Below the pieces are notes generated by a model. The model was not told the origin of the DNA. It made no database searches and was given only the letters and a program-made list of their open reading frames with translations. Source: a virus. From it: DNA of 34,052 nucleotides. This document shows positions 1 through 34,052 of the stretch, piece after piece. Each line of letters begins with the position of its first letter. The stretch's first letter is position 1. The DNA lies in IMG/VR virus record IMGVR_UViG_3300017613_000941, positions 1 through 34,052 of that record. The stretch is one strand, 5' to 3'. A program made the position numbers and the translations under genes.

Positions 1-2
1 AA

Positions 3-194
3 GAGTGGCACACTACATTATATTTATGCTATCACCTGGGCCTGCCTTATTACGGCGAATCCACGGCAATAAAGGAACTGAATGAACACGATATTGATTA
101 CTATTTCACATGGGGATCAGCGGAACGGTTATCTGAATACAAGGAAATCACAGGGAAGACGCTTGGCCGGTTGCGGGTTTATTCGTTGAAATAA
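3..194 (+). CDS. C-terminal fragment of an unknown protein (5' end outside window)
   Basis: An open frame runs from the window edge to a TAA at 192-194 and gives 63 residues ending in GRLRVYSLK. No start is visible, so this is the end of a longer gene. The fragment is rich in Tyr, Glu and His with no membrane segment. Same strand as everything downstream, and it stops four bases before the -35 box of the next promoter, so the upstream unit ends here. I do not recognise the family. Confidence 0.55.
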   Translation, partial: EWHTTLYLCYHLGLPYYGESTAIKELNEHDIDYYFTWGSAERLSEYKEITGKTLGRLRVYSLK

Positions 195-197
195 TTG

Positions 198-226
198 TTG
201 ACTTTTTGAGAAAAGGCGTTTATAAT
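198..226 (+). promoter_or_regulatory. Sigma70-type promoter P1
   Basis: TTGACT at 198-203, a 17-bp spacer and a perfect TATAAT at 221-226. It lies immediately after the stop of the upstream gene and reads into the structured leader and HNH gene. The expected start is near 233, exactly where the 12-nt leader arm begins. Promoter P2 (6526-6554) has the same hexamers and spacing. Confidence 0.85.
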
Positions 227-232
227 TAGGGT

Positions 233-360
233 GTAATTGGGAGATTGTATGATGAGGAAATACAATAAACAAAAATTAACAATATCCGGGCCGGGGTTTC
301 CATCATCAAGGTCTTCTCCCAATTACCTTCTTGATTCCCGGCCTGTTTTTATTTGGGAGA
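233..360 (+). promoter_or_regulatory. Structured 5' leader with mutually exclusive pairings over the HNH ribosome site
   Basis: The 12 nt at 233-244 are the exact reverse complement of 315-326. The middle segment 315-322 (TCTCCCAA) is also the exact complement of 353-360 (TTGGGAGA), which is the Shine-Dalgarno of the HNH gene. A further small hairpin pairs 244-250 with 260-266. The middle strand can therefore mask the HNH ribosome site or be captured by the 5' arm. This is seen in sequence only. RBS-masking hairpins are known for phage homing endonuclease genes. Confidence 0.55.
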
Positions 361-368
361 CACCATGA
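249..368 (+). CDS. Short leader ORF, translationally coupled to the HNH gene
   Basis: A 39-codon frame starts at ATG 249, with GGGAGA at 239-244 as ribosome site, and ends at TGA 366-368, overlapping the HNH ATG at 365 in an ATGA junction. The peptide is basic at its start (MMRKYNKQK) and rich in Ser and Pro (SGPGFPSSRSSPN). Its codons cover all the pairing arms of the leader, so its translation would remodel the leader RNA and could feed ribosomes to the HNH start. It may be a true leader peptide or a chance frame. Confidence 0.4.
   Translation: MMRKYNKQKLTISGPGFPSSRSSPNYLLDSRPVFIWETP
287..350 (+). terminator. Possible attenuator hairpin in the P1 leader
   Basis: A GC-rich stem pairs 287-296 with 336-345 (core GGCCGGG/CCCGGCC, two GU pairs). 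A second helix pairs 305-310 with 330-335, and TTTTT at 346-350 follows directly. This is the form of an intrinsic terminator inside the 5' UTR. Its loop contains 315-326, the strand that can pair with 233-244, so stem formation may compete with the leader helix. Confidence 0.45.
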
Positions 369-874
369 AACGAATAGCGTTGACGCAGGGCAAATTTGCG
401 TTGGTGGATGATGAGGACTATGAGTGGTTGAATAAATGGGTGTGGCAAGCGTGGACGACAAAAAGGGATAAAAAAGTTTATTATGCAATTCGCCAGAATT
501 ATATTAACGGGATAGAAGGTACTTTATTCATGCATAGGGCTATTCTGGGCCTAAAACTTAACGACGGAAAAGAGGTTGACCATAAAGACCATAATGGTTT
601 AAATAATCAGCGTCATAATTTGCGGGTCGCTTCAAAATCAGCCAATATGTCAAATTACAGTGGAATTAGGACTAATAATACAAGTGGTTTTACCGGGGTA
701 AGCTGGTGCAAGTATAAAAATAAATGGCGAACACAGATAAGCCTAAAGGGTAAAATCACTACTTTAAGATATTCCCATTCCAAGATCAAGGCCGCCCATA
801 TATACGATCGAGCCGTGATAGAATTCAGAGATGAGTTCGCAACGACGAATTTTCCGCGAGAGAATTACAAATGA
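365..874 (+). CDS. Free-standing HNH homing-type endonuclease with AP2 DNA-binding domain
   Basis: A 169-residue protein that probably cleaves DNA at specific sites and spreads its own gene. The N-terminal part (MKRIALTQGKFALVDD) is typical of phage HNH/AP2 proteins. The HNH core lies at about residues 57-88, with MHR, VDHKDHNG and an Asn at position 85 forming the beta-beta-alpha metal site. An AP2-like domain spans about 106-163 (SGFTGVSW, later AAHIYDRA and TNFP). I chose ATG 365 over an in-frame TTG at 353 because 353-360 is the ribosome site and the family normally starts MKxIxLTQG. It sits directly after promoter P1 and overlaps the next gene by ATGA. There is no sign of an intron around it, so it is free-standing. 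The fold is confident; target site and activity are unknown. Confidence 0.88.
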   Translation: MKRIALTQGKFALVDDEDYEWLNKWVWQAWTTKRDKKVYYAIRQNYINGIEGTLFMHRAILGLKLNDGKEVDHKDHNGLNNQRHNLRVASKSANMSNYSGIRTNNTSGFTGVSWCKYKNKWRTQISLKGKITTLRYSHSKIKAAHIYDRAVIEFRDEFATTNFPRENYK

Positions 875-1800
875 AATGGTTCAAGCTAGAGCATGATATT
901 TTTGAGGATTATGAGATGCTGGAACTATCAGACGATGAACAACTGATCTGGATCAAGCTATTATGCGAGGCCAGTAAATCAAAAATTCGTGGAAAAATTC
1001 AAACTTTTCCAGAAATTTTAGCGAAAAAATTTAAAAAACATTGGAAAAAATTTGAAAAAGTTCTTGAAAAACTTGAAAATCTAGGCTGGATCGAAGTAAA
1101 CAAAGATGAGAAATATATTTTAATAAATACCTTTGGAAAGAAGCACTTGCAGCATGGAGATTCCACTGAAAGATCACGCAAAAGTAGGGCTTTGCAACGC
1201 GAATGCAACGAAAATGCAACGCCATTAGATAAAGATAAAGATAAAGATAAAGATAAGAATATATCGTCAACGCCGGACGTTGACTTGACCGATAAAAAAG
1301 AAGACGATCCGAAAGAACCAGAAAAACCGGAAGAACCAAAAAATGACATTCCATACGAGGCTATCGGGGAGCTTTGGAATCAAATTTGCGGACCGGTATT
1401 AAGCCGGATAAAAGAAGTGACACCGGGCCGGCGCCAGAAAATCAAAACACGCTGGAACTTCAAAGGCCGTGGGGATCTGGTATTCTGGAAGGATCTGTTT
1501 TGTGCGATAGCCGGGACGCCGTTTCTCCTGGGTGACAGTAACCAGGGCTGGAAGGCTTCATTCGATTGGGTGATGAATAATAACGAGAATGCGGCGAAGG
1601 TGCTTGAAGGGAACTATGTGAAACAGAAACGAGCGCATCCTGAATGCCATATTGGATCAGGGCCAGAACCAGAAATATATACAGGAAAATTCGTCAAAAC
1701 TTGTCCGAACTCTGAAAAGTCGGGTAGGATTTGTGACGAAGATTGCCTGCTATGTAAAGGGACGGGACAAATAGAAATAGATCCAGAAAGGAGCCAATAA
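871..1800 (+). CDS. Replisome-organizer-like replication initiation protein
   Basis: A 309-residue protein likely to bind the phage origin and help load helicase. Residues 1-100 resemble the winged-helix N-terminus of phage replisome organizers (WFKLEHDIFEDYEMLELSDD, later LENLGWIEV). A basic linker with a KDKDKDKDK run follows, then an acidic Pro/Glu stretch. Residues about 165-250 (LWNQICGPVL, FWKDLFCAIAGTPFLLG, WKASFDWVMNN, VLEGNY) match the C-terminal helical domain common in phage O-like proteins. The last 35 residues carry four cysteines (CPNS, IC, CLLC), possibly a zinc site, which is not usual. ATGA overlap with the HNH gene. The N-terminal half is AT-rich, hinting at mosaic origin. 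Initiator role is inferred from architecture. Confidence 0.65.
   Translation: MKWFKLEHDIFEDYEMLELSDDEQLIWIKLLCEASKSKIRGKIQTFPEILAKKFKKHWKKFEKVLEKLENLGWIEVNKDEKYILINTFGKKHLQHGDSTERSRKSRALQRECNENATPLDKDKDKDKDKNISSTPDVDLTDKKEDDPKEPEKPEEPKNDIPYEAIGELWNQICGPVLSRIKEVTPGRRQKIKTRWNFKGRGDLVFWKDLFCAIAGTPFLLGDSNQGWKASFDWVMNNNENAAKVLEGNYVKQKRAHPECHIGSGPEPEIYTGKFVKTCPNSEKSGRICDEDCLLCKGTGQIEIDPERSQ
1228..1257 (+). repeat. In-frame GATAAA hexanucleotide repeat
   Basis: Four copies of GATAAA followed by GATAAG encode the DKDKDKDKDK linker of the replication protein. The unit is a multiple of three, so slippage would change linker length without breaking the frame. Confidence 0.85.
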
Positions 1801-1802
1801 AA

Positions 1803-2015
1803 GTGAATAAGACTAAAATGAAGAAAACCGCGAATTCTTACAAAGCGATTTATTGGAAAAAATCGTTAAGCCGCTGGAAATGTCCTGATTGTGGAAAGAC
1901 GCCAGAGCTAACCGGGGAATGGCGTTTTAACGGCAAAGACTGGGAGCATTATCACGGATATCCGATTGGGCATGTTGTCTGTATTAAAATAGCGAAAGCG
2001 GGAAAGCCAACATGA
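1803..2015 (+). CDS. Small basic zinc-finger-like protein, unknown function
   Basis: A 70-residue protein with one CPDCG knuckle at about residues 28-32 and a later H-x-V-V-C that could complete a metal site. The start is a GTG at 1803, with GGAG at 1790-1793 at good spacing. An ATG at 1818 in the same frame is possible but has no ribosome site. It follows the replication gene by two bases and overlaps the next gene by ATGA, so it belongs to the same transcript. It resembles the many small zinc-knuckle proteins of phage early regions; no function can be assigned. Confidence 0.6.
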   Translation: MNKTKMKKTANSYKAIYWKKSLSRWKCPDCGKTPELTGEWRFNGKDWEHYHGYPIGHVVCIKIAKAGKPT

Positions 2016-2200
2016 TTGACAAAAAATTAGCGAAGGAACTATGTCAGGGAAATATTGAGAAGATACTATCCGATTATGAACGGATGACGGGTGAAGAAAT
2101 AGAGAAAGTCCTGATTAAGCGAAAAGAGAGAGTTCTAGTCAAAGATGATTTCATTATTCCATTTTATACTGTGATATTTGAAATAAAGGAGCAACCATGA
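2012..2200 (+). CDS. Hypothetical small protein (62 aa)
   Basis: A soluble, charged 62-residue protein, mostly helical in its first half (DKKLAKELCQGNIEKILSDY) with a beta-like end (IIPFYTVIFEI). It overlaps both neighbours by ATGA, which strongly supports it as a real, coupled gene. No domain is recognised. Its place among small genes after the replication initiator fits an accessory early protein. Confidence 0.65.
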   Translation: MIDKKLAKELCQGNIEKILSDYERMTGEEIEKVLIKRKERVLVKDDFIIPFYTVIFEIKEQP

Positions 2201-2529
2201 GCACGAGTAAACAGAAAAGGGTCAATCATGGCCGCACGAGTTGGACCAACGCAGACGAGAATCATTTCCTTGAAAATATCGGCACATTTCTTGAGGAGTC
2301 GATAGAACTATTTGACCGAGATGAACTGGCTGATAGAAAGATACGTGTTTTGGGCGGCTATATCAGAAGCCTGAAAAATAGAAAATACTTTGGCCGGCTG
2401 GAACGCGGATTTTGTGAGAAGACCGCCGAGCGATTATTGAAATGGGAGATCAGGAAGAAAAGGGATCGGGAACGCCATAGAGAGAAAACGGGCTGTGATT
2501 GGATAGTTGAAGGGAAGGTGATGTTGTGA
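2197..2529 (+). CDS. Hypothetical protein (110 aa), basic
   Basis: A 110-residue protein with a high share of Arg and Lys and an Arg/Lys/Glu-rich helix near the C-terminus (RKKRDRERHREKTG). It has no membrane segment or cysteine cluster. The start is ATG 2197 in an ATGA overlap, with AAGGAG just upstream. The charge pattern would suit nucleic-acid or protein binding, but I do not recognise a family. Its end (GKVML then TGA) lies in a 15-nt sequence repeated at the next gene boundary. Confidence 0.6.
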   Translation: MSTSKQKRVNHGRTSWTNADENHFLENIGTFLEESIELFDRDELADRKIRVLGGYIRSLKNRKYFGRLERGFCEKTAERLLKWEIRKKRDRERHREKTGCDWIVEGKVML

Positions 2530-2864
2530 TCAAACAGAATGATATAGATCAGTATTTTGAGGCTGAAATATTTTTATATGAATATTTTGGATATACAGGA
2601 AATCAGGTTTTCTTTGCGGTTAATGATATGCGCGATGAATATTGGTTCATATGCGAAAAGGAAGGATATTTGCGTCATGCTTTTACTGAAAAGGACTTAT
2701 ATGAAAAAGGGGAATATTATGAAGAGATGATAGATAATAAATTTTCTCGTGATGATTATATATTCAAAACAAAGGCTTATACGATGATCTGTATATATGT
2801 AGAAACAGAAGACCCAAGATTCCTTGAAACAGCTCTTATATTCGATAATGAAAAGGAAAGGTGA
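2526..2864 (+). CDS. Hypothetical acidic protein (112 aa), Tyr/Phe rich
   Basis: A 112-residue acidic protein with unusually many aromatic residues (for example FLYEYFGYTG, EYWFICEKEGY). It uses a GTG start at 2526 overlapping the previous TGA (GTGA), with GGGAAGG upstream. The coding sequence is more AT-rich than the packaging genes. Small acidic phage proteins are often host-protein inhibitors or DNA mimics, but nothing here proves that. Family unknown. Confidence 0.6.
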   Translation: MIKQNDIDQYFEAEIFLYEYFGYTGNQVFFAVNDMRDEYWFICEKEGYLRHAFTEKDLYEKGEYYEEMIDNKFSRDDYIFKTKAYTMICIYVETEDPRFLETALIFDNEKER

Positions 2865-2868
2865 TGTT

Positions 2869-3075
2869 GTGAAAATGAAAAAAGAAGATGCATATCGCGC
2901 ATTGAAGGCAGTAAGAGAATTAATCCAGAAATCAGGCAGAGTGTATGATGTAACGATTAATACTGTATATGAACATGACGATTGCCCGTCCCGCAATACC
3001 CAACACGCGAACAAAATACCAACTGGAGACATGGCAATCACTATCAAAATAAGGCTATGGAGTAAACCACAATGA
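2869..3075 (+). CDS. Hypothetical small protein (68 aa)
   Basis: A helical N-terminal half (EDAYRALKAVRELIQKSG) is followed by a beta-like half (VYDVTINTVYEH, MAITIKIRLW). The frame is open further upstream, but GTG 2869 is the best start: AAGGAAAGG lies at 2853-2861, and the 15 nt ending here repeat the previous gene's start region exactly (GTG 2526). ATG 2875 is an alternative. It overlaps the next small gene by ATGA. No family recognised. Confidence 0.5.
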   Translation: MKMKKEDAYRALKAVRELIQKSGRVYDVTINTVYEHDDCPSRNTQHANKIPTGDMAITIKIRLWSKPQ

Positions 3076-3209
3076 ACGCCGGAACTGAGATACAAATAGC
3101 GGCGCAGTTTATGGCGATGGTCGGGCTTGGAATCCTGCTTGTCGTGATCGTCTTCGGATGCGTATGTCTGTATTTTACGAGAGATTATAAGAAGCCGAGG
3201 GAGAAGTGA
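3072..3209 (+). CDS. Small single-pass membrane protein (45 aa)
   Basis: A 45-codon frame from ATG 3072 to TGA 3207-3209. After a short polar N-terminus, a hydrophobic helix at about residues 14-35 (VGLGILLVVIVFGCVCLYF) precedes a basic tail (RDYKKPREK), so the predicted topology is N-out/C-in. It overlaps the previous gene by ATGA and the next by one base, filling what would otherwise be a gap. Both neighbours' spacing and the membrane profile support a real gene. Role unknown; early membrane microproteins of phages may act in exclusion or host takeover. Confidence 0.6.
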   Translation: MNAGTEIQIAAQFMAMVGLGILLVVIVFGCVCLYFTRDYKKPREK

Positions 3210-3517
3210 TGGAGGCACAGATGGAAACACAGCTTGCGTTTATTATTGGGCTATTTGTGGTGGCCTGGATATTGGGAAAATGGTTAAGCAAAGTGATACC
3301 AACGCCAAAAGTCAAAACATTCTTAACACCACCAAAACCACGGCCAAAGGCACCACCAAATTCAAATAAACGTAATAAGGTAACACGTAGAAATGCGTGC
3401 GCTCGGTGCGGGAGCATGACTGATATGATTCCAGAAGGCGATAGAGAATGGTCACTTTGTTTCAAATGTATTGATGAGAATTTAAAAGGAAAGTACAATG
3501 AAAATAACCAGCATTAA
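3209..3517 (+). CDS. Membrane-anchored zinc-ribbon protein (102 aa)
   Basis: Domains in order: an N-terminal membrane helix (about 10-28, FIIGLFVVAWILGKWL), a Pro/Lys-rich linker (PTPKVKTFLTPPKPRPKAPP) and a C-terminal zinc ribbon with CARCG and CFKC pairs. ATG 3209 is preferred to GTG 3206 because AGGGAG at 3198-3203 has better spacing. It shares one base with the preceding membrane gene, so the two may act together at the membrane. The CARCG knuckle recurs in the gene at 6846. Function unknown. Confidence 0.6.
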   Translation: MEAQMETQLAFIIGLFVVAWILGKWLSKVIPTPKVKTFLTPPKPRPKAPPNSNKRNKVTRRNACARCGSMTDMIPEGDREWSLCFKCIDENLKGKYNENNQH

Positions 3518-3830
3518 GGAACACAAGTCATATATAGTAAAAACAGATGAAGATGTATTTAGTTATTATAGACGAAACGGGCCGAGCGATTGGGAGACAA
3601 TGAGAATAGATGGCTGGATGCAGTTTTTTAATTCTGGAGAACTTGAAAAACTATTCCAGGAGAAGATGAAGGAATCAAATGAAAGCGATAAGCTGGGCCT
3701 GAGTTCGCATTTACAAGATCTTGAAGTCATTGCGCGAACAATAGAAGATGGACAAAAATATATTAAGGACTTTAAAAAACAAGCGGAAGCGTTAGGGATA
3801 ATTATAGAAGAAAAGGAGTCAAAATCATGA
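3498..3830 (+). CDS. Hypothetical protein (110 aa), paralogue of the gene at 7444
   Basis: The N-terminal 55 residues (MKITSIKEHKSYIVKTDED, then YRR-x-G, WE, LEKLFQEK) align with the 70-residue protein encoded at 7444-7656 (MKIVSLEKIIPYIVIMED, YRR-x-G, WE, LERLFQDK). This copy has an added helical, charged C-terminal extension (about 60-110), probably coiled-coil. The family is not recognised, but its presence in both small-gene cassettes shows duplication or independent gain. It overlaps the preceding gene by 20 bases and the next by ATGA. Confidence 0.65.
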   Translation: MKITSIKEHKSYIVKTDEDVFSYYRRNGPSDWETMRIDGWMQFFNSGELEKLFQEKMKESNESDKLGLSSHLQDLEVIARTIEDGQKYIKDFKKQAEALGIIIEEKESKS

Positions 3831-4084
3831 AATTACTTTCAACCCAAAAAACGGAATATTTGGATCTGGATATAATAGAAACTCTTTTACAATACGATTC
3901 ATTAAAAGAAAAAATGAAAAAGGTGCTGAAAAAAACAAAATATAGGCGGCATGCATCACCAATTCGGTGGGAACGATTAATGCCTTATGGAGAGCGGTTG
4001 CCGATTGAACAGCAAACAGAAATAGATAAATATGAATCATTTTATCAAAAAATGAAGGAGCAAGCAAATGACCACCAAAAATGA
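3827..4084 (+). CDS. Hypothetical basic protein (85 aa)
   Basis: A soluble basic protein with a helical N-terminal half (LDLDIIETLLQYDSLKEKMK) and a Lys/Arg-rich centre (KKVLKKTKYRRH). It is ATGA-coupled to the gene before and overlaps the following one by 17 bases. No domain is recognised and there are no cysteines or membrane segments. Gene reality rests on coupling and a ribosome site (AAGGAG) at its start. Confidence 0.55.
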   Translation: MKLLSTQKTEYLDLDIIETLLQYDSLKEKMKKVLKKTKYRRHASPIRWERLMPYGERLPIEQQTEIDKYESFYQKMKEQANDHQK

Positions 4085-4283
4085 ACTGATTGAACAGATC
4101 CACACGACCTATGTTGACCTAACTACTCTTGTTCTGGGCCTACACAACAAGGAGCACGAGAAAATCATGTCGAAAAGCCAGATAGCTGAAACACAGTATC
4201 ATCTCATGGCGGCGAAAATGAAGTTGATCCTAGCGATAGATAAGGTGAAGGAAAGAAAAAATGCAAAAAGTGAAAACCTGTGA
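4068..4283 (+). CDS. Hypothetical helical protein (71 aa)
   Basis: Almost wholly helical composition (ELIEQIHTTYVDLTTLVLGL, later MAAKMKLILAIDKVKERK), consistent with a small helical hairpin or coiled coil. ATG 4068 has AAGGAG at 4055-4060 and overlaps the previous gene by 17 bases. No family recognised. It lies near the end of the early small-gene run. Confidence 0.55.
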   Translation: MTTKNELIEQIHTTYVDLTTLVLGLHNKEHEKIMSKSQIAETQYHLMAAKMKLILAIDKVKERKNAKSENL

Positions 4284-4304
4284 TACACTAGAAACGGAGG
4301 CGAA

Positions 4305-4526
4305 ATGAAAAGAACATGCGGCGGTTGTCATGCACTTAAATGGGATGCGGCAACGGAGCGTTTTAATTGTGATTTGAATTATGATATTGATGAATACAAT
4401 ACCAGGCCACTCGAAGAATGCCCAAAACCAAAAACTAGTAATGAGCTTAAAAAAATAAGAGATGATATAAACTTGGCAGCAAGGGCAAATGATGCTTTAT
4501 GGAATATTTTGAAAGGATGTGGATAA
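4305..4526 (+). CDS. Small cysteine-containing protein (73 aa)
   Basis: The N-terminus has a CGGC pair (residues 5-8), a single Cys at about 22 and another in EECPKP at about 39, giving a likely four-cysteine metal site in the first 40 residues. A helical tail follows (ELKKIRDDINLAARANDALW). It has ACGGAGG upstream of ATG 4305. It is the last complete gene before the packaging module. Role unknown. Confidence 0.6.
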   Translation: MKRTCGGCHALKWDAATERFNCDLNYDIDEYNTRPLEECPKPKTSNELKKIRDDINLAARANDALWNILKGCG

Positions 4527-4565
4527 ATGACCGATAAATGGAAAAACAGAATCGTTGGAGAATAA
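4527..4565 (+). pseudogene. 12-codon ORF resembling the N-terminus of a ParB-like/modification gene
   Basis: ATG 4527 follows GAAAGGAT with good spacing and encodes MTDKWKNRIVGE before TAA. Phage ParB-like nuclease/DNA-modification proteins often begin with W-x-x-RIVG and lie just before the terminase, so this may be the retained 5' end of a deleted gene. It now carries GGAG (4555-4558) that serves the small terminase start. The match is only about eight residues, so chance is possible. Confidence 0.3.
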
Positions 4566-4566
4566 A

Positions 4567-5019
4567 ATGCCTGGACGTAAGTATGATTGGGATTCAATAG
4601 GCAATGAATATATATGCGGACCAGATGAAGTCACACAAGCATTCCTTTGTGAAAAATATGGCTGTGCGACGGTAACAATTGCCAATAGAGCATCTAAAGA
4701 AGATTGGACGGGGCGCCGAATAGAATATAGAAACAAAGTTAATATGAAAATCCAGAAAAAGGCGATCACGCAAGAGGCTGAACTCAGGTCAAGACATATC
4801 AAGGTTGCTAAGTTGATGATGAGGAAGGCATACAGGAAATTGTTAAAGGTCTTACCAGACGATTTTGAGATGAATGAACTCCGGCTATGGATGAAGGATG
4901 CAAGTGATATTGAACGCAAGGCCGCAGGGATACCGGATGTTATCAGGTATGAGGATATGACCGATGAGGAGCTATTAGATGAGATCCGAGCTAAAATCGC
5001 AGACCTACAAGGATCTTAA
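4567..5019 (+). CDS. Terminase small subunit-like DNA-binding protein
   Basis: A 150-residue protein expected to recognise the packaging site and guide the large terminase. An N-terminal helix-turn-helix lies at about residues 5-48 (KYDWDSIGNEYICGPDEV, YGCATVTIANRASKEDW), then a long helical basic middle (RSRHIKVAKLMMRKAYRKLL) and an acidic C-terminus (EDMTDEELLDEIRAKI), the usual order in small terminases. The start is ATG 4567 with GGAG at 4555-4558; an upstream TTG is unlikely. It overlaps the large-subunit gene by 41 bases, which supports the assignment. Its HTH segment resembles the C-terminus of the protein encoded at 13546-14100. Confidence 0.72.
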   Translation: MPGRKYDWDSIGNEYICGPDEVTQAFLCEKYGCATVTIANRASKEDWTGRRIEYRNKVNMKIQKKAITQEAELRSRHIKVAKLMMRKAYRKLLKVLPDDFEMNELRLWMKDASDIERKAAGIPDVIRYEDMTDEELLDEIRAKIADLQGS

Positions 5020-6523
5020 TCAGCTGTGTGATATTGCACGATCAAGAGGTTGGAAAGAAGCACAGATACCGAGCCTTGATGAGCAAGAACCACAGTATTC
5101 TAAATTCAAATTAAAATATTTCGACAATTTACAGGGGTTCATGGATGACTGTATCGACTGGAAAGAGGGCGAACATCCGACAGATTATCAGTATGAAATG
5201 AGCTTTGAATTATTGGATAAAAAGCGGTACTGTATCCGTGGTCCTCATGGACTTGGAAAGACCATGCTGGCCGCGATAGCGATAATCTGGTTTGCATTGA
5301 CTAGGGACGGGCTTGATTGGAAGTGTCCCACAACAGCGAGTGTATGGCGGCAGTTATCAAAGTTCTTATGGCCGGAAGTCCATAAATGGGCGCGGCAATT
5401 AAAGTGGGATGTTATAGGCCGGGAGCCGTTCAACAATAGAACAGAGCTTTTGACTTTATCTTTGAAGCTGGAAACAGGCGAAGCCTTTGCACTTGCAAGT
5501 GATAACCCGGCAGCGATTGAGGGCGCCCACGCCGATCATATCTTATACATATTCGATGAAGCCAAAACGATTATCAGGGAAACATGGGATGCGGCAGAAG
5601 GGGCCATGAGTGGGACGGGTGAGGCGATGGCCTTCGCAATATCCACACCGGGCGAGGCCAGTGGGGTATTTTATGATATCCATAAACGGGTTCCTGGATA
5701 TGAGGATTGGACAGTACGGCACATTCGACTTGATGAGTGCGTAACCGCCGGGCGAGTATCACAAGACTGGGCCGACCGGAGAAAACGCCAATGGGGTGAG
5801 GATAGCGAGGTTTATCAAAACCGAGTCCTGGGCGAATTCTCAACAAGTATGGCTCACGGCATTATTCCGTTATCCTGGGTTGAGCAGGCAAATGAGCGCT
5901 GGCATGAGCACAATGAAAATGATTCATGGGGCGATTATCTTGGCTGCGGAAGCGATATAGCTGAGGAAGGGGATGACGAGAATATTGACGCGATGCGGTA
6001 CGAAGCAGGGATAAAAGAGCTTCGCAAATATCCAAATATGCGGACAATGGAACGGGCGGGAACGATTGTGCAAATATTGAAAGTCCTGGGTGGGTTCGCT
6101 CATGTGGATGCAACGGGGATCGGCGCCGGAGTCTATGGCCGGGTGAAAGAACAAGATGCGGATTTCAAGGGCGAGGTCTGGGCCTATAAAGGAGCCGAGA
6201 AAACAGAATGGACAGACAGGAGTGGAGAGCTTGAATTCCTTAATACAAGATCAGCAGCCTATTACAACATGAGAGAATTGCTCGATCCAGACGGAGACAT
6301 AAAGATTGCCTTGCCGCAGAGTGATAATCTCACAGGGGATCTGACTACACCAAAGCTGAGGATCACAAGTGCGGGGAAAATGGGGATCACCACGAAAGAG
6401 GATGTAAAGAAACTTCTGGGCCGTTCACCGGACGAAGGGGATGCAACGGTTGAAGCCTTCTGGTTGCCGAAACAGCCAAAGAAGCTAAAAAAACTCTCCG
6501 ACATCCTGATTTCATTCGATTAA
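4979..6523 (+). CDS. terL: Terminase large subunit (packaging ATPase and nuclease)
   Basis: A 514-residue motor protein that cuts concatemers and pumps DNA into the prohead at the portal. ATPase domain: Walker A GPHGLGKT at 88-95, Walker B ILYIFDEA at 188-195 with catalytic Glu 194, and a coupling motif AISTPGE at about 220-226. RNase H-like nuclease domain: candidate metal-binding acids Asp 326 (CGSDIAEEG), Asp 377 (HVDATGIG) and Asp 488 (GDATVEAFW). Length fits the family. ATG 4979 lies inside the small-subunit gene and the 41-base overlap implies coupling. No recognisable intron or intein. The gene stops two bases before promoter P2, so packaging transcription could continue into the next cassette. 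Confidence 0.93.
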   Translation: MRSELKSQTYKDLNQLCDIARSRGWKEAQIPSLDEQEPQYSKFKLKYFDNLQGFMDDCIDWKEGEHPTDYQYEMSFELLDKKRYCIRGPHGLGKTMLAAIAIIWFALTRDGLDWKCPTTASVWRQLSKFLWPEVHKWARQLKWDVIGREPFNNRTELLTLSLKLETGEAFALASDNPAAIEGAHADHILYIFDEAKTIIRETWDAAEGAMSGTGEAMAFAISTPGEASGVFYDIHKRVPGYEDWTVRHIRLDECVTAGRVSQDWADRRKRQWGEDSEVYQNRVLGEFSTSMAHGIIPLSWVEQANERWHEHNENDSWGDYLGCGSDIAEEGDDENIDAMRYEAGIKELRKYPNMRTMERAGTIVQILKVLGGFAHVDATGIGAGVYGRVKEQDADFKGEVWAYKGAEKTEWTDRSGELEFLNTRSAAYYNMRELLDPDGDIKIALPQSDNLTGDLTTPKLRITSAGKMGITTKEDVKKLLGRSPDEGDATVEAFWLPKQPKKLKKLSDILISFD

Positions 6524-6525
6524 GG

Positions 6526-6554
6526 TTGACTTATGGAACGCTGTTTAGTATAAT
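6526..6554 (+). promoter_or_regulatory. Sigma70-type promoter P2 with very short leader
   Basis: TTGACT at 6526-6531, a 17-bp spacer and TATAAT at 6549-6554, identical hexamers and spacing to P1. Transcription should start near 6561, so the message begins almost at the AAAGGAG ribosome site (6561-6567) with ATG at 6573. It opens the small-gene cassette that ends at the 8506-8540 terminator. Confidence 0.85.
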
Positions 6555-6572
6555 GGAGACAAAGGAGCGAGC

Positions 6573-6827
6573 ATGAAACTATTCAAACCAAAAAACAGCA
6601 AAGTCAATATTATTAAAGAAATAATCGGTAAGAGAATTGCCGGTTTCACATTTGGGAAAGACGAGAAGAAAGATGACCACATCTATTATATCGTATTGGA
6701 AAATGGAATCAAAATCGGGATTGCGAGAGTAAAAGACGGTAAAGAAATAGCTGTGGATAGGGGCGAGGTTCTTGAAGATGGGACACGCCTATTATTCAGA
6801 TTTATTCTGCCTAAGAAATTCCAATAG
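6573..6827 (+). CDS. Hypothetical protein (84 aa), first gene of the P2 cassette
   Basis: A basic, mainly beta-type protein (HIYYIVLENGIKIGIARV, RLLFRFILPKK), possibly a small barrel. It has no cysteines or membrane helix. ATG 6573 is preceded by AAAGGAGCGAGC at ideal spacing and lies only about 12 bases from the predicted transcription start of P2. Its first five residues and ribosome site are repeated inside the gene at 7082. Family unknown. Confidence 0.65.
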   Translation: MKLFKPKNSKVNIIKEIIGKRIAGFTFGKDEKKDDHIYYIVLENGIKIGIARVKDGKEIAVDRGEVLEDGTRLLFRFILPKKFQ

Positions 6828-6845
6828 GGAGAACAAGGAGCGATG

Positions 6846-7085
6846 ATGAATGAAAAAACAAACATGACAAAAACATTCACATGCGCCCGATGTGGGTATG
6901 TTGGTGAATGCCGACCGGAGGAGGAAGCACTTGCGGAATTAAAAGAGGAGTTCGGGGATATCAGCCCCGACGATTGTGTCGTTGTCTGCAATGATTGTTG
7001 GGAGCTTCTGAGGCTGGTGAATAATCCAGAAGCATTCAAGGCAGCATATAAGCAAAAGGTTGTAGATGCAAAGGAGCAAGCATGA
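6846..7085 (+). CDS. Small zinc-finger protein (79 aa)
   Basis: Two cysteine pairs, CARCG near the N-terminus and CNDC at about residues 48-51, form a likely zinc ribbon; a helical tail follows (FKAAYKQKVVDAKEQA). ATG 6846 is chosen over ATG 6843 because every neighbour in this cassette uses AAGGAG-N5-ATG, and that spacing fits 6846. ATGA overlap with the next gene. The CARCG knuckle is shared with the membrane-anchored protein at 3209. Function unknown. Confidence 0.6.
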   Translation: MNEKTNMTKTFTCARCGYVGECRPEEEALAELKEEFGDISPDDCVVVCNDCWELLRLVNNPEAFKAAYKQKVVDAKEQA

Positions 7086-7447
7086 AGAACTGCAGTTATT
7101 GTAATAAGCCAGCTACTTCACGAGTCATGGGGGTTGTCCCTGTGTGTAATGAGCACTTAAACATGATAAGGAGCGAGAGCATGAAACTATTCAAAACTAA
7201 AGCAAGTCGGAAGATGTTAATCAGTGCCCCATTTTGGGCGTTCCTGTATTGCTATCTGTTTGTCAATTTCGCGATTATTCAGGTTACCATCATAACAGCG
7301 ATACTCTTCCTGGCAATGATTTTATGCGGCTTCCTGTTGGCTTGGGCTGAGGATGGGGATAAAGATGTAGAATATTACCAGATAAATGCAATGGACTCAG
7401 AATCATTTATATCATATTGCCGAGACAATCAAAAGGAGCGATTATGA
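7082..7447 (+). CDS. Two-part protein: zinc-knuckle head plus membrane domain (121 aa)
   Basis: Residues 1-33 hold a CSYC pair and a later CNEH, a probable zinc knuckle. Residues about 45-92 contain two hydrophobic helices (FWAFLYCYLFVNFAIIQVTI, then ILFLAMILCGFLLAWA), ending in an acidic soluble tail. An internal ATG at 7181 has its own AAGGAG site and repeats the start of the gene at 6573, so an 88-residue membrane-only form may also be made. The layout looks like a fusion of two small genes. ATGA overlap on both sides. Function unknown. Confidence 0.6.
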   Translation: MKNCSYCNKPATSRVMGVVPVCNEHLNMIRSESMKLFKTKASRKMLISAPFWAFLYCYLFVNFAIIQVTIITAILFLAMILCGFLLAWAEDGDKDVEYYQINAMDSESFISYCRDNQKERL

Positions 7448-7656
7448 AAATAGTATCACTGGAAAAAATCATACCTTATATCGTGATAATGGAAGACACG
7501 AATAACGAACAAGTAGTTTACAGGAGATCAGGGTTAGCGGTATGGGAAAAACAACGGATGTTTGATTGGGAACGTGTCTATCCGCAAGAACGAGTAAATG
7601 AGCTTGAGAGATTGTTCCAAGATAAAAGAAAAAAAGAGCGGATGTTATCAATATAA
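7444..7656 (+). CDS. Hypothetical protein (70 aa), paralogue of the gene at 3498
   Basis: Aligns over its length with the first part of the 110-residue protein encoded at 3498 (MKIVSL/MKITSI, YIV, YRR-x-G, WE, LExLFQxK) but lacks its helical extension. The start is ATG 7444, with AAGGAG at 7434-7439 and ATGA overlap; the frame is open upstream, but only this start has a ribosome site. It is a short soluble protein of unknown function, present once in each small-gene cassette. Confidence 0.65.
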   Translation: MKIVSLEKIIPYIVIMEDTNNEQVVYRRSGLAVWEKQRMFDWERVYPQERVNELERLFQDKRKKERMLSI

Positions 7657-7667
7657 GGAGTAATAAT

Positions 7668-8147
7668 ATGTCACAAAAAGAATCTAACCCAAAGCCTAAA
7701 GGGATAATTAAGCCGACACCTCCACCAGCGCCACCGATGCCGAAACCAAAAGAACAAGACGAATTGACAAAAAGACTTGTCGAGGAACTTGAAGCGGGGT
7801 CGCCGTTCATTGGTGATCTTTTGACTCAGTATATGCTGGACAATGGGGTGTCGTGGACAGAAGATGAAGCCGCGAAATACGAGGCGATATTGAAAGGCAT
7901 CCAGGGGCAATTGTCCAGGGAAGAAATGGTTGATATCTTGCGAGGCAGAGAGCCGACTACAGCAAAAAATTGTTATCACTGTGGCAACGAACCAGGTATG
8001 GAAGGTGGCGGGGCCGATTCGTTTATCAAACCGAGAATGATGAACAAGGACAAACATTCCGTCATGTGCTTTAAGTGTGGCATGAAGGGGCCAGAGATGG
8101 ACACAAAGCGCAAGGCGATTGAGGCGTGGAATAAGATCGGAAAATAA
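7668..8147 (+). CDS. Lar-type restriction alleviation protein with Pro-rich N-terminus
   Basis: The C-terminal 60 residues (100-159) match the Lar restriction-alleviation zinc domain: CYHCG at 102-106, MCFKCG at 133-138 and the signature GPEMDTKRKAIEAWN at 141-155. Lar proteins of lambdoid prophages modulate type I restriction so that unmodified DNA survives. The N-terminus is a Pro/Lys linker (IKPTPPPAPPMPKPKEQ) followed by a helical segment (about 30-95) not found in minimal Lar proteins, making this roughly twice the usual length. AAGGAG precedes ATG 7668. It is the largest gene of the P2 cassette. The domain call is good; anti-restriction activity is inferred. Confidence 0.75.
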   Translation: MSQKESNPKPKGIIKPTPPPAPPMPKPKEQDELTKRLVEELEAGSPFIGDLLTQYMLDNGVSWTEDEAAKYEAILKGIQGQLSREEMVDILRGREPTTAKNCYHCGNEPGMEGGGADSFIKPRMMNKDKHSVMCFKCGMKGPEMDTKRKAIEAWNKIGK

Positions 8148-8157
8148 CGACCGTTGA

Positions 8158-8233
8158 CGTGGCAACACCCACGAAGATCTTTCTAGCTCCATATAGAAGA
8201 TGATATCACATAGCCCCGGCGGTCGGGCCGGGG
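8158..8233 (+). ncRNA. Structured non-coding segment with three consecutive hairpins
   Basis: The gap 8148-8258 between the Lar gene and the next small ORF folds locally three times: 8158-8162 with 8169-8173 (CGTGG/CCACG), 8177-8185 with 8194-8201 (one bulged base), and a GC-rich stem 8214-8220 with 8227-8233 (CCCCGGC/GCCGGGG, six-base loop). No T-run follows the last stem, so it is not a standard terminator. It may be a regulatory leader or processing element for the ORF at 8259. Confidence 0.4.
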
Positions 8234-8258
8234 TATCTTGAAAAGGAGAACGTAAACT

Positions 8259-8369
8259 GTGCTGGTTGTTATCTGGATATTAGTCACGATTGTCTTTTTT
8301 TTCTTATTAGGATTAGATATTGGCCTGGTTATCCGAAAAAGAAGGGAGAAAGTATCATGGATAGAGTGA
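8259..8369 (+). CDS. Tiny single-pass membrane protein (36 aa)
   Basis: GTG 8259 with AAAAGGAG at 8241-8248 opens a 36-codon frame. Residues 2-25 are strongly hydrophobic (LVVIWILVTIVFFFLLGLDI), followed by a basic cytoplasmic tail (RKRREK). Such a profile is very unlikely by chance next to a good ribosome site. It lies just after the hairpin-rich segment and overlaps the next ORF by 13 bases. It could act on the host envelope or in superinfection exclusion; nothing in the sequence fixes the role. Confidence 0.55.
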   Translation: MLVVIWILVTIVFFFLLGLDIGLVIRKRREKVSWIE

Positions 8370-8575
8370 CAGGGAAATTGAAAAAACTCACTAAGGAAAC
8401 AGAAATCAAAGCTACTATTCTCATTACTAGGCAATTCAGAATCAGAATATATATTGCCCAAATTCTGTTTAAGATGGCGGCATGGGTTCTGGCTGTTCCT
8501 CCATGTCCCCGGTTAGCGCCGGGGATTTCTTTGTTTGATATCATATATCCCAAAAAAATACTTGACAGCCTATAA
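8357..8575 (+). CDS. Hypothetical basic protein (72 aa) reading through a terminator
   Basis: ATG 8357 follows GGGAG at good spacing and overlaps the tiny membrane gene. The N-terminal half is basic and amphipathic (MDRVTGKLKKLTKETEIKA), then a hydrophobic stretch (IAQILFKMAAWVLAV). The last 25 residues are encoded by the terminator hairpin at 8506-8525 and the -35 box of promoter P3, which is odd for a conserved gene. It may be a real gene truncated by recombination at this junction, or a frame that only looks coding. Confidence 0.4.
   Translation: MDRVTGKLKKLTKETEIKATILITRQFRIRIYIAQILFKMAAWVLAVPPCPRLAPGISLFDIIYPKKILDSL
8506..8540 (+). terminator. Intrinsic terminator ending the P2 cassette
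   Basis: TCCCCGG (8506-8512) pairs perfectly with CCGGGGA (8519-8525) around a six-base loop, followed by a T-rich tract (TTTCTTTGTTTG). It lies directly before promoter P3, so it separates the small-gene cassette from the structural operon. Confidence 0.7.
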
Positions 8576-8590
8576 TATCCCCCTTATTTT
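8562..8590 (+). promoter_or_regulatory. Probable late promoter P3 for the structural genes
   Basis: Consensus TTGACA at 8562-8567, a 17-bp spacer and TATTTT at 8585-8590, with transcription expected near 8597. A TATAAT at 8571-8576 is only three bases from the -35 box and has no partner at proper distance. Placement between a terminator and the portal gene supports the call. Confidence 0.6.
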
Positions 8591-8604
8591 AAGAATAGGG
8601 GGAT
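8577..8604 (+). promoter_or_regulatory. Hairpin that can mask the portal ribosome site
   Basis: ATCCCCC (8577-8583) pairs exactly with GGGGGAT (8598-8604); an inner TATT/AATA helix can add four pairs. The 3' arm is the portal Shine-Dalgarno (AGGGGGA). A message from P3 would begin near 8597 and lack the 5' arm, whereas read-through RNA would form the hairpin. It is also followed by a T-rich stretch and might act as a back-up terminator. Confidence 0.5.
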
Positions 8605-8612
8605 TTTAATTT

Positions 8613-10889
8613 ATGCCCTTTTTATTTGAAAAACTCCGATCTATCTTTCCAAAAAAAACAGAACTGCCCGCATTAACCGCCCATGACATCGAACTTGCGA
8701 CATATCGCGGAATGGTGGAAGCGAATGAGAAGCTTGCAGCCACAACGAAATCATTGCAACGCTGGCTTGATGGTCGAACCGGGGCTACAGATCAATATGA
8801 ACTTGGTGATGATCCAGGTACAAAGAAGTTGTTGGAGACTCCAAAAGATTGGGCGTACATACCGATAAAATCTATCTCCGATGTGATGATGTCAATTCCA
8901 TATCAGTTGAAAGCTGGACGTGTAATCGCTGGAAAGACCGAGGAACGAATCATAGATCAACATCCGGTTCTTGATCTGCTTGAGAAACCTAACCCTATCC
9001 AAACATACCCAGAGCTATGTTGGGAAACGCAGAGTGATCTATCGACTGCCGGGGATGCTTATTGGTTTGTTCCGCTGGAAGGGCCTGGCCGGACTCCATC
9101 AATGATTGTTAAACTGGGCGCCGGGAATGTCGGCAAAGTAATAAAATTAGACAAAACCAATGAGATTATATCATATCTGTATATGTGGCCGAATGGTAAA
9201 ACAGATTCACTGCCGGCGGAAAATGTGATTCACTTCCACCTGCCGGGTGGGTCCCCACTGAGAGAGATGGCCAGGGCCTTCGACGCCAACACGTACAGCG
9301 TGATCTATTTCAAGAACTTCTTTCAGAACAATGCACGCCCGGATTATGCAATCACGTTCCCGGACGGTTTAGACATCGATGATAAAGGGAAGAAGGCACT
9401 AAAAGATAAGATTCTGAGTCACCATCAGGGCGTAGATAAGAATTTCCTTCCTCTGATATTGGGTGAAAAGGCAGAAATAAAACCGTTAGTATTCTCGCAA
9501 GCTGATTCCAAGATATTGGCAATGTCGGGAATATCCAGGGACAAAATGTTTGCCGCCTATTCGTTTCCTGCCGCAAATGCCGGGCTTGTTGAAGGGCTTG
9601 GGAAGGCGAATGCATGGCAAGCAGACGCTAATTTCAGGAAGATGACTATCGCACCACGGTGCATATTATATTTCGGGAAGATAAATAATGACCTGATAAC
9701 AAAATACATGGCGCCGAGTGGTAATGGCAGAATCTATTTAGGTTACGATAATCCCGTTCCCGCCGACCAGGAAGAAAAACGCGCCCAGGAAAAACATGAT
9801 CTTGAAACTGGCAAAACAACGATTGATGAACTCCTAGAGATTAACGGGAAGAAGCCTATCGGTGGAGAATACGGGCAGATGCGGTTTATGATGAACAGCG
9901 TAAAACCGATTGAGATGTTGAATCAGCCAACTATGCCGATGATGAGCCTGGACGCCGGACAGAAGGAAATGAAGGTATTATCCGAACAGACTGACAAAGA
10001 ATTATGGATCACGGCATCGCAGAGTAAGGAATTATTGAAGCCTATTCAGGAAGAACTATTTAAACGGCACGTCCAACGGTTGAATAAATTTGAGGTTCCG
10101 TTCAGGAAGAAGTTGAAAACGGCGTTAGAGGCACAGGAAAAGCGGATGCTTAGGAATATTCGCGCCCACTATCCAAAGGCACTTGAAGATATCGCCCACA
10201 TAAAACATGACGACAAAGAAATACAGAGCAAGAAACGGCTGAAATATATCCGGGTGAAAGCATCATTCCCGCAAGCCGATCTGATTAACATCCGATCAGA
10301 GATCAGCACATTCGCAGCAATCGGCGATAAATATATCAGAGATATTTTCCTTCACATGCTGGATATGGTCATGGCAGAAATCGGTGGGCATTACCCGCCT
10401 GATCCATCGACGGCAAGAATTGTGAATTGGCTTAAAACCAGGGTTCGTAAATTCTCCGATGAAGTCGTGAAAACGTCGGTGGATGATGTGATGCGGTATG
10501 TTCGGCAGGGGCTTGTTGAAGGTCAATCTGTCGGAGAAGTAACCGAGTCATTGACAGAATTCTTTGAAGGTAAAACGGGTGAGCCGTGGGCCGATTATCG
10601 GTCACGGAGAATAGCCCGGACGGAGATGAACTCATCGGCGAACGCCGGCTCATTGGAAGGATATCGGCAGAGTGAAGTCGTTGCACAAAAGGGTTGGGCG
10701 TCGGCCATTGATGAGCGCACCAGGGATAATGCTGATTTTAGCCATGTGGATGCAAATGGCGAAAGAGTAAAAATAAATAGTATGTTCCAACGCACTGGCG
10801 AACCGTTGGAATTTCCGGGTGATCCGGGAGGGTCGGAAGGGAACATCATAAATTGTCGATGTTCCATCTATCCAGTAATACAACAATAA
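8613..10889 (+). CDS. Portal protein fused to MuF-like head morphogenesis domain
   Basis: A 758-residue fusion. Residues about 20-430 are an HK97-type portal, the dodecameric DNA channel at one prohead vertex (typical features: DWAYIPIKSISDVMMSIP, HPVLDLLEKPNP, a DxAxxVP-like GDAYWFVPLEG, and IHFHLPGGSPL). Residues about 560-755 resemble the SPP1 gp7/Mu gpF minor head domain, with RRIARTEMNSSANAGSLEGY, KGWASAIDERTRDNADFSH and the terminal NCRCSIYP. Most phages encode these as two adjacent genes. A helical charged linker (440-560) joins them. The start is ATG 8613, with AGGGGGA in the hairpin described above. First gene of the late operon, followed by the protease. Confidence 0.85.
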   Translation: MPFLFEKLRSIFPKKTELPALTAHDIELATYRGMVEANEKLAATTKSLQRWLDGRTGATDQYELGDDPGTKKLLETPKDWAYIPIKSISDVMMSIPYQLKAGRVIAGKTEERIIDQHPVLDLLEKPNPIQTYPELCWETQSDLSTAGDAYWFVPLEGPGRTPSMIVKLGAGNVGKVIKLDKTNEIISYLYMWPNGKTDSLPAENVIHFHLPGGSPLREMARAFDANTYSVIYFKNFFQNNARPDYAITFPDGLDIDDKGKKALKDKILSHHQGVDKNFLPLILGEKAEIKPLVFSQADSKILAMSGISRDKMFAAYSFPAANAGLVEGLGKANAWQADANFRKMTIAPRCILYFGKINNDLITKYMAPSGNGRIYLGYDNPVPADQEEKRAQEKHDLETGKTTIDELLEINGKKPIGGEYGQMRFMMNSVKPIEMLNQPTMPMMSLDAGQKEMKVLSEQTDKELWITASQSKELLKPIQEELFKRHVQRLNKFEVPFRKKLKTALEAQEKRMLRNIRAHYPKALEDIAHIKHDDKEIQSKKRLKYIRVKASFPQADLINIRSEISTFAAIGDKYIRDIFLHMLDMVMAEIGGHYPPDPSTARIVNWLKTRVRKFSDEVVKTSVDDVMRYVRQGLVEGQSVGEVTESLTEFFEGKTGEPWADYRSRRIARTEMNSSANAGSLEGYRQSEVVAQKGWASAIDERTRDNADFSHVDANGERVKINSMFQRTGEPLEFPGDPGGSEGNIINCRCSIYPVIQQ

Positions 10890-10902
10890 TCGGGGGTGAA
10901 AT

Positions 10903-12171
10903 ATGTCTGATAATATGAAGCGAATCTTCTCTGAGTTAATCAGGGACAAGGGATCGAAAGATGATCTACCGCGTTTCTGGATCACAACTGACAAGCTGGA
11001 TCGAGATAATGAGATCATTGATCCGAAAGGGCTTGACGTGAAGAACTACAAAGAGACTGGTCTGCCCGTTTTGTACGGTCACGATGCCGGTAAATTTCCA
11101 GTAGGAAAAGGCGTTAGCTTGAAACGTGAAAAGAAAGACGGGAAAAACGGCTGGACAATGGGCGTTGAATTTATGCCGAAGGAAATGAACGAGGAAGCAT
11201 GGAAAGTGGGGCAAATGGTTGAACATGGCTGGATCAAGACCGGCTCTATCCGATTCCTTGTTAAGCCGAACGGCTATATCACTCCAAAGGATGATGATGA
11301 ATGGCGAACCATGTTCACAAAGACCGAGCTTGTCGAATTCTCAATCACCCCGATCCCGTCTAATGTCGAAGCCGGGCGGGTGAAGTCCGTGGATGAGTCA
11401 TTTGATGAGTTCCAGAAATCGAAGGAAAAGACAGCGGACATAACAATCAATGCCGCAGATGCTGATTCATTTGAGAAACACGTTGAAGATAATGGAATAG
11501 ATGAACAGAATTCAAAATTCTTTTACTGCCAGGAAATCAAAATGGATGAGGAAGGTGAAATTGATATATCATACGATCTGAATTCTACGTGTTGGATTGG
11601 TGAATATAAAGGATCGGGTGTTGATGATGGAACTGGCATAGATGCTCCAATAAAATGGTTCATGGATGATTCTGAAAATATTGAATGGCTCCCGTTTAAA
11701 GATTACACAGATCCAGAAAATGTCATAACACTAAGTTGGCTTGGCGACAGCGAAAAAGCCGGGGCCGTTCTCAATGCCAAAAACAAAGCTGATTTAAAAT
11801 CGGCACAAACGGCGATCCAGCGGGTTCTTGATTCTGCCGGAACTGAGGACGGGGACGAGGATGAAGAAGACGAGAAGGATCTTGAATCTGAAAACAATGC
11901 ACTCCGGGCCGAACTGGAAAAGCTGAAAGAGGCTATGGAAGGAAAACATAATATAAATGATGATGACGTATCCGATCCACCGGAAACAATCTTTGATAAT
12001 CTTATCGGAAAAGGCACCCTTCCAAAAGAAGGGCGGGGAGAAAAAACGGATAAATCCGGGCAGATTACTATTGATGAAACCGTGGTGGGAGAACTTGTCA
12101 AAAAGGCCATGCTGGACAAACAAAAAGAGGCCGCCGGGTACGTTAACATAGACAAAGTTTTTAAAGAATAG
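10903..12171 (+). CDS. Prohead protease fused to an inserted domain and scaffold-like C-terminus
   Basis: Residues 1-165 are an HK97-family (S78-type) prohead serine protease: His 60 in VLYGHD, Ser 115 in KTGSIRF, and the Glu 142/145 region before FSITPIPSN. This enzyme trims scaffold and capsid during maturation. Residues about 180-315 form an extra domain of unknown fold (CQEIKMDEEGEIDISYD, WIGEYKGSG, WLPFKDYTDP). Residues about 318-350 are an acidic coiled coil (SENNALRAELEKLKEAMEG), then a disordered, helical tail as in scaffold (delta) domains. At 422 residues it is about twice a protease alone. It lies between portal and capsid as expected. The protease-scaffold reading is strong; the middle domain is unexplained. 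Confidence 0.8.
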   Translation: MSDNMKRIFSELIRDKGSKDDLPRFWITTDKLDRDNEIIDPKGLDVKNYKETGLPVLYGHDAGKFPVGKGVSLKREKKDGKNGWTMGVEFMPKEMNEEAWKVGQMVEHGWIKTGSIRFLVKPNGYITPKDDDEWRTMFTKTELVEFSITPIPSNVEAGRVKSVDESFDEFQKSKEKTADITINAADADSFEKHVEDNGIDEQNSKFFYCQEIKMDEEGEIDISYDLNSTCWIGEYKGSGVDDGTGIDAPIKWFMDDSENIEWLPFKDYTDPENVITLSWLGDSEKAGAVLNAKNKADLKSAQTAIQRVLDSAGTEDGDEDEEDEKDLESENNALRAELEKLKEAMEGKHNINDDDVSDPPETIFDNLIGKGTLPKEGRGEKTDKSGQITIDETVVGELVKKAMLDKQKEAAGYVNIDKVFKE

Positions 12172-12181
12172 GAGAATAATT

Positions 12182-13417
12182 ATGCCTGAAAATATGAAAT
12201 TTGCAACACAAGCCGATCTCGATAAATATATCGAGGATCAGGTGCAAGAGCTTTGGGTTGAGAAAGCCAAAGAAGCCGAAGGCAAAAGCGGCGAGATGAT
12301 GAACAAGGCGTTTGAAATCCTGAATCAAGTCAATACCATGCGGGACAAATCTGAGATCAGGAATTGGGATAAGCGATTCAAGTCGCAAGCCCTGCAATCA
12401 GAACGGTATCGATTGGATTGTTCAAAATGGATTTGCGGACTCGTTCACCCTGAAACCAAAGACCAGGGATACAAGGACGCCGTGAAACGGATTGAGGACG
12501 CTGATGGTGAAGCTGGCACTATCGCCCGTGAGCGGGTCAAAGTCCTGACTGCCGGCGGTGCCGGTACTGGTGCCGAGTTCGTGCCGACCGGATTCAGAGA
12601 TGAAATCTGGATGAGAGTTGGTGCGTACAATGTGATGCGGCAAGTCTCGACTGTGATGCCGGTTGCCGGAAAGATGACATTACCTTCATCTGCAGCCAGG
12701 GCCAACGCATATTACACCGGTGAAAATGTAGCACCGGCAGCCGCTTCCGGTGTCGCAACTGCAAACGCGACACTCGATCCTGAACGCCTTGTAGCCTATG
12801 ACACGTATTCCAAAAAGTGGTTCCTCATGTCGGGAATCGACGTGACACAATTCTTAGCGAAGAAATTCGCGGAGGCGATTGCGTACAAGGAATGTTACCA
12901 ATTCACCAACGGAACCGGGGTTGCAATGCCAAATGGATTCACTGCTGTCGGGTATGCAGCCGTAAGTTCGGTTGCGATGGCCGGCGCAACGCTCGCCTAT
13001 GGTGATCTCATCAGCCTGGAAGATGACCTTGACGCGAAATACTGGCCGTATGCCCTGTATATGTTCAGTAAGAAAGGCTTCACCGAAACCAAGAAACTTG
13101 TTGACACCACCGGGCAACCGATCTGGACGCGGGCCGCCGAGGGCGAACCCGCCCAGGTGAACGGCTACAAGTACGTCGTCAATGAGTGCATCAGTGAGAC
13201 ATACGGAACATCCGGTGCCTATACGACCAGAATCTACTTCGGGGATTTTGAAGCGTATCATATCGGCGACCTGCAAGTTCTCACAATGGGAACTAGCGAC
13301 AGTGCCGGTACTGATGATTTCATCAAGGACAACATCAAGTTGAAAATCGTCAGTTACAATGACGGCCTGCTTTTAGACGAAGCGGCCATCAATTATCTGA
13401 CTGGAGTGCCTTGCTAG
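12182..13417 (+). CDS. HK97-fold major capsid protein
   Basis: A 411-residue capsid subunit. An N-terminal helical, charged delta-like segment (about 1-110: ADLDKYIEDQVQELWVEKAK) is probably removed by the protease. The mature part opens near TAGGAGTGAEFVPTGFRDEI and shows the usual E-loop/P-domain order (RQVSTVMPVAGKMTLPS, YTGENVAPA, AYDTYSKKWFLMSGIDVTQF). The ending KLKIVSYNDGLLLDEAAINYL is also typical of HK97-like capsids. AGGAG at 12170-12174 precedes ATG 12182. It directly follows the protease. It is unusual only in what comes after: a hairpin-rich gap and modification genes rather than connectors. Confidence 0.9.
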   Translation: MPENMKFATQADLDKYIEDQVQELWVEKAKEAEGKSGEMMNKAFEILNQVNTMRDKSEIRNWDKRFKSQALQSERYRLDCSKWICGLVHPETKDQGYKDAVKRIEDADGEAGTIARERVKVLTAGGAGTGAEFVPTGFRDEIWMRVGAYNVMRQVSTVMPVAGKMTLPSSAARANAYYTGENVAPAAASGVATANATLDPERLVAYDTYSKKWFLMSGIDVTQFLAKKFAEAIAYKECYQFTNGTGVAMPNGFTAVGYAAVSSVAMAGATLAYGDLISLEDDLDAKYWPYALYMFSKKGFTETKKLVDTTGQPIWTRAAEGEPAQVNGYKYVVNECISETYGTSGAYTTRIYFGDFEAYHIGDLQVLTMGTSDSAGTDDFIKDNIKLKIVSYNDGLLLDEAAINYLTGVPC

Positions 13418-13438
13418 AAAGGAGCGAACTAATCACCA

Positions 13439-13527
13439 CTACCATTTAGCACTGCTACGTGGTAGACAATAGGCGGGCACCTGTCGGGATTCCAAGATGC
13501 TCCTTGCCCGGCAGACTGCCTGCCGCC
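13439..13527 (+). ncRNA. Two strong hairpins in the gap after the capsid gene
   Basis: The gap 13418-13545 has no convincing gene. Hairpin one: CTACCA 13439-13444 with TGGTAG 13460-13465, inner TAGC/GCTA around a triloop. Hairpin two: 13472-13479 with 13517-13527 (three-base bulge), continuing as CTGTCGGG 13481-13488 with CCCGGCAG 13507-13514, loop 13489-13506. No T-run follows. AAAGGAG at 13418-13424 has no start codon after it. It may be a processing, stability or regulatory element of the late message. Confidence 0.5.
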
Positions 13528-13545
13528 TAAAAAGGAGAAGCGAAA

Positions 13546-14100
13546 ATGAAAATGGTTAAAGTAAAAGTATTGGCTCCGAATCTGACAATTCTTGGACAGA
13601 AACGGAAGAAAGATGAAACGGTTTATGGTGTGGATGCCGTTACTGCATTGAGATTGCAAGACACCGGCGTGCTCAAGATTCTTGATCGGGTTGATTCTGA
13701 CTTACACAAGAAGTCTGAGGCAGATTTTGAAGTACTGCCGGGGAGTGTGAAAGTGAAAGTCCTTAAACCGATCAATATCAGGGGCAGGCGGCGATCCAAA
13801 GACGAGATCATTGACGGCGTTGATCCTCTTGTAGCCGATAGGCTTTCCAAGAAAGAATACGGTCTGGGATATGTAGAGAAACTTCATGACAGCAAAGTAA
13901 GATCAGCTCCTGACAAGCAGTTGAAATCGACGAGAGGCGTGGCAAAAAACAAAGGGCCTAAACACGATTGGGAAGCAATCAAGAACGATTATGAGTCCGG
14001 CGTGTCATTGACCTTCATCGAATCAACATATAATATCAAGCCGTGGGTCGTGAAACGTGAAGCTAAAAAACGCAATTGGAAAAATCCGGTGAACGTATGA
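13546..14100 (+). CDS. Duplicated-module protein with terminase-type HTH at the C-terminus
   Basis: A 184-residue basic protein. Residues 4-47 and 68-113 are two copies of one module: VKVKVLxP at the start, then K/R-rich KKDE/SKDE, GVD, a RL pair and a terminal KIL/EKL. Residues 139-178 (KHDWEAIKNDYESG, FIESTYNIKPWVVKREAKKR, NW) resemble the HTH of the small terminase at 4567 (KYDWDSIGNEYICG, NRASKEDW). AAGGAG precedes ATG 13546, and the end overlaps the methyltransferase gene by ATGA. Possible roles are a DNA-linked capsid accessory protein or a regulator of late genes. No family name is justified. Confidence 0.6.
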   Translation: MKMVKVKVLAPNLTILGQKRKKDETVYGVDAVTALRLQDTGVLKILDRVDSDLHKKSEADFEVLPGSVKVKVLKPINIRGRRRSKDEIIDGVDPLVADRLSKKEYGLGYVEKLHDSKVRSAPDKQLKSTRGVAKNKGPKHDWEAIKNDYESGVSLTFIESTYNIKPWVVKREAKKRNWKNPVNV

Positions 14101-14765
14101 GAACACGAATAGATGAAACAACGATAGTCTGCCCTGGAGATGCAGAGATTAATGGGAAAAGGTTGATAGACATATTGTATCAGGAAATCTGTGTGGATTG
14201 TGTCTATGAAAATGATCTGGTATCACCGAAAGACTGTGATGTAGTCGTGGATATAGGGGCAAACATCGGCCTCTTTTCCATGCGTGCCGCTGAATTGGGA
14301 GCGAAAACAATCATTGCATTTGAGCCTGATTTTGCCAATTTTCAGTCACTGGTGAAGAACAAGCCGATTAACTGCCTTGCCTATCAGTTGGCAGTATCAG
14401 ACAAGGACGGCAAAGATTATTATTATGAAACAACGAATTGCGGCGGCCATAGCATTATCGACCTGGATCGTGGGGACATAAAGCATAAATGTTACCATGT
14501 CACTCTACCCATGATATTCAGATCACAGTCTATTGGCCGGATTAACTTCCTGAAAATGGATTGTGAGGGTGCCGAGGCAAAGATCTTCACAGCCACACCG
14601 GATGATTATCTGAAACGGATAGATCAGATTGCTATGGAATATCACCACGAGCTTATTCCAGACTTCCCATACGGGCCTTTCCTGGATCGGTTGCGGAAAC
14701 ATTTTGAGGTTCGCACAGAGCCAGCCGGGGCGCAGGTAATGATATATGCAAAGAGGTTGAAATAA
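14097..14765 (+). CDS. FkbM-family SAM methyltransferase (copy 1)
   Basis: A 222-residue enzyme with the FkbM signatures: SAM motif I VVDIGANIGLFS at 50-61, FEPD at 75-78 (acid that binds the SAM ribose), INFLKMDCEGAE at 149-160 and EYHHE at 181-185. FkbM enzymes usually O-methylate sugars or polyketides. It is ATGA-coupled to the preceding gene and shares one base (TAATG) with the glycosyltransferase gene that follows, so the pair is co-expressed. The likely acceptor is a sugar added by that neighbour, on virion protein or host glycan; this is inference. It has all canonical residues, unlike the copies at 30417 and 31148. Confidence 0.85.
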   Translation: MRTRIDETTIVCPGDAEINGKRLIDILYQEICVDCVYENDLVSPKDCDVVVDIGANIGLFSMRAAELGAKTIIAFEPDFANFQSLVKNKPINCLAYQLAVSDKDGKDYYYETTNCGGHSIIDLDRGDIKHKCYHVTLPMIFRSQSIGRINFLKMDCEGAEAKIFTATPDDYLKRIDQIAMEYHHELIPDFPYGPFLDRLRKHFEVRTEPAGAQVMIYAKRLK

Positions 14766-15940
14766 TGAGAGTAGAATTTCGCCGAAAACATAGGGAACCA
14801 CAATTGCATACAAAGTTCGACATCAATGAAGTGGCGAACATACCGGCGCATCTCGCCTTCCACCTAAATAACTTACAGATTTGCAAGATATTAGAGCCGG
14901 ACCCACATCCTGATCCAAAATTAAGAAACGCATTTAATGCCTTACGGATTGATCTTGGAGTAAGGCCGTATGATCCTCATGTTATTTTTGGTGGCAAGCG
15001 GATATTTGCAAATATTCGGAATGGAGATAAAATTCTGATAATCCGAAAGTACGGCGGGTTCGGCGACATACTGATCTGCTCATATTTGTTGTCCGTGATA
15101 CATGAAAAATATCCAGACAATGAATTGACCTTTTCCACGCCGACAGGGCATCATGAATGGTTTCGTGGTATTCCGTGGCTGAAACTGATCAAGTATGATG
15201 GCGTGTTTGAGAATTACAGACAAATCCGGGGCGGCGTGATCCAGTCAGAGGTTGCCGACAGATACGACATTGTGGAGGATGTGTCTACTCCCTGCCATAT
15301 CTGGGAATCATTGTTCGGCGGGTTTGGTTTCGATAAGAATGGCCTAAAATGGCAAAACAGGATAGAAATCTGGGGACATTGGATCGGGATAAATAATATC
15401 AAGAACCCTAAATCCTGCATTAAAATCAGGAATAAGGAAATCAAGGATGCGCGAGATAAATATGTCCCTGAGTTGAACGGAAAGCCACTATGCATTTTGG
15501 CGCCCATGTCGGCATTAAAGGAGAAAAATTATCCCTATTATCGGCAAATAGAAAATGAGTTGTCCAGTAAATACAGAGTGATTTATATGGCTTATCCTGA
15601 GCAGATACCGGGTGCGATTAAAACAAAAACACTCCGGGAAATGACGGCACTTGTCGGGGCGGCCGATCTTGTTGTTGCCGTGGACTCTGCAATTATGCAC
15701 GCCGCCGCCGTTATGAACCGGCCTTGCGTTGGGATCTTCAATATCAATGACGGCGAAACATACTGTAAATTCTATCCAACAGTTCACCCTGTCCAGCTAT
15801 GCGATACTCCCTGCATCATGAAACGAGCGCATGAGTGTGATGCCAATGGAAAACGGGTAGATCAAATCTGCTATCGCCCTAATTCAGTGACAACGGTCAT
15901 GGCAAAAGTCAGAATAATTGAAAGGAAATATAAATTATGA
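14765..15940 (+). CDS. GT9-type (heptosyltransferase-like) glycosyltransferase
   Basis: A 391-residue GT-B protein. The N-terminal domain carries RKYGGFGDILI at 94-104, the GT9 hallmark (R-x-GG-x-GD). The C-terminal domain carries LREMTALVGAADLVVAVDSA (290-309), then MHAAAVMNRPCVGIF, the donor-binding motif with Asp 307 and His 312. A cysteine-rich tail (CDTPC, HEC, QICY) may bind metal. GT9 enzymes normally move ADP-heptose onto LPS core; in a phage the acceptor could be LPS or a virion protein. It lies between two methyltransferases in tightly overlapping frames, forming a sugar-modification unit inserted between capsid and connector genes. Family is confident; donor and acceptor are unknown. 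Confidence 0.82.
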   Translation: MRVEFRRKHREPQLHTKFDINEVANIPAHLAFHLNNLQICKILEPDPHPDPKLRNAFNALRIDLGVRPYDPHVIFGGKRIFANIRNGDKILIIRKYGGFGDILICSYLLSVIHEKYPDNELTFSTPTGHHEWFRGIPWLKLIKYDGVFENYRQIRGGVIQSEVADRYDIVEDVSTPCHIWESLFGGFGFDKNGLKWQNRIEIWGHWIGINNIKNPKSCIKIRNKEIKDARDKYVPELNGKPLCILAPMSALKEKNYPYYRQIENELSSKYRVIYMAYPEQIPGAIKTKTLREMTALVGAADLVVAVDSAIMHAAAVMNRPCVGIFNINDGETYCKFYPTVHPVQLCDTPCIMKRAHECDANGKRVDQICYRPNSVTTVMAKVRIIERKYKL

Positions 15941-16413
15941 TCAGCTTAAATCTTGGGTGCGGCGAGAAAATGATTGAAATGGATAATTGGATCAATGTTG
16001 ATTTAAGGAAATTATATCCCAAATCGGCGGTATTTCTCCGTCATGACGTCCGATATTTAAGAGAGAAGTTCCAAGACGGCTCCATTGATGAAATACTAAT
16101 GGAAGATATTCTTGAGCATTTTACCGAGACTGAGCAACGGGCAATGATAAAATCTTGTAACATGCTATTGAAGAAAGGCGGCAAGATCACGGTGGAAACG
16201 CCGGTCATTGAATTGCTTATGAAGTGGGCAAAGACAAATTCCCCGGAAGACGTTGCACATCGGATTTTCGGTGCCCAGGATTACGAGCTTAATGTCCATA
16301 AATGGATCTGGTCAAAAGGGGATTTGCTAAAATTATTCCGCAAGAGCAAGTTCAAAATCCTCAAAACACGCACCACGCACGACACTAATATCAGGCTTGA
16401 GGCGGTGAAGTAA
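15937..16413 (+). CDS. Small class I SAM-dependent methyltransferase
   Basis: A compact 158-residue methyltransferase of the type-11 kind. Motif I is LNLGCG at 4-9, an acid at the end of beta-2 in NVDLRK, then a DILEHF motif at 57-62 and MLLKKGGKITVETP at about 76-89. It lacks most of the usual C-terminal extension, so the substrate pocket may be completed by a partner. The first base pairs overlap the glycosyltransferase stop (ATGA), and its stop overlaps the connector gene start (TAATG). It therefore completes the three-enzyme cassette. Substrate unknown: sugar methylation is plausible by context. Confidence 0.8.
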   Translation: MISLNLGCGEKMIEMDNWINVDLRKLYPKSAVFLRHDVRYLREKFQDGSIDEILMEDILEHFTETEQRAMIKSCNMLLKKGGKITVETPVIELLMKWAKTNSPEDVAHRIFGAQDYELNVHKWIWSKGDLLKLFRKSKFKILKTRTTHDTNIRLEAVK

Positions 16414-16979
16414 TGGCGGCAGAAATAATTGTCACTTATACCGACTTGGAAACCTTCATCAACCGCGAATTTTCAGCGGCTGAAAGGACACGATTGACAA
16501 CCTTGATCGCGCAGGTTGAAGCCTATATCCGATTGAATATTATTGATTGGAACCGTCAGGAAGCCACGGCGAAAACATTTGACGGGAACGGTTGCCGGTA
16601 TCAATACCTGTTTCACTGGCTGGATTCATGCACATCGGTGGTCGAAGATGATAGCACAGTCGATACGGATGATTACCGGAACGAGAGCTATATGCTGGTC
16701 CATGACGACCGCACAAAATGGTCAACACTTGACGACCAGAATCTTGTTGTGACGGGTGATTGGGGCTTTGCGGACTCAGCGGATTGTCCAGAAGATTTAA
16801 AAATGTTGATCATGTTCATGTGTACCGACCTCTTGACAGATTATTTCAGGAAGGATAATATCAAGTCTGAGAAGGTCGGGGACGTGGCATTTTCCTACGG
16901 CGATATAGATGCTAGATTTGGCCGGAGTTCGATTGTCCGGTCGATGAAAATGAAATACAGGGGACCGGTGATAGGTTGA
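16413..16979 (+). CDS. Head-tail connector (adaptor, gp6/gp15-like)
   Basis: A 188-residue protein expected to bind under the portal after packaging. The helical N-terminus (TDLETFINREFSAAERTRLT, LIAQVEAYIRLNI) and central beta part (RYQYLFHWLDSC, YMLVHDD) with a final helix (DLKMLIMFMCTDLLTDYFR) match the HK97 gp6/SPP1 gp15 pattern. The position before head-closure and gp10-like genes agrees. TAATG overlap with the methyltransferase shows that the modification genes are read in the same transcript. Assigned from order and secondary-structure pattern, not strong motif identity. Confidence 0.68.
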   Translation: MAAEIIVTYTDLETFINREFSAAERTRLTTLIAQVEAYIRLNIIDWNRQEATAKTFDGNGCRYQYLFHWLDSCTSVVEDDSTVDTDDYRNESYMLVHDDRTKWSTLDDQNLVVTGDWGFADSADCPEDLKMLIMFMCTDLLTDYFRKDNIKSEKVGDVAFSYGDIDARFGRSSIVRSMKMKYRGPVIG

Positions 16980-17296
16980 TGAGTTTAGAATCTATGTTTA
17001 TCCATGAGTTTGATGTGTGGCGGGTGACTGAGGCCACGGATTCGGATACCGGCGAAGTGGTGGAAACGCTGGCCGTGAACAGTACTGGGAACCGGGGCTA
17101 TATCTACCAGAAGACAGCGTTCATGTGGCAGAATGACCGGGGCAAGATGGTTGGGACAAAGCGGATGGATTGTGGAACGGATGTAGATATACAGGAGAAT
17201 GATGAAGTGCGGTATGACGGGCATCGGTATTGGGTCATAACAGCGGATAAGAAGGGATTTGTGCCACATATCGAATGTGTGATGAGGGTCAAATAA
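16979..17296 (+). CDS. Head closure / head-tail joining protein
   Basis: A 105-residue beta-rich protein (FDVWRVTEATDSDTGEVVET, GYIYQKTAF, RMDCGTDVDIQENDEVRYDG, RYWVITADKKG) typical of SPP1 gp16/FII-like stoppers that seal the connector. ATG 16979 overlaps the previous stop by one base; an in-frame TTG three bases upstream is less likely. The stop overlaps the next start in TAATG. Gene order (adaptor, stopper, gp10-like, tail terminator) supports the call. Confidence 0.65.
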   Translation: MSLESMFIHEFDVWRVTEATDSDTGEVVETLAVNSTGNRGYIYQKTAFMWQNDRGKMVGTKRMDCGTDVDIQENDEVRYDGHRYWVITADKKGFVPHIECVMRVK

Positions 17297-17790
17297 TGAC
17301 GTTTTATGTCGGCTCGACAATTAAATTAGATCAGGCGGCTATCGCAAAATATGTGAAGGCCAAAGAGAGGCACGTTCTCACTACGGCAGGAATGATAATC
17401 GAGGCAGACGTGAAAGAGATTTTGAGTAATAGTTATTCACCTTCATCCAACAGACGGACATATACTGTTACAGAAGGCGGAAAGAAGCACACGGCATCGG
17501 CTCCGGGTGAGCCACCGGCTGTTTTGACAGGTCGCCTCCGGGCTTCGATTACGTGGGATTTTTCCAGTGCGATAAAAACTGTCAAGATCGGGAGTTCAAA
17601 TCAGTTGATGCGAAATCCTGAGATGCCGGTAGTGGGCGTGCCTGTGAATTATGCAGTAGAACTTGAATATGGTACGGACAAAGTTGCGCCGCGCCCTTTC
17701 ATGCGCCCGGTGCGAGACAAATATCATGGGAACAATAGACTGGCTGAAAGGATCGGGCGACACTTGAGAGCTATCGGGAAGGCTGGATAA
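17296..17790 (+). CDS. HK97 gp10-like tail completion protein
   Basis: A 164-residue protein with the HK97 gp10 pattern: an N-terminal helix with LTTAGMIIEADVKEIL, the conserved SAPGEPPAVLTGRLRASI, then VGVPVNYAVELEYGTDKVAPRPFMRPV. This family sits at the head-tail joint. ATG 17296 (TAATG) is chosen over an earlier in-frame start that lies inside the previous gene. It ends one base before the next start. Confidence 0.82.
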   Translation: MTFYVGSTIKLDQAAIAKYVKAKERHVLTTAGMIIEADVKEILSNSYSPSSNRRTYTVTEGGKKHTASAPGEPPAVLTGRLRASITWDFSSAIKTVKIGSSNQLMRNPEMPVVGVPVNYAVELEYGTDKVAPRPFMRPVRDKYHGNNRLAERIGRHLRAIGKAG

Positions 17791-17791
17791 C

Positions 17792-18199
17792 ATGGCAAAC
17801 ATCGCAGACATACAGAAAAGTTTAAGGGCTGTTGTATTGGCTGATGCTTTTGTGTCCGCTAAAATCGGGACGCGATTATATGATCTTTGGAGAAAAGGAA
17901 CTACAGGCACATATCCAATGGCGCACATTGGACTCATCACGCAGGGCGAAGAAACGAGGGCCGGATTTAAATTTATGACGTTTCAGATATCCACTTTCAC
18001 TGATAATAGAGATATGATTGAAGCGGCAGAGATCGACAAATTGATCGGCGATACACTCGACCAACGAAATTTGAACATGGCGGCTTATGGTTGGTCATGT
18101 CACTGGATTGACAAATTAGGAGCGAATTTAATCGGAATTGATGATGCTGGAATATGCCATGTGTCGTCAGATTACCGAATAACAATATCAGAAGATTAG
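17792..18199 (+). CDS. Tail terminator-like protein (DUF3168-type)
   Basis: A 135-residue alpha/beta protein following the gp10-like gene, the usual place of the tail terminator that caps the finished tube. ADIQKSLRAVVLADAFVSAK, GTRLYDLW, PMAHIGLIT and QISTFTD fit the DUF3168 order, and AAEIDKLIGDTLD matches its helix. The ending HVSSDYRITISED is a last strand. Assignment rests on order and overall pattern. Confidence 0.68.
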   Translation: MANIADIQKSLRAVVLADAFVSAKIGTRLYDLWRKGTTGTYPMAHIGLITQGEETRAGFKFMTFQISTFTDNRDMIEAAEIDKLIGDTLDQRNLNMAAYGWSCHWIDKLGANLIGIDDAGICHVSSDYRITISED

Positions 18200-18213
18200 C
18201 GAGGAGGTCAATA

Positions 18214-18741
18214 ATGGCTAAAAAAACTCTTGTTATGCCGGTGAATGTGTATTGGGACACGGCAGACGTGAATCAGCAGATCATCACCGAGGGCGGGGTC
18301 GTGGTGAAATACGAGCCGCAAACCGTCCAGACATTTACGGATGAAACCGGGGGGAACATCTATGATGAATTCTCCAATGGAGCTATCGTGGGCCTTACAG
18401 TAAATGCCTGTGAATGGGATCTGGATATTATGGATATTCTTTTCGGCGCAGCCTCAACAATGACCGGAAGCGGTGACACGGCTCATGTGGAGATCCGGGC
18501 CAATGTCGGGACATCCTATCGGGATAACGCAAAGCAGGTTATTCTTAAAGGGATCGTTGGGGGATCTGAGGATTCGACCGAGGAATATTGGATCACATTG
18601 CCGCTATGCTATCCGAAAGGGCCGGGAGAAATCTCGTTGGTCAAGGATGCACAGTTCGTAATGGCGACAGAATTCACGGTCTTTCCTGATCCCGACAATG
18701 ACAACAGAACTCATTGGTTTGGCCTTGAATCCGGTTCGTAA
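18214..18741 (+). CDS. Major tail tube protein
   Basis: A 175-residue protein with the tube-protein layout: short N-terminus (LVMPVNVYWDTADVNQQIIT), an acidic loop region, GLTVNACEWDLDIMDILFGA, and a final strand with MATEFTVFPDP. AGGAGGT at 18202-18208 is a full complement to the 16S anti-Shine-Dalgarno, as expected for a highly made virion protein. ATG 18214 is chosen because of it. It lies between the tail terminator and chaperone genes, as in other siphoviruses. Confidence 0.8.
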   Translation: MAKKTLVMPVNVYWDTADVNQQIITEGGVVVKYEPQTVQTFTDETGGNIYDEFSNGAIVGLTVNACEWDLDIMDILFGAASTMTGSGDTAHVEIRANVGTSYRDNAKQVILKGIVGGSEDSTEEYWITLPLCYPKGPGEISLVKDAQFVMATEFTVFPDPDNDNRTHWFGLESGS

Positions 18742-18760
18742 AAATTAAAGAAAAAGGAGT

Positions 18761-19081
18761 ATGAAAATGCTGAGTATCAAGACGGAAAAGCCGTTTGTGG
18801 AATTTGAAGTAGACGGCGAAAAGTACAAAATCCAGAAGTTGAATTATCTGAAATCTTCTGAAGCTGAGATGGTGTGGCCCTATGTTCAGGCGTTGGATGA
18901 CGCTTCAAAAAAAGATGATGTGCCGACAATGATTGATAATATCAACAATCTGATTGATAATCTGACAGAACTATCCGGCGAAGTGATCGGCAAGCTGGCA
19001 ATGGAACAGAAAACAGAAATTATTCAGTTGATTATGCCAGAAGAAGAAAAGGACGGCGCAAAAAAAAAGCCAACGGGATAA
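18761..19081 (+). CDS. Tail assembly chaperone (gpG-like)
   Basis: A 106-residue protein between tube and tape measure, where siphoviruses encode a pair of chaperones made by frameshift. It has an N-terminal beta part (VEFEVDGEKYKIQKLNYL), then helices (EMVWPYVQALDD, INNLIDNLTELS), and an acidic/basic tail. AAGGAG precedes ATG 18761. Near its stop a run of nine A at 19060-19068 forms a slippery site, allowing fusion to the next frame. The short form stops at TAA 19079-19081. Confidence 0.8.
   Translation: MKMLSIKTEKPFVEFEVDGEKYKIQKLNYLKSSEAEMVWPYVQALDDASKKDDVPTMIDNINNLIDNLTELSGEVIGKLAMEQKTEIIQLIMPEEEKDGAKKKPTG
19060..19069 (+). other. Programmed -1 frameshift site
   Basis: Nine A followed by G in the reading GCA AAA AAA AAG. 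The heptamer A-AAA-AAA permits simultaneous -1 slip of both tRNAs. After the slip the frame continues GCC AAC GGG ATA and joins the open frame that ends at 19365. A small CATGG/CCATG hairpin lies about 25 bases downstream; its role is uncertain. Confidence 0.82.
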
Positions 19082-19365
19082 CATACGAGATCCACATGGC
19101 GGCCATGCTGTACGGCCAGAACCCGGATGATATTCGGCAACTTGAATTAAGGAAGATTCTGGAGATGAATGAATACGGTATGAGGATCTACGCTATGCAA
19201 AAAATCCATGATCTTGACATTATTGCGGCGGCGTGGTCGTCGGATGGATATGAAGTGATTCGGGGCCGTTTTGAGGACATGGCAAAAGGTATTTTCAAAA
19301 CGGAGTCAGAGGATAAAGACCTGAATATCAAAAAGGCTTTTGCACAGCTTAGGATGCAGAGGTAA
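19066..19365 (+). CDS. Frameshift extension of the chaperone (gpT-like part of the GT fusion)
   Basis: The -1 frame from the slippery site to TAA 19363-19365 adds about 99 residues to the gpG-like protein (KANGITYEIHMAAMLYGQ at the joint). The first ATG in this frame, at 19096, has no ribosome site, so production depends on frameshifting. The extension is helical (DDIRQLELRKILEMNEYG, ITAAAW-like DIIAAAW) and ends four bases before the tape measure gene. In lambda, the equivalent GT product recruits tape measure and tube proteins for tail assembly. Confidence 0.8.
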   Translation, partial: KANGITYEIHMAAMLYGQNPDDIRQLELRKILEMNEYGMRIYAMQKIHDLDIIAAAWSSDGYEVIRGRFEDMAKGIFKTESEDKDLNIKKAFAQLRMQR

Positions 19366-19368
19366 TAA

Positions 19369-21528
19369 ATGGCGACTAAATTCGGCACAGGATATATTGA
19401 ACTCGGTATGCGAGACAGTAAATTTCGCGCCGGTCTAAAGTCTGCTGTCGGAACGATGGTAAAAGCGGCGGCTGTGGCCGGTGGATTGACCGCCGCTGTT
19501 TTTTATCTCTCCAAGAAAATAGCTAAGTCTGCTGATGAAATTGGCAAGATGTCGATCCGTACAGGCGAATCCGCAGAGAATCTGCAAAAATGGAGCTTTG
19601 CCGCTGAATTGGGCGGGGCTTCGGCCAAGTCATTTACCACCGGATTAAAGAAAATATCACAAGCGGCTTATGAGGCCAGCCGAGGAACCAAGACATATAC
19701 GGATTTGTTTAAGGCTGTCGGCGTTGAATGGGATGCAGGGGGCGGGAGACTTCGCAAACTGACACCTATGATAATGGACATGGCCGATAAATTCCAGACC
19801 ATGACGGACACCACGAAAAAGGCGGCTCTCGCTTCTCAATTATTGGGCCGAGCTGGAATGGAAATGATACCTATGTTGAACATGGGATCGAAGGCAATCA
19901 AAGAACAATTCCAGTTGCTTGAAGACCTCGGAGCCGTTATGGGCGGTGATCTAATCAAGGCATCGGCCACATTTAATGACCAATTGCTTGTGTTGACAAA
20001 GATACTTGACGCCATAAAAATATCATTCGGAAACGTATTCATTCCGATGCTGAATAGAGTTGTGGGCGGGATGATATCATGGTGGAAGGCCAACAAAGAT
20101 TTGATCCTTCAAAACATGGAGAAGGTTTTTACCGATATGGCCGGGGCTTTGAATGATATGTTCACCACGCTTGCTATTCTTGGGCCGATGATTCAAACGA
20201 CATTTAGCGGAAGCATGAGGGGATTGAAGGCTTTCAATATTGGCCTTTCTACTATCGCCCTGAGCTTCTCAATTATCATTGACAAAATCGCCGAAATATC
20301 TGATTACATTTTGGAAAGTAAAGACGCCAGGAAGCCGCTTGAAAACCTGTTAGCATTTACAGCCGTTCCAGCATGGATGAAGATATTTCAGGCTGGAAGC
20401 CTTGACGATTTGGCCGAAGGAGTCAAACGAGTACAGGCGGGCAGGGCCGGTGAAAGCAAGAAATATATTGACCTTATACATAAGCTGATATACGAATTTG
20501 AACATGGAGCGACTGCCGGAGAAGATTTTTCCGGTAAGATTCTCAAAATAATCAAAGCGATGGAAGGGCTGAAATCCAGTACAACGGAAACAACGAAAGC
20601 CATTGCTGAATTCGGAAAATTATCAGCCGATACTTATGATATTAGAGCACAGATGGGGGGATTTGGAGAGCTTGCACTTGGGCCGTTGGGTCAATTTATC
20701 GGTGATTGGATGGAAGCCGCTGGGCATGATTGGGCACAAGAATTGAGTGACGTTCAGGCTCCTTTGAGAGATTTATCTCTTTTACTTGGTGACGAATTAA
20801 CACAATCCTTTCTAGCAATTCGTGAGGCTATGGGTGGGGCCGAAACAGGGACAACGGGAATCTGGGAGTCAATGTTTTTGACAGATGAACTCCAAGAACG
20901 ATATGACGATTGGAAATTGTGGGCCGATGAATTCGTTGCAAAATGGCGATGGCTCGGTATGAGTATGCAAGAAGTCACAAGTACAGTTCAAGGCTTGATC
21001 ACTGGATTTTTTTCAGATATGATGGTCAGTGGAGTTAAAAGTGCAGGTAAGAAGTTCCTGGCAGCTATTATCGGGATAATGGGGAAGCTGGTAATAAGGT
21101 ATGGTTCTGCTACATTTTTTACAGGTTTGGCCAATTATACTATGGGCCTTTCTGATCCATTAAAAGGCGGTTTTCCAAATCCTTACCAGGTCGCTATGGG
21201 GAAAAAACAGATGGTAACAGGGGCTTTATTAATGGCTGGTGGTGGGGCATTGAGCGGTATTTCTTCTGTCATCGGTGGAACGTCTGGCGGCGGCGGTGGG
21301 ACATCATTTCAATCTGGAATCGCCCGGCCTTATGGTGAAACTGTCCAGCCGGTAACTTTTGACACGTCAACAGGCGGTGGAACTGTGATAAACGTCTACG
21401 CAAATGACGCTCAATCTTTCAATGATATGTGCGTTAATAATCCGAGTGGAATTATAACAGCCTTGACCAATGCAGTTGATGATAATGACGAATCTGTAAG
21501 AAATGCGTTAGATGGAGCGAGGTATTAA
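19369..21528 (+). CDS. Tape measure protein
   Basis: A 719-residue protein whose helical length sets tail length; at the usual 0.15 nm per residue it predicts a tail near 108 nm. The N-terminus (GYIELGMRDSKFRAGLKSAV) is typical, with a hydrophobic helix at about 27-48. MSIRTGESAENLQKWSFAAE, QLLGRAGMEMIPML and similar segments are usual in this family. Further hydrophobic helices (ILGPMIQTTF, FLAAIIGIMGKLVI) may insert in the host membrane. The C-terminus is Gly-rich then acidic. It directly follows the chaperones. No lytic domain is visible. Confidence 0.9.
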   Translation: MATKFGTGYIELGMRDSKFRAGLKSAVGTMVKAAAVAGGLTAAVFYLSKKIAKSADEIGKMSIRTGESAENLQKWSFAAELGGASAKSFTTGLKKISQAAYEASRGTKTYTDLFKAVGVEWDAGGGRLRKLTPMIMDMADKFQTMTDTTKKAALASQLLGRAGMEMIPMLNMGSKAIKEQFQLLEDLGAVMGGDLIKASATFNDQLLVLTKILDAIKISFGNVFIPMLNRVVGGMISWWKANKDLILQNMEKVFTDMAGALNDMFTTLAILGPMIQTTFSGSMRGLKAFNIGLSTIALSFSIIIDKIAEISDYILESKDARKPLENLLAFTAVPAWMKIFQAGSLDDLAEGVKRVQAGRAGESKKYIDLIHKLIYEFEHGATAGEDFSGKILKIIKAMEGLKSSTTETTKAIAEFGKLSADTYDIRAQMGGFGELALGPLGQFIGDWMEAAGHDWAQELSDVQAPLRDLSLLLGDELTQSFLAIREAMGGAETGTTGIWESMFLTDELQERYDDWKLWADEFVAKWRWLGMSMQEVTSTVQGLITGFFSDMMVSGVKSAGKKFLAAIIGIMGKLVIRYGSATFFTGLANYTMGLSDPLKGGFPNPYQVAMGKKQMVTGALLMAGGGALSGISSVIGGTSGGGGGTSFQSGIARPYGETVQPVTFDTSTGGGTVINVYANDAQSFNDMCVNNPSGIITALTNAVDDNDESVRNALDGARY

Positions 21529-21530
21529 TA

Positions 21531-21884
21531 ATGGCTTTTCCGTCTTCACCATCACCAAACAAGATAAGGAATATCACACATTCCAAAGCGAAGACCGGGT
21601 TTATTGTTGAAACATCTTACGCTGAGGACGGAACGGCTCATTCTCGTTTGAAAAATGTGACCAAATTACAAGCGTGGGAACTTGAATACAATCATCTAGC
21701 TTCTGGTGACTGCTCAACGCTGGATACATATCAAGGGAATCAATACGGAGAATATTCAACGGACACATGGACGCATCCTTATACAGCCGAAACACCAACG
21801 ATCAAAATAAAAGGCTGGTCAAAAAAACTGTCATTATCAACAGACCGATATACGTACATCATCCAATTAGAGGAACAACCTTGA
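21531..21884 (+). CDS. Minor tail protein (gpM-/distal-tail-like)
   Basis: A 117-residue beta-rich protein after the tape measure, where lambda has gpM. Segments HSKAKTGFIVETSYAEDGT, KLQAWELEYNHLASGD and TIKIKGWSKKLSLSTDRYTY suggest an oligomeric tail-end ring. It starts two bases after the tape measure stop and ends one base before the tip protein. Assignment is by order and size. Confidence 0.6.
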   Translation: MAFPSSPSPNKIRNITHSKAKTGFIVETSYAEDGTAHSRLKNVTKLQAWELEYNHLASGDCSTLDTYQGNQYGEYSTDTWTHPYTAETPTIKIKGWSKKLSLSTDRYTYIIQLEEQP

Positions 21885-21885
21885 T

Positions 21886-24800
21886 ATGCACACATTACCC
21901 GCCACAATTACAGCCGCAATTGCAAACCGTAATAATCATCCGATTACGCAGGTAGAGCTTCATTTTGAGGACTCCACTGTACGACGTATTTCCAACTATG
22001 CTCACACCTATGACGGTAACAATTTTCTTGCCGAACTCCGTGGGGACGTGAAGATTAAACAAGGGATCGGGGCCAAATTCAATGATTGCACTTTCTCGGT
22101 TGAAAATTATGATGGCACATATCGGGATATTTTCAACGCCTACACAGGGCCGGAACTTGAAGAAACGATCATCTATATTTATGAACTGGATTACACGTCT
22201 ATCGCGGCCACGGAGCGCCTTGAAATCTTCCGGGGCAAGTTATCCCCGCCTAAAAATCTTAAATTAAAAACTATCTCACTGAAAGCGATCCAGCGGCTGA
22301 ATACGATTAAGGAACAATTCAACCGGGCGCAGTTTTCTCCGGTATGTTTCTGGCAGCAGCGGGGCTTATTTGATGATGGTGAACGGTGTAATTATAGCGC
22401 ACTTCCGGGTACATCCCGAACTATGATCGGGGACATTGATGATGTTACGACATCTGTCGGTGAAGCCGATCCTGTGGATAGATTTTCAATCGGCGATTAC
22501 ATAAAAATTGATTCGGAAGTCATGAAGATTACGAATCTTGAAGATCCGCCGAGTCCCCCGCCGCCTGTTTATGGAACAATCACAGTAGACCGGGCGCAAA
22601 AAGGAACATCAGCGGCCAGCCATACAAGCGGCGCGAAGATATATTATTATTCGTGTCCTGGTGGTCATGACGATTGCAAATTAAGGGGGATGGCTCACAG
22701 ATTTGGTGGCCTTGTCTATTATCCGACTTCGGGAGTGCTATATTGGAGAGAAAAAATACTGTGGGTTTTATCAAGAAAAATTGTTCAGCGTTGGGAGTCC
22801 CATTGGTCGGATGGAATATTCGGCACGCCCTGGGGCGTGGTCTACGGGGGAGACTCTACCTATGGAGTCCGCGTTAATCTGAAATCCTGTTATGTCCGAG
22901 ATCCGGGGTCTTATGCTGTAGGGTTTGCGATTGCCGGAGCAGGGGCGATGGAAGGGCCGGTACAGCCGCCAGCAAGATACGGGACATCCGGTGAATCAGC
23001 TAATTCCTATGATATTCTCATCAATGAAAAGCCGGTGAATCATTATAACTTCTTTGAGGGGAACGACGGGCAGACGGGAATGGATTCTGACCCGCCGACC
23101 TATCACTCTGATGATATTCAGCGGTATTCCTATTTGTGGGCGAATGAGCCTGATAGTTATGGAAATACGGCCAGTAGTTCAAATGGTCAAACATTCTCGA
23201 AACTGGCCTATTTCGTTTTCACCTATCCGTCCGATGTGAAACAGGATGAAGCCCTGCCGGAGTCTGTGGCCTATATGAAGGGGCTTAAACTGCCGCAATA
23301 TGATACAGATGGAAATGTTACGACAACAGAATGGACGAATAACCCGGCATGGATCTTTATTGATATTTTGACCAACAAATATTATGGGGCTGGCATCTCT
23401 CTTTCAGATATTGACTACGCTAAAATGGTGACAGCGGCGGCGGCATTCACGACGGCGAGCCGATCATTCTCTTATCATTTCACCGAGAAAATGAAACTTG
23501 CGGATGTAGCCCAACTTATCTGTGACGCAACGCTTTCGATACCGACATTTGACGATAATAAGATCGGGCTTGAAGTCCTTATATCCACAAAATCGGCGAC
23601 CGGCCTTTCATTCGGTGAGGATGATGTAAAGGAAGACACGACAACCTATATGACCAAAGGGCCGATGGGACGAGATGGAAACGTGTTAGAATTCGATATC
23701 ATTTCGCCGGACCATGATTTTCAAAGCGTCCCCGTCGCCTTTCGTGATGAGGATCACATTACGGCAATGGGGGGCCGTGAAAAGAAGATCAGTAAAAAAC
23801 TGGTCGGGATTACAAGCCTATCACAGGCGGAGGAGGTTGGGGCGTTCTGGATGAACGTTGTGAAACAATCCAGACGGCAGGACGGAGCCAAAGATGTGAC
23901 CATGTTTAATCAGTGTATGGCATTACAGCCGGGCGATATTTTCGAGTTGAACGTCAATACCATTGACGGGCAGGGGGCCATAAACTATCTTGTCTGGGAT
24001 ATAGAACGAGCGAACAATAATGGAGAGCGAAAGTTCAATCTGCTTAAATGGGACTCCGGGCTATTTGATACGACGGGGATTAATTACGAGACTCCGGGGA
24101 CAATGACGAACCCCTTGCTTGATCCTCTGGATGTTGAAAATTTGGCCTCGTCAATTACAAATGTCGGGGATGATAAAGTCAGGATCGAGATAACATGGGA
24201 TTGGCCGAGTGATAGCCCGCCGACTCCAAACGTCAAACGCGTTTTCCTTCACATTGGTAACACCGGGGACGCCCTTTCTCAGTTCGATCAATGGACGCCG
24301 CAAGGGGCCGAGCGCCCGGTGAACGAATGGCAGAAGATCATACCGCGAGACACTTTCGATGATGCAAGGGTGTTCGCCGTTTCGCAATCTGTTTTCGGCG
24401 TTCCTGCAAATCCGGTGCCTCGATATATGCCGGACACGGATAATCAAACAACATTGGACGGAGATTTGACGGCTACAGCGTATCAATTTGATGTGGATAG
24501 TGCGGCGGCACTGAATGTGACAGCCGGGGAGTTCCTCATATTTGCGTTAGATCAAGCCTATGAGATTGTGAAATATGTTTCAGCGGCAGGCGATACCTTG
24601 ACCGTGGAGCAATTGAATTCAGAACGATTAACGTATTTTGGTACTGAGGCAAGAACTCACGCGGACGGGGCGGCAATTTACAAATTGACTTTCAACGCAC
24701 CATATACAGATTTATCCGTCATGAACCCGGTGAAAGCCATTGATTATATCCGGGCGTATGATTACACCACGGACACTTCGCTTGCCTCGAATCAGATCCG

Positions 24801-25674
24801 TGTGAAAATTCCTATTGCGGCTACGGGTGCCTGGCCGAAATTTTTACATATTCAGCTTCATGAATCGACGCCATTTCCTGAACCAACAGAAGATCCAACG
24901 GGGGCCGATGATGCGGAATTGATCACAACTTTTGGGACATCTGTCCTGGTCCCGACAGCTTATGATATGAGCGCGGCGGCTGGGAAATTGATGGTACTGA
25001 CTCCTGACACTACGGCCAGGATGGGCCGATATATTGATAGTGTCGATAACGGGATCACTTACGAAGGGGCCACTTTCAAACGGGCGAACCTGTCAGGTTA
25101 TATGCCACGGATGGAGGGCCGATATGATTGGGCCGTCTGGTCGCTATGGTACACATCATGCTGGCATCACCTCAATGTCACAATGAAAGACCAGCATATT
25201 GACACACAATCGAACTTATTTGATATCGTTTTCACGGTAGACAAAACCGGCTCCGTATATCTACGTGGATATTTCCTCACAGATGCCAGCTATTCCGATG
25301 GTGTAATTGCAACAGATGAAGTGGGCGGCGCGAATACATTGTTGACATTATCCAATATGACAGATCCAGATGTTCCCGGACCACCCACAGGGATCAATGC
25401 ATTCTGCGAAAATATGAATATTCATGTATCTTGGACGGCTCCGACATCAAACATCGCGACATTATCCGGCTATATCGTGCGGATATCAAATACATCTCAA
25501 TATGGTGGTTCATCTCCAAACTGGACTTTAGCCGAATATATCGAAACAGAAACCAGTGCCGGTGAAACGTGTGCTATAATACCTGTATTCGAGGCCGGTG
25601 AGTATGCCATCGGAGTCGTAGCCGTCAATATGATTGGAGAATCAACGATGGCGATTTTGTACCAGGAGGCTTAA
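21886..25674 (+). CDS. Tail tip protein: gpL-like Cys region fused to gpJ-like hub with FN3 end
   Basis: A 1262-residue central tip protein. Residues 1-290 resemble lambda gpL-type tip proteins: four cysteines at 154, 168 (RCNY), 257 and 264 (SCPGGHDDCKLRG) could hold an iron-sulfur cluster, with an inserted loop (IGDYIKIDSEVMKI) between the pairs. Residues about 380-760 match the gpJ-type hub (WTNNPAWIFIDILTNKYYG, FSYHFTEKMKLADVAQLICD, LQPGDIFELN). Later parts hold several beta domains, ending in an FN3 domain (about 1163-1255: PGPPTGINAFCENMNIHVSW). No separate gpK-type peptidase gene is present. It likely links the tube to receptor-binding proteins. Confidence 0.8.
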   Translation: MHTLPATITAAIANRNNHPITQVELHFEDSTVRRISNYAHTYDGNNFLAELRGDVKIKQGIGAKFNDCTFSVENYDGTYRDIFNAYTGPELEETIIYIYELDYTSIAATERLEIFRGKLSPPKNLKLKTISLKAIQRLNTIKEQFNRAQFSPVCFWQQRGLFDDGERCNYSALPGTSRTMIGDIDDVTTSVGEADPVDRFSIGDYIKIDSEVMKITNLEDPPSPPPPVYGTITVDRAQKGTSAASHTSGAKIYYYSCPGGHDDCKLRGMAHRFGGLVYYPTSGVLYWREKILWVLSRKIVQRWESHWSDGIFGTPWGVVYGGDSTYGVRVNLKSCYVRDPGSYAVGFAIAGAGAMEGPVQPPARYGTSGESANSYDILINEKPVNHYNFFEGNDGQTGMDSDPPTYHSDDIQRYSYLWANEPDSYGNTASSSNGQTFSKLAYFVFTYPSDVKQDEALPESVAYMKGLKLPQYDTDGNVTTTEWTNNPAWIFIDILTNKYYGAGISLSDIDYAKMVTAAAAFTTASRSFSYHFTEKMKLADVAQLICDATLSIPTFDDNKIGLEVLISTKSATGLSFGEDDVKEDTTTYMTKGPMGRDGNVLEFDIISPDHDFQSVPVAFRDEDHITAMGGREKKISKKLVGITSLSQAEEVGAFWMNVVKQSRRQDGAKDVTMFNQCMALQPGDIFELNVNTIDGQGAINYLVWDIERANNNGERKFNLLKWDSGLFDTTGINYETPGTMTNPLLDPLDVENLASSITNVGDDKVRIEITWDWPSDSPPTPNVKRVFLHIGNTGDALSQFDQWTPQGAERPVNEWQKIIPRDTFDDARVFAVSQSVFGVPANPVPRYMPDTDNQTTLDGDLTATAYQFDVDSAAALNVTAGEFLIFALDQAYEIVKYVSAAGDTLTVEQLNSERLTYFGTEARTHADGAAIYKLTFNAPYTDLSVMNPVKAIDYIRAYDYTTDTSLASNQIRVKIPIAATGAWPKFLHIQLHESTPFPEPTEDPTGADDAELITTFGTSVLVPTAYDMSAAAGKLMVLTPDTTARMGRYIDSVDNGITYEGATFKRANLSGYMPRMEGRYDWAVWSLWYTSCWHHLNVTMKDQHIDTQSNLFDIVFTVDKTGSVYLRGYFLTDASYSDGVIATDEVGGANTLLTLSNMTDPDVPGPPTGINAFCENMNIHVSWTAPTSNIATLSGYIVRISNTSQYGGSSPNWTLAEYIETETSAGETCAIIPVFEAGEYAIGVVAVNMIGESTMAILYQEA

Positions 25675-25675
25675 A

Positions 25676-26545
25676 ATGTTACGAAAAAACGGGCAAAACT
25701 TTTCAAACACGCAGTTGTCCGGGGGGGCATATACCAGCAGCATCGTTTCAGAATCTTATGGAAGCCGGACGGTAATAGGGAAAGATGGAACGTCAACCTA
25801 TGCGGTCGCTCTTTGGGATCTGGACGGGCGATATATGGGGTCCTGTACGAGATCGGATGCCGCGTATCCGGTGGCGATTGTGCAAAGGATGCGGCTGGCA
25901 ATTCAGGCGGCGAACTTTGCAGAGAGCACTTATTCGATAATTACATGGTGGTTGATCGCGGACGCCGCCGGGGGACCAGCACTCTATGTTTATTTATTTT
26001 TGTATAATAACGCTGGTACTTATGAATTCGTGGTTGGCACGTCAACAGGTGGCGGGGCTGTTGGGAATTCTGTCACACTTGGAACGGCTGTAGTAGGTAC
26101 TACGTTTTACACGGTCGAAGTTGCAATCCACCTGGACAAGATCAAGGGCTATTTTGACGGGGCCTATATCGGAGAAGCGGCCAATCCTTCGGTCCCGGCA
26201 TACGCCCAAAATCAAGGGATGTATCTTTATTTTGCCGATACGTATAATCCCAAATTCGACAATATCTATTCCGATGTGGAGCAAGTTGATTATTCAACCG
26301 ATATTGGCGTTGGGCAGGCGAATAATAGCCCGGCAAACGGGACGGTTTATCTCATCAAAAAAGCCTATCTGGATGCGGGTATTGCTTCAACTGATATTTA
26401 TGAGCGATCTATCGCAGATGGATATTTCACGGAAGCGGCGGCGGCGGGCGATTACCTTGTCACGATGGTTCTGAGCGATAATGACGGTGGGGATTGCATG
26501 AAAATGAACAAAGGCTCCGGCGGGAACTGGACAATGGATTGGTGA
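25676..26545 (+). CDS. Tail-tip-associated protein with concanavalin-like fold (candidate receptor-binding)
   Basis: A 289-residue beta protein. Segments ALWDLDGRYMGS, IVQRMRLAIQAANF, YTVEVAIHLDKIKGYFDGAYIG and YLYFADTYNPKFDNIYSDV resemble the LamG/concanavalin-like sandwich often used for glycan contact. AGGAGG at 25664-25669 sets ATG 25676. It is followed after three bases by a larger protein that also has a concanavalin-like segment, so both may form side fibres on the tip. The frame is open upstream, but that part overlaps the tip gene and has no ribosome site. Confidence 0.6.
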   Translation: MLRKNGQNFSNTQLSGGAYTSSIVSESYGSRTVIGKDGTSTYAVALWDLDGRYMGSCTRSDAAYPVAIVQRMRLAIQAANFAESTYSIITWWLIADAAGGPALYVYLFLYNNAGTYEFVVGTSTGGGAVGNSVTLGTAVVGTTFYTVEVAIHLDKIKGYFDGAYIGEAANPSVPAYAQNQGMYLYFADTYNPKFDNIYSDVEQVDYSTDIGVGQANNSPANGTVYLIKKAYLDAGIASTDIYERSIADGYFTEAAAAGDYLVTMVLSDNDGGDCMKMNKGSGGNWTMDW

Positions 26546-26548
26546 TAA

Positions 26549-28321
26549 ATGCCTATAATTAACGGCACAGAAGCAAGATTTTGGAACGGCACAAGCGGCC
26601 TCGGGTTGAATTTGCGCCTCCGTGACCGTATGGATCTGGGTGCTTCAAGGCCGGGCTATGTTCATGTGGCGAATCAGTCATTGATGGATACGCCGGAAGA
26701 ACCATATTTTATATCCGTCACGGCTGAAAATGGACAAATAGCTGTCCAGCTTGGTTGCACTGAGACAGTTGATTCCTATCAACTGACTTATGCAACGTCA
26801 AACGCCCCGAATCTAAACAATATTCTAAATTCAGAATCAGGCTATTTTATCTGGAATATCACCGGCACAATTTACCTGTTTGCCAGAACGGTCTTGAATA
26901 ATGCCGTTTCTTCGTGGGTGGCTTATGGTGAAGTGTCCGAGGGATCTACAGAATATACGCTTGTTTGGGATGATGCCGATATCGGGAGCCGTGGATCTGA
27001 TACAGCCGTTCCGAATCTGGACAGAGGATCAGGAACGCAAGCCGGAAATCTGTTTCGATACTATAATTGGGCCGGACAGGGGATCAGTGTTTCATTGAAA
27101 TATTATTCCTATTTATCACCGCAAAAAAAGGAATGGCGGGTTTTCAATGCGGCGTCCGGCGTCCAGCTTGGAAAATACGGCGGCAAACATAACTGGAAAC
27201 AGAATATAATTGACAAAGCAAATGTCATGATCGGCGTGATATTCAAGGCCGAAGTCGGGATTTTATCATCAATCACAGGTGAAACATACTATGTTCTGGG
27301 CCTTCAATACGTGGCCTCAAATGACGTTCAAGCGAAACTTTACACCGGAAACGGAACGACTCTAACGGAGGTCGCCACAAGCGGAAACCTTCACTCTGAT
27401 TTCGGGACGTACACAACAGGATCTACTCAATATAATTTGACATTTGAATGTAATGATACGACGTTCACGGTTTCAAAAGACGGCGCAAGCATCTGGTCAA
27501 CAACAGACACGGCGATTGCCTCGTCTGATACCAGGATCTACACAGGGCTTTATGGCCAGGGGCCGACCGGGAGCCCATCAACGCAAAATGCGATTTACGA
27601 TATCTGGAAGATTTACGCACGGGATTTGTTAGGTTCCGGCCAGACGGTAGATCCTGGTACTGTGTTGGATCCTTATTTGCCGCTTGACCCTGGTGATTTG
27701 GCAACGGGCGGCGCGGCCAATGACGTTCTGGGGATTGACAACGCTGGAACGACCAACGAATGGAAAGAGGTATTGGGCACAACAAATCAGGTGACGGTGA
27801 CTCATGCGGCCGGAACTATCACATGGGCCTTGACGCAAGACATACATATTGTAGGCGATACTTATACCGAAGCATTACGAATAGACGCCAATACACATAT
27901 AACGAAGGATGGTGACAACAATATGACCTTTACTGATGCCGTGACTGGTACACGGACTCTAAAAACCATTGGCTGTCCCGTATACCGATTTATTAAGGTG
28001 ACTGGTCAAGCTGAGGGGGATTTACATCTATCTGATGGGACTGAATGGAACGTAAACAAGGCATTAATTAATATAATAAGAGTGCAGACTACATCCACGG
28101 ATTGGGATTTATGGATTTTGCAGAATGATAATGGATACGCAGCAGATGACGCAAATATTCCCAAAATGCAGTTGATGGATGCAGGTTCCGGGGACGCCGA
28201 TATACTGGTCAATTTACCCTACGAAGACGAAGACGCCAGCAATGAAGTCCATCTGTATTATGTCGACAACAGCGGCACGGCAACGGCGGATATTTTTGTT
28301 ATAGGATATGAGTTGGTTTAA
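26549..28321 (+). CDS. Tail fibre protein (FN3-like, concanavalin-like and stalk/tip parts)
   Basis: A 590-residue fibre. The N-terminal part includes an FN3-like segment (EEPYFISVTAENGQIAVQLG). A concanavalin-like middle follows (TYYVLGLQYVASNDVQAKLY, NLTFECNDTTFTVSKDG). The stalk starts near residue 385 (DVLGIDNAGTTNEWKEVLG, TNQVTVTHAAGTITWAL, typical fibre phrases), then HITKDGDNNMTFTD and a distal beta domain ending in IFVIGYELV. It lies after the tip proteins and is probably trimeric. Which domain binds the receptor cannot be seen. Confidence 0.65.
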   Translation: MPIINGTEARFWNGTSGLGLNLRLRDRMDLGASRPGYVHVANQSLMDTPEEPYFISVTAENGQIAVQLGCTETVDSYQLTYATSNAPNLNNILNSESGYFIWNITGTIYLFARTVLNNAVSSWVAYGEVSEGSTEYTLVWDDADIGSRGSDTAVPNLDRGSGTQAGNLFRYYNWAGQGISVSLKYYSYLSPQKKEWRVFNAASGVQLGKYGGKHNWKQNIIDKANVMIGVIFKAEVGILSSITGETYYVLGLQYVASNDVQAKLYTGNGTTLTEVATSGNLHSDFGTYTTGSTQYNLTFECNDTTFTVSKDGASIWSTTDTAIASSDTRIYTGLYGQGPTGSPSTQNAIYDIWKIYARDLLGSGQTVDPGTVLDPYLPLDPGDLATGGAANDVLGIDNAGTTNEWKEVLGTTNQVTVTHAAGTITWALTQDIHIVGDTYTEALRIDANTHITKDGDNNMTFTDAVTGTRTLKTIGCPVYRFIKVTGQAEGDLHLSDGTEWNVNKALINIIRVQTTSTDWDLWILQNDNGYAADDANIPKMQLMDAGSGDADILVNLPYEDEDASNEVHLYYVDNSGTATADIFVIGYELV

Positions 28322-28330
28322 GGAGAAAGT

Positions 28331-28597
28331 ATGGAAATTCGAAAAATTGATGAGTATACTTTCGAGTATTGGAAGAAAGTAAAAACAGTTAAATTACCAG
28401 AATTACAAGAAGAAAAAGCAGCGTTGGAAACAGAATTATTAAACATGAGAGAACCAACAGATGAAGAACTATTGGAAGAAGCAAGGGCTGTGCATCCTTT
28501 TGGGATGCGAAGAGACGCTTTACTCGACAAAATGGAGAAAGTGTCGAATATATTGAAAGAGGTAGAAGCGATTAAAATAAAACCGGAGGCGAAGTAA
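28331..28597 (+). CDS. Small coiled-coil protein (88 aa), possible fibre chaperone
   Basis: An 88-residue charged, helical protein (KLPELQEEKAALETELLNMR, later DALLDKMEKVSNILKEVEAI), clearly coiled-coil. AAGGAG precedes ATG 28331. It lies between two fibre-like genes, where small fibre assembly chaperones are common. No family motif, so that role is inference from position and shape. Confidence 0.55.
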   Translation: MEIRKIDEYTFEYWKKVKTVKLPELQEEKAALETELLNMREPTDEELLEEARAVHPFGMRRDALLDKMEKVSNILKEVEAIKIKPEAK

Positions 28598-28598
28598 A

Positions 28599-30098
28599 GT
28601 GGCTATTACATACGATGCGGAAGACAATATAGATAGGGTTCTATTGTATGACGCTTCCGAAGACGAATACACGATACTCACTCTTGATAATTTTGATATT
28701 TTTACACTTACCGCTGCTGCCGGAGACGCTATGGCGTTTGCTCTTGGGGCATCTAGTTGGGGGTGTCAATGGCATGACGTCTATTTGCATATCTCAACTG
28801 CTCTTAATGCTGTGATGACTTTGAAATGGCAATACTGGCATAGCGATCTTACATGGCACGATATTCCGGCCGGCGGCATTACTGACGGGACTAATGGACT
28901 AACTCAGAGTGGGTGGGTCACATTTCCCATCCCAGATTATTTTGTATCACGTGCTTTCATGGTAGGCGCTGCTGTTGTATGGGGTTATCAATTAAGAGTA
29001 GTAATAAACACTTTTACGTCCATTACTGCTGTTGGGCATGTGGACCAAACACCAAAATGTAAAAATGGAATTTTAAAGGTAACAGGCACAAACGATATAG
29101 AGGATTTATATGATGCTTCTGTCGCCGGTTCTTGGGGTGTTGTTAGTAAGGACGAAAATAATTACGTTATTACTGCAAATTTACAAGTTGGAGATGGATC
29201 AACAGAAACGCTACTTGAAATATTAGATTCTACCGTCTTGGTCGGTACGGATTCAAAATACCGTACCATGTGGACAAGTACTAATTCTAGCTTACAGTTA
29301 GGAGAAAAGAACGTCGATGGAGATTTTTTAAATGGAAGCGTTTTACGCTATAATTCTGGTCTGGTTGCAAGTTATCCTGTTGTATACTGGCGTGGCGCTA
29401 TTAATTTATATTCTTCTATTTTTGAAAAAAAAGCGATAGGTGCTAGGGATGCTTGGTTCTCCAGTCTTTCTTTAGATTTGGAAAACTCAATTTTTATATG
29501 GACTGGTTTGCTGCCTATATATAGTACTTGTACTGGCAACGTCAAAAATACGGTGATAGAAGCATCAAGGCTAGATTTTCATACTGGGAATGTGACTATG
29601 GATGGTGTGCTGTTTAATAATAAAGCTATGGAAATGTGGGGTTATGGAGGCCCGATAGTAGAAAATGTGGATTTTTCAGAACAGACAGGAAAGGTATGTG
29701 CTAATAATTGCATAACCACGTTTTTAAACTGCAAATTTGACAGTTTTGCTGATCAAATTGAGGTGTACTACAATGGAACTGTAGATGTGGAAGTAACTTT
29801 GGATCTTAACATAGTGGATAAAAATAACAATGTGATCAGCGGCCTCGCGATCCAGATAAGAGACAAAAACGACAATATTGTTTATGATGATGACGGTGTT
29901 GATGCTTTTGATATGCTTATTTATAAAAGAGTCGAGGTCAGTAACGTACCAACGATCACGGAGTACAATCCATTTACAATTACGGTGTCAAAGAAAGGCT
30001 ATAAAACATATAGGGCTGTCTTCTCTTTAACCCAAAAAACAAATTGGACTATTCAGCTTGAGCACAGTCCATATGCAACAATTGTGGGAGTGAGTTAA
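28599..30098 (+). CDS. Tail fibre/spike-like protein with beta-helix features, AT-rich
   Basis: A 499-residue protein from GTG 28599 with GGAGG at 28584-28588. An N-terminal beta part (residues 1-150: HDVYLHISTALNAVMTLKWQ) precedes a repetitive stretch (about 200-390: LFNNKAMEMW, VENVDFSEQT, NCITTFLNCKFDSF) that looks like beta-helix rungs. It ends in a carboxypeptidase-regulatory-like beta sandwich (LDLNIVDKNNNVISGLAIQI, FTITVSKKGYKTYRAVF). The coding sequence is more AT-rich and uses more T-ending codons than the genes around it, suggesting recent exchange of the host-range region. It may be the adhesin or depolymerase; no catalytic site is evident. Confidence 0.6.
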   Translation: MAITYDAEDNIDRVLLYDASEDEYTILTLDNFDIFTLTAAAGDAMAFALGASSWGCQWHDVYLHISTALNAVMTLKWQYWHSDLTWHDIPAGGITDGTNGLTQSGWVTFPIPDYFVSRAFMVGAAVVWGYQLRVVINTFTSITAVGHVDQTPKCKNGILKVTGTNDIEDLYDASVAGSWGVVSKDENNYVITANLQVGDGSTETLLEILDSTVLVGTDSKYRTMWTSTNSSLQLGEKNVDGDFLNGSVLRYNSGLVASYPVVYWRGAINLYSSIFEKKAIGARDAWFSSLSLDLENSIFIWTGLLPIYSTCTGNVKNTVIEASRLDFHTGNVTMDGVLFNNKAMEMWGYGGPIVENVDFSEQTGKVCANNCITTFLNCKFDSFADQIEVYYNGTVDVEVTLDLNIVDKNNNVISGLAIQIRDKNDNIVYDDDGVDAFDMLIYKRVEVSNVPTITEYNPFTITVSKKGYKTYRAVFSLTQKTNWTIQLEHSPYATIVGVS

Positions 30099-30099
30099 A

Positions 30100-30132
30100 A
30101 TGTCAGATTACTTTGATGGAGTTGTAATATGA
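30100..30132 (+). CDS. Ten-codon ORF coupled to the next gene
   Basis: ATG 30100 to TGA 30130-30132 encodes MSDYFDGVVI. It begins one base after the AT-rich fibre gene stops and overlaps the following ATG (30129) as ATGA. It has TGGGAG upstream. It is probably a remnant or a coupling ORF that delivers ribosomes to the next gene. Confidence 0.25.
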   Translation: MSDYFDGVVI

Positions 30133-30404
30133 CTACGTATTATATAGATGCAGCGAATGGGGATGACGTTACTGGAGATGGAACGACTGTGAGCCAATTA
30201 ACAGCCGGAACACATACGACAGGAGAATTTGTAAGAACAGCTTTCTCCACTGGCTTGATAGCCGCGAACCTTGAGGCTCATGATATTGTTGGGATGAAAT
30301 TATGGCGTGACGGTGATGATGGAACGGATGATCTGGCGAAAGCGGCAATAATGTTACAGGTGCATTTTGAATTTACGCAAAACAGATTAGGTGAACCTGT
30401 TTAA
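30129..30404 (+). CDS. Short fibre-end protein, probably a remnant of a larger tail spike
   Basis: A 91-residue protein. The start MTTYYIDAANGDDVTGDGTT matches the opening of right-handed beta-helix spikes (YYxDxxxGDDxxxG). The end, KLWRDGDDGTDDLAKAAIML then VHFEFTQNRLG, matches the distal beta motif ending many phage fibre proteins. The helix normally between them is missing, so this looks like an internally deleted spike that kept its two ends. No clear ribosome site precedes ATG 30129 apart from coupling with the 10-codon ORF. Confidence 0.45.
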   Translation: MTTYYIDAANGDDVTGDGTTVSQLTAGTHTTGEFVRTAFSTGLIAANLEAHDIVGMKLWRDGDDGTDDLAKAAIMLQVHFEFTQNRLGEPV

Positions 30405-30416
30405 AAAGGAGAAAAT

Positions 30417-31151
30417 ATGAATTACAATGATTTGGAAGTTATGATGATTGCAGGAGATCAACTTTCCGAGGTTGTTCGCCTCGGAGACATTGAAAACGTG
30501 GAGATCGTTAATCAGGCCAAAAGGATTTTCGGGGGGGCAGAAGATTTGCTCTGGGAGTCTAAAAAATGTCATGTTGAAAAGGGCGATATTGTTGTGGAGA
30601 TAGGGGCTTGCATCGGTCTTTTCTCATTACGGGCTGGATTGCAGGGGGCGAAAAGAATCGTGTTATTTGAGCCGAATGATCCGAACCGATACTGTGCGAC
30701 GTATAACGCAAATCTTGGTTTCGCAAGTCGCAGGTCAAAATATCCGGTGCGGGTGATCAATGCGGCGGTATGTGATTATGAGGGAGTTGCTCCATTTTTT
30801 GACGTTCCGGCAATCGGTCAACATGGGATGTTCAAATTGAATCGGGCTGTCGATGCAAGGCAAATCAAAACCATGACGCTTAATTCGCTATTTCGCAAAC
30901 GGATTGTGACAAAAATCGACTTCCTTAAATGTGACGGGAACGGAGCCGAAACGCTGATATTTGATGGGATATCAAACACCAATTTGAAAAAGATCAGAAA
31001 GCTCTCTGTCCAATATCATCATCATGTGGAGGAAAGATGTTCAGGTTGGAGAAAATCATTTCTTGCAAGGCTGAAAAAACTGGGATACAATATAGAAACA
31101 GGGCCGAGAAATAGCTGGAATGATGACTGGATTAGGGCGTGGCGGTCATGA
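30417..31151 (+). CDS. FkbM-like methyltransferase (copy 2, altered motifs)
   Basis: A 244-residue protein with the FkbM fold pattern: motif I VVEIGACIGLFS at 59-70, FEPN at 84-87, KIDFLKCDGNGAE at 166-178 and VQYHHH at 198-203. Compared with copy 1, motif I has D-to-E and N-to-C changes, FEPD became FEPN, DxEGAE became DxNGAE, and EYHHE became QYHHH. AAAAGGAG precedes ATG 30417. It follows the fibre genes directly and is ATGA-coupled to copy 3. It may still bind SAM with altered catalysis, or have a structural or different transferase role. Confidence 0.75.
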   Translation: MNYNDLEVMMIAGDQLSEVVRLGDIENVEIVNQAKRIFGGAEDLLWESKKCHVEKGDIVVEIGACIGLFSLRAGLQGAKRIVLFEPNDPNRYCATYNANLGFASRRSKYPVRVINAAVCDYEGVAPFFDVPAIGQHGMFKLNRAVDARQIKTMTLNSLFRKRIVTKIDFLKCDGNGAETLIFDGISNTNLKKIRKLSVQYHHHVEERCSGWRKSFLARLKKLGYNIETGPRNSWNDDWIRAWRS

Positions 31152-31867
31152 AAATAAAAATGATCAAAGAAGGCGGCGGTTTTGAGTTTATTGAACATAA
31201 TCAGACTGGAAATGTAAATATTGCCCGCCGCATCAGAGGCACTTGGAATATTCCACCTAATCAGCGATATTGGGAATGTCAGGAATGTAAGCCGGAAAAA
31301 GGCGATGTGGCGGTCGAAGTCGGGGCTGACATAGGTATTTTTGCCATCCACGCCGGGGCTTGCGGTGTATCTCAATATATCGGATTCGAGCCAAACATAC
31401 AAAATCATACCTGCGCAAAACACAACGCTACAATAGGGCGTGATGGATTCGGCGAATATGCGATTGTCTATAATTGGGCCGTTTCCAATATCGTAGATGA
31501 TGCTGATTTTTATGAAGGGAACGGGATCACGGCTCATGGATTGATCGATCAAGGGATGGATGAAAATAAACGAACTGTCCATGTTGTGACGCTGGATTGG
31601 CTGTTTGATATTGGCATCATTGAGTGGATTGACTTTCTGAAGGTCGATTGTAACGGGAGTGAGGCGGCGGTCTTCGATGGATTATCAGATGCGAATCTTG
31701 CCAAAGTGAAAAAAATCTCCGTACAATATCATCATCTGTTAGATGATTTTAGACCGGGCTGGTATGGGATATTCAGGCAGCGACTCCGGGATAATAATTT
31801 CAATTTCAAAATTCAAACTGTCAACGAGTTCGGCGATTCCGTTCTTGTCGCATGGAGGGAGAAATAA
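31148..31867 (+). CDS. FkbM-like methyltransferase (copy 3, altered motifs)
   Basis: A 239-residue tandem paralogue of copy 2. Motif I is VEVGADIGIFA at 56-66, then GFEPN at 79-83, WIDFLKVDCNGSE at 160-172 and SVQYHH at 191-196. It shares with copy 2 the DxNGxE and VQYHH changes and the phrase FDGxSxxNLxKxxKxSVQYHH, so the two arose by duplication before diverging. ATG 31148 overlaps the copy 2 stop. Its stop overlaps the next gene as TAATG. Placement beside the fibre genes suggests action on fibre or receptor sugars. Confidence 0.75.
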   Translation: MKIKMIKEGGGFEFIEHNQTGNVNIARRIRGTWNIPPNQRYWECQECKPEKGDVAVEVGADIGIFAIHAGACGVSQYIGFEPNIQNHTCAKHNATIGRDGFGEYAIVYNWAVSNIVDDADFYEGNGITAHGLIDQGMDENKRTVHVVTLDWLFDIGIIEWIDFLKVDCNGSEAAVFDGLSDANLAKVKKISVQYHHLLDDFRPGWYGIFRQRLRDNNFNFKIQTVNEFGDSVLVAWREK

Positions 31868-32247
31868 TGTCAGTAGATCTGCCTGAAGAACATCATTTTA
31901 TTTTAGACAAAAAAATGAAAGCCGCACTATCGAAATTCACATGGGATCTACAAGGGCGCCGGTTATTCGCTTATCTGTCAACTTGCTCAATTTCAGGTGA
32001 TTCCGATGAATTCGGACAAGGCGAGATCCTCGCGGCTGGCCGAGGGTGGCCTCTTGATTTCACTTATCCAGAATTTATCGCCATCCTCAAACAGGTTCCT
32101 GCCTCAAAAATAAAATCTGTCAAAACGGCCATTGCATCGGCCTCAAATGCGGAAGATATTTTCAGGACATTTTTACCATTTATCCAATGGGTTTTGGAGA
32201 AATATTTATTGACAGTTGAACTAAAAAAGGAGCAAAACGATGAATGA
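31867..32247 (+). CDS. Hypothetical protein (126 aa)
   Basis: A soluble, mostly helical protein (DKKMKAALSKFTWDLQGRRL, YPEFIAILKQVPASKIKSV, TFLPFIQWVLEKYLLTVELK). ATG 31867 with GGAGGGAG upstream and TAATG overlap is preferred to the in-frame ATG at 31852. No family is recognised. It lies between the methyltransferase pair and the lysis side of the genome. Confidence 0.6.
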   Translation: MSVDLPEEHHFILDKKMKAALSKFTWDLQGRRLFAYLSTCSISGDSDEFGQGEILAAGRGWPLDFTYPEFIAILKQVPASKIKSVKTAIASASNAEDIFRTFLPFIQWVLEKYLLTVELKKEQNDE

Positions 32248-32473
32248 AATGAATCAACAAGGGGCGCCGCAAAAGCAATTTATCTTAAGCGATATGTTGC
32301 GAATGAATCTGATTAATTATCTGAATAATTCCAGCAGCCCTTCCTATGTCCATCAACAGGTGCAAGAGTTTTTGATTATGTTGCACAATTTAAGAGAATA
32401 TCATGCTCCGACGCCGGTTGACGTACCGCCGCCGGAAGATCTGCCGAAGGAACCGAAAGGAGGCAAGAAATGA
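32240..32473 (+). CDS. Hypothetical protein (77 aa) with Pro-rich tail
   Basis: A helical N-terminal part (LSDMLRMNLINYLNNSSS, VQEFLIMLHNLREY) is followed by a Pro/Lys-rich end (PTPVDVPPPEDLPKEPKG). AAAAAGGAG precedes ATG 32240, which overlaps the previous gene by eight bases. It is ATGA-coupled to the secreted protein that follows, suggesting a shared role. Family unknown. Confidence 0.55.
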   Translation: MNEMNQQGAPQKQFILSDMLRMNLINYLNNSSSPSYVHQQVQEFLIMLHNLREYHAPTPVDVPPPEDLPKEPKGGKK

Positions 32474-33285
32474 ACAAAGATCGGACCAAGTTATTTAGTT
32501 TTTGCGTGGTGGTTATTTTCGCCTTCATTCTCGCTATGATTTGGTTTGCGGACGCTCAATATGTGACCAAGTTCACAGTTGACGACATTGAGGAAATTAA
32601 CACAATCAGTCATTGCCGGCTGGAATTCACAATCCATTACCAGGGTTATTTTCCGTTTTACGGACAGCGAGGCTGGAGGATCTATATGGTCCCGGCTCCG
32701 TATGTCATCGGGTGGGATGACCCACAATATACCTATTGCGTTTGGGTAATGCCGCATGAGGGCCAATATATTGATCGTGTTTTCTGGGTGCCACGTCCGG
32801 CCTTGCTTGTTGGTGATTGGACTCTCCGGGTGGATGCCGTCAATACGTATCGAGAAACGATTGCTTCTTCATTTGAATTTCAATGGAATTTCGGTAATCC
32901 AGTGCCTGAGCCGGTGGATGATTACGAATATAGAGCAGAGATTCCGTGGGTGACGGCGTCCTCTGTGTGGCTGACTTCACTGGCGTTGTTAAATCCGAAA
33001 CAAGAATCGATTGATATTATGATCGAAATATGGGATGAAAACGGCTACCCGGTGGAGTTGTTCAACGGCGAATATTTTATCAACTTCGCCCTGAATTCAA
33101 GAGAAAACTTTCCAGTATTTTTCCACGATTTATTTTACGCATTTGATTTTGAGACTGAAACATTTTTCGGGAACGCAAGGATTACGAGTGACGATTATAT
33201 CTCATATATCTATATGATTGACAATATGGTGACGGCCTATTCGATTGCTTATGGTGCGGAATCAAAAGAATTCATAGTTGACTAA
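32470..33285 (+). CDS. Secreted or periplasmic beta-rich protein (271 aa)
   Basis: The N-terminus is a clear signal sequence: basic start (MNKDRTK), hydrophobic core FCVVVIFAFILAMIWFA, then ADAQ suggesting signal peptidase cleavage after about residue 30. The rest is soluble and beta-rich with many aromatics (GYFPFYGQRGWRIYMVPAPY, later IDIMIEIWDENGYPVELF and NFALNSRENFPVFF), perhaps two beta-sandwich domains. Export is rare for phage genes outside lysis and exclusion. It stands directly before the lysis cassette. It may remodel the envelope or block receptors after infection; this is inference. Alternatively the N-terminus is only a membrane anchor. Confidence 0.65.
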   Translation: MNKDRTKLFSFCVVVIFAFILAMIWFADAQYVTKFTVDDIEEINTISHCRLEFTIHYQGYFPFYGQRGWRIYMVPAPYVIGWDDPQYTYCVWVMPHEGQYIDRVFWVPRPALLVGDWTLRVDAVNTYRETIASSFEFQWNFGNPVPEPVDDYEYRAEIPWVTASSVWLTSLALLNPKQESIDIMIEIWDENGYPVELFNGEYFINFALNSRENFPVFFHDLFYAFDFETETFFGNARITSDDYISYIYMIDNMVTAYSIAYGAESKEFIVD

Positions 33286-33304
33286 CGCGAGAGCAAGGGG
33301 TCTT

Positions 33305-33598
33305 ATGATGGATGCTACAATTATCGTTGCGGCGATAGCTTTATTGGGACATATTTTGTGGGCTATTATTTTCTATCTTTTCAAGGAGAAAATGAAAATG
33401 TTTGTGACGAAGGATCAGCTTGTAGAGGGTAAGATTCCCACGGCCAGACTTGAGGAACAAATGGACGCTTTGGCCGACAAAATGGACGCTTTTGATAAAA
33501 AGCTATTATCCATTTGTGAAAGTCTATCAATAAAATACGTTCCGCGGGAACTGTGCAAGGTGCTGAGAGAGAAATTCCAAGAGTCGGGCAAATCATGA
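33305..33598 (+). CDS. Membrane protein with coiled-coil tail, lysis cassette
   Basis: A 97-residue protein: an N-terminal membrane helix at about 4-25 (ATIIVAAIALLGHILWAIIF), then a charged coiled coil (TARLEEQMDALADKMDAFDK) and a basic end. ATG 33305 (or 33308) with AAGGGG at 33295-33300 is chosen over a TTG at 33278 that lacks a site. It stands before a two-helix holin candidate and the endolysin. This shape fits an accessory holin or inner-membrane spanin-like part, though no spanin motif is visible. Confidence 0.58.
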   Translation: MMDATIIVAAIALLGHILWAIIFYLFKEKMKMFVTKDQLVEGKIPTARLEEQMDALADKMDAFDKKLLSICESLSIKYVPRELCKVLREKFQESGKS

Positions 33599-33780
33599 AA
33601 CGCTGGCAGAAGGTAACATTTTTCAGCGGTGTTGTGATCTTGTCAACCTGTCTGTTATTGGGCCAAGTGATCGACGCGGAGAAGTGGGCCTACATCACTG
33701 GACTTGCAATGACTCTCATGGCAGGTGCCAATATTGGTGAACATTATATCCGTACAAAAAACGGAAAGGGGTTAAAATGA
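33595..33780 (+). CDS. Holin candidate (61 aa, two membrane helices)
   Basis: A 61-residue protein with two hydrophobic helices (VTFFSGVVILSTCLLLGQVI and YITGLAMTLMAGANIGEHYI) joined by a short charged turn (DAEKW), and basic ends (MKRWQK, RTKNGKGLK). This is the layout of small class II holins. It overlaps the preceding gene and the endolysin gene by ATGA. Holin role is inferred from topology and position. Confidence 0.65.
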   Translation: MKRWQKVTFFSGVVILSTCLLLGQVIDAEKWAYITGLAMTLMAGANIGEHYIRTKNGKGLK

Positions 33781-34052
33781 GTGATGAACTTTTTGAAGAT
33801 GAAGTTAGGCTTATATTTGACCGGGAAGGTTATTTATCCGATCATCCGGCAGATAAAGGGGGCCGAACAATCTGGGGGATTACGAGCCGTGATTACCCGG
33901 AGGATGTGAAATTAATGGAGCAGATGGGGAAGGCCGCATCAAGGGCGCACGCAAAGATGATCTATCGCCGGAACTATTTCAAGCCGGTTGGAGTCCTTGC
34001 GATTCCAGAGGAAGGCGATATTCTCGGAGCGCAGATGTTTGATTTCTCCGTC
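33777..34052 (+). CDS. Endolysin, GH108-type muramidase (3' end outside window)
   Basis: The first 92 residues of a glycan-cleaving lysin. REGYLSDHPADKGGRTIWGI at about 17-36 matches the GH108 (ZliS-like) signature E-G-x-Y-x-x-D-P-x-D-x-GG-x-T-x-x-G-I; Glu 18 is the likely catalytic acid. A helical segment (EQMGKAASRAHAKMIYRRNY) follows, also normal for the family. It has no signal peptide, so it should need the holin encoded just upstream. The window ends in frame within MFDFSV, so the gene continues beyond it. Confidence 0.85.
   Translation, partial: MSDELFEDEVRLIFDREGYLSDHPADKGGRTIWGITSRDYPEDVKLMEQMGKAASRAHAKMIYRRNYFKPVGVLAIPEEGDILGAQMFDFSV

What the first reader, a model, noticed from the sequence alone, without database searches (positions are those of the whole stretch)
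14097..16413. Methyltransferase-glycosyltransferase-methyltransferase unit inside the head module
FkbM, GT9 and class I methyltransferase genes overlap end to start and are embedded between the capsid and connector genes, so they share the late transcript. GT9 enzymes normally build LPS core. Placement suggests glycosylation plus methylation of virion proteins, or late rebuilding of host surface sugars. I know of no standard module with this layout.
Basis: partly seen in the sequence, partly recalled or inferred. Interest (0 to 1): 0.7.

Follow-up and report, generated by a model that had tools for sequence, protein, structure and literature searches.

The report
Virion-sugar gene cassette in phage head
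Three overlapping genes between this phage's capsid gene and its head-tail connector gene, a sugar-transfer enzyme flanked by two methyl-transfer enzymes, belong to a rare cassette found in the capsid-to-tail gene block of four other uncultured phages, and most likely coat the phage particle's own proteins with methylated sugars.

Summary
FkbM (14097-14765), GT9 (14765-15940) and a small class I methyltransferase (MT11, 15937-16413) overlap by 4, 1, 4 and 1 nt with each other and with the flanking genes, between an HK97-type capsid gene and the head-tail adaptor.

It is not a one-off. The same GT9 subfamily (33-39% identical) occurs in only four other IMG/VR records and in none of 50,697 phage or 72,556 plasmid records. 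In all five records GT9 is coupled to an MT11 gene of the same subfamily, usually with a further methyltransferase. It lies either between capsid and head-tail adaptor (window, L269, L348) or between tail terminator and major tail protein (L349, L350). In L269 and L348 the GT9 N-terminus is a small domain that otherwise stands alone behind the capsid gene. The window has two more FkbM genes behind its tail fibres.

Best reading: a virion-modification cassette that glycosylates and methylates capsid and/or tail-tube proteins, working like the Corndog-type cassette of mycobacteriophages. 'No standard module' needs correcting, but the enzyme families, conserved slot and domain fusion are new. Host-surface modification is less likely. 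No chemistry was testable.

The parts
12182..13417 (+). major capsid protein (HK97 fold), probable substrate candidate
   Evidence: PF05065 4.4e-44, phrog_10
13418..13545 (+). intergenic stretch with strong RNA hairpins between capsid gene and the cassette operon
   Evidence: MFE -47.3 kcal/mol, z -3.6
13546..14100 (+). g184: two DUF7210-type repeats plus a TerS-like C-terminal stretch; translationally coupled to FkbM1
   Evidence: PF23843 34.4 bits (cut-off 27), phrog_1206 5.9e-5; both repeats recovered by a DUF7210-like profile of which they were members
14097..14765 (+). FkbM1: SAM-dependent O-methyltransferase of the FkbM family
   Evidence: PF05050 3.4e-12, TIGR01444 1.1e-22; relative in L348 in the same slot
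14765..15940 (+). GT9: GT-B glycosyltransferase of family 9, new phage subfamily; residues 1-44 modelled as a separate mini-domain
   Evidence: PF01075 6.5e-10; relatives L269, L348a/b, L349, L350 at 33-39%; AlphaFold model pLDDT 68, Foldseek 3tov 1.9e-9, WaaF 1.3e-8, WaaC 3.4e-8, TibC 1.5e-7
15937..16413 (+). MT11: small class I methyltransferase, always next to this GT9
   Evidence: PF08241 1.1e-4; L269 relative 35%, 2e-26; subfamily alignment
16413..16979 (+). head-tail adaptor, coupled to the cassette
   Evidence: phrog_442 5.8e-15
18154..18741 (+). probable major tail protein (tail tube), second substrate candidate
   Evidence: phrog_2175 (protein with Ig domain) 1.5e-18, position between neck genes and tape measure; 28-37% identical to the genes next to the cassette in L349, L350 and further downstream in L348
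30417..31151 (+). FkbM2 behind tail-fibre genes
   Evidence: PF05050 8.2e-9, TIGR01444 5.6e-16; 32% identical to FkbM1
31139..31867 (+). FkbM3, overlapping FkbM2
   Evidence: PF05050 3.3e-11, TIGR01444 1.7e-17; 30% identical to FkbM1

Best explanation
The three genes are a virion-modification cassette expressed with the head and tail genes. GT9 takes a nucleotide-activated sugar from the host pool (ADP-heptose or similar; no sugar-nucleotide synthesis gene was recognised in the window) and transfers it to an abundant structural protein made from the same transcript, the major capsid protein and/or the major tail (tube) protein. FkbM1 and MT11 then O-methylate the sugar, giving small methylated glycans on the particle surface. 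FkbM2 and FkbM3 probably do the same for glycans on tail fibres. In relatives the GT9 N-terminal DUF7210-like domain, otherwise a stand-alone protein behind the capsid gene, would bring the enzyme to the assembling head. Shown: gene content, overlaps, families, fold, conserved slot, and the fusion in relatives. Inferred: acceptor, sugar, order of steps, and surface shielding or adhesion as the benefit.
For: Four relatives of GT9 exist in IMG/VR, all in the capsid-to-tape-measure block. Three (L348, L349, L350) were found by GT9 sequence alone, without any positional bias. GT9 and MT11 occur together in all five records, with a further SAM methyltransferase in four, mostly by 1-4 nt overlaps or gaps of a few nt. 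The slot alternates between just before the head-tail adaptor and just before the major tail protein, whose homologue lies in the window. A profile made only from stand-alone post-capsid small proteins finds, as its next best hits among 17,242 ORFs, the N-termini of the L269 and L348 GT9s (6.7e-7, 6.9e-5, 5.1e-4). The window model shows a separate N-terminal mini-domain. The GT9 motif residues D101 and D307/H312 are invariant in six sequences, so the enzymes look active. L204, a phage with the same TerL clade and portal/protease/capsid order, has capsid-small gene-coil-adaptor-like-neck without enzymes, as for a dispensable add-on. Methyl/sugar genes next to capsid genes also occur in unrelated phages L009, L090, L093/L167, L110 and L169, and a glycosyltransferase behind the capsid gene in TurkishDelight. 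Known precedent of the same logic: Corndog (PMC4351075; PMC11600133).
Against: No chemistry was tested. Virion glycosylation is inferred from gene location and one known analogue in a different host group; the Corndog record was not held, so homology to its enzymes was not tested. The window GT9 N-terminus is too diverged to be recognised as DUF7210-like by sequence alone. Within the TerL clade FkbM genes are rare (2 of 40 records), so this is an accessory, not a core head function. A gene can ride in a late operon without acting on the virion. GT9's nearest solved relatives by fold include the LPS heptosyltransferases WaaC and WaaF. The host is unknown.
Confidence: 0.66

Rival explanations
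1. Host-surface modification: late in infection, or in a lysogen, the enzymes add and methylate sugars on LPS or another envelope glycan, blocking re-adsorption of sister phages.
For: By fold the GT9 is closest to a GT9 of Veillonella and to the LPS heptosyltransferases WaaF and WaaC; modification of host LPS by phage-encoded enzymes is established (cited in PMC5537653).
Against: No flippase or lipid-linked glucosyltransferase was recognised; immediate neighbours on both sides are head genes coupled by overlaps. Three relatives found without positional bias all lie in the structural block. The enzyme fails the cut-offs of all LPS heptosyltransferase models. Two relatives carry a head-module domain on GT9. 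TerL relatives held in bacterial genomes come mainly from Streptomyces and Chloroflexota, groups that mostly lack LPS (own knowledge), though the actual host is unknown.
Confidence: 0.2
2. Modification of phage DNA: the glycosyltransferase and methyltransferases act on hypermodified bases.
For: Phage glycosyltransferases on DNA are well known (cited in PMC12619734).
Against: No base-hydroxymethylating or nucleotide-modifying gene was recognised among the ORFs scanned; FkbM enzymes act on hydroxyls of small molecules and glycans (own knowledge); the location is in the head block, not the replication block.
Confidence: 0.04
3. Chance cargo: a moron-like insertion into a permissive gap behind the capsid gene, with no functional tie to the virion.
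For: Sporadic within the TerL clade (2 of 40 with FkbM); L204 lacks it; the post-capsid gap also holds different sugar genes in other phages.
Against: The same GT9-MT11 pair is kept together in five diverged phages (capsid proteins about 28-30% identical to the window in the two closest) in only two slots, both before an abundant virion protein or its adaptor; no terminator-like site above background bounds it (5 found against 7.3 expected) and it is coupled to both neighbours; GT9 is fused to a head-module domain in two relatives.
Confidence: 0.1

Closest known systems
Corndog / cluster O mycobacteriophage virion-modification genes (O-methyltransferase gp35, glycosyltransferases gp36 and gp37, N-acetylglucosaminyltransferase gp38)
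   Same: Methyltransferase plus glycosyltransferase run inside the structural operon; enzymes made in infected cells but not identified in virions; capsid and tail tube reported as the modified proteins (PMC4351075, PMC11600133).
   Different: Sits between portal and protease rather than after the capsid gene; contents are one O-methyltransferase and three glycosyltransferases, against FkbM, one GT9 and a small MT11; no DUF7210-type fusion described; mycobacterial hosts. Sequence homology not tested, as the record was not held.
Aah/TibC protein O-heptosyltransferases (TIGR04414, GT9)
   Same: GT9 enzymes that glycosylate a protein rather than LPS; fold match to TibC 1.5e-7. TibC-type genes occur in FkbM-bearing phage records found here.
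   Different: The window GT9 has no TIGR04414 hit at E 0.1.
LPS heptosyltransferases WaaC / WaaF / WaaQ (GT9)
   Same: Family, GT-B fold, Asp and His motifs.
   Different: Far below the curated equivalog cut-offs (best 32 against 185.3 bits); embedded in a head gene block; extra N-terminal mini-domain.
Streptomyces phage TurkishDelight gp20 glycosyltransferase
   Same: Related terminase (46% identity); glycosyltransferase between capsid and major tail genes.
   Different: Tandem GT4-type enzyme, no GT9; no methyltransferase recognised beside it.

Membership tests
Glycosyltransferase family 9 (PF01075) | Profile score above the curated cut-off | tested here: met
   39.2 against 22 bits
Glycosyltransferase family 9 (PF01075) | GT-B fold of heptosyltransferase type | tested here: met
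   Model pLDDT 68, pTM 0.60; Foldseek 3tov 1.9e-9, 1psw 1.3e-8, 2h1h 3.4e-8, TM about 0.5
Glycosyltransferase family 9 (PF01075) | Conserved N-terminal G-x-GD and C-terminal D-x4-H motifs | tested here: met
   GGFGD (D101) and DSAIMH (D307, H312), invariant in 6 sequences
LPS heptosyltransferase (TIGR02193/02195/02201) | Equivalog cut-off | tested here: not met
   32 / 29.4 / 27.1 bits against 185.3 / 134.6 / 170.2
Aah/TibC protein O-heptosyltransferase (TIGR04414) | Equivalog cut-off | tested here: not met
   No hit at E 0.1
FkbM methyltransferase (TIGR01444 / PF05050) | Curated cut-off | tested here: met
   81 against 37.7 bits; 47.2 against 22.7 bits
Class I methyltransferase type 11 (PF08241) | Curated cut-off | tested here: met
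   23.2 against 21.2 bits, narrow margin
Virion-glycosylation cassette of Corndog type | Methyltransferase and glycosyltransferase genes inside the structural operon | tested here: met
   against PMC4351075
Virion-glycosylation cassette of Corndog type | Glycan on capsid and tail-tube proteins | not testable with these tools
   Needs virion mass spectrometry
Virion-glycosylation cassette of Corndog type | Homologous enzymes | not tested
   Corndog records not in the collections
Phage seroconversion (gtr) cluster | Adjacent GtrA flippase and GtrB bactoprenol glucosyltransferase | tested here: not met
   Immediate neighbours are g184 and the head-tail adaptor

The most novel reading that the evidence does not exclude
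A new phage-specific GT9 subfamily whose N-terminal DUF7210-type domain docks it onto the assembling head or tail tube, so that glycosylation and double methylation of virion proteins is coupled to assembly. It would be an assembly-guided virion glycosylation system that moves between the head slot and the tail-tube slot.
Probability: 0.3. Interest if true: 0.78.

Novelty: new variant of a known kind. Interest (0 to 1): 0.6.

Why it matters
Virion glycosylation is documented for a handful of mycobacteriophages. A conserved, rare GT9/MT cassette tied to capsid and tail-tube genes in phages outside that group, and similar islands beside capsid genes in several unrelated phages, suggest that sugar coating of virions is much more widespread. 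Its placement names two concrete substrates (capsid protein, tail-tube protein) and a possible targeting domain, so the question becomes directly testable by mass spectrometry. If true it bears on phage adsorption, antibody recognition and particle stability.

Tried and rejected
Direct searches with the window GT9 and MCP as single sequences found nothing in viral contigs, and GT9 found nothing in phages: the pattern search reaches only close relatives, and relatives came only through alignments. The single-sequence AlphaFold model was useless (pLDDT 32) and was not used. I first thought the GT9s co-occurring with FkbM in large phages were the same enzyme; most that were tested are TibC-type and were set aside as a separate observation. 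A 206-aa ORF of L169 looked FkbM-like by eye but had no significant hit and is not counted. I expected the DUF7210 similarity to be visible in the window GT9 itself; it is not significant there and the claim is restricted to L269 and L348. Empty-site homology of the small genes of L204 to the window genes is positional only, with no significant sequence match. DNA modification and plain moron readings were considered and ranked low. Base rates in capsid-profile records: PF00535 over cut-off in 2 of 50, PF05050 in 3 of 50, MT11-like in 4 of 80 loci, so such genes are not common near this capsid type.
Full report
WHAT IS THERE. The window is a whole 34,052-base IMG/VR-type virus record, possibly a fragment of a longer genome, of a tailed phage. 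All the main genes run on the + strand: HNH nuclease, replication initiator, TerL 4979-6523, portal-MuF fusion 8613-10889, protease 10903-12171, HK97 capsid protein 12182-13417, g184 13546-14100, then the three genes of the finding, head-tail adaptor 16413-16979, closure 16976-17296, neck 17275-17790, probable major tail protein 18154-18741, tape measure 19369-21528, J-like tail protein 21886-25674, fibre-like proteins to about 30,400, and an endolysin at the end. The three genes are FkbM (14097-14765), GT9 (14765-15940) and a small type-11 methyltransferase, here MT11 (15937-16413). They overlap each other and both neighbours by 1 or 4 nt (ATGA, TAATG, ATGA, TAATG), so translation is probably coupled from g184 through to the adaptor. 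Codon usage and GC fit the neighbours. There is no clear sign of a separate transcription unit: terminator-like sites are at background, and promoter-like sites are above shuffles over the whole region but are not diagnostic. A strong RNA hairpin region lies between the capsid stop and g184.

Two further FkbM genes (30417-31151 and 31139-31867) overlap each other directly behind the fibre-like genes. They are 32% and 30% identical to FkbM1. The phage therefore carries three FkbM enzymes, one behind the capsid gene and two behind the fibres.

THE CASSETTE IS CONSERVED. Single-sequence searches found nothing. A capsid-profile scan returned L269, in which the window GT9 has a 34% match over 388 columns (3e-76) and MT11 a 35% match (2.3e-26). 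A GT9-pair profile then found exactly four records in IMG/VR: L269 (as L347), L348, L349 and L350; a wider profile gave the same set. A relative of the subfamily (L348 GT9a) matched none of 50,697 phage records and none of 72,556 plasmids, and the window GT9 matched no phage record. Maps. L269: capsid (28%), four genes, DUF7210-like gene, a 110-aa ORF, GT9, a second methyltransferase-like gene, MT11, adaptor, closure, neck. L348: capsid (30%), DUF7210-like gene, GT9, GT9, MT11 with a second C-terminal methyltransferase-like domain, FkbM (32% to FkbM1), adaptor, closure, terminator, major tail, tape measure. L349: neck-like gene, terminator, GT9, GT9, MT11 fused to the same second domain, major tail, tape measure. 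L350: neck-like gene, terminator, GT9, MT11, major tail, tape measure. The second methyltransferase-like genes, and some connector genes of L349 and L350, were named by reading motifs and order, not by a profile search. Junctions are mostly 1-4 nt overlaps or gaps of a few nt. L348, L349 and L350 were found with no use of position, yet all three lie between capsid or neck and tape measure.

A HEAD-MODULE DOMAIN ON GT9. g184 contains two DUF7210-type repeats (one over the Pfam cut-off), and similar small proteins follow the capsid gene in L269, L348 and L090. A profile built only from these stand-alone sequences was run on 17,242 ORFs. After its own members the next hits were the N-termini of L269 GT9 (6.7e-7), L348 GT9b (6.9e-5) and L348 GT9a (5.1e-4); the next ORF of another kind had 0.068. 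The window GT9 N-terminus aligns with these domains and is modelled as a separate strand-rich mini-domain with one helix (residues 1-44, local pLDDT mostly 73-87), but it is not recognisable by sequence alone.

IS GT9 A WORKING ENZYME. The motifs GGFGD and DSAIMH are present; D101, D307 and H312 are invariant in the six sequences. The AlphaFold model made with six sequences (pLDDT 68) matches GT9 of Veillonella (3tov), WaaF, WaaC and TibC. It is not an LPS heptosyltransferase by curated cut-offs and not a TIGR04414 member.

HOW COMMON IS THE PLACEMENT. Independent phages with other capsid types also carry methyl/sugar genes in or beside the head block. L009: major head protein, epimerase, transketolase, asparagine synthase-like gene, cytidylyltransferase, FkbM, TylF-like, MT11, glycosyltransferase. 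L090: capsid, portal, putative sugar genes (named by eye), MT11, neck. L093/L167: portal-MuF, capsid, MT11 directly behind it, a weak GT2-like ORF. L169: capsid, two ORFs, MT11 with a weak GT2-like C-terminus, adaptor-like gene, Phage_tail_S gene. L110 clade: major head protein, MptE-like, MT11, MptE-like, tail gene. TurkishDelight: capsid, two genes, tandem GT4-type enzyme, major tail. L041 and MW202512 have FkbM beside terminase and portal genes. In ordinary capsid-profile records such genes are uncommon (PF00535 over cut-off in 2 of 50, PF05050 in 3 of 50, MT11-like in 4 of 80). In the TerL clade only 2 of 40 have FkbM, and L204, with the same head order, has none in this slot. It is therefore an accessory with a preferred place.

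HOW IT MOST LIKELY WORKS. Inference: GT9 puts a host-derived activated sugar on the capsid and/or tail-tube protein while these are being made from the same transcript; the methyltransferases O-methylate the sugar; FkbM2 and FkbM3 serve fibre glycans. The alternation of the cassette between the slot before the adaptor and the slot before the major tail protein fits substrates in both places, as reported for cluster O mycobacteriophages. The likely benefit (shielding, stability, or weak adhesion) is open. Host-surface modification remains possible at about 0.2.

COMPARISON WITH WHAT IS KNOWN. Corndog carries an O-methyltransferase, two glycosyltransferases and an N-acetylglucosaminyltransferase between portal and protease. 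They were found in infected cells but not in virions, and the authors proposed capsid modification because capsid peptides were under-detected (PMC4351075). A later note states that these enzymes modify capsid and tail tube, citing Freeman 2023 (PMC11600133); Freeman 2023 itself was not held. The window cassette works like this, but whether its enzymes are homologous to Corndog's was not tested; its enzyme families, slot, second FkbM pair and (in relatives) domain fusion differ. It is filed as a new variant of a known kind.

LIMITS. Host unknown; no chemistry; five records only, all uncultured; bacterial genomes were not searched for this GT9 subfamily because the tool could not be centred on them.

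Noticed in passing
30417-31151 and 31139-31867: Two overlapping FkbM methyltransferase genes directly behind the fibre-like genes, paralogues of FkbM1; probably fibre glycan methylation.
   Followed up: partly
L012:7596-8846, L002:5986-7278, L030:12934-14181, L006:10191-11468, L067:13647-14906, L005:8138-9361: FkbM-bearing phage records encode Aah/TibC-type protein O-heptosyltransferases (TIGR04414 228-387 bits against cut-off 200; TibC in PDB 7e-60), in ORFs that are often multi-domain or next to FkbM-containing ORFs; L006 has a 1424-aa ORF with 333 Gly-x-Ser/Thr-type triplets just upstream. Suggests O-heptosylated, methylated phage fibres.
   Followed up: partly
L018, L028, L104, L112, L122 and others: Recurrent viral gene run with FkbM, MT11 and a short (about 150 aa) GT9-like ORF, in L018 and L028 next to SGTSG-repeat ORFs.
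   Followed up: partly
13418-13545: Strong RNA hairpin region between the capsid stop and the next gene (z -3.6); L348 has a GC-rich inverted repeat in the same place.
   Followed up: no
13546-14100: g184 joins two DUF7210-type repeats to a C-terminus that looks like a small-terminase helix-turn-helix (phrog_1206), although it lies far from TerL.
   Followed up: no
L110:6412-9208 and relatives L101, L128: MptE-like (DUF115-type) genes flank MT11 directly behind the major head and a structural protein gene; similar domains occur in flagellin glycosylation (own knowledge).
   Followed up: no
L009:4037-13007: Possible sugar-nucleotide and glycan synthesis island (epimerase, transketolase, asparagine synthase-like, cytidylyltransferase, methyltransferases, glycosyltransferase) immediately behind the major head gene.
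   Followed up: partly
L217:8533-9234: FkbM gene just upstream of TerL in a phage of the window's TerL clade.
   Followed up: no
L269:6910-8202: 430-aa ORF made of repeats of the type xKxALYRI between the capsid gene and the cassette; possible head fibre or glycan acceptor.
   Followed up: no
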